Source: Camillea tinctor (lineage: Eukaryota; Ascomycota; Sordariomycetes; Xylariales; Xylariaceae). From it: DNA of 64,000 nucleotides. Below, in pieces: positions 1 to 64,000 of the stretch. Each line of letters opens with the position of its first letter. Position 1 is the first letter of the stretch. The position numbers and the translations under genes are program-made. The DNA lies in the NCBI GenBank assembly GCA_022578605.1, contig MU394063.1:310001-374000 (forward strand), read 5' to 3'. The notes under the pieces were generated by a model. It did not search any database, was not told the DNA's origin, and was given only the letters and a program-made list of their open reading frames with translations.

Positions 1-2435
1 TAAATTCAAGCTCTGTCGTCCATTGAGTCCGTATACATCTATAGTCTTTTTATAAGAAACCGGAATCTTTCCAATCGAAAACAAATGAGAAGATATACCA
101 ACTTTGTATGCCGGACTATAGAGAACGTTTGTTGTTTGAAAGAAAATATGTCTCGTTATGTTTCTAAAATTAGCCCCCGCTCTAGTAAGCTGGGGATCTG
201 CTTTAGTAACCTAGTCACCCAGCTGTACTCGTGGAGCTCACCATCTAAACCCAAGAAAGTCGCTGGCGGATGGTTAGGAGACATTATACGGAATTCAGCG
301 TACAGATATTTCAGGAGGGCAATTGCCAATTTACATCGCTGATAAAGTAATCACCGAAATGCTTGGAGTCGTAAAGGTAATTTATTGCTACAAGGTACTA
401 AGTAATGGCAGGTATTCGGGGGTTTTTAAGAGGAGCATCATGTTTCGTTTTGATGCTTACTGCGTTCAGCTTACTGGCTTGAGTTCCCAGTCCGGACGAA
501 ACAACATCGGTATAAGTTGCGATGTCCGTAGAGGCCCATTCCCTAGATTCATTCTTACAAAAGACCCAAAAACGGGGCGAAGCCACGCAGCCACACTGCC
601 CAGCCATATCTCTATAGGTCGCAGCAGCCCAGAGGTTATACCCACCTCAAAAGGGGCTGAGGGGTAATGGTATGGAGACAAATCTTCGGAGAGCTCAGGG
701 GTAGTGGATCTTCAATGATCATGAACAAAGACGTCTAATTTCAGTCACCAACGAATACGCTTTCCCGATGTTAAAATGAAGTCAACTAACCTAGACACTC
801 ATTAATTATCATACCCAATCTTGTGAAGTGGTATGCTGGCACCCCTCAAATGTCCCGCTTCATTTATTTTTGGTAAGCGCTGTTAGCTCAGCTGAAAATA
901 TAATAATATCATTTTACATAGTCGCTTGCTATATACGATGTCAGGGATTATAGCAATGGCAGGCCTAAGCTTCATACACTATAGCTCTCAACTTTTCCAT
1001 TTAAACAGGCTTTTATAGGATAGTTTCCCCAGCTACTTACACCTCAAGTTACTCTTCATATCGCATCGTCGTCGTCCTTGATGCGAAGTTCTTCTAGACC
1101 CTGTCTAGAAGATTGTCATCATTGATAAGAGGCGCTATGTTTTTAATACTCATATTTCCGTAAAAGCCTTCTATTTGTCCCTAGCATCGACTTCAAGATG
1201 ATAGGATTCTCGTCTTCACTGCCTTTCAGATAGTCTTTTATAAGGATTAACCGAGGTAGGAACAAAGAAAATCATTCCAAATATATGTCACGGTAACATG
1301 CGTAGTTGTAGTTCTCAACTCCTCAAACGGAATAGTGATTATTATATACTTGGTTGGTCTCTCGTGACAGCCTTAGTGAGGTTTTCAACGGCGAACACCA
1401 AAATTAGTCTTTTACTTTACTCTAGTTTTCAGAAGAGCTTCAAACTCTCGCCTTGGTAGGGCCACTGTGCGGACTTATATGCGAGGCCCCTCTACGGCTT
1501 GTTCTCCTAGAATATATGATGCACGACGCTGATCCCGCCAGAGCTTTTATTGACGTATAATTGAAACGGGAAGAAAAGAAAAGTCTAGAGCCCGCCCATT
1601 AAGTCATCTCAGTCGATACGCCTTAGTCATTGATTAATTAGTCGCGACAGAATTTATTTCACTGCCAATTCCTGAATGCCGACCACCTAGTTCTAGATAG
1701 TAGAATATAAATTTTAGCCGAACATGGTGATAAATACATCACCCTAATATATCCATAATCGATGTGTTGTCGCTTAATCACTGGCTAGAAACAGAGCACA
1801 CCTTCCTGTGCTCGCTATTTTATGTAAACCGGTAGTATTTATAGCATAACCTATACATATGCATAGCATTCTGAACGTAGTATTCAGCTCTTATGGTCTG
1901 AAATGGCTTCCTAGGGGGGCAGGGCCAAGAAAGACTGCCACTATTCCTTTGTGTTACAGCCTCAGATATTCACTAATGCAACAACAATAGTAAGAATAAG
2001 GTAATAACGATAATATCTTGCGAGAGCTCAGAGTTGGGACTACATACTATGTTGTAATACTGTTGCATATGGCTGAAAAATAGTCCTTTGTACCCTAACC
2101 TAAGAGGTATGCACTGCCCTATAGTGTAAGTGGTTTCATTGTTCATTATGATTCATACCTCATCAGTGAGCCCCCGAGCATTTCATTGGTAGAGCTTAGA
2201 AGCTCTAGTCCCTAAATGACCTAGTCGAGTGGCTCTGACTCAAGATCCCACTCAATGCCAAGGTCTCGATGTGATAGCCATACGCTTCAAAGACAGCAGA
2301 CGGCTTATAAAACAGATAGAAGTTCAACTAATTCCATATGATCACCAAATCCATCAACATCCGATAACTACCATAAGCCTTTAATACTTGAGCTTTAATT
2401 AATCGAAAACTACCACTACTTCTAATTTAATTGGT
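1..2435. other. no gene recognised, left flank
   Basis: I see no supported gene in this stretch. The short open frames at 85-342 and 323-667 have no recognisable motif, overlap one another on both strands, and look like chance frames. Base composition is moderately AT-rich but not the extreme AT of the RIP islands further right. The last 100 bases form the upstream region of the zinc-finger gene that starts at 2436. Confidence 0.5.
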
Positions 2436-3431
2436 ATGCTAGGGACAGACACAGCCACCACTTCAACCGCAACTGCACCACTACCAGCTTTACCAATGAG
2501 TCTGTCATCCAGTCCAGAGACCAACTCTACACTTACACCCTTCAAGGAGTCAATTGACTCTTCTAACGCGACTATGCAACCTTTCATACCTGGACAATGC
2601 CTATTCTGTCCCAATTCCTCAACAGACTTCGCCAACAATGTGATACATATGCAAAAGTCACATGGCCTGTTTATTCCACATCAGCAATATCTGCTAGTCG
2701 ACCTCGAGACTCTCTTCGAATACCTACACCTCGTTATTTTCGGATATCGGGAATGTATACACTGTGGAACAGAAAGAAATACCGTACAAGCGGTACAACA
2801 ACATATGACCGGTAAGGGTCACTGTACACTGGACATATCAACAGAAGACTCGGAGTTTGCCGAGTTTTACGACTTTTCTGAGCCCATAGAAGATGCGGAG
2901 AGTGATATCGAGGGCGACGACAACGAGAGGAATCAGTTGCAGACACGGGCAGGCTCAAATCGACCCCAGAAGCCACAAATAGCCGACGAAGACTCGATTC
3001 GGTTGCCGTCGGGGAAAATCATATCGAGAAAGTCACCAGCACAAGTGGCGCCGTCAGTCAGTCAGTTGCGCCGGCGGGCGAGGGCCCAGTCCTCACAACT
3101 AGAGTATTCTCTAGAGGAACCCGACAGCGAGGCGGGATCCAGCAAAGAAGACCCTGACCCAGATGTGCGCGACAAACGGTTACTATCGAAGCGGGAGAAA
3201 CGGGAGAGAGCGACGGTAGCGTATCAGCTGGCTAACATGAGCGCGAACGACCGAAACAGCCTGATGCATCTACCCACATCTCAGCAACTCTCGATACTAG
3301 TGACGCAACATAGACAGATGGAGAAGGTGCAAAAGGAAGAGAGGCGGAGACAGGGCAAGGTTGATCGGAAGGGGAACAAGAATCTGTATGCGTATTGGCA
3401 CACGGAAACACCAGTCTATCAGTGCGGATAG
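2436..3431 (+). CDS. Rei1/ZNF622-like C2H2 zinc-finger protein, lacking the N-terminal finger
   Basis: This is a single-exon frame of 331 aa. Residues about 48-82 hold a C2H2 unit (CLFCPNSSTDF then HMQKSHGLFIP), and residues about 108-133 hold a second one (ECIHCGTERNT ... QQHMTGKGHC) followed by the EFYDF sequence. That pair is diagnostic of the Rei1/ZNF622 family, whose members act in cytoplasmic maturation of the 60S ribosomal subunit, recycling export factors. The middle is acidic and disordered, and the C-terminus is basic and coiled. Family members usually carry an additional N-terminal C2H2 finger and are longer. Here the protein starts in a Ser/Thr-rich stretch just before the second finger, and I found no upstream exon encoding the missing part. 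It may be a truncated or diverged paralogue rather than the housekeeping Rei1. The family call is strong; the function is inferred. Confidence 0.75.
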   Translation: MLGTDTATTSTATAPLPALPMSLSSSPETNSTLTPFKESIDSSNATMQPFIPGQCLFCPNSSTDFANNVIHMQKSHGLFIPHQQYLLVDLETLFEYLHLVIFGYRECIHCGTERNTVQAVQQHMTGKGHCTLDISTEDSEFAEFYDFSEPIEDAESDIEGDDNERNQLQTRAGSNRPQKPQIADEDSIRLPSGKIISRKSPAQVAPSVSQLRRRARAQSSQLEYSLEEPDSEAGSSKEDPDPDVRDKRLLSKREKRERATVAYQLANMSANDRNSLMHLPTSQQLSILVTQHRQMEKVQKEERRRQGKVDRKGNKNLYAYWHTETPVYQCG

Positions 3432-4416
3432 ATACATTGGGTAGCAGAAATGAAATGAAGGGATCAGAAATCGGTATACGCAGCAATTGATATGAGTGTT
3501 TAAGCGAGTGATTATATACCTGATATGTGGTTATGATTAATTCAATTTTGGGTTGGGCTACCGCTAGGTGACCAACCTTTTTCTGATCTCCTTCAAAAGC
3601 ATCCCCCCTTAATGATATGGTTTCTGTTTCCGATGTTATTATTATAAAGGCCACATTAATTACTAAGACGATGACTTTAAGGCTGTAATCCGACCTTATC
3701 CAGAATAGGTTGCAAAAGCGATGCCAGTTTTATAACTACGTTCCAGACTAAACCCTCAGTGACTCAACTAGGGATTATAGACCTTGAATGACAACATAGC
3801 AGGGGGCTTGATTAAAGTCCTAAGCTATCCCTCTATAAATTGATGATTTTTGATCTTTGGTGAATATTTGATTCCCCCGATGGATCGATTTCGTCGTGAA
3901 AGGCACGATATCTAAATCTAGTTCTATAGCCTACTTAATAAGGTGATGGCCATAAGCGTACCTAGATAGGCCCAGATATACATATTGCTCTGTGTATTGA
4001 ACATATGTTCGTGAATACGCAAAATAGTTACTGAAATATGTGCCATTATATTATGAAAAGTTCGAAAATGAATCGAAATATCTGTGTTAAAGCTGATGTG
4101 GTCCTGTTACGCGAAGTCGGTCTTTGAAGCACCCCTTTAACCCCTTTTCAAACGCTACCTGGCTATACACTTCGTACCACATTCTTCTTAAGCGCAATAG
4201 TTTATGAACAGACCACGCTATATACCAAATTATGATGTACATGGTAAAGAGGATGAAAACGTTCAATATATAAATAAAGGTATTTATCTTAACCTTACCT
4301 CTGATCGTTTTTTGTCTTACCCGATGTGCACATTTTATGTGTTAAACTAAAATCGTAATACTTGGAATTCTCAACCTGCGACGAAGCATTTCATTCTATG
4401 ACAGTGATTACTACTC
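3432..4416. other. intergenic, no feature recognised
   Basis: This AT-rich spacer lies between the Rei1-like gene and the convergent phosphotransferase gene. The 140-aa antisense frame at 3232-3654 lies mostly over the Rei1-like coding sequence and shows no motif. It probably contains the 3' ends of both transcripts. Confidence 0.4.
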
Positions 4417-5499
4417 TTATTCAACGTCGGGCAATGATTCTATAAGCTCAAGGACCTTATGATCGTCCAAAGCCGTAGCATGGCGCACACACATGGGGTT
4501 TATCATGTCCAAAGACTGGAACGAAGTCGGACACAAGATCCACCCCACGCCCACGATCATGCACTTCAAATACTCGCCCCTGACCTCCTCGTCCTTGCTC
4601 GAGAACGCCGGACCCCCGAGCCTGTGCAGCGTATCCAGGTAATGGTCCACGACCTCCCACTCGTGCGCCCTTCTATCCTCCACGCTCAGCGCGCCGCTGA
4701 CGAAATACGCCACGTCGTGGAACGCCGAGCCCACCATCACTATCTGGAAGTCGATGAAGCGCGGCGCGCCGCCCGCCTCGAGGTACGTGTTCCCGATATG
4801 CGCGTCGCCGTGCACGACGCAGCGGAACCGCGGGCTCTTGGCCTTGTACGCCTTGCGCATCGCGGCCTCGACGCGCGCCCGGCTGCGCAGGCCCTCGGGG
4901 AGCTGCGGCCGCCCCGGGCTCCGCGTGATGGCGTCGTAGTTCTGCACCAGCGTGAGCAGCGCGGCTTCGTACCCCGACGCGGCCCACGGGTAGTCGGCCG
5001 GGTCGGCGCCCCACGTGCGCGCGTGCAGCGCGGCGAGCTGCTCGACGCCCTGGCGGACCCGCGACACGGGCCAGTCCTGCTTGGTGTCGCAGAAGACGAG
5101 GCCCTGGGCGGCGAGGTCCTCCATGATCACGATGCCCTGCTTGGGCGAGTGCCCGGCCCACAGGACTTTGGGGAGTTTCATGTGGTCGAGGGTCGGCGCG
5201 AGGATGTTGAAGAAATCGACCTCTTTCTGGTACATGGTGACGATGAACGGCGCCTGTTCCACGACGGAGGGGTCGAAGGTTCCCTTAACGCAGATATGAG
5301 TCGGCCTGTCTGCATCTTGTCCGGCACCGTCGTCATATGTGACGGTGACGAGCGCCTTGCTTGCAGTTCCCCAGATGATCTTGGTGATATCGATAGATTT
5401 GATTTTAGCCCCTAAAACACTGGACAGCCAAGAGGCTGTTATGCCTTTAGGCGTGACTGGTAGTTCAGAGGATCCGGGCTTGCTTGGTGTCTCTTCCAT
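4417..5499 (-). CDS. aminoglycoside/CHK kinase-like phosphotransferase
   Basis: This is a single-exon gene of 360 aa with a protein-kinase-like fold of the APH / ecdysteroid-kinase-like (CHK) group. Key residues are visible: a catalytic-loop motif CVVHGDAHIGNTYL at about 228-241 with the HGDxHxxN signature, and FIDFQIVMVGSAFHDVAYF at about 248-266 with the metal-binding DFQ. The N-terminal half contains an IIWGTASKALVTVTY strand typical of the nucleotide lobe and an IVIMEDL hinge. Family members phosphorylate small hydroxylated or amino substrates; the substrate here is unknown. The coding sequence is much more GC-rich than its flanks and gives long antisense shadow frames. The start at 5499 is the first Met and gives a normal-length protein. 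The gene is convergent with the Rei1-like gene and divergent from the oxygenase gene at 6702. Confidence 0.85.
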   Translation of the reverse strand: MEETPSKPGSSELPVTPKGITASWLSSVLGAKIKSIDITKIIWGTASKALVTVTYDDGAGQDADRPTHICVKGTFDPSVVEQAPFIVTMYQKEVDFFNILAPTLDHMKLPKVLWAGHSPKQGIVIMEDLAAQGLVFCDTKQDWPVSRVRQGVEQLAALHARTWGADPADYPWAASGYEAALLTLVQNYDAITRSPGRPQLPEGLRSRARVEAAMRKAYKAKSPRFRCVVHGDAHIGNTYLEAGGAPRFIDFQIVMVGSAFHDVAYFVSGALSVEDRRAHEWEVVDHYLDTLHRLGGPAFSSKDEEVRGEYLKCMIVGVGWILCPTSFQSLDMINPMCVRHATALDDHKVLELIESLPDVE

Positions 5500-6701
5500 T
5501 GTGAGCTTCTATCCGGTTTACAATGTATTCTTTAGCAACATCAAACTGTAGTAGTCCCCTGCGCCGACGGGTAGACCGTGGGCCTTTTTATAACCCACTC
5601 CACAGACGAGAAACGACGCATACCCGTAGTGGGGGTAAAACAAAACTGCAGATCTCTGCTGACTATTGCTTCACGCGCCTCTAGTGTAGCTTACAGCTTA
5701 CCCTAGATGGTGTGGGATAAGTATGTTGTCTTGTCATTGGGTCTGGTACCGATGTCAAGTGATAGTTTGGGAATAGGGTGACATTCTGATTGGGTTCTGG
5801 AACGTGGATTACGTCTTTCATCCCCTCATCAAGAGTTATGACTTCCTGTGTAACGAGAAATTAGATGACGGATTGCTTCTTATTGGATTTATCAAATTGT
5901 ATAATTTTTTCCGTTAAAAATACGAAATGTGCTGTTTCAAATAGACAGGAGTGAGCATGCGGCAGGCTTCAGAAACATGTTTATAAGTGACATCCAATTA
6001 TGACAGGTTAATCTGGAGTCCAACATTTGCTTTCTTTCTATGGGGCCTTGTTCTGCTATCTCGACTATGAAGTACAATCTATAGTCTCCCGTAGATTCAA
6101 AACGGAATGAACTCTGCTACAATGCTCTTTATACTTAGCTGACATAGAATATGGACTATAAAAGATTGAAGTTTCAGAGGGGGCGACATGAGTTGTATAA
6201 GTACTCTTTCAACTCAATATAAATGACTCGACAAATATTACTTATCGCAAGAAAGTGTCTCTTCCCAGAACATTATTATTCCTAGTATAAGAATCTATTA
6301 TTTGGTCTGCTAGCGATGAAAAAGATCGTGAGAATTTTTCGCATCAGAAGACGTGGAAGGCTAAGAATGATATCTGATACACAGCCATCTACCGAGAAAG
6401 ACTTAAGTTAAATAAAATAGGTAGGTGGTGAACGTTTGTTTTCGTGCGATAAACCGGCTGGGTCGAAAGTTCAGCCATAAGCACTAGGTTAAGAAAGTGT
6501 ATATGTAGGCTGCGAGTCCAGTGTCAAAGACTGTGCCGCAGTGACCATAATACATTCCCGCACTGCCCCGATATCAAAGGACAGCCTACCACCTCTGCAT
6601 ACGACAGATATTTGAGTAATGAATTAGGTGTTCTTCTAAGACAACACGGGTTAGATCTGTATTTGGAATTATCCTTAAACCCATTTCTATTATCGCAAGA
6701 A
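5500..6701. other. divergent intergenic region
   Basis: This stretch of about 1.2 kb separates the divergently oriented phosphotransferase and oxygenase genes, so it should contain both promoters. I see no tRNA, repeat or additional gene. An in-frame ATG at 6612 could extend the oxygenase upstream, but the extension looks non-coding. Confidence 0.4.
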
Positions 6702-7544
6702 ATGTCGAAGATCACGCGCGACCACTCCTTGCCAGTGAAGCCAATCTACAGGTCGAATCATGTGGACGTCCCGGACGACTTCCTCAGAGCCGAACCACAT
6801 GATTCCAAGCCAATAACCTTCACTCAGATAGATTTCGCGAACACCGACCTTCCCGAGTATACGGGCGGCCTCGCCTTCGTGCTAGACAATGTTCTCAGCC
6901 CCTCTGAGTCCGCCAAGCTCCTTACCATGGCCGAGGACAGCGTCATGGAGGAAGACAAGCTCGACGGGTCACCGTGGCGCCCAGCCCTAATCCACATCGG
7001 CGGTGGGTACGAGGTGCTCGCCGCCGACTACCGCAACAGCGACCGCATCGTCTGGGACAACCAGGACATGGTCGACCGGTTGTGGGCGCGCCTGCAGACC
7101 GTGCCGCAGGTCAGGGACAAGCTCAACGTGCTGTCCACGGACGAGCTGCTGGGCGGGAACCGCGACGGCCGCTCGACGCTGGAGTACTATCGCGTCAATA
7201 AGCGCATGCGCTTCCTCCGGTACGGCGAGGACCAGTTCTTCAAGACCCACTGCGACAGCTCGTATGGCGAGAAGACGGACGATGGCGGGTTCGCGCAGAC
7301 GTGGTTCACTCTGCACTTGTTTCTAAACGACTCGCAGCAGGCGGTCGGGGAGGAGGCGGACCTTATCGGTGGTGCGACGTCTTTCCTTTCGTTGGATGAG
7401 AGCCGTAGGGTAGACGTGGATCCGAAAGCGGGGAGGGTCCTTATCTTTCAGCATATGAAGCTCCGGCACTCGGGTGATGAGGTGATGATCGGTACCAAAT
7501 ACACGGTTCGGACGGATATTATGTATCGGCAGAAGTCGAGTTAA
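6702..7544 (+). CDS. 2-oxoglutarate/Fe(II)-dependent oxygenase, prolyl 4-hydroxylase-like
   Basis: The protein is 280 aa from the ATG at 6702 (MSKITRDHSLPV). An in-frame ATG at 6612 would add 30 residues of low coding character. The double-stranded beta-helix core shows the HxD iron-binding pair in the KTHCDSSYG motif, a WFTLHLFLND strand, the distal iron-binding His in MKLRHSGDEV, and a 2OG-binding Arg in KYTVRTDIMY. This arrangement matches small fungal prolyl 4-hydroxylase-like proteins, which couple decarboxylation of 2-oxoglutarate to hydroxylation of a protein or small molecule. There is no signal peptide, so it is probably cytosolic. There are no introns. The substrate is unknown. Codon use is GC-rich like the neighbouring phosphotransferase. 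Confidence 0.85.
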   Translation: MSKITRDHSLPVKPIYRSNHVDVPDDFLRAEPHDSKPITFTQIDFANTDLPEYTGGLAFVLDNVLSPSESAKLLTMAEDSVMEEDKLDGSPWRPALIHIGGGYEVLAADYRNSDRIVWDNQDMVDRLWARLQTVPQVRDKLNVLSTDELLGGNRDGRSTLEYYRVNKRMRFLRYGEDQFFKTHCDSSYGEKTDDGGFAQTWFTLHLFLNDSQQAVGEEADLIGGATSFLSLDESRRVDVDPKAGRVLIFQHMKLRHSGDEVMIGTKYTVRTDIMYRQKSS

Positions 7545-7870
7545 GGGGATATCATTCTCTTGCCAGCTTAGTCGGCTCGTTCACTGTGTTCTTTCAATAT
7601 GTAGGTGGCCTGCATTATAAAAGCATCTTCATCTAAATTGATATTCCCCTATTCCAACCTGCACCATCTAGAGTCTGTCTACTACATATCAAAATGGTGG
7701 TTTAGCTTGTCATACAATCTCATTATACCTCCAGCAGGCCCCCTTTCCCCTACACGACCTACTCACAGGCCAAGATAATATGCAAAGAACGCCTATTCCC
7801 AACTATCAAATCGATGCCAATTTTTAGCCCACCAATTCGATCGAGTGATAATACTCCCACATAAAACCTT
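7545..7870. other. convergent intergenic spacer
   Basis: This is a 3' to 3' spacer between the oxygenase and the MYND gene. It holds T-rich stretches compatible with transcript ends on both strands; nothing else was recognised. Confidence 0.4.
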
Positions 7871-8639
7871 TCAACCCCAAATATCCCTAATAGACCGTAT
7901 GACCTTGCAGTTAGACTTGTGGCCTAGCTCACTCCAGCCCTTTACTTGGCAGTCCTGTGATAACCCAGATGATTAGTTCTGAAGGCCCATACTCCTCGAG
8001 ACTCACTTAGCATCGTGAGATAGCAGGAAGTCTATCTTTACCTTACTACAATAAGCCGCCGTCGCGCATCCCGTGCACTTCGACAGCGACCCCTCGGTGG
8101 CCCCGCACGCAGCGCACTTCTGCCCAAGCCCATCACTCCCAGCCAGCAGGAACGCCAGCTCGGAGACCTGCTCCAAGCCGCCGGGTATGACCTGCTCGTG
8201 TCAGGGAAGTCAGCATGCTGATCTGTCGCGAGAAGCCATCCCCCCTTTTCCCGTCAAGTGGAAGAACTCTCAACAGCGCCACAAGAAAAGAAAGCCAATA
8301 AAGCTACATTACCTTGACATCCCCCGCGCAGCCCCGCCCAATGCGCACAATAGCCTTCTTGCCCTCCTCGCGGTCCTCCCGCGTCGCGCGGGGCGCCACG
8401 AGCGTGCGGCCCTTGCGGAACCCCCGGGCCTTGAGGTCCAGGGCGTCGTCGAACGTGACGGCGAAGTCGACGCCCTTGCGGTCCGTGACGATGAGCGTGG
8501 GCTTGGTGAGCGTCATGTTCTCCTTGATCTGCGCGAGGAGGTACCACGTGTCCTCGTCGCTGCTGGATGGGGCTGAGGACGGTGGCAGTTCGTAGAAGGC
8601 CGGGAAGGCGGATAAAAGGTCAGTACCGGGGGCGGACAT
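7871..8639 (-). CDS. MYND-type zinc-finger protein, three exons
   Basis: I joined three exons: 8313-8639 (109 codons, start MSAPGTDLLS), 8042-8191 (50 codons) and 7871-7954 (27 codons plus stop), giving 186 aa. All junctions are phase 0 with GTAATG/CAG and GTAAAG/CAG splice sites. The C-terminus then carries a complete MYND finger: CAACGATEGSLSKCTGC, then YCSKDC, then CQVKGWSELGHKSNCK. The YC/SK pair at the end of exon 2 and the DCQVKGW sequence at the start of exon 3 rejoin exactly as the family requires, which supports the model. MYND fingers mediate protein-protein contacts. The N-terminal 110 residues (TWYLLAQIKENMTLTKPTLIV...) form a small domain seen in fungal MYND proteins of unknown role. 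No catalytic domain is visible. Confidence 0.85.
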
Positions 8640-9746
8640 GGTTGATTTACCTGGCCTGCGCGTTGGGGTATGGGGTGGTGTGCTGCAATGAATTGTGGGT
8701 GAGAGAAAGGGGTGGGATAGCGGTAGGAAAAAGGTTAGTACATGGAGTTGGGATGAGAGATGAGAGCTGAGAATTCGTTTGATCGAATAGCGCCCTCGAA
8801 TCGTGAGGCTCGGTTTGGGCATGAAACACGGAGACGCCCCATCTCGTGCTATTAGCAGACCCCGGTCAGAGCCGGTTGCGGAGACGAAAACTAGTTTGAA
8901 TAATCGTATACATGATCTATTCGATGTGAAATCTTATATGCGGGAGATAGTATATATAGTAAAGTACTTTAGTTACATATTTTACCAACTTTAATATCCT
9001 CCCAGAGTGGAGGTAAATGATTTTATAAGATCTAACACTTAGATATGACCTTCGGATCTGTAGAACACGTTCGATGCACGGGCCATATTTATAGAGATCA
9101 TGGCAAAGTGCATATTGAACATCTCATTGGAGAGCCCGCATTTTATAGAACTACTCTTAGGGAGTTCTTTAGGGATGTTGTTGGTGTCTTATATAAATAT
9201 CACGAAAGTCCTAGCAATGGTTTAAGTAGCCATGATGTTGTTGTGCGGGAGACTAGAACTACAACAACTTTATACCGTTAATCTGACATGAAATACTCTT
9301 CTTCGTTCTCTTACTAAGTATGCAATATCTTGTACTTCATGGTCTAGTACTTGACAGCGCACCGGATAGGTATCTTTTTAAAGTGTAAAACTTAAGTATT
9401 ATATTATTCTAGAGACATAAAGAACCAGCTACCCCCAGATAAACGAGGCCATAAGGAACTAAAAACTAATTTTTCTGTCGACGACAGCAAAGGCAATGAC
9501 AAATATACATAAGGCGCGCAAAACGAAACCGTACATTCTACTCGCAATATCCGAACTTGTAACACATACAAGATATGAAAACCGTAAGTATTATTGTTAG
9601 TAATGAAGTTAAACTACCTTGTCCAAGACAGGATAAGAAGATATTGTCAAGTTCTTCTAAAGCTAACCTTCTTTACATTCTATATATACCCCACTAGCAC
9701 CAAACTCCACATCAAGTTGTTGTCCAATGACAACTGTCATCCGGAA
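8640..9746. other. intergenic, upstream of the MYND gene
   Basis: This spacer holds the MYND gene promoter, one LTR-like repeat copy (9199-9289, listed separately) and an AT-rich remainder. No gene was recognised. The frame at 9045-9281 overlaps the repeat and is not considered real. Confidence 0.4.
9199..9289 (-). repeat. LTR-like dispersed repeat, copy 1
   Basis: In reverse orientation this matches the dispersed family described at 31539-31667: it keeps the CGCACAACAACAT block, a TAGTCTCC block and the terminal TGTCAGATTAA and TTTCGTGATA ends. It is diverged, mainly by transitions. Confidence 0.55.
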
Positions 9747-9817
9747 GCATCAGTGGTTTAGTGGTAAAATCCATCGTTGCCATCGATGGGCCCCGCGTTC
9801 GATTCGCGGCTGATGCA
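9747..9817 (+). tRNA. tRNA-Gly (GCC)
   Basis: This is a 71-nt intronless tRNA. The acceptor stem GCATCAG pairs with CTGATGC at the 3' end, followed by discriminator A. The anticodon stem CATCG/CGATG closes the loop TTGCCAT, with anticodon GCC. The T arm is CCGCG-TTCGATT-CGCGG. The A box (TGGTTTAGTGG) and B box (GTTCGATTC) are present. A T-rich run downstream (TTTTTTCC, from 9818) is a suitable RNA polymerase III terminator. Confidence 0.95.
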
Positions 9818-10172
9818 TTTTTTCCTTTTTTTGTTCGCCTTTCCTCCTTATGGCCCCAACGTATTTTATCTAACCTACATCGTATTTGTCCCTCGTTTTC
9901 CCCTCCCTGTCAGTCATACATCTTTCTACTTTTTGTTTTTTATTTTGGTCGCATACGAGGGCATTCAATAACACCTTCGGCACACTTAAAGAAATCACGT
10001 AACCCTGAGTCCCTACCTATAAGCTACCCAAGTTCCACTATTTTGCCTATACATAGAAGCTCATCCTATGTCCCCTCTGCTACGTAAGTTTTTAATTTGA
10101 ACAATAGGTACAATCTCCCATCCGCTACTAAACCAACGCCGTATATAAAAGCGATAATTTTCAAATTCTTTA

Positions 10173-10283
10173 CAGTCAAGCGTTAAGAAACGAAGAAGAA
10201 TTCTGTACATAGGAGTAAAAATGACCTCCGTAGTTGTAATCTAGGTTCCTTGCACAACAGCATATTGATTCCCTCATGAGGGT
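10173..10283 (+). repeat. LTR-like dispersed repeat, copy 2
   Basis: Aligns with the family: a GTTAAGAAACGAAGAAG block, TTCTGTACATAG, GTAGTTGTAATCTAGGTTCC and TTGCACAACAGCATATTG occur in the same order and spacing as in the other copies. The 3' end is degenerate. Confidence 0.55.
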
Positions 10284-11432
10284 CACTGTTCGCCTCTCCC
10301 TTGGGCCTGGGCCGCGATCCTCCTCATTCTCCTTTGCTTCCTTTTCTTAGACTTTAGCTCGTTTCTCTTGTTTCCCCTCCCTCCTTGCTCCCAATCGTTA
10401 TTGTCGAGGCCCAACTAATATGCCACGTATCTGCGAAAAGGGAAACCCTCTCGATTAGCTCAATGCATAGAGACTCTCGCTCAATCTTCAAGGTTGGCCA
10501 TACCAGTTTCTATTCTAATTATCTCGTTCTTCGCCGCCAAGTACTCAGATCCATCGCCACTTGCTCGATCAAGTCCACTCGTTCGATGCGGGTCTATCGA
10601 TTGATTGATGTGCATGTTGATGTTAGTATATGCACATAGATTGATTGCCCATGACTGCGCCTTGAGTAGTACTAACCAGTGGCTCTAGATGAGCTGAGTC
10701 AGAACCCAAGTCTTCTTCCTCTCTTGCAAAGAGACTGTTCGATCTCATTGGAGCCTTGAGTTGGTCCAGCTCCTTTCCTAGGGATCGAGCCTTGTTGATG
10801 GGTTCGTAATGTGTATCTGGGATTCTTAGAATTAGTAGCAAGCTTTTAGCAGAAGGGGCGAAAATCTGTACTCTTCTAGCAGGAGTTCTCGTACCCCTAT
10901 CTGATCTGGACGACCCTTGCCTTTCTCTCCGCAAGAGGAGTTGCTTGGATATAGATTGATATCGTCAATGTGCGACTCTCTGGCTTTTTGTCTAGTAAAT
11001 GGATTAATATTGCAGGCCAAGTGACAGCCGAGACGGACGGAATGAATGGGAATGTTACGAGGGATAACTATAAAATACATAATTGAGCCACAGTGACCAC
11101 TCGGTCATTGTGATGGTATAGGGTCGCTTGACACCTATTGTAACAAGGAAATGGATGATAAATGGAAGATTGCTGGAGGACTGCAACTAAATAGTGGACA
11201 GGGACTTGGTTCTTATAATGCCGCAGCAGGTAGAAAAGGGATAGTCCTTCCTGCAACAGTTAACAAGTTAACAACCTTGACGGCCATATTGGATGAAATG
11301 CAAACAGCCTCCCACGTCCCTATCCATTACAGCTACAATCGCAGTTCCTCGCCTGGGTCTATTTCTGGACCTAAACGGCAATACTAGCCGGTCAATAGTG
11401 GTGTCTCTTTCCAGTAAGAAGTACTCCCGCAA

Positions 11433-11556
11433 ATTAAGTAGGAAGAAAGAAGGTTCTTGTACATAGATCACAGTGACATCTACAGCTATGATCTAGGTTC
11501 TCGCACAACAATAACAACGTATCCATTACCAAAGGACTTTCTTGGTCCCTCGTGAC
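11433..11556 (+). repeat. LTR-like dispersed repeat, copy 3
   Basis: Contains AAGTAGGAAGAAAGAAGG, TTCTTGTACATAG, GCTATGATCTAGGTTC, CGCACAACAATAACAACG and the terminal CTTGGTCCCTCGTGACA in family order. The TGACA 3' terminus is intact, while the 5' TGTCAGGGG end is not clear. Confidence 0.65.
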
Positions 11557-11915
11557 ACCCACCATTTTAACTTTGTATAGGAAGGTTTGTGTCCAGGTCA
11601 GGTAGTTTCAAGTCTGGTCATATTCGTATCATCTCCTCTTGAATTCAATAAGAATGACATAGGTCATTACTTCATCAACAAAGGTTATACGCCCCAAGGC
11701 AAGCAGACCTCGTGTTATAATACTAGGTAGCGTATCCTTAGCATTCAAAGGTACCTACCTAGAATCAAGTCTTAATTCCATCACTGCTCTCACACCTCCC
11801 CGCTCATAACAACCCTGAGTGCTTCTTCACTCAAGCAAGCATGCAATCCACATAGGTTGTTACTCTTTTAATGCATTTTTTCCTCATTTCATTGATATTA
11901 AACCCTCCTAACTAA

Positions 11916-11950
<35 letters not shown>
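11916..11950. repeat. (CAT)n microsatellite
   Basis: About eleven consecutive CAT trinucleotides in non-coding sequence. No open reading frame of note runs through it. Confidence 0.9.
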
Positions 11951-12874
11951 CTAACATCATTCCTCATCAATCATCCCCCCTCCTTTCTCCTTTACCCCTT
12001 TCTCATGTTCCTCACAAGTAAACAACAAGCATCCCGTTCATATACTCACAAACCATATATATCCAGGTAACTCTTTTAACCATCCCCGCCTCCTCACTCC
12101 CTATCCTATAAACCATTCACTTATTTCTCTCCCTTTTTCTAATGAACATACTCCTTTCAAAGCTCTTATTATATCCCTACTGTCATCCAAATGCAAAAAA
12201 AAAAAAAAAAAAAGAGGCCAACAAAATGTTCACCATAACTTTTCATAACAAAAGAAAACAAAAAGCATAGGGAGAATCAACAATTATACATATCAAACAC
12301 ATCTAAGTTTTTATGGTTCTCATTTCTCAGTCCCTTCCTGTAGAACTCATGCGCACAAGAACATCGGCACCAGAGAAATTCCTATATTCAACCAATTCCA
12401 TGAGTCTTGAAGTTGGCGATTCAATCGACAACGTGGGGTTGCAATGGGATAAGAAAGTCATGCTATCCCCTTGCTTGCTCCATGCTATGCCTTCTCACCC
12501 TTCCTTCCGTTTTCACTCCCCTCGTCGTTTTTATATCTAACATGAGTGGGTAGACAGAAATCATATAAAAAAAAACTGACCAGTAGACCATCCAACCAAC
12601 CCTCAACATATGCCTTCCTGAAACATGAGATGAAAACAAAGGACAGAAAAGAGTTGTTGAGGAGGAAACTACCAGCGCTCCTGGATAATGCAAATGAATT
12701 ATTTAAAAAGACATTAACAAGAGAATGAGAGGAAATGGAAGGGTTGCCTGTTATCTCTTCGAAGAAAAAAAAAACCCCCGAGCCTCAAGCTGTGCGTAGT
12801 GTGAGATTTATAATATTTATAGGTCCTTGGTGCAAGGTGTGCGTGTGAGTCTCGAGTTGAACCACTAAGCACCA

Positions 12875-15800
12875 CTACGCGGCCCATTTATTCCTGCCAT
12901 CACTCGGCGCTCGGCTTCTTCTTGGCTTGCTGGAACTTTCCGCCCTTAGGTGGCCGCCACTGCTGCTAGGTGTGGTTGGTGATTGCCTTGGTGATTGCCT
13001 TGCCGAGTGTCGCATCACGCTCTCTGTTACTTGAGTGACATTTTCCTTGTTTGACAAGACGCTCTCACTACGTACTGGCGCCAAGCTGGTTAGGCTGGGT
13101 CGTGCGAAGTGTAATCCAGAGCTCCGGGACACCCGATTTCTGTTACCTCCTGAGCCGCTGCTACTAGCAGGCGTATCAACGCTGATTCGTCGTGGGATAG
13201 AGCTGACAGGGGCATTGGAAGGCCCATCCATACTTCTAGGACGGAATTGGCCCGGATCCCGTTCATGTGCTAACCCTACAGCAGAGCGTTTCGGACTTGA
13301 GGCGACCTCAACATACGCAGAAGATTGTGAGGACCGAGAGACATGAGTCGGGGTACGGGGAGGCAGAGATGTTGAATGCTGTAGCGAAGGTGGCGTATAA
13401 ATTCGCCTTCCAGAACGTGGTCGACTGGATCCGGCATTGGATGTGGATGAAGAGAATGAAGGGTGCATTTGATCATTATTGCCCTCTATATGGGAAATGA
13501 CAAGATCTGAAGCTAGGTTGCGCACAAGCACTGCAGAATCCTTCTCAGCGAGAGTGCGGATGACATCGTGTAGTGACCGTAGTTGCCTGTCTCTGGGACC
13601 GCTGTAATATTCTTGTGCTTCCAGGATATTTCGGACGAGACGAAGCAGGTTCAAGCGTACTACGGCTTTCTTATGCGTAAGCTTCTGAGCGATACCGGCA
13701 TACATCTCTGAAGTTGCTAGGGTCGCTGCTAGATTAGGTGACAACCGAAGAACCTTTAAAAGCGGCTCTAGAAGGTTGGGATCGAACGCATTGTTCTTCT
13801 GTGTATTAAAACATAACAATATGGCGTCAGTGAATTGATTTCTGAGAAGGTGTGCTTCTACTTTGGCAGTTTCTTCTTGAAGCCTGTAAAATTTGTTAGA
13901 TCCTACTTCTTCGTTTTCTAGAATCATTGCAAGGATACTCACCAAACGAATATGGCATCTAGGGCAGTGACCTGCCAATATTGGTCCGCTAGAAGAGATA
14001 CGTAGAAATCTAAGCCATTGTTCTGCCACAGGTATCTTCGACCTTTGCTACCAGAATGTGCCATGTCACAGAGAATCGGCAGTGCAAATTCTTTAGGCGG
14101 TCGGTCCGTTTTCATGATCGTTAAAAGGAGCGGTATGATGCCATTTACGGCAGCATACTCTTGACGATCTTTGCTAAGCCGGCAAAGGTTGAACATAGTG
14201 TTGAGTACTTGATTAGAGATCTCACGGAAATGCGGATGTCCTTTCTTCATGCTGCCACCCAGTAATTCAATGAGAAGATCGATGGCATCTGCTGAGTGGA
14301 GAGCATCAAGCGTAGTCGACAGCATCGAAAGGTTCTTGATGAACTTCAGCATCGTAATCTGATGCGCAGGTGTCATCCGCCGAAGGTCTTTCAGAACGCC
14401 TGTTGGAGGAGTTAGCTTGATATCTTCATCGAGAGACTGTTGGCCCATACTCTTCAATACTTGGCGGTCAGCCACCGTCTCCTTAACGTAGCTCTCGGCT
14501 TGCGAGAATAAATAGAATATGTTCACAATGCGCCCTTCGATGAGCTCCGTTAACTCTTCTTCGACATCTTCATCAAGAACTCGATGTAAGACTAGAGCAA
14601 GGGGGTCAAGGATCTTGCTTCGGGAGAAGATGCGGCAGAAGTCATTCTTTGGAGTCGGGCCCTAGAAACAACGTTAGTGGGTCCTTTTTGATAGTACTAG
14701 TCATGACCAACCTGCAACTCAAAGACGTTCCATATGCCATTGACACCGATAAGCACTAAGTCTCGAGCGGTGTCATAGTCTTCATCAAGGAATTCAACAA
14801 GAACATTCAGACCACCGGCGCTGACAAACATCTGGAGGGTTAACGTAGACGTCTGGTACATCTGTCTCACGAAGGCAGCTGCTTCTAGACGGATTTCATT
14901 GGAATATTGCCGTGCAGCAAACTTAGTGATGATCGGAATACCTCCAACGAAACACAAATTCTCTTGGAGCTCCACGTCGTCTAAAATGATCTGCTGAGTG
15001 TTAATTGTTGCAAATGTCATATGAAACTTGGAGCCACGAACCGTATTAACGACTTTGAGCAGTTGGAGAATCATGCGTTGTCGGCTTTTCACTGTACATG
15101 GCTCCAATATCTCAAGAATAGGTAGCAAACCATGAGCACCGATGATTAGATCTTTAACCTCCATATGCTCCCACAGCAAGTTCAACTACAATTGATTAGC
15201 CGTAAGTCACGCCACCACATTTCGGAAAGAAGCCAACTTACAAGATCCCCGGATAGCTCTAAAAGCATGTCTTCGCTTTCCGTTGACGTAAGAGAACGCA
15301 CTAGCCTCTCGACTCTCTCAGCGAGCCGAGCATGACGATCACGCGCAATATTGGCCTCAAGATCCATCTCATCCCAGCCAGGGTCCATAGAGGCGAAGGG
15401 GTCGTCTTCGTCCTCGTCGTCACCAAGCCAAGAGTTGTTCGATAATCGCGATAGGACCATAAGATTTCCGTCTTCAGATCCCCGGTCACTTTCGTCTTTC
15501 TCGGTAATATTATCGCCGGGGCCGAATATATCAGAGAAATCTTCGTCGTCCTCGTCTTCTGCAAATTTTTGGATCTCGATCGATGACTTTGACCTTTGCA
15601 TAGGCCGACCCGTGAGGACGGATTGTCGGGAAGTCGCTTTTCGACGACTACTACCTGAGTCAGGTGACTGCGTTGACCGTGGTAGGCTGGTGAGGTCTGA
15701 AGGGTGGAATAATTGAGGAGTATCGGTTTGTAAAGGCTAAGCACAACGTCAACTACACACCGCAACTCAGTGGAGACCTGGCGGATTATTACCTTTTTCA

Positions 15801-17922
15801 TCTGTCCTAATCTCTGGTTGAACACGTCGTCATCATCGAATAGGTCTGAGTAGTCTTCTACCGGTTGTTCCTTGTAAACTAGATCGGGGCGCGGTGGCAA
15901 TTCGAACTTGCTGCTAGTTCCGTTCTTTCCTCCCTGAGACGACTTTGATCTACGATGGCTGCTGGATGATGAAGTTTTCCGACTTGATGATGGTTTCGGT
16001 GGCTGCAGTTGTTTGGAATCTCCGGCCTTTTCCGACTTCCCTCCTGGAAGTTTCCAACCAGGGCGAATGGTCTTCTCCTGGGGATCTTCCTCTTGAACCA
16101 CTTTTTTAATCGTCATTAGGTCACCGCCAAAGTCATTATCCCAACTCGCCGATGCATCGCGGGAGTTATCTATAGAAGCGAAAGCTTTTAGACGGTCGGC
16201 CGAAAGCATGCCTCCGAAGTGATCCTGCGGCTTGATATGAGGCAACTGCAGAGCACTTGGTGATATAGCTGTAGCGAAGTCATCGTCCCAATTATCGTCA
16301 TCTGTTCTCATGATTAGTTCTCCTGGGAACCTCCCACCCAAGTTGTTAGAAATCAAAGAGTTAATGGGTACACACCGGCTAGTTCAGGAGACCGAAAGTC
16401 TTCGGCAGTGGGTCGTGGTTTGGCTAGCACAAAAGGACCTTTCACCGGAGTGGGCACATTCGACCTCGACGGTTCTTGGGAACCAAGACGCGAAAACTGA
16501 TGCGGAGTACCATCGGATCCAAGGGAGGCTCGAAGATTCGTCTCGGAGGAGGTGAGCGCCTTGTTCCATTGCTTGACCTCCTCAACGGCTTGGCTGAAGT
16601 TGCCGGGAGCTTTAGCTACTGGCGCATCACTCCTTCTACACCCTACTATCCAATTATGTTTTAGTAATTTCCTCGCCGTTACCCGCAGGTTTGGATCTTT
16701 CTGGAAACATTGGATAAGAAAATCACGCGCAGCCTGAGAGAATTAGCCAAACGCTTTACTAGAACGACAGCGTCAAAGGACAGGACAGACCGAAGAAACA
16801 CCCTCAGGCAACGGAGGATGGTCATCGTTGACAATGGCGAAGAGAGCAGGCATAGCTTGCAAATGGTGATACGGAGGCTTGCCAGATAACAACTCGATGA
16901 CGGTGCAGCCCAAACTCCAAATATCGGAGGCCGGGGTCGCACCGCATAGCTCGATAATCTCAGGGGCCATCCAGTAAGGGGTTCCCACGACCTGGGCCTC
17001 CTTGTCAGGTCCAGCCAAAGTGCTGGTGGACACACCGAAGTCTGCCAGCTTGACCTTGCCATCCTTGGTGGTCAAAATGTTGGCGCCTTTGATATCACGA
17101 TGTATGACACCCTGATCGTGCAGATACTGAAGACCCTGCAGGACTTGGGTCATGTAAACGCCAACAAGATTCTCGGGGAACTTGCCATATGCCTTGCATA
17201 TCGAATGTAGAGAGCCATTTTCGCAGTATCTACAATGGGTGAGCTCTCTGTGGCAGGTGCAGGCAACGCGGGGAGCTCGCCAACTTACTCGAGGACAATG
17301 TTGAGGCAGTCGCTCGACTTGACAAAACCTATGTATTTGACAATATTGTCGTGCTAGGGATAGTCAGCCAGCCCTATTTGTAGACAAGGCAAATATGCAA
17401 AGACAGCCACGTGCGAGAACAAGGATTTCCCTTACATGTAGGTTTTTCAAAAGGTCAATTTCAGCCTGCAGCAGGTCAGCTTGGATGGCACCATACCATT
17501 ACACCAGGTGGAGTGGCATTTGCCTACCTCTATCATACGCAGCTCGCTCTTGGGCAGATTGGATAGCTTGATCTGCTTTACGGCAACGGCCTCGCCCGTT
17601 CCCCAATGGATGGCTTTGTACACGGCACCAAACGCACCCTTGCCCAGGCATTCTCCCAAACGCTGTATCATATATCATCCATCCAACCTGGTCAGCCCTA
17701 TCGATCGATCTATGCCGGGTGGCAGGGTGTTGTACGTACGTAGTCTTTCAGGCCCGGGTCTTGCACAGCTTTATCACGTCCCCCGCTGCCTTTTCTGGGT
17801 GTATTGGGGTTTCTTTCATGCCTCGCAGCGACAACAGCTCCCTTTCCATTAGCAGGCTGGTAGTGACGGTCGTTGGACGAGCCATTGGAGGGAGTAGACG
17901 CATGGCCCAAGCTGGGCGCCAT
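12875..17922 (-). CDS. sepH: SepH/Cdc7-type septation initiation network kinase, multi-exon
   Basis: This is a large protein kinase of the septation initiation network (Aspergillus SepH, fission yeast Cdc7, budding yeast Cdc15). Early exons joined by splice signals: 17740-17922 (start MAPSLGHAS), 17528-17662, a 30-nt exon at 17436-17465, 17289-17353, about 16791-17229, then from 16733 downwards. The kinase domain shows [17 protein letters not shown] (glycine loop), VAVKQIKL (lysine), [32 protein letters not shown] (catalytic loop), ADFGVSTST and [11 protein letters not shown]. After it come the family's [20 protein letters not shown] segment, an acidic disordered region, and a long armadillo-like C-terminal half ([28 protein letters not shown]), ending in a Ser/Arg-rich tail. 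The pathway couples mitotic exit to septum formation. Downstream exon joints near 15.2, 14.7 and 13.9 kb are approximate. The identity is strong. Confidence 0.92.
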
Positions 17923-18428
17923 GGCCGGCGGTCGTCTCGTGCTCGGTGGTCTCTCCAGGGTTCAGTTAAGAGAATAGATCGGTGGGATCGGGATCGCAGG
18001 GGAGGAACAATAGGAATTGGGGAGGTGGCGATGGTGGTGACAGAAGCACGCGTCGTTGGCGACACGGAGCGGAGGCTTTCATTCCAACAGAGGTTTGTTC
18101 TTGGGCGGTATTCGGTATGGGTATTCGTTGGCTGGTTTTCTTTTTCCTTTTTCTTTTTTTTTATGTTCTGTCTTGGGTCTACACGAAACAGAGACTAGAT
18201 TTTTTTTGGTAAGAGGGCAAGGATCGTCGTCGGGTATTTTAAAAAGGAACTGTGTGTGTTGGTGTATGTAGTATGTATGTGCGTGTGGTGTGTGCTTGTG
18301 TGTCGTTTCTAATTGCCGGATGATGGGTGATGGCTGTTAGTTTCTCGATAAGCTATCGACTTTTATCGTGTAGTGGTTTAATGTCTTCGGTTCTAGTGTA
18401 AGTGTAAGTAGGTACCTTACCTCTATAG

Positions 18429-18560
18429 TGTGTGGTATATGTGTGTGTATGTGTGTGGGTGCGGGTGTGGATGTGGGTGTGGGTGTGTGGGTGGTGTGTA
18501 GTATGTAGTATGTAGTAACCTCTGTATGTGGTGTGTCTGTGTCTGTGTGTGTCTGGTATG
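18429..18560. repeat. GT-rich microsatellite region
   Basis: Dense TGTG/GGTGTG repeats, with interspersed GGGTGTGG units between 18450 and 18500. It is G-rich on the + strand, so it could adopt unusual DNA structure, but only the composition is seen. Confidence 0.75.
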
Positions 18561-18936
18561 TATGTAGCTTATCACTCACCCTTTCCAACTTTGATGTCTT
18601 CCCAATGTGGATCTTGGTGATAGACCTAAAAGCTGCAATTCAGTATCTAGTTTGAGGTAAGTAGTAGTAGGTAATGGTAGTCGCAGGTAATACCTAGATA
18701 GTTGCGAATGTGACCGCAGCAGCAATAGCCTTGTGTCCTATCCAGAATTGTTACCTACATTCCGTTGATCCGCGGCATGTAGACAATGATATTATTATAG
18801 TTTGTGTGTGTGTGTGTGTGGTGGTGTGTGTTCTCGGGAGAGAAGTTGTGCTGTGCCCAGATGTTGTCAGGGTTTTGGCAGATGTGACAGATCTTGGAGG
18901 GGAGAAGGAGGCGGGGGAAATCCGCAGGAAACAGAA

Positions 18937-18995
18937 AAGACGAAAAAAAAGAAAAAAAAAAAAAAGAAAGAAAAAAAAAGAAAGAAAAAAAAAAG
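18937..18995. repeat. poly-purine (A/AAAG) tract
   Basis: An almost pure A tract interrupted by single G residues, mostly AAAG-type units. Neighbouring frames translate to Lys/Arg or Phe runs only. Confidence 0.85.
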
Positions 18996-20572
18996 TTGGC
19001 AGGTGACACAATTCTTTGGAACCGTTCTTAATTGGTGATGTTAATCCTTCTTTCTTTCTCTCCTCTAATTGTTACAGACTTGCTCGTTACTTCCTCCATA
19101 AGGACCAGCACAAGTACTCTTGAATTTCAGGCACAACTCCCACTGGCTCGGCCTTTCCATTTGGTGTAAGAGCTACTGCAGCTTGCCTTGGTTTAACGCC
19201 CCTCCCCTGTTGTGACCCCGTCGCAGTAGAAAAAGGTACAGCTTGTCAACGTCGTACCGGAGTAACGCTACTTGGCTACTTACCTTTCCCTTTTTTTTCC
19301 TTTTTTTTTTTCCCTTCTTTCCTTTCCTTTTTTTCTACTCACCCCTCCCTTGCCTCGACCTTTTTTTTTTTCCCTTTCCCACTTACTATGGCTCCCGCAG
19401 TGGGTCACTTAAACCGTTAGCTGCACCACTAACCTAAACCTACTGTACCCGCTTCGATATACAGTACATACGTACATATATACTACGTACATAGGTGCAT
19501 AACCTACATGCTTCAGTCTTCATACATAATAAGTACCTCCATTACCTGCCAACTCCATATATGGGATCGTAATCACAAGCATGGGAACCCATTAATAGTG
19601 GAAATAACTAACCCACCTACCTAGACACACAGTACCTAGCAATACTATCTATATTACGCAGGGGTTTTCCATATTGTCTCTCTTTTGTTTCTATAATTTA
19701 TTGATCCACTATCAGCACCTAGATTATATCTATCGTATTTTTAAAAAGGAAAAAAAAAGCTTATGTAGATAGATGGATAGAGAACTAAAGTAGATACCTA
19801 GAAAGCTGTCAGGCACTTTTAAGTGGTGTACATGTGTAAGGTGTGCATTCGTATAATATATTGGTAGCGGGTAAAGCAACCCCCTACCTGTCTAACCTAT
19901 ACATCATACGTAAGAACACATGTTTATACATGACTACCTAACCTAATTTATAACCTACACATGTGTTTCCTCTCACTATTACCTACGTGTACCATGCACA
20001 ATATAAGGCCACATGTACTTCGTAATAAATAACCAATATTGGCAATACACTATATCGGCAAAAGCGGCTGTATATTTTTTTAACTATTAACCTAGCTAAG
20101 ACGCGGCAACATAGGAAATGGCTACGTCGGCAGACCTGTTTCGTCTCATCAATTACCCTAGCTTCTTCCTTGCCTATGAAGCTCTATCATCCCACCATTC
20201 CAAGCCCCTAAAAAAGGAAAAGGGAAAGAAATAAAAACTGGCATCATCGGTGACTCCAACGCATATAGCATAGCTCTGAAAACAACCGTGTCCTGATCCC
20301 TCCGGCTATATATATATACATGTTTATGATACAGTCGCAAAATGTAGCTCATTAATGTACCACATATTATCCCACAAAATAAATCTTGGGCCGTGTCGAG
20401 CCGCACCGAGCGTCAGACCCTCTGTTTCCGAGGAGCAAAGAAGAAATTAAGGACCTGAACACCATTTTTTCCTCATCCAGGGAACGGATGAAACGACACC
20501 TTTTCCCACTTCAACCCGCAGAAAAAAAAAAGACATAAGAGAAAGGAGCACCAAACCCAAATTGCCTAGATC

Positions 20573-22306
20573 CTAGTTAGGTTCTCCCCACGACATCGAT
20601 CGGCTGAGGCCTGCCTGCGCCCACCACTCATCGGGAATATCCTGTCGAGCAGCCAACCCTCGGACTATGCGATGCATACCCGATAGCCACTCCAGTCTAT
20701 CACTCTCGGTGTTCTCCGAGTCCTCGGGAGATTGCCTAGATCTCGTCTCAGGGGCATTACCGTGGTCGCCTACGACATCAGCGTAAGAACGTCGCCCGTG
20801 AGGAGTAGGCCGACGTGAGGCTTCCGGTTGTCGGTCCCTGTCTTCTTCCTCCTCGCCGTCAGTATCTGAGTTCTCATTAACAGGGTCGCATGGTGGTTCG
20901 GTCGCAGTTCTCTCTTCCGGGCTTGTAATGGACGTGTTAGATGAGCTGGCATTAGTGCTCTGAGATGCCACGGCTGAAGCGCTCGTGGAGGCGAAGGAGG
21001 AACCAACGCTAGGGGGTTGAGGATCTGGAGTTAATGTAGACTGTAGAGTGTCCCACACGCTATCCCCTTCAGGACTCAAACTTCGATCTCGATCTCCCAG
21101 CCCATCGACATATCTGACACGGTGTCGACGATGGAAGTCAACAGAGGCACGGCGGCGTGGTCGATCAAGCAGGCTTCGGGACTGGCGATGGCGATCTTGC
21201 TCACGAGCCAATGAGCGCCGTGCCATACTCCAGGATAGGTATCCCGTGGGATCAAATCGAGAGGGATCGAGACGCGAGGAGGGGCCATGAGAATACGAGC
21301 CAGGACCTCGAGATCGAGCCTAATAATGCATATCAGCTTTAGGCCATAATAAAGTTGGGGAAATTAATTTGAAGCAGTAATCAATGTAGATGAACCTTAC
21401 CGGGCGAGAAGGATTAGTGGTGGGAATGGGCAAGTCAAGGCGACTAACAAACCCCCAGGCAGGACCACCAATTTCTTCTAAGTAGACATTTCCAATATCG
21501 AAGGCAGGATTAGATCGGATAGGGTCTCGTCTTTCTTGCTCGCGATCAGCGCGATCAGCCTCGCGCTCACGTTCAAGCTGGCGGATAAGATCATCATAAC
21601 GAGACACAGGTGGCTGTCTTTCTCCAGAAGGCAGTGGTCGCTCAGATGTGGGAGGGGGTTCCGGGGAGCTAGAATCGCGATCAAACTGACGAAGGTGATC
21701 GGGAGGGCTAGGATCACGTTCGATCTGACGGAGGGCATCTTCATAAGCAGACAAGGTTGGTCGTTCAGACGAGGGGGGGTTATCAACGGGGTTATCAACA
21801 GAGCGAGTGTTGCCAGCTCTCGCAGCAGCTAGATGAGGGATATCATCATCACTTTGCAGGGCAGCAAGCATGCGCAAACGATGTTCTCGAATTTCATTGA
21901 GCTGGCGGCGTCGGTCGGCACGGCGTATCGGAGATCGCGATGTAGTGGCGGGGGCGGCAGGACTCTTTGCGGCCGACTTGGCCGCGACGTCAGATTCGAC
22001 AGGGGCAATGAAAAGTCTGAGCACAAGCACGAGTTGTTAGTAAGATTGATGATCGCAATTGGCCGGTGCACACATTATAATAATTACACATGATCCCGTA
22101 TAGCTGTACACTTAGGGCAAGTAGATATATGCATCGTGATCGAAGTGATGATTATCACGTAGGAACAGCAGAGTTAAAAGACTTCAAATCAGATAAGATG
22201 TGTACAATCGCGCTAATACGCGACAGGGAAGATATAGATGTCGGTAATCGAGATGCGCGCGTCGCAAAGATAATCGATACGATGATGGAACTTACGGTAG
22301 ACCCAT
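20573..22306 (-). CDS. conserved fungal disordered protein with an 11-nt first exon
   Basis: I joined three exons: 22296-22306 (ATGGGTCTACC, 11 nt), 21401-22016 and 20573-21319, giving 457 aa. The first junction completes the Pro codon (CC|A) and yields MGLPLFIAPVESDV; the second is phase 0 (PSRP|ARSRGPGSY). The protein has a basic motif SPIRRADRRRQLNEIREHR near residue 31, long Ser/Pro/Arg-rich disordered stretches, and a segment DSVWDTLQSTLTPDPQPP in the C-terminal half followed by a Ser/Thr/Ala run. From memory, this N-terminus and the WDTLQSTLTPDPQPP motif recur in filamentous ascomycete proteins of unknown function; this was not searched. No enzymatic domain is seen. A role as a regulatory or scaffold protein is only a guess. 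Confidence 0.75.
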
Positions 22307-23359
22307 TTTAGTAAAATGGCTGGTGCGCGCGTGGCCACAGATGGCGATGGGGTGACACTGCGGAGGATGAAAGACAAGGCCAGGCCAGGTCAGGTCAGGT
22401 CAGGTCAAGTCCGGTCCAAGGTCAGGATTTTCTGAGGGGTGATGGAGAGAGTGTATGTGTGTATGTGAGAGAAAGGTAAGGAGATTCTAGGCGGAGGGGC
22501 AAGTTGGGTCAAAAGAATAAAGAAAACCAAAGAAGAGTCTTTAGAGGAATGCGACCGAGAATGAATGGAGATTAAATGATGCGCGATTGGAACTGTTATG
22601 TGTTGATGACCAAAAGCGCAGAAGAATCATTCGTGGGGCCTTGGGGGGGGGATTTGATGAGGAAGAGATCGTGTGGAGGAAAATTAAGAAGTATGCAATG
22701 ATATCGGGGATCGTTGAATCAAAACAGAAGAGGAAAACGAACGAAAAAAAAAAAAAAAAGAAAGAAAGAAAGAGACGAGCCGAGACCAAGATTGGTCCTA
22801 CGTTGCTAGGTGCAAGGGAGGCAAAGTTATCAGCCGCTAGCTTTAGTTAGTGCAGAACCTAATCATGCCTGCTTTTATCCGTTCTATTCGTTGTACTTTT
22901 CGTCATGTCCGATGTCCCTGCTAATCAGAAAGTATCTTTGCGGGTCCTGTCTTTGCTTCTTTTTTCCATGCTGCCCGTGCTGGCCACTAAGACCAAACCG
23001 GTCTAGCCCCCACTAGCTTCCCCCAGGCCTACCCCTGTTAAACCTTAACCTAGACCCATTTTCTCTCTATCTTTTTTTCCATTGTCAGCCTGCTAACGAC
23101 CTCATCGGAATCGACAGGCTGAGAGCCATCCAGAACTTATACCTCAACAAGCCGGGGTCTCGTCTGCCTTTAAACACCAGACAAACTTGGCCAACTTTAA
23201 CTATATGACTCATTCAATTAAAACTTCTATAAACCACTACATCTTTGGCCACTCAGTGCATCTAAAACAAGTCTCCATCTAAGTTTCAGTTTTATCACTG
23301 CCTACATACATCTTATCTTCCCATCTGCTGCACATGGCGTGAGGCCATTTGCCAACACC
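22307..23359. other. divergent promoter region
   Basis: About 1.05 kb between two divergently transcribed genes. It contains a short imperfect tandem of (CAGGT)n at about 22381-22415, an A-rich/AAAG tract near 22744-22770 and pyrimidine-rich stretches typical of fungal 5' leaders ahead of 23360. No gene was recognised. Confidence 0.45.
22381..22415. repeat. (CAGGT)n short tandem repeat
   Basis: Several adjoining CAGGT units (CAGGCCAGGTCAGGTCAGG and on), degenerate at both ends, inside the shared promoter region. Confidence 0.8.
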
Positions 23360-24583
23360 ATGATACATCTAGGGTTGGCTCGCATCGCTGCACTTCTGAA
23401 GCACACTCCACAGACGTGGAAGGCATTCCATGTTGCCGGGACAAATGGAAAAGGCACTATTTGTGCCTACCTCACGGCGATGCTCCGTGCCAATGGTATT
23501 TCCTGCGGCAAGTTCACTTCGCCCCATCTCATCGACAGATGGGACTGCATCACCATAAACGACAATGCCGTGTCTGAGCAAAAGTTTCGGTACTTTGAGG
23601 ATCTGGTGAAGAGGAGGAATGAAGACCAGGGGTTGGGGGCCACCGAGTTCGAGTTGTTAGCCGCCACTGCTTTTGAGATATTCGAATCCGAGAGTATCCA
23701 AGTCGGTGTCATCGAGGTCGGGCTTGGCGGAAGGTTAGACGCAACGAACGTGCTGAAGCATAAATCCGTAACAGTCATATCCAAGATTGGTCTTGACCAC
23801 CAGTCATTACTAGGCAACACGCTAGAGGAAATTGCCCTTCAAAAGGCGGGCATCATGCAAACCGGCGTGCCGTGTGTGGTCGACGCCAGTAACCCCAAGT
23901 CCGTATTGGATGTCATCCAGAAACACGCCGATAGCATAGGTGCTTCCGTGACGCTTGCCGACCCGCAGTCTGGCAAACTCGCTGGTCGTGTGGAGGATAA
24001 GTTCGAGTCGCACCAATGCCAGAACCTTGCCTGTGCGTATGAGGCTTTCCAACAAGTCTTTCCGCAGCATGCAGGGTCGGTTGATGATCTCGTGTCGGCA
24101 GCTAAGCGTATAACATGGCCTGGCCGATTACAGTCGCTTAATATTAAAAGACTCATAGGTAGGGAAGAGGATGTGTTGTTAGATGGCGCCCATAATCCAC
24201 AATCAGCTGAAGTCCTCTCGGATTTTGTTAAGAAGCACCTCAGGACCGGCAACCGACCCGTAACTTGGGTTTTTGCCGCTTCTGCTGGGAAGGACATTGG
24301 CGAAATCCTCCAGATCTTGCTGCAGCAAGGTGACTCTATTGCAGCTGTCGAGTTTGGCCCCGTTGATGGTATGCCTTGGGTTGCGCCAAGGAAATCGTCC
24401 GATATTCTCAGTGTTGCAAGTGAATGTGGTGTTGCGATTTCGGCCCAACACGATGCTCGTACAGATATACTATCGGCTCTCAATTGGGCAACCCAAACGT
24501 CCAACGGAGGGCCATTAGTCATTGCAGGAAGTCTCTACTTGGTTTCAGACATTTTCAAACTCCTCGAATCAAAAGGCCAGTGA
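23360..24583 (+). CDS. FOL3: dihydrofolate synthase / folylpolyglutamate synthase family
   Basis: This is a single-exon gene of 407 aa starting MIHLGLARIAALL. The open frame extends upstream only to a GTG, so the ATG at 23360 is the start. It belongs to the Mur-ligase-like folate ligases: P-loop HVAGTNGKGTICAYL at about 28-42, KFTSPHL at about 57-63, GLGGRLDATN, ISKIGLDHQSLLGNT, LQKAGIM, and the C-terminal LLDGAHNPQSAEVL. The length and missing mitochondrial leader fit the fungal dihydrofolate synthase (Fol3) branch, which joins glutamate to dihydropteroate, better than the longer polyglutamate synthase (Met7). The final step of de novo dihydrofolate synthesis is the inferred role. Confidence 0.88.
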   Translation: MIHLGLARIAALLKHTPQTWKAFHVAGTNGKGTICAYLTAMLRANGISCGKFTSPHLIDRWDCITINDNAVSEQKFRYFEDLVKRRNEDQGLGATEFELLAATAFEIFESESIQVGVIEVGLGGRLDATNVLKHKSVTVISKIGLDHQSLLGNTLEEIALQKAGIMQTGVPCVVDASNPKSVLDVIQKHADSIGASVTLADPQSGKLAGRVEDKFESHQCQNLACAYEAFQQVFPQHAGSVDDLVSAAKRITWPGRLQSLNIKRLIGREEDVLLDGAHNPQSAEVLSDFVKKHLRTGNRPVTWVFAASAGKDIGEILQILLQQGDSIAAVEFGPVDGMPWVAPRKSSDILSVASECGVAISAQHDARTDILSALNWATQTSNGGPLVIAGSLYLVSDIFKLLESKGQ

Positions 24584-25623
24584 ATACCGAAATTTCAGTC
24601 ATTTCGTCATGGACCAAAGCTGGCAATCCGGTGTCTACCTGGTGCTCGATCCAGGTATGCCGCCATCGAAGCTAAACTTACCCAAACAATATGATCATAA
24701 TATTTGGACAAATATTCGATTGATATTCGGATAGCCCCAGTTTTGCCTTGTGGTATAAGGAGCGATTTCACCTCTCCACTCACAATTCCTTTTGCGGTAT
24801 TTACTTAGATATATACCGATTATCCAACTTTCGGGTTCAATTGCTATTGGCAAGTTACGCTTGCATCGGTATGGCGGAGAAAGCATAACGACGCAGTGCT
24901 ATCATTGAGTTCTCAACAACCATCATCTAGTATTGCCATTCATTAGTTCTTACTCTGCGTTCACAGGGTGCTGTCATCTACGGTCGTACTCATGGGAGGT
25001 AAGTAGGTAGCACCAACATTATCCCCCCTATCTTTTGAAGGGATGTATGAAGAAAATGCGGCTAGAGAATACGATGATATCATCTTATACTTGGAGTTTA
25101 TAAATATTGTCAAGGCAGTAGTTTAAATCTATGAGTCCTATTTACAGAATGGTACATTTATGATATATTACATGGTAAGAAATTCAATAATTGGGCCTCA
25201 ACCTTATATAGCCAAGTCTCAGGCAATTTATTTTTCTTAGTTATAGCCTTAGTAGAAACCGACCAAATATCTCCTTATATTAGAGATAATCGATTTAACT
25301 AACCTAAATCACTGGTAAAGCTGTCGAAGTTAGAACGGAAAAGGGGGTGTGAATCCTTATATCGGTGCATTGGCATGCAATATTATAGATGTATGCACTT
25401 ATCTAGTGTGTGATCTTAGCCAGACCCAGTCTGACCTTGCTTCAATCCAGTACCTAAACTCCCCACCAAAGAGTCTAGCTCAGCCAGTTCTTCCCCTGCA
25501 TAAAAGGTCAAAATAACACCTTTGTAGTTATTATTTACACTTCATAATACCGCCGGGATAAAAGTCCCCTGCTGTGATAAATTACCACGGCTAGGTTCTC
25601 CTCCGGCCGCGAGGCAGACAGAC
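24584..25623. other. intergenic, no feature recognised
   Basis: AT-rich spacer between two genes read in the same direction. It should include the 3' end of the folate gene and the promoter of the DUF218 gene. Frames within it are short and without motifs. Confidence 0.4.
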
Positions 25624-26561
25624 ATGTCACCGCCGACGCACTTAATCATCGTCTGCTGCCACGGTATCTGGCTCGGCGGCCCCAAGTGTGGGTTTGACGA
25701 GCAGGAGTGGTTGATTGCTGGGTTCCAGGTAGGTGAAACGCCGACGTTCATCAAGCACATTGAGGCGGGCGTGCGGGTGCTGGAGGGAAATGAAAGTTCC
25801 ATATTGATGTTTTCTGGGTGAGATCATCCCTCATTCTCATCTTACCCCCTTTCTAGTTTGACTTGATTTGGGATATGTACCTTTCTAGCAGCCCCTAAAA
25901 TTTTATGTACATTCTCTCCTATTCTATTCTATGATCTATGAAATATAGGTACACGCACACGGGATTCTCCTACTGATCGTTGAGTAACCTTAGCGGTCCT
26001 ACGCGCAAGGAGACCCGTCTATCCGAAGCAAGGAGCTATGCCAACTTAGCCGAAGCTAACTCCTACTTCGGCCTCCTGCCGCCTTCAGAAGCACACGGGA
26101 GAGTACACTGCGAGGAGAAAGCCTTAGATTCCTGCGCCAATGTCCTATTTTCCCTTATCCAGTTCTGGCACCATTACAACGCCTGGCCACAGAAGATCAC
26201 GATCGTGAGCCACGCTTTCAAGCAGGAGCGGCTAGTCGACTGCCACTGCAATGCTATCGGATACCCCTTAGATCGGGTTGATTTCATCGGTATTGACCCA
26301 CCGGGAATGATTGATGGCACGAACGAAGGCGCGATAAAGGGCATCGCCGAGGCGGTTACTCAGTGGAAGGAGGACCCTCAGGGCAAGGGAGATATATTAG
26401 CTGGGAAAAGAGCGAAGAGGAACCCGTGGGGCATCTCGCAGAGCCTCTTCCGCACAGACGAGGACCGGAGTCGGAGTGGGGTGCGATCGAATATGAATGA
26501 GAAGGGCCAGGAGTATCTTATAGAAGCGGTTCGTCAACCATGGTGGAACCTCGAGCCATAA
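25624..26561 (+). CDS. DUF218 domain protein, two exons
   Basis: Exon 1 is 25624-25817 (MSPPTHLIIVCCHGIWLGGP) and exon 2 is 25994-26561, joined through a split Gly codon (GG|C) with a GTGAGA donor and TTAG acceptor, giving 253 aa. The join reads ILMFSGGPTRKETRLSEARSY, where SGG and the following T/E cluster are typical of the DUF218 (YdcF-like) fold. Later motifs are HCEEKALDSCANVLFSL, KITIVSHAFKQER and FIGIDPPG. Bacterial relatives are implicated in cell-envelope or nucleotide-related chemistry; the fungal cytosolic members have no assigned reaction. The C-terminal half (KGDILAGKRAKRNPWG) resembles fungal homologues. The stop lies only 44 bp from the end of the convergent hydrolase gene. Confidence 0.8.
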
Positions 26562-26605
26562 GCTTGTATCAGGAGAGATTTGCACGTAGAATTTACCCCG
26601 TCAAA

Positions 26606-27854
26606 CTAGATCTTCGACGCGACTTTAGACTCTTTCTCGAATGCATCCACCGCGTCCAGAATAAACCTTGTAGCATCCTTCCTCATCTCTGCATTAAACT
26701 CATGTCCGACCCCCTCATACACGCGATCCTCGATCTCGACAGCCCCGTTCTTGTACCATGACGCCGCGGCCGTCTTTAGGAAGTCCAGGAACGGCTCCCC
26801 GGCTGCGTACGGGACGAGCTTATCCGCGCCGCCGGACAGGACCTGGAACTTCTTCCCGTGGATACGAGAATCTAGCACTGATCGTATGCGGTCCTGTTCA
26901 GCTGCTGGGGGAGCGCGCGAGACCTCGCGCGTGCCGAAGACGATGCCCTTCGGGTCGTACTTCTCGCATGCGGAGACCAGAGCGTCCGGGAAGTCCCGGC
27001 TCCCGAAAAAGGAGGCGCCGCTGTCGGCCGCAGACCATGTCTGTAGCTTGGATAGACGTGCGCGGTCCTGCATCAGATCTATAAGGGTATACTATTAGCG
27101 CAGTCTGTCTTGTGTAAAAGAAAAGTGATCACATCTCCAATTGCTGGTCACCCGATACTGCTCTCCATCCGTGACCAACAAGAATAACTCTGGAACCCAC
27201 GAAATAAATAAAAAAGAGAGAAGAAAAAAAGGGAGCGAAGAGGGGTGGATAAGTCGCAGACTCACTCATATAATCCGGACACCCAATCACCATAACCCCC
27301 GCCCCAAACCTCTCCTCCGCGAACAAAACCTGCCACGCGCTATGCCCGCCCAGGCTCACGCCCAGCACCAGATTATGCTCTATCCGCCTGCCCCTCTCCC
27401 CGCCGAACACATACCCCGGCAGCGCATCCAGCAGATGCGCCGTATCCGCCACCGCGCCCGACACCACGCCGAACATGTCCAGCGCGTGCGTGGGGTTGCC
27501 CTCGCGCCAGGCGCCGTTGGCGCGCTCGCAGACCGCGCGCGACCCGTGGTTGCGCTGGTCGAAGCACACGGCTATGAGTCCCCTTCTCCCCCCGCTGCTA
27601 CTACTAGAATTAGGAGAGCGAGAGGGGGCGTGGTAGTACGCCCCTACCACCTGGTGCGCGATGTCGGCCATGTCCTGGCGGCGCCGGCCGCGCGGGTGGT
27701 GCAGCCAGAGGCAGGAGATGGAGGAGGGGGGTGATGGGAGGGAGGCGAGCTCGGCGAGCCCGTAGATGTCGACGTGCAGGCCGGCTATGGGGATGGTGGT
27801 TTGGGAGACGGGTGGGTGGGGAGGGTCGGGGGTGGTTAGGGGGTTGGGGGGCAT
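26606..27854 (-). CDS. alpha/beta hydrolase, two exons
   Basis: Exon 1 is 27266-27854 and exon 2 is 26606-27078; the junction is A|AT (GCPDYM-NLMQDRARLSK), with GTGAGT donor and TATAG acceptor, giving 353 aa. The nucleophile elbow is GVSLGGHSAW at about residue 175 (GxSxG), preceded by the conserved CFDQRNHGSR oxyanion-side strand. A charge-relay Asp is likely in the VLSGGADKLVPY strand, and the catalytic His is in YEGVGHEFNAEM near the C-terminus. It therefore looks enzymatically complete. No signal peptide is obvious, and the N-terminus is Pro-rich. Fungal members of this group are uncharacterised esterase-like hydrolases. Exon 1 is strongly GC-biased. It is tail-to-tail with the DUF218 gene. 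Confidence 0.82.
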
Positions 27855-28918
27855 TGTGTTTTTTTTTAAGTTATTTTGTATCTCTTGTCTTTTTCGATTT
27901 GGGTGTCTCTTGGCTTTAAGTATAAAAAGTGAACGGAGATATTAGTGTGTGACTTAGGCTATATAGGATATGCTAGATGATACAAGAGCCTAGAAGGGGG
28001 GGTTCGTTTTTATATGTTGTTCGCGGGGCGAAAGGAGGGACGTTTAAACTCGACTACACACCAACGACGCGGGGTCTTTCCTTCTACCGGAACTTTTTTG
28101 TGGGTGAGCTATGCCTATAGGGGGGTAAATGCTAAATACAATATGCGTGAAGACATATAAATCGTTATACTGAGTATTCTTACTGAGTTCGTGTAGTCTT
28201 AATACACCAATCCATATGTAAATAACAACTTGGATAGCTTGAGTATAATAGATATCTTGGTAACAATACTTCGATTATCCCGAGGCCATCTGTTCAGGAG
28301 ACTGATGTGGGAATATCTTCGTGGCATTATTGCCGAGGTTATTTTCGGTTGAGGATAAGAGGATGCACAATGCGAACACTCTTCATTCTGAGCGATCCTA
28401 TCATACGCTCTACTACCATCACCCCCCAACTCGTTGACGTGTGCCCTATGCTTGACAACAGGACTTCTATATCAATCTTAGCTGAAATCACGAATAATCC
28501 TCACGGACCATGGTATGGGTATGGGGTGAACGAGACAGTCTGCATTACCCCTTTTCGTCGAGAGGGGTTTGCTTACATCCCTATTGAGTTGAGTACAAGG
28601 ATCATCATCGACCTATTGATGTTAACCAGGTAGGCTCATATGTGAATAGAATATGTTGTTATTGCAATGTCCCGAAGCCTCGTTATGTGAAGGGAAAATC
28701 CCAATTTAGCATTCTCTAAACTATAATAAGGGTTGTGAGTAGGGTATTCGACGGCTAGTCCGTATAAATTATAATGAAAAATATATGTGGAAACAGGAAT
28801 TTCTAGATTGTGCTATTATATGATAGTATGAATGATGATATATACACTGAATTATATTGATCGAGGAATGTGAAATGAATTTTTGACAAAAAGAAGAGGA
28901 GGTAGTTGGATGGCAGGT
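27855..28918. other. intergenic, no gene recognised
   Basis: About 1 kb between the hydrolase 5' end and the transcription-factor 3' end. The 108-aa frame at 28307-28633 has no recognised motif and no codon bias, and overlaps an antisense frame. I treat it as chance. Confidence 0.4.
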
Positions 28919-30741
28919 TCATTCCTCGAGCAATGGCATCTTCATATTTGGGAAGTTTGTGGGACTCTGGGAACCATCCAGCACGTCTGTCCAGCGCTGA
29001 GAGACTGGATCATACTCTCTCGCATAATACTCCCATATATCGTCACCCCTTTTGCGCCTACACCTCAATGTAGTCTTCCCTATAGCATAGTTGGGCAATG
29101 TCACTTGAACATCATGCAGTCGGTATGACTCGGGCAGTGGCGGGTAGTGTAAGTCACGTTTTTCAGGTATTTCGTCGATAACAAACTCGTCATCTTCAGC
29201 AAAGTCGTCGTAAAAGCCCCGCTCCTCTATTCTCACCACTTCCTGCACGATGCGAACAACTAACGCGCCATTCCAGATCCCTTCCCGGTTAGGTGTCGTG
29301 CTCAGCAGCTTTATTGCTTGTGTCCGTAGTCGATGCACCCGGCATTTCACCGCGACATAATATAGAAGTGGTACCCACCCTTTATCCCCGATGGCAGAGC
29401 ATATTTTGGGGGGCTTGCCTGGCGCAACATACCAAATGGGCACGGAATATGCGGTTCTCCATATATCGATTGCCTGCCTGACTAGCGAGAGAAAGTCATC
29501 TGTATAACTATCAAATCTGTATTCGTATGTAGGGCATACTGAGGTACTGATCATGATTTTGGCCATAGTAAAATAAGCGTGTAGCAGTTTATATACGAGC
29601 GCATCACGGCTATTGATTCCGGACTCCATGGTCGTCCTGGTTGCTCTATAAGCCTGAAGCCAGGAATTCAACTCTGCGTGGAGAGTCCTCTGCTGATTTA
29701 TAACCGTGTTGAAGGAATTGACATCACAGGGGTCTCTTAACAGAGAACACTTTTCGCCAAAGCATAAGATCTCGCCAAGGAGTCGGTTCAAACACTGGGT
29801 GGCGTGGTTTACGGACTGAAACATGTATGGAAGTGGTTCTGATGGGAACACTCCCAGCCCTGCAAAGAGATAAGGTGGGCTTTGACCAAATAATGCTGCT
29901 GTTACATGGAGTCGAGTGAATATGTCAATGATCCAGTCGTCAACATAGGCTCGGGGAGGCTGAAGAATAAGTGTATCGTCATCAGTTGGAAGGGGGTGTG
30001 GCTGACTCTGTATGAGTAGTTTCAAGCCACTCTGTAGATGAGCAAGCCCAGCACTATAACGTTCCAGAAAAATCTCTAAGAAGCTGAAAACTGCACATGT
30101 AATAAGAGCCACGTGCATAGATTGCCGGGTTTTGGCCGAAAAGTGAGGTTGGAGGTGGTGGATTGCTTGGGAATATTCTTGAAGCATGAATCGCTGTTGT
30201 GCGTCCAGTGTATTTCCTATCACCATCGGCTCGTCATCCTCGAGGCTTTCCCGCTTGTGTGCAGAGCTTAGTGCTGTTATAGCATGCCGGACTGCAGGTT
30301 CAGCGGCTGACCCCTGGAACACTAAGGTTTCCCAGAAACCCGACAGGCACGTCCCAGGGAATTTGATCATGGTCCGGTACATAAACCATTGGAGGTAATC
30401 TTGGCACTCAGGGGTAGTGTCTCCCATGACGACCTGCGGATTGTGTAGTACAAGCTTACTACAACTCTCCCGAGCGGCAGGGCGATCGCCATAGGCGTTC
30501 CCTCCACCACCCCAGATTCCGTACCCGTCACAGACTCTACCGGTCGACACGCAGCGTTGGCACGCAGGACGACCTTCGTCACATTTAACCTTTCGGATTC
30601 TGCATGTAATACTATTGGCGCTGCTGGATCTTTACTTTACAATGGAGGTTGTACCAAAACTTACTTGCATGTACGACAACCAGATTTGACCTTGGTTCTC
30701 GTTTTGTTCTTAGTCGGACGAGGCTTATTGCTAGCTATCAT
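28919..30741 (-). CDS. Zn2Cys6 fungal transcription factor, two exons
   Basis: Exon 1 is 30665-30741 (MIASNKPRPTKNKTRTKVKSG then CRTC) and exon 2 is 28919-30599, joined through a split Lys codon (AA|A), giving 585 aa. The intron lies inside the zinc cluster, and splicing restores CRTCKIRKVKCDEGRPACQ followed by RCVSTGRVCDGY, a proper Zn(II)2Cys6 binuclear cluster with all six cysteines. A basic Lys/Arg-rich N-terminus precedes it. The remainder is the fungal-specific regulatory region, with segments such as ECQDYLQWFMYRTMIKFPG, HAITALSSAHKRE, YSQAIHHLQPHF and LLHAYFTMAKIMIS. It is a nuclear DNA-binding regulator; the target genes cannot be told. It is not adjacent to a recognisable metabolite cluster. 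Confidence 0.88.
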
Positions 30742-32637
30742 CGTGAGGTGTAGTTATTTACTAGCAGATATTAGAGGCTAATGAAATCCAATAGCACAAT
30801 GAATAGAATAGAGAGTATCGTGTGTTTAGGTAGAGAGACCTTGGAATCCGGCGTGTAATGTTAAACTAAGAATTGATAGTCTCACCTAGCACCTAGTTAC
30901 TAGGTAAGAATGGAGTTTCAATGTTGGACCTCGACCTATAAATAGTGTCGGTTCCGATTTGTGAGGTCGGATTTTGTGGATGTTTATTGGCTCGAATAAC
31001 TCCTGTCAGAAACTAGCGCGCAATATTGCATTCTTATCATATTATGCGGATTTACTATATATGTAATGTGTCTATTGATATAAATCCACCCATTTCTTCT
31101 TTTGCAGAATTCTACTATACCGTCACATCGCCAGGACTAAGAGCGTTATCTCGTTTCTAAAGTTTGCCAAACGCTACCATCTGTCAAAGTAATATATCCA
31201 CGGTATAAACCCCACTCCTATCCATTTTTATATCACTCGTTCCCTCAGTAACCTCGCCTTTTTCATACCTTTGAAACACTCAAGCAGCTCCCTCCATGAA
31301 GCGATATATATACATATTAAAAAGGTGATATATTCTCTCCTAGGAGAATTAACCGCAAAAGTCTAAGTTCACGCCTTCCTAAAAAGTGGTATATATATCG
31401 TTCTACTACATATTATACACAGTTCTTGGCACTCTATGGGATAGATGCTAGATCCGTCACTAGCATTGATCTCTAACTCATATAAACAGGGGCCTATCTT
31501 GAATCTTTGGCGAAACCACTGTACAATATAATAATGATTATCACGAGGGACCAAGCAAGTGCTTAAGTAACCAATATGTTATTGTGCGAGGAGCCTAGAC
31601 TGCAACTATGGATATCACTGCTTTGCTATATACAGGAACCTTCTTTATTTCTTCCTAACCCCTGACAAAGATGGAAAGAAGAGCTAGCTGATGAAAACGT
31701 CTGGAGGGATCTGCACTATAACCCATATCTCCCATCCTATGTCTTTTTTCTCTCATAGTAAACTATATTGTTACATCAAGCTCCCTGTTTAATTTAACGT
31801 CAAGGGCATAGCTTGAAAATAACCCCGAGTGGATGTCAGAACTTTTTCACAAGGAAGTGTGACTAATCATTGAGCAGAAACAGGCGTGGACTTGAAAGAT
31901 ATAACAGATGAAAGTCTGAGCTGCAGGGATATAAACATTGGCGTATTCTAACTCGCTATGATCTATGCGGCTGGCCTCGTCGACTGGATCTTGGATAAGA
32001 TCATTTGGATTTATGTGGCCAGATGTGACTAGGTATAATGGTCGGCGGTAGGTATGAATGAGACAACAATTTCACATTTAACTAAAATGAAGGGAAGGAG
32101 GTATCAAAGTAAAAAGTAAAAAGGTTAGTAGTAGGCAGTGTGCACATTAAGAAGAGTTGTTCGCGACATTGTTTTCTCTAAGCCACTGTACTGGTAGTCA
32201 GATGGTATCCCCCCTCTTTTGTATATAAGACAACCACCTTTCACATTTGCTGGGATAAAGAAAGTAATAACCTAAGCTACGCCTTAGTTTCTTATATTCC
32301 TAAATTCTTATTGTGTATGAATCTATGATCTCTGAACGGACTTCTCCAAAATATATACACCTGGAGTACCTTGGGAGAGTTGAGATACTCATACTTTTAC
32401 AACACTCTGGCAGAACATTCTTAGATTATCCATCCCGATTGTAGCTCCTTAACGGCCAATCCCAGCCCCGTCCCTAACTGTAAAAACCGAGCCTATCCTG
32501 AAAAACTGTTGTTCTCCCCCCCCCCTCTTACTTGTTTACTCGAACATCCCCTACAGGTCTGCCCCTCTCACGAACTGTTTCATTAATGGAAGGCGCACCG
32601 GTGCTTTAGTTGCTCTGCTCGAATATGGGTTCAGGTC
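30742..32637. other. intergenic region with one LTR-like copy
   Basis: About 1.9 kb of AT-rich sequence. It contains the best-preserved dispersed repeat copy (31539-31667). No gene was recognised; the minus-strand frame at 31369-31554 overlaps the repeat. Confidence 0.45.
31539..31667 (-). repeat. LTR-like dispersed repeat, copy 4 (reference copy)
   Basis: Read on the minus strand it starts TGTCAGGGGTTAGGAAG and ends TTGGTCCCTCGTGATA. In between it holds GTTCCTGTATATAGC, CAGTGATATCCATAG, TTGCAGTCTAGGCTCC, CGCACAATAACATATTGG and TTACTTAAGCACTTGC. Short inverted TGTCA/TGACA-type ends and a length of about 130 bp suggest a solo LTR, or possibly a small non-autonomous element. No internal retrotransposon sequence is seen nearby. 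Confidence 0.7.
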
Positions 32638-33087
32638 CTAATGGCGGCAATTGCCCGTCTTGCAACCTTCGCAGAGTTCTGACCGGTGTCGTGGACCTTC
32701 CTTCTGGTTGTAGTATGGTGCCTTTACCTCGACTCCTGCCCACTTCTTGAGCCGGTATGAGACTCGTTCGACGTATGACTGCTCATCAAGGGTGAGGGTC
32801 CCGAGGCGCATACAGGATTTACATCGCTGATTGAACACTAGGGCGTTGTATCCGTTCTTGAGATAGCTTCTGATCAATATTGCCACCACCTTGCTAGTCC
32901 ATCCACTCTTGCGACATTCCTTGTTATTGCACTTGAACGATCCCATCACGTTGGTTTTGTGGTCATCCTTGAGATTTTTTGCGGTGTTTAGTTCGTTGAA
33001 CCATACGGAATCGATATCGTCGCCTATTGCGTCGACGACACGTTGGTGGAGATTCGGGAACATGTAACTGCTCTGTGGGGTTGCCAT
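32638..33087 (-). CDS. 3CxxC-type zinc-binding domain protein
   Basis: The best start is the Met at 33087 (MATPQSSYMFPNLHQRV), giving 149 aa; the open frame continues upstream to 33330, but that part has no family resemblance. The fold is the 3CxxC zinc-binding domain. Pairs are visible as MGSFKCNNKECRKSGWTSK, FNQRCKSCMRLG and, at the C-terminus, SELCEGCKTGNCRH, with the typical YVERVSYRLKKW segment between them. Related domains occur in animal receptor-transporting proteins and in many fungal small proteins of unknown function. No membrane segment is visible. It lies alone at the left edge of the accessory region. Confidence 0.82.
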   Translation of the reverse strand: MATPQSSYMFPNLHQRVVDAIGDDIDSVWFNELNTAKNLKDDHKTNVMGSFKCNNKECRKSGWTSKVVAILIRSYLKNGYNALVFNQRCKSCMRLGTLTLDEQSYVERVSYRLKKWAGVEVKAPYYNQKEGPRHRSELCEGCKTGNCRH

Positions 33088-33900
33088 TTTGGAATGTAGC
33101 AACTGTGATTTTGCGTTGGTGGCGTAAGGTTTATAGTGTGATATCGCAACAGCAACATGTTCACATACGGTAGAATTATGTTTTCGATCTAGAATATGTA
33201 GGTGGTACTTGTATAGTTGTGAGATATAATATCTAGTCATCCTGGACTTCATGTTGTGAAGGCAAGGCTCGAACCCCTCTTCCCTAAATGTCTTGTTCGT
33301 CGACCCGACTTCCAAGAGCGACCATGCCATAAATTAAACGAGATGATTCTATAGGCCACCCCGATTGTTCTTGATTGGTGAAAGCACTTTCCACGTTATA
33401 CTCGCCACACACACTGACACGACTTATGTCCAGGGAAGTCTTCCAGTCTCACTTCAAACGGCTGATTCTGACCCTACCAATTATATCAACTGTTAAGTAT
33501 TGAATGCCTGTATTTTGTAGATCGGTATCCCCGCTTCGTAATATGGACTCATGTGTCTCACTCGCTGATATGAGATATGATTACACTGACAATAACACCC
33601 CGGTACGATCGCAGACATACCTATGCTCACAACATGCAAGTTGGCTAATCCGTAGACCACTGAAGTCCTAATCTGGGTCCAGCCTACTCACCGTCTTGAC
33701 TTGTTGATTTTCTTTTTCGATATATCATACAGTAATTCTACCCGACTCGGGTGGGTAGTGGGAGAGATAACACGCACATACCCGGGTGCCCGACGCCGAG
33801 CCAATCGTAGATCGAGTTCGCGCTAGGTTCTAATATTTTTTCCCGTTGGTGCCGATTGTCAGTATGATCTGACAGTTTCCGTGACACGGGAGGCTGCTAA

Positions 33901-33955
33901 CGAAGCCGAAATGGCGAAATGGACGATATCCCCACGAAAGTGACGGCCAAGGCCA
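33901..33955 (-). repeat. inverted repeat, left arm (coding-like remnant)
   Basis: About 55 bp, roughly 80% identical by eye to the reverse complement of 34330-34387. Shared blocks are AATGGCGAA, TGGACGAT and CCCCACGAAAGTGACGG. Its minus-strand translation reads RHFRGDIVHFAIS, close to RHFRGGIVQFAIP from the right arm. Confidence 0.75.
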
Positions 33956-34151
33956 GATGCACTATTCAACCATGCCAGATACTGTTAGTCAATTCAAGTA
34001 TGTATGTACACCACCACGGGTACATACATACATACATACAAAAACCACCTAAATGAAAGTACCACAATTATCAAAAGTTACCAGTAGCATGCAACTTATA
34101 ACTAACATTTATTTTAAAGCCTTTTTCCGCCTGCAAATAGATGACATTTTC

Positions 34152-34153
<2 letters not shown>

Positions 34154-34210
<57 letters not shown>
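34154..34210. repeat. poly-T run, 57 nt
   Basis: An uninterrupted run of 57 T, followed by TTTTTAAAA-type sequence. It lies between the two inverted arms. It could be a retroposed poly-A tail read on the opposite strand, or an assembly-length artefact. Confidence 0.9.
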
Positions 34211-34211
<1 letters not shown>

Positions 34212-34329
34212 TGCATGTATGCAAATTTTTAAAAAAAAAAATTTTTCAGAAAAAAAAAAGGAATAAATCAGACTGTTGCAACCGCGAAATAAAAAAGGTA
34301 CTTGCATATTTAGATGGCAACTGGATATG

Positions 34330-34387
34330 TAGCCGTGACCGTCACTTTCGTGGGGGCATCGTCCAGTTCGCCATTCCGAGCGAAGCC
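34330..34387 (+). repeat. inverted repeat, right arm (coding-like remnant)
   Basis: Pairs with 33901-33955 in inverted orientation. It lies in an open frame reading LDGNWICSRDRHFRGGIVQF, which continues to VWSMVKGNYYKVLRDLI before stopping. Confidence 0.75.
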
Positions 34388-34872
34388 TTTCCCCAAGTGT
34401 GGAGCATGGTGAAAGGGAATTACTACAAAGTTCTCCGAGACTTGATTATGACAACTGATGAAAGATCTACAATGACTTGAAATTGAAAGTACCGGGGTGC
34501 CCGATAATCAACAAAAGCCGTTTGTATGCATATACCCGCAAGTCTGTGCGTGGCTCTAGTTCTAGATCTTCGCACAAGAGCAACTACGTTTGACCCCCTA
34601 GATTAGGTGTGCGTTGTAACTGAAACACTAGGGGGCAAGGACTGATGGAAATGGACGGGTCAACAGCTAGTAATGAAAATAGTATCAATGAGTGAATCTA
34701 CCAATGTTTAGAGTGTTGAGTGTTTATCTAGAAAATGGAATGCAATAAAGATACATCATCTCAACTTCCAGAGATATGATAACCATAACCTGTCTAATCC
34801 TCCTAGAAAGAAACCAGCTCAGTACCTGAACCAATAATAGGGGGTGGGAGAGGGATATTGTCACTCGCAACC

Positions 34873-36663
34873 TCAAAGTGACTCGAAATTCCGCTCACGT
34901 TCATGATGGAGAAGCTCATCGAGAGCAGACATGTATGTACTCATGGATTCCAATCGACCATTAGTAGCGTCTGAAATGCCCTGCATCCCTGAACAACTAG
35001 AATCTGGTTCCGGTAGGATCGCAATAGAGAGTGTAGAAATATGTTCGGACACTAGCTGTTCGCAAGTCGAGAGAAGCGAGGGTCTGTGTGAACATAAGGC
35101 ATTTCCATCTCCAATAAGTATTAACAGTTTTCGGCTATCCGCATTCTTCTTGAAGAGATCATAGGCCTCTTTAAGGCAATGGGTATAGTCCTCAGAGTCT
35201 CCTCCATCATGAGTATCCATGATTTGAAATGTTGCCTCGGAAATAGCCTCGACGGGGTACGAGGCAAGATGACTATAACCACCGTGAATCACAACCCCGA
35301 CTTGAATGTTCTCATTGACTGACTTGACCATATGTAGTACATCTCTGTAGACTTGCTTGACCTCATGAATGACCGGGGTGACACTACCGCTAATGTCAAC
35401 ACAGATGATGATTGTCTGGGGGGAGGGCTTGCTTGACTTTTCAAGCTCCTGAAGACTCAGCAGTTTTTGCGATTCCGCGAGGGATTGATCGCGCGCCTTC
35501 TCCAGCTCCTGCACTTTCTTCAATTCTTGTGCAAGATGATTTTCTGCCTCTGCGTGAAGCCTCTCTGCATTGTCCTTTTTCTTGACAGCGTCCGCACAAG
35601 CAGAGCGGAGGGTGTCAATTTCCCGTTTGAGGGTTTTAGCCTCGGCACCTTTGGAACCTAGACGTTGCTGGAGGTCACGTTCGCGTGACTCGTGTGACTT
35701 CTCCATATTGGAAATAGTTTTAATCACCTCATGATGCTTTTTACCTAGCTCGTCGTGCGCAAGAGTAAGGTCGTATAGCTTGGTTTGGCATGTCTCTAGC
35801 TCCTGGCTCAGTTTCTCGACCTGGTCGGACTGTCGGACCCAATTCTCGAGAACATCATCATACGCCTCCTGAAGTATGTGGTGATCTACGATCGACTTCT
35901 CGAGCTTCTTGGTTGTTTCATCAAGCCTTGTCTTCAACTCAACGATTTCTTCCCGCATAGCCTTCTCTCGTTGAGCCGCATCGATAGCCTGACATTCACG
36001 TTGTTGGTTTGCATCATTGAGAATTCCATGAAGTCTGGTACATTCAATCTCAAGCGCCTCGTTCCTAAAAGTGAAACCAGCTAATTCATCTTTGAGACTG
36101 ATGATTTGAGCTTCCAAATCAACACACATCTTGTGTTTATCACTGAGTTGAATTGCTAGTTCAATCCGCTGTACACTCAACGCTTGTTCTCTTCTGCGAG
36201 ATATATCACGCCGTGTGTCTGACAAAGACTGACCGCATATTGAAGTCTGAGTCCGTGGGGTCACAGTGACGTGATTAGAATCTACCGATGTAGAATATCG
36301 AGACGTTTCGGTTGTTTTAGCGGTATCTGATTTTTCCTCAGACGGGTCTGTTGTAGGGACGTTTGACCGTTGAGACGTCGATGAGGTGGTTGACATGGTC
36401 ATCTTCGTGTTTAAAGACGCCACAAGTGGCATTCGAGGTGCGTTATTGTTCTCCATGATTCTTTTCAAACAGGCTCTAGAGTAGGTAGCATATGTATGAT
36501 CGTGGCAAATATGGCAATAACGAGTAAATTCTTGTTCAAGAAGGATACTTTGGTTAATATCCGGATGGTCCCAGATACAGAAATACTCCCACTGGGGAGG
36601 AAGCTCCCTTGACCTTATAAGAAAAAGGCCTCTTTCTTGGATACTTGACAAAATACCTATCAC
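34873..36663 (-). CDS. coiled-coil protein with C-terminal von Willebrand factor A domain
   Basis: 596 aa from the Met at 36663; a later Met at 36456 (MENNNAPRMP) is an alternative, and an upstream exon cannot be excluded. Residues 27-65 are Cys/His-rich (EYFCIWDH ... YCHICHDHTYATYSRACL) and may bind zinc. A Ser/Thr-rich linker follows, then about 250 residues of heptad-rich coiled coil (about 155-410; VELKTRLDETTKKLE, QELETCQTKLYDL). The C-terminal 180 residues form a vWA domain: TIIICVDISGSVTPV at 417-431 gives the MIDAS DxSxS, with DGGDSED and LLILIGDGN following. vWA domains bind metal and partner proteins. I do not recognise the architecture as a named family. It faces away from the AAA+ gene at 37531 with 867 bp between the assumed starts. 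Confidence 0.78.
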   Translation of the reverse strand: MIGILSSIQERGLFLIRSRELPPQWEYFCIWDHPDINQSILLEQEFTRYCHICHDHTYATYSRACLKRIMENNNAPRMPLVASLNTKMTMSTTSSTSQRSNVPTTDPSEEKSDTAKTTETSRYSTSVDSNHVTVTPRTQTSICGQSLSDTRRDISRRREQALSVQRIELAIQLSDKHKMCVDLEAQIISLKDELAGFTFRNEALEIECTRLHGILNDANQQRECQAIDAAQREKAMREEIVELKTRLDETTKKLEKSIVDHHILQEAYDDVLENWVRQSDQVEKLSQELETCQTKLYDLTLAHDELGKKHHEVIKTISNMEKSHESRERDLQQRLGSKGAEAKTLKREIDTLRSACADAVKKKDNAERLHAEAENHLAQELKKVQELEKARDQSLAESQKLLSLQELEKSSKPSPQTIIICVDISGSVTPVIHEVKQVYRDVLHMVKSVNENIQVGVVIHGGYSHLASYPVEAISEATFQIMDTHDGGDSEDYTHCLKEAYDLFKKNADSRKLLILIGDGNALCSHRPSLLSTCEQLVSEHISTLSIAILPEPDSSCSGMQGISDATNGRLESMSTYMSALDELLHHERERNFESL

Positions 36664-37530
36664 ACAGAAACGTTAGCCTCCTAGACACAGTGTGGAAGTA
36701 CTGATCAGATATAATCCTAGTTAAGACAATGCAAACAGGAATCGGGAACCAAACATGCACACCATCGAAGTGAAGGTGGGTTACCACACCTTTTCCAAAT
36801 ATATCTAGCAACTACTAACCTTATCCGTTGTAGAAATGCCCAGTTAGAAATAGAAGCAATATAGGCTCTGTGCTTGATATAGGCTTCCTTGCCTTAATCA
36901 ACCATGCAATGGGATAATATAGGAAGAGTAGAATGACAGCATTTCCCTTCTTTCGCCATCATATTCTATAACATCGAATAATGCTGACTGGCTGAGGTCT
37001 TTATGAAGTATAGTCCAGTTCGTTTGTATCGGTGAGTTTCAGGCTGTCAAGCTACCATTGTTCGTTGAAGGCTGGTGGATACCTTCTCACAGTAATTGCA
37101 ACTAATCAGGGAATTCGGCAAGTGAATTGTGTGTTGTAACTATCTGAGAGTAAAGGTGCGTACCATGGAGCACTGCTACGGCTTAAATACTTAGGTACAT
37201 AGAAGTTTGCTACACTGTACGCTGGCGTGTTTCTTCAACAATAGGTTACTCCATTGTTCCATCTATCCACAATTGGTGGCCGCATTAACCAGCTTCCAAC
37301 ATTCATATATGTAACTAGCCGACTGAGTCAAGACAGTATCTAAGTAGAACTAACAACGCACTGACATGAAATAAAGCCATGTTATGGATCCGTATTCTGA
37401 CTTTGGAAAGCTTGAAGAGGCAATCATATAATACTTAAGGTGGCAGTATGATCCTTGAACTCCCTCCTTAGTTGCTTTGAACTGCATACTTAATCCACTC
37501 TTAAAATCAACATCCTACAACCCGAACATC
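36664..37530. other. divergent intergenic region of the vWA / AAA+ pair
   Basis: This is the presumed shared promoter region. Its middle (37065-37296) is a repeat that recurs directly on the other side of the AAA+ gene (40744-40935). The minus-strand frame at 36554-36811 may mark an extra 5' exon of the vWA gene but has no motif. Confidence 0.45.
37065..37296 (+). repeat. direct repeat, left copy, flanking the AAA+ gene
   Basis: Nearly identical to 40744-40935 over blocks such as AATCAGGGAATTCGGCAAG, TGAATTGTGTGTTGTAAC and ACCATGGAGCACTGCTACG. The left copy has about 35 bp that are missing from the right copy near its end. Confidence 0.85.
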
Positions 37531-39644
37531 ATGCCTTCCCATGCACTAGATGAGGGTGTGCGTCAGATTATTACTCAGTATCCTGGGTGTTCTGAAGATA
37601 TAGCAAGACATTGCTTGGAGGTCAGATTATCTGCACCATTCAAGACGATGTTGAGAATATTGACAAGTTATAGCGTTGTGGAAATGATGTTGATAAGGCC
37701 AAAGATTTGTACCATGACATTGCGGTTCGGGACTCTCCTACTATTGTCAAGGATTTAGTTAACTTTTGGTTAGAAATTCATGCCACCAGACCCTCCATCC
37801 GATGACGATGACGCCCAGAGCCAACTGGATCATGATGACAATAATCAGGTCGGGAGCGACACAGCTAATGAAGTAGAAAGCCAATATGAGATCATTGATA
37901 AAGACTACCCGTGGATGCCAAAGTTACCAATCCTACAGGTTCCGGATGGATTCAACACCACTGGTCCTCGCGACTCAACTGTCGTAGACGTTGGCGAGAT
38001 CCTTGCTGCAGTCCAGGAGGGTCGATTTGATACTGACAGCCTCCGCAAGTATCTAGGCTATTATAGCGGGGAAATTCTAAATGTGCAGCTGAATGCCGAC
38101 GTAGATGGGTATCCAGCAATGTTCTACATCGTCTCGACGAATAACTCTGGCATCATTAGAGAGTGGATCAAGCATGGGGGCGACCCAAATACGACATGGG
38201 GACCCGATGCCTTTCCAGTGATCGCGTTTTCTGTGCTGAATGGGGGACGGACCATGGCTGAGGCCTCAAGAACACTCGCTACCCTTTTGCGATTTGGCGC
38301 AGACCCTCGAGCCATCCCTAAATTCTTCTATGACCCATATAGCCGGGATTTGCCGAATGACGGGCCAACTGAGGAAGAACTCGACAACAACGACGCCCCC
38401 AAGAAGTGGTGTACAACGGATGCGGGTGCACATCTTGCTAGGTCCCTGAGCCTCTCCCAGAGATACGATCTCTATAGAGCTAGCAAGATCCAACCGCACT
38501 CTGGCCGTGAGAAAGAGCTGCTCACTCGACAGGGCGCTGAGGAAGTTTTGGGCCTTCACCAAATGATCGTTGCCCAATCAATCGCTACTCGTTGGCTTCA
38601 AAAGAAGCTACTTGCGTGAGTCTGAGATACCATAGAAACATACCGTCTATAGCTAACCAGTATTACAAGTTACTTGGCTCGACAGAAAAATAAGCCACTG
38701 GTATTGGTTTTCGCAGGCCCTAGTGGCCATGGGAAGACGGAGCTAGCTCAAAGATTCCGTGATCTAATGTCACTAGAATCGCATACAGTAGACTGCACCA
38801 ATGTCAAGCAGGATGTCGAATTGTTCGGACCGCGTCCTCCTTTTTCTGGAAATGAGAACGGCTCTGCTCTGAACAATTTCTTGGTTCGTAAGGCGGGAGA
38901 ACGGTGTATTGTCTTCATGGACGAGTTCGAAAAAACGAGCAAAGACATTCAGAATACATTATTACTACCTTTCCAAGACGGTCAGTGAACTCAATACCTC
39001 CTTAATATTTATATGATACTAACATAAGTCCAAAAGGCAAGTATGAAGATCGCCGCACTGGGAAGAGTATTGACTGTTCCAAGTCCATTTGGATTCTCGC
39101 TACGAATCAGCTGGATGGTGTCATCCAAGCCTTCTGTAAAACCAACGAGCAGGTGCTCTTCTACTCAGAAGACGAGGATGCTCAAGACAAACTGGTGGAG
39201 AAGCTCTGCCGCCAGCTCCGGAAGGAATTTGTTGGGCACTTCGGCGCACCCTTAGGCGGTCGTATCACGGAAATCTTACCTTTCCTGGTCTTCGCGGCAC
39301 CAGAGTCTGCTGTTATAGTTCATAAAGCGTTGATGGACTTGGAGACCGAACTCGCCCGACGAGTCCATCTAGCTCTCAACAAAGACCAAGATGTCTACGT
39401 TGGAAACATTAGCATGCGTATCAAGAACGATGCATCAGTGTGCTCCACGATAGCGAACGAGGAGTATGATAAGCAGACTGGCGCACGCAGCATTTTTCTA
39501 GCCGTGGAGAGATTGGTAGCGGATCCGCTAGTTGGCCAATACTTGAAAGATGGCGACATGTTTGACGAGGGCCAGGAAACTACTCACTTTGTCATTGATC
39601 GAAATGTCGATGGGGAGGTTGAGGTCAGACTTGCAGTACAATGA
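37531..39644 (+). CDS. Clp-type AAA+ ATPase with N-terminal repeat region
   Basis: Exons: 37531-37620 (MPSHALDEGVRQI), 37674-38615, 38670-38980 and 39037-39644, about 650 aa. The N-terminal part reads EDIARHCLE-RCGNDVDKAKDLY, then an acidic linker and a helical, ankyrin-like region (YPAMFYIVSTNNSGIIREWI ... HGGDPNTTWG, LATLLRFGADPRAI). The ATPase core has Walker A FAGPSGHGKTELAQRF, Walker B CIVFMDEFEK, sensor-1 SIWILATNQLD, followed by a Clp-like C-terminal small domain (YDKQTGARSIFLAVER with the sensor-2 Arg). It thus resembles the second ATPase module of ClpB/Hsp104-type unfoldases, here as a single ring domain. Exon 2 carries an apparent one-base frame shift between 37760 and 37800. A start at the ATG 37780 would avoid it but lose the N-terminus. 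The partner may be the divergent vWA protein. Confidence 0.78.
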
Positions 39645-40550
39645 TATGAGGGGATTATTTAAGTGTAGGGAGATACCTAGAATGATGATGTCTAACTTGA
39701 GCATCTCTGCAAGCCTAGATAGGTATTGATCCTTGAAATAGGGGTTGAGTGGGGAAACTCCAGCCATAAGTTGTGAGAAGAATAATCATTAATATGAAGC
39801 CAGTGTAACATCGATATGGAGTTTCATCAGATTGAGCCTTTACATTCTGAGTCCTCCTTCTTGATTTGAAGAAGTTGTATCCCTATTTATGCTACACTGC
39901 CAAACCACCTCATATATTAATACCACATACCTATTCCATACACCATCTCACAGTCGATTTATAATAGTAACTCCTGGAAAACTTAACATAAGTCTCATCC
40001 AATAGACTTATAAGTCCACAAACTACACCAACACCATAACACCACTTAGCTGTCTCTCACTCGAATCTAAATGCCCCCTTCTCGCTGATCGGCTCAAACC
40101 CTTCCGGCCACACCACCTTACCCAGGTCTCCCTCACAGTTATCTATATCCTCCACTGACCAAGCTACACTTATTTTTAAGTAATTTGTAAAATGGAGGTC
40201 TCGTCACACATTGGAGTCGGTGTCCATCGAGGCTGTCAAGTTGAGTAGGTTCTACAACCCAGCTAGGCCCCACCCACTTCTTGCCTCCTGTAACAACAAC
40301 TTTGAGGCATTTTCGCCCAATTGCTGGACTGAAAAATTCCCGCTTACTGCCTTAATTACGGTACGAATATGAGGATATTACGTGGAGAATGAAGTAATTA
40401 TTATTAAGTTGTTTTTTTGCTTTGCTTTACGCTTATGTTTTGTTTTAGTGTATTTGGTTGTTTTTTTGCGTTTGTTAGATAGGCTTGGCTATTTTAGGTT
40501 TGGCCAACGAAGCTACGGTTCGAACCTACGCAAAGACCCCCAAAGACCAC
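39645..40550. other. intergenic, no gene recognised
   Basis: AT-rich 3' flank of the AAA+ gene, then T-rich sequence. Frames are short. The frame at 40382-40612 runs into the tRNA-like segment and is not considered real. Confidence 0.4.
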
Positions 40551-40632
40551 GGCCTTATGGCGCAGTGGTTAAGCGTTTGGCTCACTGTGGTGTGGAAACT
40601 ACCAGTGCGTAGGTTCGAATTCTGCTGTGGCC
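40551..40632 (+). ncRNA. tRNA-like sequence (pseudo-tRNA or SINE head)
   Basis: An 82-nt segment with a good A box (TGGCGCAGTGG) and B box (GGTTCGAATTC) at tRNA spacing. Its ends GGCCTTA and TGTGGCC pair apart from one mismatch, and the T arm (GTAGG/TCTGC) pairs with wobbles. I could not find a convincing anticodon stem, so a working tRNA is unlikely. A tRNA pseudogene or the polymerase III head of a SINE fits better. Confidence 0.45.
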
Positions 40633-40743
40633 TCCTGCAATTCTTAAGCCTTGAAAGGGGGCTTTAGAATTACAGCGACCTTTTCTTTAAATATATGGTT
40701 AGGTTTTTTTTTTAGCGCTGACCTTTTATATATTAAACCTATT

Positions 40744-40935
40744 TGAAGGCTTGTGGAGGCCTTCGCACAGTAATTACAGCTAATCAGGGAATTCGGCAAG
40801 TGAATTGTGTGTTGTAACTATCTAAGAGCAAAGGTGCGTACCATGGAGCACTGCTACGGTTTAAATACATAAATGTTTGCTACACTGTACACTAGTGTGT
40901 TTGTTCCACAATAGGTGGCTGCATATACCAGCTGT
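40744..40935 (+). repeat. direct repeat, right copy, flanking the AAA+ gene
   Basis: Second copy of 37065-37296. The differences are mainly C->T/G->A transitions (for example ACGGCTT versus ACGGTTT, GCTGGCG versus ACTAGTG) plus one internal deletion. Confidence 0.85.
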
Positions 40936-41295
40936 TAACACTATTTTATTAAAGCGGTATTTTTTTAATTATTAAAGTTTTTTTTATATTATTAACATAT
41001 TAATATAAAGTTTTTTTTAAAAAATTATTATTTTAATTATTTTATATTTTATATAAAATGCAGGTTTATAATATATAATAATTAAATAAATTTATTTAAA
41101 CGTTAAAAATTAACACGGTTTTATTAAGTTTAATAAAGTTATGTAATTTTATATATTAATAAACTTTTTTAACAATTAATTATATTTTTATTATTAATTT
41201 TATAATAATTTTTTAATAATTTTTTTATAATTTTTTAAGTTTATTTTTTATTTATTTTTTTAAACTTTATTTAATAAACTTTATTTTTATTAATG

Positions 41296-41463
41296 CAATC
41301 ACTATATATTAAGGGGTGTATAGCACCCCACATAAATAAAATAAGATAAGGACTAGTACTAGCACTAATAAATAAGATAAAAAAATAGCAATATTTAATG
41401 TTGCACTTTCTCATCTTTTTACATACTTATAATACTACTTTATACTGCCACATTTTGCATTAT
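41296..41463 (+). repeat. RIP-affected direct repeat, unit 1
   Basis: Aligns with 41572-41760 in the same orientation: GTGTATAGCACCCCACATAA here versus GTGCATAACACCCTATATAA there, and CACTTTCTCATC versus CACTTTTTTATT. The changes are almost all C->T or G->A. Confidence 0.75.
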
Positions 41464-41571
41464 TTATTAAAAACGTGTTTTTATAATAAATTAAATTAAA
41501 TTTATAAAATAATAAAATATATTTATTTTTTATTAATAATTATATAATAAAAATAAATATATATTTTTAAT

Positions 41572-41760
41572 GTAATCATTATATATTAAAAGGTGCATAA
41601 CACCCTATATAAATAAAATAAAGACTAATATTAACATTAATAAATAAAATAAAAAAATAATAATATTTAATGTGCAGCGTAGCTGTATATTTAACGTTAC
41701 ACTTTTTTATTTTTTTACATATTTATAATATTACTTTATATTGCTATATTTTACATTAAT
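41572..41760 (+). repeat. RIP-affected direct repeat, unit 2
   Basis: Second unit, offset by about 276 bp from the first and more heavily converted to A/T. It carries a short insertion near GTGCAGCGTAGCTG. Confidence 0.75.
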
Positions 41761-42348
41761 TAATACTTTTTTTTAATTTTTATAAAATAATTAAAACTTT
41801 AAAAATTTTAATTATTTATTTATAATATAATTAACATTTATTTTATTTTTTATAATAAAATTATTATAAATTATTTATTTATTTATTAATGGTTATATAA
41901 TAAAAAATAAAAAAATAATTATATATTTTATATATAAATAAATTATTATAATAAGTTTATTATAAATAATAATTAAAAGCTTTATAACTTTAATTATTTT
42001 ATATAAAAATTATAAAAAAGTTAATAATGTTTTTAACTTTTTAATTAAATAGTTCTTTTATTAAAAACATTTAAATATACCAGTTTTTGTTTTTTTATTT
42101 TTTATTATTATGTTTTTTTTATTATATATATATATACTTATATTAATTAATATTACTAAATATATAACAATTTAAAATAAATATAAAAAACTATTATTAA
42201 TATTTTATATTTTTATTTAAAAATATAACAATATAAAATATAATAATAATAACATTAATATTATTATTATATTTATTATAGCTTAAAAACAATAAATTAA
42301 ACAATTATAAAACCTTTAATATTATATAACCTTTTTACATTAACTTTA

Positions 42349-42920
42349 TATAACTTACACTTTAACCTTTCACGTTAAGGCCGTTATACTTTCGGTAATT
42401 AACCCTTTAACTCTTATATGTCAAGGCAAAAATGGCTTGGTGGTTTAATATTAGCAAAGGAGTTTACCGGACCTTAAATACAAGGGATAAAATGGATGGA
42501 ATAGATGGAGTAAATGGAATGGTTTATAATGACTTCATTATAAAAGAAAATAAAGTGAGTGTTGGTTATATCATAAATGATGACTAAGGGCCCCATGACC
42601 TTAGTTATTTCAAGGGACTACAAAAGGGTTAGTAACGCTTTTAACCTTTCAACTAAATAGTTCTTTTATGAGAGACACTTGAATACACCAGTCTCCAACC
42701 CTTTTATTTGTTATTATGTTTTCCTTTTTACGTACGTTCATATGCCCATAAGGCATACCAACATACCAACATTTACCTAATCTTATTGTGTTTAAAGTTT
42801 AGCAAACTCTTTAGCTAATACCGAATTACCGAGCCATTTTTGCTTTAACGTATAGGAGTTAAAGGCATGATTACTGAGGGTATGACGGCCTTGGCGTGAG
42901 GGGTTGAAGTGTGGGTTGTA
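42349..42920. mobile_element. foldback/MITE-like element with about 130-bp inverted ends
   Basis: The first ~130 bp (CACTTTAACCTTTCACGTTA ... AAAAATGGCTTGG ... AGGAGTTTACCG) match the reverse complement of the last ~130 bp (CACTTCAACCCCTCACGCCA ... AAAAATGGCTCGG). Differences are nearly all transitions. The interior (about 42530-42740) also matches 41900-42130, which is a more strongly AT-converted copy. There is no coding capacity, so the element is non-autonomous. Confidence 0.7.
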
Positions 42921-43014
42921 TTGTCACAGTTCCACTGCTGCCTAGCAGCTGTTACTGTGGAGATTGTGCATAAACCTTTTACACGTATGCTTAGGGGCTG
43001 TTCGGCAACTTTAG

Positions 43015-44198
43015 GGGGATGTTTGGCAACTTCAGCAAAAAAGGTGCTGAATCCTTAAAGGGCAATGGCCCGTGCCAGTGACTTCGACGAGCAGGGGGGA
43101 TTTTCCGACATGTATCTGTGGGGCTATATAGTGACTTACGCACGAGCTAAAAGTCAGCGCACTAGTTTCGCTAAATTTTTTATCGGCGATGCACCTAATA
43201 AATAAGGGGGTGGTCATGCACTTTAGCAACACCATGCTTAATACCCACAAGCTGCTTATTCAATAAAGCGTTCACGGTAAAAAGCAGCTAAGCCCCATAT
43301 AATTTCTTAAAAAAAGTGCTACTAAATCCCCACATTAATTAATTTAATAAATATACGCAAAATGGCTTAGTAAATTTTTAAGCTAACTAGCCATTAAATA
43401 TCAGCTTATTTAATGTTTTTTTTTTATTTTAAGTTATACGTTTTACTATAAATAAAGCCATTTACAACTTAAGCTATAAAAGGTTTAAAAACCATTTAAT
43501 AAGTTTTTATAAGAGCTAAGTTCCTTTATAACCGCTAAAAAAGCCTTATAACCAATTAAAAAAGTTAATTAACCTTTTTTTAATACTTTTTAAATCCCTT
43601 ATTAGCTATTATTGCTTTTATTACAACATACCTTATATAACCACGACCTCCATTATAAAAAATAAATATTGCAAATTAATAAAATACCTGCAATAAAGTA
43701 ATAATTATAGTGGTTATAAAGGTTACTTGTTAATTAATTTAACTAACTAGTTAATATACAGGTTTATACGCAAAATTAGGCAATGTACATACTAAAACAC
43801 TAAAAACTATCGTGAGATTTTTCAATAAGCACAAGCCCTAATAACATAAAAAGTAAAAAGTCAGCAATCAATTCAACATCGTAAGGTTAAAAGTTAAATG
43901 TTTAAACGAACAATTTAGGTTAATAGCATAGCCAGCAAAAGCGATTGCTATGTAAAGCAGCTTTTTTGCTAGGATAACACAGACCTAAGCATAATCCTGC
44001 TTTTTTTCCATGACCATCCCCTAAGCATTATTTCGCTGAATATGGAGTTTCAGTCATATAGCAGTTTCGAGGCAGTTGAATTCTACAAAAGCAGAACTAG
44101 AAATTCCGAATTACTCCACTAAAAAGCATTAACCGTGTAAGTAGGTACCTCCTACCGCCCTATAAGTTTAATCCTGCTGAATGTTGCCAAACATCCCC
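43015..44198. mobile_element. degraded DNA transposon with inverted ends and TAG target duplication
   Basis: Begins GGGGATGTTTGGCAAC, then TTCAGCA; ends with the inverse (GCTGAATGTTGCCAAACATC then CCC). It is flanked by TAG at 43012-43014 and 44199-44201. The length is 1184 bp, and the interior is AT-rich with no intact transposase. A partial TIR-like sequence (GGGGCTGTTCGGCAAC) sits just outside the left end, suggesting nested insertion. Confidence 0.65.
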
Positions 44199-44560
44199 TA
44201 GGCAAACCGCGACAAAGGTACTAGCATGGTCCATTGCCTTGTATGGCATTTAGTAGCTCTTTGCTGAACCAAAAAAACACGCCTTAAGTTTGTTAGGTTA
44301 ACTTTAATTCTTACTTCAAGCAGCTACTGGGTTGGTGAGGAAGGTGCTTACAGCCACCCTCAGGAGGTATAAAAGAGGGGTCGGACACTCCAGTTCAGTA
44401 CCTTTGATCACCGACATCTTTACAACTAATTCATTTATTTTCTGGCTGTGCCGTACTCCACCAGATCCTTAGTACTACATGCTCATCCGTACCAATCCAG
44501 AACTGTCCTAACTCATCCTGATCAACAACTGCACTCTCGAAACGCCCTGATTCCACCCCA

Positions 44561-47098
44561 ATGGACGACATCGAGAACCTGCGACGTTTGATTGCAGAGG
44601 AGGAAGTTCGACTCCAAGAGGAGCAAGCTCGACTCCAAGAGGCTGAGAGTCGCGCTCTCGATGAGCAAGCTCGACGCCAAGAGGCTGAGAGTCGCGCTCT
44701 CGATGAGCAAGCTCGACTCCAAGAGGCTGAGAGTCGCGCTCTCGATGAGCAAGCTCGACTCCAAGAGGCTGAGAGTCGCGCTCTCGATGAGCAACGCCGA
44801 CGTGAAGAGGCAGAACAGGTTTCACGACCACTGACGCTTATGCCTTATCTTGAGGCTTGTCATTCACTCAGTCTTGCCATCCAGGTAGTCACTGATCCTT
44901 CTCAGACTACGCAAGACGTCCCGACTAATCCTGTCGGTCGAATTTATCCCAAACGAATCATCCCGTGGGATGATTTCCCAGCGAGACAAGAGGAGATATG
45001 GAACCAACTCTCAGAGCCATCCTTCACCTCCCAGCATCAATTCCCATCCCAAAATCAGATGGACTACGTAATGTCTGTAGTCCGTCCTATTAGCAGCGAG
45101 CATGGGCTTCAGTACTTCGAGCGCGACACAGTCGAAAACGCGGTGCAGAAGCTAATTCATGCGGTGAACGATAATCCACTACTGCGAGACCGCCTTGGCT
45201 TGCGGGGAACAGTGACGTTCGAGAGTCACACAAACCTTGGCAACAACGATCATAGTCTCTCTGAGTCCCTGGAAGACAAGTCCCTCAGTCAAGGTGATGC
45301 TGGTGATCCGGCGTCGGCCTCGACGGCACCCACTCATAAGGTTCAGAGCAAGACAAAGGGGAAGGGGAAGGGGAAGGGGAAGGGGAAGGGGAAGGGGAAG
45401 GGGAAGGGGAAGGGGAAGGGGAAGGGGAAGGCGAAGGCGAAGGGGAAGGCGAAGGGGAAGGCGAAGGCGAAGGGGAAGGCGAAGGGGAAGGGCAATCGAG
45501 TGGACCACTTCTGCATATACGGAATGTCGGGCGGCAAAAGCGTCGCCAAGACGGCAATCGAGTACAAGGCGCCGCACAAGCTGAATCAGGACCAGGTAAT
45601 CACGGGTCTGACCTCTGAGATCCAGCCAGAACGTGACGTGATCAACAAGGATGGTAAGGACTTCGTGTTTACGTCAAGGGCGCTCGCTGCGGCTATCATC
45701 ACCCAGCTCTTCTCATGCATGATTAGCAAGAGCATCCAATATGGCTATGTCTCTACGGGACAGACCTTCGTCTTTTTGCACATTCCAGACGATCCCACCA
45801 TAGTCTACTATCATGTGAGCGTGCCAAACTTGGACGTCCTCGACGACGACGAATCCAGGCTCCACCGCACAGCCGTCGCACAGGTCTTCGCTTTTGTCCT
45901 CCAGTCCCTCCGTGCGGAACCGCCTGAGCAGACGTGGCATGACGCGACCGCAAGGCTCGATGTCTGGGCTGTGGAGTTCGACGATGTGCTAAGCAGAATC
46001 CCTGAAACGGTGCGCAAGGGCAAGGAGCCTCGTGCTTCCCCTTACAAGGCCCAGCGCTGGAGTGGCTTTAAACGCTCGCCGATTCGGACCCGTTCAAGCT
46101 GCCGGCAACCTGACATCAATTCCAATCCCAGAGAAGACAGTGACGATGAGGCTGGCCCCCCTTCACCGACTGCAGATCGGTCGACTCGTTCTGGCAAGAA
46201 CGCAGCCATTTCAGGCTCTAGTGGGAGGCAGGGACAACGTGGGAAAGGAGGGCAGCATCAGGGCGGAGCGGGGCGGGAACGAATACAGGACCGCCCATAT
46301 TGCACTCATGAATGTCTTTTGGGTTTGGCATACGGTGGACCAATGGACAAGAGCTGCCCTAACGCTGGTAGCCACGGACCAAGGCATATCGACAGAATGA
46401 AGTTCCTACGTCTCCTCCGCGCTCAACTGGCGAAAGACCGCGGCGCTGATGCAGACGCCATCCCGCTTTACTTGTCCGGCGCGGTTGGAGCGGCCATCAA
46501 GGTCCGCCTGTCGGATTATGGCTACACGCTCGTTGCCAAGGGTGTAGAAAGACCAGACCTTAAGCGCCTCCAGCACGAGGAGAAGATTTACGATCAGCTT
46601 CGCCCTATCCAGGGAAAGCACGTTCCCGTGTGCCTCGGCCTGACAGATCTGGTCCTGCCATACTACTATGATGGTCGTGTTTGCAAATACTTCCTTTTTC
46701 TCAGTTGGGCAGGGGAGCCCCTATTTCTGCGCCGTGGCGAGATCAGCGAGGCGCCTGTCATTGCTGCGGTCGTCAGGGCCTTCACAAGCCTACACAAACT
46801 GCAGGTCCTCCACGGCGACGCGGAAGCACGTAATATCACATACGATGAAGCCCCTATGATTGTGGATTTCGAGAGGGCGAAGGTCTACAGCCTTCAACCT
46901 CTTAGCTCGATCAGCCCAAACAGCGAAATTCGGAAGAGGAAGCGCGACGTGTTACAGAAGCAAGGAAATTGCCCCTTTGCTCAAGAGCTACAGTCGGTCG
47001 TGGAGAGTGTCTCGAGGTGTTTTGGTAATTTCAGTAGGGTCACTATGCCAGGTGGCTTAGACTTCCCCACGAACAATTCAGACGCACATACGGAGTAG
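44561..47098 (+). CDS. kinase-like protein with in-frame tandem repeats
   Basis: A single 845-aa exon with normal GC in an AT-rich setting. The N-terminal coiled coil contains about four copies of a 14-residue unit (DEQARLQEAESRAL, 42-nt DNA repeat). A conserved block follows (YLEACHSLSLAIQ, RIIPWDDFPARQEEIW, MDYVMSVVRPISSEHGL). Residues about 265-309 are a Lys-Gly run encoded by a 6-nt repeat. Then comes a region with PYCTHECLLGLAYGGPMDKS and CPNAGSHGPRH (Cys/His, possibly zinc-binding). The last 220 residues are a divergent kinase fold: GYTLVAKGV (lysine), LQVLHGDAEARNITYD (catalytic HGD and Asn) and MIVDFERAKVY (DFE rather than DFG). I recall expanded families of this architecture in pathogenic ascomycetes; substrate and role are unknown. 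Confidence 0.8.
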   Translation: MDDIENLRRLIAEEEVRLQEEQARLQEAESRALDEQARRQEAESRALDEQARLQEAESRALDEQARLQEAESRALDEQRRREEAEQVSRPLTLMPYLEACHSLSLAIQVVTDPSQTTQDVPTNPVGRIYPKRIIPWDDFPARQEEIWNQLSEPSFTSQHQFPSQNQMDYVMSVVRPISSEHGLQYFERDTVENAVQKLIHAVNDNPLLRDRLGLRGTVTFESHTNLGNNDHSLSESLEDKSLSQGDAGDPASASTAPTHKVQSKTKGKGKGKGKGKGKGKGKGKGKGKGKAKAKGKAKGKAKAKGKAKGKGNRVDHFCIYGMSGGKSVAKTAIEYKAPHKLNQDQVITGLTSEIQPERDVINKDGKDFVFTSRALAAAIITQLFSCMISKSIQYGYVSTGQTFVFLHIPDDPTIVYYHVSVPNLDVLDDDESRLHRTAVAQVFAFVLQSLRAEPPEQTWHDATARLDVWAVEFDDVLSRIPETVRKGKEPRASPYKAQRWSGFKRSPIRTRSSCRQPDINSNPREDSDDEAGPPSPTADRSTRSGKNAAISGSSGRQGQRGKGGQHQGGAGRERIQDRPYCTHECLLGLAYGGPMDKSCPNAGSHGPRHIDRMKFLRLLRAQLAKDRGADADAIPLYLSGAVGAAIKVRLSDYGYTLVAKGVERPDLKRLQHEEKIYDQLRPIQGKHVPVCLGLTDLVLPYYYDGRVCKYFLFLSWAGEPLFLRRGEISEAPVIAAVVRAFTSLHKLQVLHGDAEARNITYDEAPMIVDFERAKVYSLQPLSSISPNSEIRKRKRDVLQKQGNCPFAQELQSVVESVSRCFGNFSRVTMPGGLDFPTNNSDAHTE
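44620..44790 (+). repeat. 42-bp in-frame tandem repeat
   Basis: About four near-identical units of GAGCAAGCTCGACTCCAAG plus GCTGAGAGTCGCGCTCTCG, each encoding 14 residues of coiled coil. One unit differs by CGACGCC instead of CGACTCC. Confidence 0.9.
45352..45490 (+). repeat. 6-bp in-frame repeat (Lys-Gly tract)
   Basis: Uninterrupted GGGGAA/GGCGAA hexamers encode alternating Lys and Gly/Ala. This kind of tract varies in length between isolates. Confidence 0.9.
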
Positions 47099-47696
47099 TG
47101 AACTGGAGGTAAGAGGTTAGGGACTATAGTCCCTAAGTTTCTAATATAGGACACCCAACTATAATACTATTTATTGGTGAAGAACCTTGGAGGTCATGAA
47201 GAAAAGGTATTAATAAAAGAATGTATTAATCTAAACTGCATAATAACGCCGACGTGCCATGCCAAAGAGAAAAGAGGAAACTATCGCAAACTTGTAAAGC
47301 AACGCAATCTATACCTAACACACAGAATTGTGGTTCCTAGTTCCCCTAGTCCCCACAACAGTATGAGGGCATTAGATATAGATATAATGCATTGCTTCTA
47401 CAAAGTAGTTTCCCCTCTTTTAAGCAGCTAGTTACGAGCACAATGATAATTTGTTCACTCATTTGGCACTCATTATACGTAGTTTATATCTTCCATGAAT
47501 AAACAATATGAAAGTTGGGTGCCGTAGACTGACGAATATTATTATACACTCAGTCCCACAGCCTTATATAACTGAGGGTAAATAGTCTCTTCCATCCCTA
47601 GTTAAGTATGAAGTTCTATTCTATAAACTTTTATTTTTTAAAAACGATATCATATCGCCTAGTATGTTCTCTACATTTTATAGGCCATAACACTAC
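47099..47696. other. intergenic, no gene recognised
   Basis: AT-rich 3' flank between the kinase-like gene and the convergent NLR-like locus. The frame 47174-47431 has no motif. Confidence 0.4.
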
Positions 47697-50600
47697 TTAG
47701 CAGTACCTAGGTAAATTTTCTCTCCTCCATCCCCCCCCTTGCCTTACTTTCAGACTTCTTTTTTTTTGTTTTTTATAACCGTAGTCCTGGTCACTCGAGC
47801 TTCGTATATATCGTATAATCAGCAAGTTTACTTTAGATACTAGTTGCTGAAGGAGCTTTAAGATACTTACCTGCTGCAAGCACGTTTCTGCACATCGCAC
47901 CTGAATTCATGATCGGCATAGTGAATTTGTTTTACGTGCATGTAGCACTTGAAGCAAAGCTCATAATTGTCGCAGTCTTCATGCATGCAGTGGTAGTGCT
48001 TCGACTGTCTATTCTATAGGGTTGTTAGCCATTGCTTTAGGGTTATAATATCCTCTCTTCGTTGTACTCACCAGGAAGCAGAAATCGCACCACCCATCAT
48101 TTATTCGTCCGTCAGGCAACCCCTTAGCCTTGTCACCAGGGTCTCGGAGGAGCTTAAGCTCTTCGCTGTTGGTCATGCCATGAGCAACAGCAATGTGATA
48201 AGGCGTCCAGTTATCTTTAGTACGAGCCTCAGGATCCGCTCCTGCATTCAGCAATGTTTGTATGACCTTCTTGCGCGGCAATCGACATGCCCAATGAAGC
48301 GGCGTCCAACCGGCTAGATCTTGTTGATTGATTAGATCCCAACTCTTATATCCATTCTCAATACACTTTGTGAGGATCTCTGCTATCCTGTCGACCGACT
48401 TAGAAATAGCTGCATAGTGAAGAATGGTCCCGCCTTGTCTGTCACTATTAGGTCTCCACGACACCTGGCCGAGCTTTTGATAAATGTCTTTGGTGTTATC
48501 CCAGATATTTTTTACTTGCCTCCAGCTTTTGCATCTCAATACGGCTAGGTGCAGTGGAAGGCGCCCTGCTGTGTCGATGACATGCAGTGAGGGTCTAGAT
48601 TTGTTTATCAGCCACGCTATTACATTCTTGTCCACATCATGACTAGTAGCGATATGTAATGCCGTAATGTGTAAACTGTCTCCGGCTAGTGGAGCCGCTC
48701 CGTACTGGTCAAGGAGATCTAACATCTCAATACACTTAGATGGGCCTCTAAAAAAATCACAAGCAGCACGCCTGATCAACATCCTATACTTTCCCGGCAC
48801 AAGACTGGCATTTTCTATTTTGCTTCCGGTTCCAGCGGATGTAGCAGTATGCAAAGGTGTTCCATCAACGGGATCTCCTTCGTCGACATATTTACGGGAG
48901 TCAGCGTAGGTCAGTGCTTTCCTTGCTGATATGTCCTTAGCCGTATTGGAGACAAACCATATTTCTAGGACAAGCTTCAACAACTCGCTATTTCCTCTCG
49001 TCATGGCCGTCATTAGCGCCTCGAACAATGTTAGGCCATCCTGATGCCTCCCTTGAGCGTAAAATTGTAGCAGCACATTGGTGACGGAAGGGACGGACAT
49101 AAACTCGGAAATTTTGAGAAGGCTTCCATAATGTTTCCATCCCGTAGGCAACTTCATTCTGGCGCCCCTCTCAAGAAGTAGGCGGACAAACAGTGGGCAT
49201 CGAAGATAAATTGCCCAGCCCAACGGGCTTTGCATGTCTCCAGACCCCTCGATTTCCAGCTGTGCACCACAGTCCGCTAGGAGTTTAGTGATTTCAAACA
49301 TTCCTTTCCTCGTTGATAAAAGAATGGCGGTATCACCGTCTGAATCTTTGTACTCCGTATCAGCGCCCCGTAAGACAAGAAGTTGTACCACTTTCGAATG
49401 CCCCCCCTTTACGGCTGATAAGAGTGCACTACTGCCATCGACACGCCTTTTATTCACGGGACAACCCAAGTCGAGGAGGTATCTCGCAACTTCACAATAA
49501 CCGTTCCCTGCTGCTTCTATGAGACCCTCCGCTCTTTGTTCATCGTTGTAGTGGCTAGCGAGTACCTTAACAGCTTGAAGCTGCCCTTCTGCACAAGCGG
49601 TGGCAAGTGGCGTACGCCCATGTATATCAGAAGTAGTAACATCGGTACCATCATTGAGAAGGGCTTTGGTGGTCTCCCAATGACCATGGGAGGCGGCAGC
49701 AAGGAGTGCCGTCTTTTCGTCCTTATTTCCATTGGCGCAGTCTTTTTTTTTTTTTAGCTCCGTTTATGGAAAGATACCGCGTAATAGACGCGAAACCGCG
49801 GGCGCTACTGATAAAAAGCGGACTGTGAGAGTACGGGGAAAGACTGTTGAGCGAGGCTCCAGCTTTCCGGACCTTGCTCATACATAGTTTGTTCCCATAA
49901 TAAGCTGCTCGGTGAATTGGTGTCCACTTGACCCCATCATCCTGAGCAGCTATTTGTTCCTTTAGACTCTCGATAGCGAGCAGTTCAATGACGGTTTCCT
50001 CGTCCCCATATTCCACCGCTCGATCTAGCGCGTCCATGAGCCAAGTCTCCTTCGCCAGTGGCGTAGTCATAGTCACACTGAGGAGCTCTCCCCGGATACT
50101 GTTCGACGTGGTAACATTGCCCAATATCTGAGCTGCTAGTTGGGCTTGGACCATGGTCTGCTCGTATGTATCTTTCAAATTTTGTTGAGCACTGATCCTT
50201 AATATGTTGTAAATATTACCACGCGCTGTTGCTATAGCTCTCACAACCGCCTCTGGTTCTATAAGATCAATCTTTGTGCTTAGAGAGGTAACCACGGCCC
50301 TGTCTCCTAGTTCAGCAGCACGAACAAGGAGTCGCCTGGCCCAAGAAAGGGGCAATTGATAGTTTGCCAGCTGGTATAGGATTTCTAAATCCTCTAGCTT
50401 GTCTAAACTAAAAAGCTTCTGCACCAGCGCGGCGTCATAAGAACCAATAACGAAACTCCTGTATGGAGGGAACGAGTAACACTCCTCAAAATAAATCCAT
50501 AGATGTACGTACGTAGGGTCCTTCACAAAAGAGGAGAATGGCTCCAAATTCTGTAATTCGAGAGAATGATTGTTATTCAAAGCTGAGCGATAGTGAATGA

Positions 50601-53040
50601 TCCAGTTTCGTGCCGCATATTCTGCCAGAGTGAATTGGGAAGTTGGCATCTCAGCAGTCACGTCCTTCGATATGTTAGAAGAGATACCCTGCGCAGGGTT
50701 GACTTGTTCCCAGGGTTTCTCCGTGACACGCTCTGAGACGCTGGCTCCTTTGCCTTTGACTAAATTGATAATTCGCGTTACTAGGAAGGACAAGCATGAC
50801 TGAGCAAGGTAGAGATAGGGAGAGGCATCTTTGCCAATATACTCGGATGACAATTCCAATAGAACCCGCCGCATCTCAAGATACGACACGCGAAGGAAAA
50901 CCCTGCCTAAGTTGATCTTAGCAGTTTCAGATATCATCTTAATTAAAGATACTGCCAATCCATGACGGATCGTGATTGGACTTGGGCTGTTTGGCTTAGT
51001 TTCGTCGATAGCTAGAACTAAGTCTAGTTCTTCAACAGACAGTGGCCGCGTCGCAAAGGCGACCCATGTCAGTAGAATAAACGTTGGTCTTCCCAATTGC
51101 CGAAGACGCAACGACAAGATCTCCATTGCCATATCATCGCGAAGGGGGGATTCATTATCCATTGCATACACTTCCGCGTCGCCATATTTGAGATCCAGGT
51201 AAAAAAGCCTGGTGTCATCGACATCAAATGGAACACCATCAGCAATCGTGAGGACTAACCTGAACATAGACTCCGTCCCTTGTAGGCATGAATCAATACT
51301 TTTGAAGGCTTTGATGCTTGCTGGGTTCCTAATATGCAGGAATCCGTATATCGGAACTCCCAGCGGTGCGTATATAGCGGCCTTTAAGCATATCCAAAGG
51401 CCTCTTTCCCTCCATGGCCCGAAATGGGTGTGAATCGCGTCAGTGAGAACCGGCATCAAATGCTGTATATGCAGAAAACCCCGAGGCTGTTGTGTGGCAA
51501 TCTATTTCAAGAGATCAAGGTAGATATCCGCCACCGTTACTTTTTCTTGACCATCGGCCGTCTTTACGTCCGGGCACGAGCTCCAGAGTGCTGCGGGACA
51601 CTTACGAATAGCTTGCGCAATCGAGACTAAGACCTTGTATGGATCTATTCCGTCTTCCACTCTAATCTTTGTGTAACTCACAGATACATCATCGGATGAT
51701 ACCCAATTTGTCAGTCTTGAGTGATCAAAACAGACCGTGCTTATATTAGAAGAGAGAAGCCGCGGAAACTCAGCATCGGACTTGGTATAGGCAGAATTGA
51801 GGACATCCATGAAGTGGATGAAATAATCCCAGTGTGCTGAAAACCAAAATCATATTAACATTATTTCTATAACGTATACAGAGACCTAAGGAAAGGCATA
51901 CCAATTTTAGCATTAGTAAGGTGATTCTGCAACAGATTCTGTTCATAGCGGGTCATGTGGTGTCTTAGACCGTGGTAAGCGAGCTTAATACCGATTCTGA
52001 TCTCGTTGTCAAGACCCAGCGTTGCCGAAACCTCTGGAAGAATCTATAGTTTGTATTAGAAGTATATCTTGTATTCTTGGGGTTCTTCGATTTCTCTTAT
52101 AGCAAGTCAGCGAAGTTCGGATTGGTCATAGCTTACTATAGGGTAAGCACTCGGAGACGGTGATGGTGGCTGATAATAAATAATTATGGTGAACATATGG
52201 GAGATCAAGCTAAATCTTTCATCTACACTTCCGAAATGCCTTGATAAGTCATTGATTGTGGATGGAGTCACGTTAGTCAAGAGTCCGATATAATACTCTT
52301 TTATGGCGCTGGAAACAGTTGAGTCCAGGCTGTAGGCGTTTGAAGCGCGATGGGGAGTTCCGAAGAAGATCTAGGCAAATATCAATCATTATATTAAACA
52401 CACTAAAATTCAAGGTCTGTAACGTACTATCGCACATATTTTGTGAAGGGTACGCCGATACTTTGGTTCTTGTACAGAGATGATGAGAGCCTTAGTGATT
52501 CGTCAGTTGATTTCAAAGTATAAATTTCTCGCGGCTTCATTCAAACGGACATACCAGCTTCACGATCGCTCCAGTAAAATTTTCGACCCAAAGAACAAAC
52601 ATCTCATCGAAGTTCTAGTAGTGATATCGTAAGTATACTAGTCCAAACAATGAATTATGGACACGTGGTTGACTTCGTACTATTCGGTCGAGGTAATTCA
52701 AAAGGTCTCTCGCTACCTTCTCATGATCGGCTTCAGAGAAATCCTTGTCAAATAGGCGAGACTTAGAGATGTTAAAACTTCACGAGCAGCCCGAGGCGCC
52801 TGGAGGCAGCCATGAGCTTTTCCACCGAGGTGTATTATCGTCTTGGGACCTGACAAGGCCGTATATTCTAACAACTCTAGGTTAATGTATTCGCAGTTAG
52901 CATAGACAACCTATTGAGCTTTGTGCTAAGTAAATAAAACCTCACCGAGTCTGAGGTGGTTTCCACGACTGAGCCGGATCGGCAATAGCACACGTGGGGG
53001 TGAGCACAGGAGGGGGCGTCACGATGTCCATGGTAGACAT
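47697..53040 (-). pseudogene. NLR-like gene: hydrolase-like N-terminus, ankyrin repeats, ZZ finger (disrupted)
   Basis: Read from MSTMDIVTPPPVLTP at 53040. Successive exons give FNISKSRLFDKDFSEADHEK, a segment MFVLWVENFTGAIVKL then CAIIFFGTPHR (alpha/beta-hydrolase-like, as in N-termini of some fungal NLRs), and ILPEVSATLGLDNEIRIGIK. A large middle region follows (TNWVSSDDVSVSYTKIRVED, PLGVPIYGFLHIRNPASI). Ankyrin repeats (HGRTPLATACAEGQ, AGWTPLHWACRLP) and a C-terminal ZZ-type finger (GWCDFCF, then KHYHCMHEDCDNYELCFKCY) complete it. Coding continuity is broken: in-frame stops lie near 52770 (TGA), 52620 (TAG) and 51505 (TAG), and a run of 13 A at about 49743-49755 shifts the frame. No Walker A motif is found. 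Exons are approximate. Fungal NLR-like proteins act in non-self recognition; this copy is probably inactive. Confidence 0.7.
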
Positions 53041-53364
53041 ATCAAGAGATTTCCAGGTTTCCTTTCTTGATCCCACCCAACGTGGATTATCAGTGAAAGA
53101 TTTGCGTAGATGCTAGAGTTGATCGAACAACTAATTACTAATAGCGAAGGTATTGCTTAAAAGGCACACGCAGGACTGCTAAGTGAAGGCAAAAGACAGC
53201 TTGATGTAGGAGTGAGGCAAAATATATATTGTTCTAACAAACAGATTTCTACCAGAATTCTCTTAGGTGCCACGAGGGACCAAGCAAGGGCTACATGGAT
53301 CTCACTGTTACCTATATAAACAAATATTCTTTGTTCCTCACTAACCCCTGACATTAGGTTAGAA
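53041..53364. other. divergent spacer with an LTR-like repeat
   Basis: Spacer between the NLR-like locus and the subtilase remnant. A dispersed repeat copy (53254-53356) occupies its right side and abuts the remnant. Confidence 0.5.
53254..53356 (-). repeat. LTR-like dispersed repeat, copy 5
   Basis: Minus strand: TGTCAGGGGTTAGTGAGG at the start and CTTGGTCCCTCGTGGCA at the end, with CAGTGAGATCCATGTAGC between. Compared with copy 4 it has lost about 45 bp of the middle. Both TGTCA and GGCA ends are clear. Confidence 0.7.
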
Positions 53365-53810
53365 TACCTGCCAGGACTCCAACAAAGACACCAGCCTTAG
53401 TAAGGTCATCAGGAAGGCACATAAGACAAATATTCTCATAGTTGGTGCAGAATGCAATTTTAAACCAAGCAGGTCGAGTGATAGATGGGTACCTTACAAC
53501 AGCCCCAGTATGTTTAGCATAGGTACGAACGACATTGACTTTGACGCCAAAAGTATGTCGACAGGGAAGACCTGGATTATATCTTCCCAGGCAAACATCT
53601 CCTAGGCAAGATGAGGATGCCGAGGTGGGAAACTCGGGCGCAACAGCGTTGGCTACTGGTATTGCTGCTCTGGTCCTTTTTTGTATGCACGCCGAGTATG
53701 AAAGTGTTCCAGATGACCGGCATACTTGGATGAAACAGGTTTTTTGCGAAAGTTTTTGGCAGCGAGGTAAACAACAAGGTAGTACATGTGAAGGATGTGT
53801 TGCGTGTTGA
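53365..53810 (+). pseudogene. subtilisin-like (S8) peptidase remnant
   Basis: Plus-strand translation from about 53367 reads SNKDTSLSKVIRKAHKTNIL then IVGAE, with PSMFSIGTNDIDFDAKSM further on: the central subtilase strand-and-loop region. After a frame change near 53565-53575 it continues as LYLPRQTS ... EVGNSGATALATGIAALVLFC, where GNSGAT aligns with the GTSxAT catalytic-Ser motif. The catalytic Asp and His regions of an S8 peptidase would lie upstream and are absent; the LTR-like repeat ends where they should begin. So this is a 5'-truncated, frameshifted fragment. Subtilase domains are a known partner of fungal NLR-like proteins, and this fragment is divergent from one. The family call rests on motif order and was not searched. 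Confidence 0.6.
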
Positions 53811-56800
53811 CCAGGAAAGGATCCTTCAGATGCTTGTGGATAGGTTCGGGGCTTAAAATAGTTGAAGCGCATATATGTACGCCCTTGCTTTTAATTAGGA
53901 AAGCCGATAGGTGAGACGAGGATTCTTATGTCGAAAACCCCCTTTTCAGAATCATCATCATGAGTAAGAACGTAAATTCTGGTGCACTCTATAATTTAAG
54001 AGCCGTTTAATAATGTACTAATCTCATTATAGCGATTCTGTTTTATGTATAATGATCTCAAACTATAATCGTACGTGGATACCTACTTATAAAGGTATTA
54101 ATTCCTATCGTTACGAAGTTAATATAAAGTCAGGAGAATTAGCAACATATTTCATTAAATCGAGCCTTATTCTTCTAAGTCTCAGTCTTAAATCTAAGAG
54201 AAGCTTCGCTTTCTTTTATGCTAGTTCCTATTTCCTAATCCGGAAGTGATCATTTTTATTCTTATTGCCGATATGCCTTTTTACTTTTGCCCAACTTATT
54301 GCTTCCTTATGCATTCCTGCCAAATACCCCTTACTTCCCACCTATCGCGTCTAAGTCCATAACACCTATAAATGTATACTTCATCCATGATAAGGAAACT
54401 TAACTGGTCCGTGTGGAAGTCTTAAAGGGCAAATCAGCATACCGTGATCAAGAAAAGTAAAATAAAACATAGAAAATACATTGATCTAAACGCAACGTAA
54501 TTGGAAAGCCAAAAGTCGGACAACGCCCCATCCCTCGTCCCTTATTCATACCCATTTTAACATAAAACATCCAAGTACTACATTATGTTTAAATATGTAG
54601 AAGGTCACCACGTAGTACAGAAATATGTTCAATATAGTAACACGTACCATCCGTACACACTCATTTGGCCACCCCCACTTTTCGGCCACCTAAATGTATA
54701 AAAAACTACCAAAACACTATAACTTTAATAATTGATAGAAAATTTAATTTTAAAGCTATTTATATACGCTTTAAAATCTAAATAGATTTAAAATTAATGT
54801 TTTTTTTTTATTTTTTTCGAAAAGTTTCTGTGTAAAGGTCATATAGAAATTAGTGCGTAAAGTAACTTTATAATTACTAACTTATAAAATGCCGTACTTT
54901 TTTTACTTTTTTTGCAATAACTTCATTAAATTACATTATTTTAAAATGCTTTTTTATATAAAGTTAAATTTAATGCGTGCTATGCAAAATGTTAAAAAAA
55001 CTGGCATTTTAATGCAAAAAGCAGCTTAAAAATAAGAAGTTTTACGTATAATTTTTTAAAACTTTTTTTGCTATAAAAAACATAAAGTTAAACATTATAT
55101 ACATATAAAACTTTTTTAAAAGCAAAAAAAAAAAATTATACGGTAAATTTTGCGCTAAAAGGCTTTAAAATTTATTTTATTTTATAGTATTATTTGTAAA
55201 ATTGCTTAAAAGCTTTTTAATAAAAATAAGTATAAAAAAAAAATAAGCTGCAATTAAATAACACGCTTTATATAACAAAACTTAGCTATTTACATTAAAA
55301 TAAGCCGTAAAATAAAAGCTATAAAATTTGATTTTTTTACTTTTAAAGCTATAAACTAATATTTTAATATATAGCAGCAAAAATATAGCTAAATTCGACT
55401 TAAACTAACTTATAACGTAAATAAAAAAAAAATTATAGCTAGCTATAGTTAATAACTTAATTTAAAGCTTAAATTATTTATTATATTAACTATTATATTA
55501 AAAATTAATAACTTAGTTTTTAAATTTTTTAAAACTTAAAAGTTATTTATAAAAAGTTTACAATTTTGCATATAAACATTATTTATTAAATATGTAAGTG
55601 CTATAAGTAAAATTTTAAATTTTAAAATTATTTTTAAAGAAAAAAAACTTTAGTTATTTTGGTTTTTTAAAAAATTTAAAAAAATTGCAAATTAGTATTA
55701 TATTTGCTTAAAAAATAGCTAATTTTTAAGTGCAATAACTATAAAATAGCTATAATAAATTTATTTGCTATAAACTAATAAACTTTTTTTTAATTTATTT
55801 AACGCTTACTTTTTAATATTAAATAATTATAAAAATTATACATTAATAAGTTATTTTTAATTTTACGTTAATTAATGTTATTTTTATATTTTTACAATTT
55901 TTATTTCATAAGTTATAAAAAAAGTATATTAACGTATTTTTTTTTAAATAAAATTTATGTTTTTTTATTTTAAATATAACGTTTATTTATGCTTTTTATT
56001 AGCTTATTGCTTTTATAAACTTTAATCTTTAAATAATAGCTTATTTAACGTTTTAAAAAGTTATTATTAACAATATTTTTTTAAATTAGCCTTTTTTATT
56101 AACGTAATATTTATAAATAAAATTAACTTTATTAAAACTTACGTTAAAGCTAAAAAAATAGCATTTATAAAAAAAACTATAAAAGCAAAGTTTAAAGTTA
56201 TTAATAACTAGCTTATTAATCGAAAAAAAGCTTTTAAATATAAAAAATGCAATAAATACTGCAAAAAACGAAATTTTACTTTAAAGCTTAAACTTATAAA
56301 TATAAGCCTTTTTACTATACTAATTATAAGTCGTAAAGTAAAAAATTTAGCTAAATTTTATACTTTACAATTTAAAGTAGCTTTAAAAATAGCTGCTAAA
56401 ACCTTTAAAAAACAGTTTGTTAAGCTGCTTTTTTGTAAAAAAAAACTAAAAGCCTTAAAAATAAAATTAAAACGCCGTAAAAAAAAAAAGCAAAAAAAAA
56501 TCTTAAATTTAAACTAAACGTTTATAAAACTTTTAAAAATATTAGCTAAATTTAAAACTATAAGTAAAAAAAAATTTAAGTCATTACGGGCTAAAAATAG
56601 TAAAAAATTTAAAAATAAATCTAATAATTTAAACTAAAACGAAAAAACAAATACGCTTATTATCTAGTTGCTAAAACATACACGATTTAAGCGCATAATT
56701 AAACTTTTAAATAAATACATAAATTAATTAAAAAAAAAGCTTTAATATAATGTATTTTATTTATTTTTATCATTTTTATTAAATTTTATATGTATAAGTA

Positions 56801-57241
56801 AAGTTATTAATATTTTAGTAGTGCGTTATACATTTAAGTGGCTAAAAAGTGGGGGTGGCTAAATAAGTGTGTACGGATGGTAAGTGTATTTACTAAGTGC
56901 TAGCAGTACTCAAATAATATCGTCCCCTTCTCCCCTCCCCTCCCCTCCCCCAAAAAGCATATAAGGAATTAGAAAATGTCTATACGTAGGGTTCTGCCTA
57001 CCTAAAAATTAAAACAAAGATGTCTCACTTAAGTTTGGGATGAGCAGATTTATCTAGTCTTACCACCTACATTTAACTTTGAATGATAGGGTTATGCAAG
57101 CTCCCGACTCACAAAATCCATATTTCAGAATAGTGTATGATTATATCCTCCCTTAAGTGGCCAAACGTTCGTTAAATCGAGTCTTTCATCTATGATCAAC
57201 GGTTATCTAGGCCTCTGGTAGATGAGGATAATACATCCATC
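53811..57241. other. intergenic region dominated by a degraded transposon
   Basis: No gene. The 2.2-kb element 54647-56880 fills most of it. The left flank is ordinary AT-rich sequence, and the right flank has pyrimidine-rich stretches and the promoter of the gene at 57242. Confidence 0.6.
54647..56880. mobile_element. RIP-degraded DNA transposon, Tc1/mariner-pogo-like, TA target duplication
   Basis: Inverted ends of about 55 bp: left CCATCCGTACACACTCATTT and right (reverse complement) CCATCCGTACACACTTATTT, continuing with GCCACCCCCACTTTT in both. Mismatches are transitions only. TA flanks both ends (54645-54646 and 56881-56882). At 2234 bp it is the size of a single-transposase pogo/Fot1-like element. 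The interior is almost purely A/T with every frame broken by stops, so transposase homology cannot be read by eye. Confidence 0.85.
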
Positions 57242-58395
57242 ATGGCTATCCACAGCCGTAGTCCTCGCACGACGGAGTCGGTTGTTTGGAGAAATAAGAC
57301 CAGGAGCACGACAGCGTGGGAGCTGACGTCTTCCGTCAGGTTCGTGTGGGATAAGTATCAAACAATTCTGTTCCATAATTTCCTCAGAACTGTCGGACTG
57401 AACTACAAAAACTGTGACCTAACCCCTTTGCTCATTCAACTCAATCTTGATGGCTACGAAACCATCAAAAACCGACTTGACCAGAATGTGCACTCTATCA
57501 TAATTGAGAAGGTGCATCGAAAGCTTAACAATACGGCTGCTACGTTGGATCAGAGTATGCTGAAAGCAGTGAGCCTAGGGTAAGTGACAAACGGACCTAG
57601 TATATTGTGAATATGTGAATATGGCATATAATTAACCCGTGAATTTCCACCAGTCCGAATTCAACATTGCAATCAAAGTGCGTCAATACTACGAAATATG
57701 CACACGATCAGTCTCCACTTCTGTCGAGTAGTCCTGTCGTGGGATATCAGCTCGATCTTCCTCATCACTTCCCTACCCCACCAAACGGACAGCCTTCCGA
57801 GCCCATCACACACTCCTTCAAAACGGACTCTTCGAAGAAGCCAAGCATGGCACAAGATCACTACGATGTTCAGGAGAAGAAGGAGACCCCAGCGTCACCA
57901 TACCCACTCCTAAAGATGCCGGCCAAGAACCCCAAGAGCAATAACACCCAGCACGTAACCATCAAACGCGAGCCAGAAAGTCCCCCGCAGCACCAACGCA
58001 CAGTATCCAAGGTAGTTCAGACAACCGAGGCGACCAGCAGCCACGCAACCAAAGCGTCGGGCCGTGGCGTGGCCCCGGTGCGAATCCAAGAAAGTTGCGC
58101 CACGCCGGTGTTGCTTGTCCCTAAGGCCACGCCCCGCGCCGAGGCTAAGGCTAGTGCTAGCACTTCTGCTACCGGCAGATCTTCGAATCACGCTGCTCTA
58201 CAGGGTCTCGCCCGGAGACTCGCCATCCTCACCACGACGCTCCGGCAGGCCGAGTCTGCGGTAGGGAAGGTGGCCGTGGAGGATAATGACACTGAGTGGG
58301 GAGAAGTGGCTGACTCGTTGTCGTTGGGGATGCATGATGTGAAGATTGATGTAGCCTGCTTGCAGGAGTTAGTCGAGAAGCGGACGAGTGAGTGA
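57242..58395 (+). CDS. hypothetical protein, two exons
   Basis: Exons 57242-57579 and 57654-58395, joined through a split Gly codon (GG|T) with GTAAGT donor and CCACCAG acceptor, giving 359 aa. I do not recognise the protein. The first 112 residues are compact and mixed-charge (SSVRFVWDKYQTILFHNFL, NLDGYETIKNRL), the middle is a Pro/Ser/Thr/Lys-rich disordered region (KREPESPPQHQRTVSK), and the C-terminal 60 residues form a probable coiled coil (LARRLAILTTTLRQAESAV). No signal peptide or membrane segment is seen. It sits just right of the transposon, at the return to GC-normal sequence. Confidence 0.6.
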
Positions 58396-58860
58396 TCCTG
58401 TGGGTCGTTATTGATGGACTGTGGTGTGACTTGGGATAGGGGATATCATGGTATTTGTGCTATGATTTATCATTGTTACTCACGTTATTAGCTGAATTGT
58501 AATGGGACCTATTTTGCTTCAGTGTTGCGCGCCAGATGTTGATAAATGTAGCAGCCCTAAAATACTTATCAAGGGTTAGGAGGGAACAGAAGGAATTCCT
58601 GTAAGTAATGGTGACATATGTAGTCGTAGTCTAGGTTCCAGGTTCCGCGCACAGCAACGTGTTAGTTATCTAAGCACTTCCTTAATCCCTCGTAACAATA
58701 CCACTGGTAGACGTCTCTTAGCCCAAAGAGTTCATAATAGTGGTCAATTAGGAATGTATCTGACGCTAATGTCCTCAATGGAGCAAGACAAAATCAGGTT
58801 GTTTGCCTATCAATACTGCCAAACTCCCCACATTGTTCCCCTTTCCTCTGGAAAGAATAC
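58396..58860. other. intergenic spacer containing an LTR-like repeat
   Basis: Convergent 3' spacer between the hypothetical gene and the copper transporter. It holds repeat copy 6 (58567-58697); nothing else was recognised. Confidence 0.5.
58567..58697 (+). repeat. LTR-like dispersed repeat, copy 6
   Basis: Starts TATCAAGGGTTAGGAGGGAA and ends CCTTAATCCCTCGTAACA, with GTAGTCTAGGTTCC, GCACAGCAACGTG and ATCTAAGCACTTCC between. Relative to copy 4 the terminal TGTCA/TGACA have become TATCA/TAACA, as RIP would produce. Confidence 0.7.
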
Positions 58861-59803
58861 CTATGCGCAGCAAACTGTAGGATCCTGACTAGCACTCGTC
58901 GCGCCTCGACTACATAGTAGATCGTTAGTAGATGTAATCATGGTGAATGATATGCCGTGCGTGGTGCTGTGATGAAATGCACTTACCTTCCGTCCAAGGT
59001 CTCCCAGTGGAACACGAATGCTCCCAGATACGCGCCAATTAATATGCAGATGATGATATAACCGTTGAAGTACATTGCGAGCCTAATTCCGTGTTAGTTC
59101 CAGAGAGTCCCTTTTTATTGAGATACTCGCAATTAGATCGCCGAGGCGTATTACTGATAAGTTAAAAAAAAAAAGGGAAAAAAAAAAGGAAACATTCAAA
59201 TAACAGCCAAACGTACAGCATAAGAATATAAGCCACCGCAAACTGGACCATATGTAAGAACGCCCGAATCGCCTGCTCTAGTACTGACGGTCTAAATCCC
59301 TTGACCTGGCTAACAGCTGGGCGGATCTTCGTCGTCGAGTTCGCCTTAGTCGGGTTGCGGGTTCCGGTCAAGGTGGTGTCATTGCCGCTGGCCGCCACAG
59401 CATGCTTGCGAACGAGGTAGCGGTCGTACTCTTTGACAGTGCGGCGCAGGAGCTCGAGCGACATGGTGAGTAGGATGACGCCGATGCAGGAGCCGGCGAA
59501 CATGCCCGACGAGGTGATACGCCAGGAGGAGGAGAGGAAGCAGGAGTCGATTGTGTTCCAGTTCCAGAGCATCTGTCATTGTCCTCATTAGCTTTTTTCT
59601 CTCGTGATACGGTATTTCGATTTTATGGGTTGATGTACAGAAATCTTGCACGGTCCGTCCATATTCATATTACCCATATTCATGTCGCCCATAGACATGT
59701 TACCCATAGACATATTATCCATAGACATGGCCGAGGACGTAGCCGCTGCAGCTGCTGTCGTCGTAGTAGAGGGCATATCCATAGTCATTGATGTCATATC
59801 CAT
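58861..59803 (-). CDS. Ctr-family copper transporter, four exons
   Basis: Exons 59639-59803, 59217-59572, 58987-59082 and 58861-58909 join in frame to 221 aa; introns have GTACAT, GTACGT and GTAAGT donors. The N-terminal extracellular part is Met-rich (MDMTSMTMDMPS ... MSMGNMSMGDMNMGNMNMD), the usual Cu(I)-capturing motif array. The first membrane region follows CKISMLWNWNTIDSCF and includes SSGMFAGSCIGVILL. A variable loop leads to FLHMVQFAVAYILMLLAM, where the paired helices carry HMVQFAVAYILML, and the last helix has YFNGYIIICILIGAYLGAF. The C-terminus ends TVCCA, the di-cysteine copper relay. It fits the fungal Ctr2/Ctr3 type, either plasma-membrane or vacuolar; which is not decidable. 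Reconstruction of all four exons into a canonical protein gives high confidence. Confidence 0.93.
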
Positions 59804-61331
59804 GATGATAATTTTTGTGGTTGAAGATGGAGAGAGATGGCGTGTTTGTGTTGAGGGAGGGATCGAAGTATTTATGTTTTCTAAAAAGTGTAAATAAGTA
59901 AACCGCAGCCATGGAATAAGATTCAACGCGGTCTATTCTTCAAGCAGGCATCAACTGACATTTCTGTAGCACAAGAGCCTACATGTTAAGTTGTGACCAA
60001 GCCAAAGTTAAGAACGATGAACCGATATAATTGAATGAAGTAAGGATGCGCGCTTTTGAGCAAGTTGTAGCTACTTCTAACAATGGATGGTACGGTGCAA
60101 CTGATAGCCTACTTACTTGTCTTGCATATTTGAATCAAGCAAGGGAGTTTGACGATGTTGGTTGGTCAATCCTAGCATCGCCCCACGGTATATATCGTTT
60201 AAAATTGGCATTGCTGCAAGGCTCAACTCGCTATAGAAATCCGAATATTTGGGCTTGTACTACGTACCCAGGCTCGTTTAGGCCAAGATTCACATCCAAT
60301 AAATGCCTATAAAAACTTGATCGTCCAGGGATCGTATAGTGCTTACATGTTATCAGGCTGCAATGCCGCTGTATATTTTGATCTCTCTGGTGGTTGTGTG
60401 AGTTCGAGTCAAAAACGCATACCCCTAAAGTGATAATTGATGAAAAATATATATATATAAACTATAGTTTAACATTGAAGTGACTACTATGTATTCATGA
60501 ATTCGCTCGGACAGTGCTCAAATATGTGTTGTGTTAACTCATTGTACAAAATATGTAAAGCATCATACTAGCCAGCCAACACCGAACGTGACCAATTTCA
60601 ACTTAGTCTACCTGGATACTTCTTTACAAAATGCAACAAATCGGACAGTATGGCGCCCGCCAGTTTACAAATAACCGTTTTGGCGGCAGCAGCTCATTAA
60701 GCTCCCTCCACCAAATCTTATTTCTTGGTTATCACCGAGTCTCTCTCGGTCTGGGTACTTGTATTAGATGCTGAATTGTAAGTTCAATGTATTACACTCT
60801 AATGCTGGATATCTAGGGTAGGCACAGCTTCTGAAGTCTTTGAATGCTACTCAACTAAATATTAGGTTAATATATTCTACGTTATAGCTCAAAAATGTAG
60901 ATCATTGTCAAGGTATGTCTAAGCAAAGCAATGACGACATTTCCAGATGCCGAAAAACACCTCGACCAATCAGAAGCCCTTGGGTTACCTAGTTGGGGCA
61001 GGTTGTCCAGAATAATGGACTAGCACGGAGACTCAACCACCACTGGCAAACAGCTGCCAGGGAATTATCGATATCGAATGTGGTATAAGTCTTACATGCA
61101 TTGGTTCCGGAATCGGGAGAAAAAGCTTAGCCAGAAAACCTTCGGAGGTCCCACTAGAAAATCCAACTCAGTTCACGATCTTTAGGCCTAAATTCACTCG
61201 AGTCACACCCGTGCAACAGGATTTTTGAATATAGCATAGAATTGATATATTCATTTTCATTTTAGTTTAAAACAAACTACCGCATTCATAACACCCCTTG
61301 GTCTGGTTTTCGAGTAATCTCTAACCCCACG
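59804..61331. other. intergenic, no gene recognised
   Basis: About 1.5 kb between the divergent copper transporter and homoserine kinase genes, so it contains both promoters. The 93-aa frame at 60031-60312 has no motif. A B-box-like GAGTTCGAGTC near 60410 lacks an A box. Confidence 0.4.
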
Positions 61332-62540
61332 ATGGAGTCCTTCACTATCAGGACCCCCTGCTCCTCTGCCAACATTGGCCCCGGCTTCGATGTCATAGGT
61401 CTAGCGCTATCTATATATCTTGAGTTGAAGGTCACCATTGATCGGTCTAAGACCTCCTCGGAGCACCCGTTGAATTGCAGGATCACATATGAGGGTCAAG
61501 GGGAGGACTCTGGCGATGTCCCGTTGGACCCAGCCGCCAATCTCATCACCCGGGTTGCGCTCTACGTGTTGAGATGTCATGACCAGCGTGCCTTTCCCGT
61601 TGAGACCCACGTGCACATCAAGAACCCCATTCCACTAGGACGGGGTCTGGGGTCTTCAGGGGCCGCTGTCGTGGCCGGTGTGATGCTCGGAAAGGAAGTG
61701 GGCGGCCTTCATCACTTAACCGACGACCGACTATTTGATTTTTGCTTGATGATCGGTACGGGTCCCATACATCTTGTCTCATTGAGACGGGAAAAGATGG
61801 ATTAATTACTAATATAACACTCATAGAACGTCATCCCGACAACGTAGGCGCCGCTCTGTTTGGTGGGTTTGTGGGAACATACCTCAAGCCATTGACGCCC
61901 GAGGATGTCGCGCGCGTTGAGATCCCGCTCAGCGAGGTATTGCCTGCACCGGCCGGCGGTCTCGACACCGGCGAGCGGCCGCCGGAGCCGCCCCATGGAA
62001 TCGGGCATCACATCAAGTTCCCGTGGTCAAAGGAGATCAAAGCGGTGGCGATCATCCCCAACTTCCAGGTGCCCACAGCCAAGGCCCGCGAGGTACTGCC
62101 CAAGGAGTATCCCAGACAGGATGTGGTACGTGTGACTTCTCTAACCTGCTCTTGGCGTAGCAAAGATTACCCCGACTGACGCTTGCCACCGTCATTAGAC
62201 GTTTAATCTACAGCGCATAGCCCTTCTGCCTGTCGCCCTAGGACAGTCGCCACCAGACCCAGACCTGATCTATCTGGCGATGCAGGACAAGCTACACCAA
62301 CAGTACCGGCAAACTCTGATCCCGGGGCTAGGCGAAATTGTGCAGTCTATGTCTCCGAGCTCACAAGAAGGCCTTCTCGGTGTGTGCTTGTCAGGCGCTG
62401 GGCCGACCATCCTGGCCCTTGCCACCCGCAACTTTGAGCAGATTGCCGAGAGGATCATCAGCAGATTCCGCCAGGAGAACATCGACTGCCAGTGGGAATT
62501 GCTGGAACCTGCCGAAGGGACCAAGGTGATCAGGGAATAG
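61332..62540 (+). CDS. THR1: homoserine kinase, three exons
   Basis: Exons 61332-61755, 61827-62125 and 62199-62540 join to 354 aa. The first junction restores CLMI-ERHPDNVGAAL across a 71-nt intron, and the second restores PRQDV-TFNLQRIALLPVAL. GHMP-kinase motifs are present: TPCSSANIGPGFDVIGLAL near the N-terminus, the ATP-binding IPLGRGLGSSGAAVV at about 100-114, and VCLSGAGPTILAL in the C-terminal domain. The enzyme phosphorylates homoserine in threonine biosynthesis in the cytosol. The length matches fungal Thr1. Reading the genomic strand without splicing gives overlapping frames, which explains the apparent breaks. Regulation cannot be read from the sequence. Confidence 0.94.
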
Positions 62541-64000
62541 GACGCTACCTACAAACGGTATAGGTGAAAGTCAAAATATAAGGCATGAACTTACAAGCGC
62601 GCTGTCCCACCCACCTGACGGGAAAGTGAAATAAAATAACGGACGGAAAAAAAAAGGAAAGAGGAGAAAATAAAAAGACACACAGACCATACATAACTCT
62701 ACACAACAGGAACTACAACTCAAAACAGAAAAAGAAACGGACAAAATAAAGCTTTGATACCCCACGTGCGTTCGCTATGCATAGACATTCTGCGAACCAA
62801 CAGCTAGGCTATTTTTCGTATAAATGCATCTGCTCTCCCCAAAAAGGCGGCCGGTCTAAAAAACCCAACCTGACATAACGCCACATCTCCTTCTTCGAGA
62901 CAAGTTCCGAGGCAAGATAGAACCACAGGACCAAAACCCTAAAAGAAATGAGGGGGTGGAAGGCGGCATTGCGCATAAGGAAAAGCAAAAAAAGAACGAA
63001 CGTATGATTTACCGTGCCAGCGGTGCAGGTGACTTTTTTTTTTCTACACCGTTCCCGTAATACAGAAATGAATAACCACGTAGCGTTACATATGCCTGAG
63101 CTGGAAATTAGAAGGGAAAAAAGGAAGAAGAAAAAGGAGCATAAGCTCCCTCGGGCCCTCATAGAAAGAAAACAAACGGGAGCTGGATAGAAAGGGCAGG
63201 GGAGGGGGGGGGGGGGGGGGGGGGTATGAAACGGAAACGGGACCTATAGGCATAGCCATAGGTTAATTGCGAAATGACGACTTCATGATATCAACTCTCC
63301 GTCTCTCTTTAAACCCGAATCCGAACCCGAAAAAGTACATACGATAAAACCAATCAAATAAAGTCAATTAACGATGAGGTGCAAAAAAACAAAACAAACG
63401 AGAGAGATGATATGAGAGAGATCTGACACCTGCAACTGCTACATTACACATTATATTATTTCTTATTATACCTCCCTCTACCTACCTAATCTATCTACCT
63501 TACCTTTTTGCATTTTCCCACTTTCCCTCATCCATTCTTCTCTCCAACCTTAAAACGATGACAATGATAAGGCCATCGCTGCCGATCTGCCGAAGAAAAA
63601 AATGGGGAAGGAGAGAGAGTAGAAATATAGGTCGTTAATTCTTCATCATTACTATTGCTGATTGTTAATTCTTGCTTTTGTTAGAAAGAGAGAGGGGGCC
63701 AGGTGTTCGATTCGCACGCGGCGCTAACTTCAGATACATAAACATACATACTGCATATAGTAGCTAGGCTATAGGGTTATTATAGTGTACCTATAGCATA
63801 TATTGTGTGATCAATCCCCGTGGCTATCTCATCCCCCATCTTCATCTCCATCTCCATCCCATCCCATCCCATCCTATTTCATTCCATCAAATAGTATACC
63901 TATGTACGAGTATGTAATCTCTGCAGTCTTACATACCTTAAACCTCACCTACCTATCTACCTTGTCATCTCCCCTCCCACCCCCGGTCCGCCCAATCGGT
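62541..64000. other. right-end flank with low-complexity tracts
   Basis: 3' flank of the homoserine kinase gene followed by purine-rich (62640-62690, 63110-63180) and pyrimidine-rich (63480-63550, 63830-63900) tracts and a 21-G run. This resembles the long leader region of a gene beyond the window. No coding sequence is recognised. Confidence 0.45.
63204..63224 (+). repeat. poly-G run, 21 nt
   Basis: Twenty-one consecutive G residues, preceded by GGGGA. It is a likely site of sequencing length error and a possible G-quadruplex. Confidence 0.9.

Follow-up and report, generated by a model that had tools for sequence, protein, structure and literature searches.

An AAA+ motor with a vWA partner is, as a kind, already known. 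The AAA+/vWA pairs of bacteria and of ribosome assembly belong to the MoxR clade, and in midasin the AAA+ and vWA parts are fused in one protein. MoxR-vWA pairs such as RavA-ViaA and the prokaryotic MoxR-vWA ternary conflict systems resemble the fungal locus described here in that an AAA+ ATPase is likewise encoded with a MIDAS-bearing vWA protein. Unlike them, the fungal AAA+ protein scores best as a Clp type and carries a ClpB D2-small domain, its vWA protein is preceded by a long coiled coil, no third component has been identified and the host is a fungus. According to the available part of PMC7159879, the vWA protein of the prokaryotic MoxR-vWA systems is proposed to capture peptide, and the AAA+/vWA conflict systems use a MoxR-clade AAA+ together with a third component.

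The ring of the fungal protein is homologous to NBD2 of the ClpB family proteins Hsp104 and Hsp78, which differ in having two rings and a middle domain and in lacking ankyrin or UBA parts. Both are encoded in the same genome (loci L001 and L002, the protein names being assigned from sequence). The best sequence and Foldseek match is Skd3, or human CLPB (ANKCLP), which has the same order of an ankyrin part, one Clp NBD2-like ring and a small C-terminal domain, but carries a mitochondrial targeting region where the fungal protein has a UBA-like N-terminus. To our knowledge Skd3 has no vWA partner. In the available parts of the respective papers, Skd3 is a disaggregase that requires its ATPase and pore-loop Tyr (PMC7343390), and ANKCLP is presented as a gene of holozoans (PMC4339202).

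The window, the whole stretch of DNA that was analysed, comprises 64,000 nucleotides (310001-374000) of contig MU394063.1 in the 44.7-Mb genome of Camillea tinctor. It contains an AAA+ gene and a vWA/coiled-coil gene in divergent orientation, an orientation read in the window alone, and we infer that the two proteins are partners. They may form a two-gene protein-remodelling module of Xylariales with the vWA protein as a dedicated co-factor of the AAA+ protein, a reading to which we give a probability of about 0.45. The features of the locus are the following:

34873..36456, minus strand: vWA/coiled-coil gene, single exon, 527 aa; database protein P0001 begins at the same ATG
36457..36663, minus strand: in-frame upstream extension, probably untranslated, without an ATG and without a counterpart in the aligned homologues
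36457..37530, no strand: interval of 1074 bp between the two start codons, lying upstream of both divergent genes
37531..37620, plus strand: AAA+ exon 1, first half of the UBA-like domain
37674..37724, plus strand: AAA+ exon 2 of 51 nt, second half of the UBA-like domain, placed from orthologues and skipped in P0013
37774..38615, plus strand: AAA+ exon 3, acidic linker, ankyrin-like part and linker to the ring
38670..38980, plus strand: AAA+ exon 4, Walker A, pore loop and Walker B
39037..39644, plus strand: AAA+ exon 5, sensor 1, Arg finger, sensor 2 and D2-small domain

The AAA+ gene (37531-39644) has five exons separated by four GT..AG introns of 49-56 bp, and its product is 633 residues long. 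The initial annotation had started this gene at 37780 and had missed the N-terminal UBA-like domain; that start is replaced by 37531. The database model P0013 (616 aa), 100% identical to the window's AAA+ protein, splices exon 1 directly to exon 3, so that half of the UBA-like domain is skipped. The residues of the 51-nt exon are present in orthologues such as P0014 and P0020 and skipped in others, for instance P0018 and P0030, and from this comparison exon 2 probably belongs to the gene. The interval 36457..37530 contains no triple HSE, no GAAnnTTC and no STRE, and its single TTCnnGAA is equalled in 126 of 500 shuffles; there is no sign of heat-shock control.

The AAA+ protein contains one ring, in which the Walker A (GPSGHGKT), Walker B (FMDEFEK) and sensor-1 (ILATN) motifs noted initially are indeed found and both AAA_2 and ClpB_D2-small exceed their cut-offs. 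The catalytic residues are complete, including the Arg finger, the sensor-2 Arg and an aromatic pore loop, and ClpB_D2-small is detected at E 0.01 in 29 of the 30 family members scanned (set A2). Judged by predicted fold and by Pfam matches within the family, the N-terminus is a UBA-like domain: UBA_4 is above its cut-off in P0014, P0020, P0023, P0031 and P0076 and matches 10 of the 30 rows scanned (E 0.01), reaching 21.4 bits against a cut-off of 21.8 in the five-exon model of the window, while P0013 has no UBA match at E 0.01. No Pfam ankyrin model attained E 1 in the protein of the window, or its cut-off in the homologues scanned. The ankyrin-like part noted initially is nevertheless borne out by the AF2 model of the orthologue P0014, which by Foldseek matches Skd3 chains that hold both the ankyrin repeats and the ring (526 columns with chain 7tts_C, E 4.1e-20). 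The relative placement of the two parts differs from that in Skd3, as alignments spanning both have rmsd values of 15.0 and 16.4.

That the engine is Clp-like and not MoxR-like, as first proposed, is favoured by the Pfam scores, the D2-small domain, the solved relatives and the fold, while bpMoxR also matches the family weakly. The window's protein scores 49.4 bits with AAA_2, 45.3 with AAA_5 and 15.5 with bpMoxR, whose cut-off is 27. Nine further AAA+ rows that were rescanned give 49.8-57.4 bits with AAA_2 and 24.5-29.2 with bpMoxR, the latter narrowly over its cut-off in four of the nine; bpMoxR stays at least 20 bits below AAA_2 in all of them and in the window's protein. The precomputed PF20030 label is carried by 19 of the 120 AAA+ rows among the matches listed (of 1,997). 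The solved relative nearest by sequence is Skd3/CLPB, and no MoxR occurs among the 60 listed of 87 solved relatives, an absence from structure lists that carries no weight.

In a tree that includes rings of Clp, ClpX and MoxR and has a MoxR root, the fungal, Clp and ClpX groups form an open fork, subject to a long-branch warning; this tree took three of the five MoxR loci, the other two being without a P-loop of the pattern sought, and in it a clade of the fungal and Clp groups is neither rejected nor demonstrated (p-AU 0.33). In a tree of 35 rows Skd3 groups with the two-ring Clp proteins and not with the fungal family (94/94), a placement to be read with its long branches and two close Skd3 rows. 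This tree does not show a shared ancestry with Skd3 as an ankyrin-Clp fusion. A viral origin was also set aside: the vWA profile found no relative on the viral contigs searched, and the AAA+ profile gave three weak partial matches there, 29-32% identical across the ring, which we attribute to generic AAA+ similarity.

The minus-strand frame of the vWA gene spans 34873-36663 and 596 residues, opens with GTG and holds the coiled coil, the C-terminal vWA domain and the DISGS motif originally reported. Its first in-frame ATG is residue 70, at position 36456, and the gene is taken as 34873-36456 because P0001 and the aligned homologues, P0011 excepted, start at or after that ATG. In the 13-row alignment P0011 is the only row besides the window with residues upstream of this point, and these are unmatched and without the Cys/His cluster; in the wider alignment of 24 rows P0140 also bears an extension of its own. 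The Cys/His-rich N-terminus claimed in the initial annotation therefore lies, as far as visible, outside the protein, there being no ATG before residue 70 and no counterpart in the aligned homologues.

The 527-residue protein consists of a conserved N-terminal peptide (1-24), a disordered stretch (25-80), a long helix (81-295) and the vWA domain (~342-527), which matches VWA with 26.5 bits (cut-off 23.8) and VWA_2 with 26.4, slightly below its 27. The predicted structure is confident for the helix over ~91-280, and with a pTM of 0.39 the model does not fix the shape of the whole protein. A vWA MIDAS motif comprises DxSxS, a loop-2 Thr and a loop-3 Asp. In the 24-row alignment D354, S356 and S358 of DxSxS and D450 of loop 3 are invariant, while the loop-2 Thr position is held by Glu (E422) in every row, and the next residue, D423, is nearly invariant. 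The site described at first as an intact MIDAS is thus a variant one, complete in DxSxS and the loop-3 Asp and altered in loop 2. The N-terminal peptide is conserved within an otherwise variable disordered tail, and from these alignments both it and the MIDAS are under constraint. Identity to Rpn10 and TFIIH-type vWA proteins is 8-16%, and the fold alone says nothing on function.

The composition of this protein also bears on whether it might be no co-factor but a client of the AAA+ ring, as a substrate or in assembly, with the ring taking apart its rods or aggregates. The long coiled coil would suit such a relation, Skd3 is a disaggregase (PMC7343390, available part), and a conserved peptide in a disordered tail also fits a substrate tag. 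Against this, the invariant MIDAS residues suggest that the vWA domain binds a ligand of its own, and we regard the client relation as unlikely.

A second coiled-coil vWA-like protein of 568 residues is encoded in the genome on contig C8 (L018:4455-6161, minus strand). It is 30% identical to the window's vWA protein over query residues 342-520, has DLGRS in place of DxSxS, lacks the GDG of loop 3 and gives no match to Pfam vWA models at E 1. No AAA_2 match lies on C8, and none of the frames of at least 120 residues within ~4 kb of the gene appears AAA+-like by eye. A relative of the vWA protein can therefore exist without such a neighbour, and this one has lost the metal site. The other Pfam vWA matches of the genome, on contigs C1, C2, C45 and C60, do not adjoin an AAA_2 match, the nearest being ~23 kb away, on C1.

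The vWA family compared across species comprises 24 rows: a first search gave 12 including the window's own, and a second, started from the P0008 vWA domain, yielded 19 and thereby added 12 more. The AAA+ relatives are the 120 of 1,997 matches listed, clustered at 90%. A same-contig link was drawn between a vWA row and an AAA+ row with contigs of identical size, the longest contig of each cluster being given. Among the matches listed, such a link exists for at least 15 of the 24 vWA rows. The pairs come from Camillea tinctor, Biscogniauxia mediterranea, B. marginata, Monosporascus CRB-9-2, MC13-8B and MG133, Parahypoxylon ruwenzoriense, Daldinia loculata, D. childiae, Annulohypoxylon moriforme, A. 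maeteangense, Hypomontagnella monticulosa, H. submonticulosa, Hypoxylon trugodes and Diatrype stigma. The families of the genera compared are presumably Graphostromataceae, Hypoxylaceae and Diatrypaceae, all of which we take to be Xylariales; Biscogniauxia is placed in Graphostromataceae in the available part of PMC12783183.

Whether the homologues adjoin in other species was the check proposed with the initial annotation, and the pair withstands it. Locus tags are consecutive in all five pairs with numbered tags on both rows (DL766_003699/003700, DL770_001251/001250, DL767_000412/000413, AAE478_003813/003812 and SLS62_009926/009927), so that, with the window, direct adjacency is seen in six cases. 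The remaining nine links, on contigs of 0.11 to 7.2 Mb, stand for a shared contig and not for adjacency. Nine of the 24 vWA rows, six from named sources and three from metagenomes, have no AAA+ row on the same contig among the matches listed; for one of these sources, Biscogniauxia FL1348, an AAA+ relative (P0131, 43% identical to the query) lies on a different contig. The conserved neighbourhood of the two genes is well supported, and the five consecutive-tag and nine same-contig pairs are beyond chance. Shared descent without function could yield them as well.

A quick tree built from the 50 best AAA+ rows gathers the 15 vWA-paired rows, without exception, in one clade of 29 (SH-aLRT 100). 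No vWA protein was seen for 14 of these 29 rows, nor for any of the 21 outside the clade. The presence of a vWA protein needs nine changes within the clade, so that gene loss, missed annotation or members concealed within clusters must be frequent. On the simplest reading of this tree, the pairing arose once, at the base of the 29-row clade; the conservation first proposed thus stands, limited to one AAA+ clade of Xylariales.

Such a distribution would also be expected if the vWA gene had come to lie next to the AAA+ gene in the clade's ancestor and the order had been kept by descent, perhaps with a shared promoter region, the neighbours having no joint function. The confinement of the pairing to one clade and the wide occurrence of the AAA+ family with no vWA protein seen agree with this, and the 1.07-kb divergent interval shared by the genes of the window could itself resist breakage. 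However, the mean divergence between species is 29% of sites for the AAA+ partners and 50% for the vWA partners, time enough for gene order to scramble. Filamentous Ascomycetes are described, in the available part of PMC3219968, as keeping genes on their chromosomes and randomising order and orientation, most strikingly in Dothideomycetes, which, if it holds within Xylariales, would also speak against mere inheritance of the order. The constraint on the vWA MIDAS and N-terminal peptide likewise speaks against it. We consider this explanation possible without thinking it probable. The divergences of the two partners are correlated (r 0.84), which is not counted as evidence because there is no control for species history, and that history alone would give as much.

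An NLR-like ankyrin gene lies at 48009-51501, ~8 kb from the pair, with AT-rich islands nearby. The initial annotation had raised an immune-type role. In such a role the vWA rod would detect a mark of foreign or self origin, with the AAA+ ring as effector or disarmer. The AT-rich, RIP-like islands and the ankyrin-rich NLR-like gene within the window recall such a setting, and AAA+/vWA conflict systems are known in prokaryotes (PMC7159879, available part), but these systems combine a MoxR-clade AAA+ with a third component, and no such component has been identified here. The two proteins of the window and the homologues scanned contain no recognised effector domain, and the NLR-like gene lies ~8 kb off. 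With nothing specific in favour of an immune or conflict role, the NLR-like gene and the islands are context and not evidence, and we find the role quite improbable.

In the preferred reading, a remodelling module with the vWA protein as co-factor, the observed domains, catalytic residues and conserved neighbourhood, together with the predicted folds of single domains, frame a mechanism in which the proteins would touch, capture clients, bind ubiquitin and thread. The AAA+ protein would be an unfoldase of the Clp/Hsp100 type with one ring, ankyrin-like repeats and a UBA-like N-terminus, a layout like that of Skd3. Most likely it assembles into an ATP-driven ring and draws protein through the aromatic pore loop, and by analogy with Skd3, which depends on its ATPase and pore-loop Tyr, should thread its clients. 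The coiled coil would turn the vWA protein into an oligomeric rod, and the vWA/MIDAS head would most likely take hold of a peptide or an acidic residue of a client or partner via a metal ion; by analogy with the peptide capture proposed for the MoxR-vWA systems, this head should bind a client or adaptor. The conserved N-terminal peptide of the vWA protein may be the site at which the ankyrin or UBA part of the AAA+ protein docks, and the UBA-like domain could couple the machine to ubiquitin-marked clients. Taken as a whole, a eukaryotic AAA+/vWA machine independent of the MoxR lineage, in which a UBA/ankyrin Clp-type unfoldase is fed clients, perhaps ubiquitin-marked, by a vWA rod docked via its N-terminal peptide, is put forward tentatively, as less likely than not.

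In the titles and abstract openings of the open-access literature no description was found of a fungal AAA+/vWA pair or of a UBA-ankyrin-Clp protein. Apparently new with respect to that literature are a motor of Clp type, the combination of a UBA-ankyrin-Clp protein and a coiled-coil vWA partner, and the occurrence in fungi.

The recurrence of the gene neighbourhood in species after species suggests a joint machine not yet described in fungi. If this is true, the existence of a Clp engine paired with a vWA protein would suggest that such pairs arose repeatedly in evolution and that unfoldases are steered in this way generally. Fungi would then also seem to have an ankyrin-Clp branch, an architecture so far described from holozoans, and the two neighbouring genes would offer a genetically tractable pair for learning how a gripping domain that depends on metal supplies a threading ring.

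The divergent vWA and AAA+ genes of the Camillea tinctor window lie among the following features:

32638-33330, minus strand: 3CxxC zinc-ribbon protein (PF13695, 80 bits)
40500-44400: AT-rich island (GC 0.27, TpA/ApT 1.25, (CpA+TpG)/(ApC+GpT) 0.90)
44561-47098, plus strand: 845-aa frame
48009-51501, minus strand: large ankyrin-rich gene, NLR-like
53900-57600: AT-rich island (GC 0.26, TpA/ApT 1.28, (CpA+TpG)/(ApC+GpT) 0.78)

About 1.5 kb separates the zinc-ribbon gene from the 3' end of the vWA gene, and the first island lies shortly after the AAA+ gene; the dinucleotide ratios in both islands are of the RIP type. The 845-aa frame contains a long Gly-Lys/Ala-Lys repeat followed by a C-terminal protein-kinase-like part, the matches of which are under the cut-off. 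The NLR-like gene shows a weak GPIID_WHD match (E 0.0017, also under the cut-off) and is spread across two frames; their overlap falls in an A-rich stretch near 49723-49763, and the split may reflect an intron, a frameshift or a pseudogene.

Another contig of the same genome (C8, locus L018:4455-6161, minus strand) encodes a second protein that combines a coiled coil with a vWA-like domain at its C-terminus. Its MIDAS residues are degenerate (DLGRS, without the loop-3 Asp), and contig C8 carries no AAA_2 match.

The single-ring Clp-type proteins form a large fungal family, with 1,997 matches to the window's AAA+ in the protein search. Among the 120 matches listed (P0013-P0132), functional names do not go past AAA, Clp or chaperone labels, and several possess the UBA and ankyrin-like parts. 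In layout, the family is apparently one fungal counterpart of animal Skd3.
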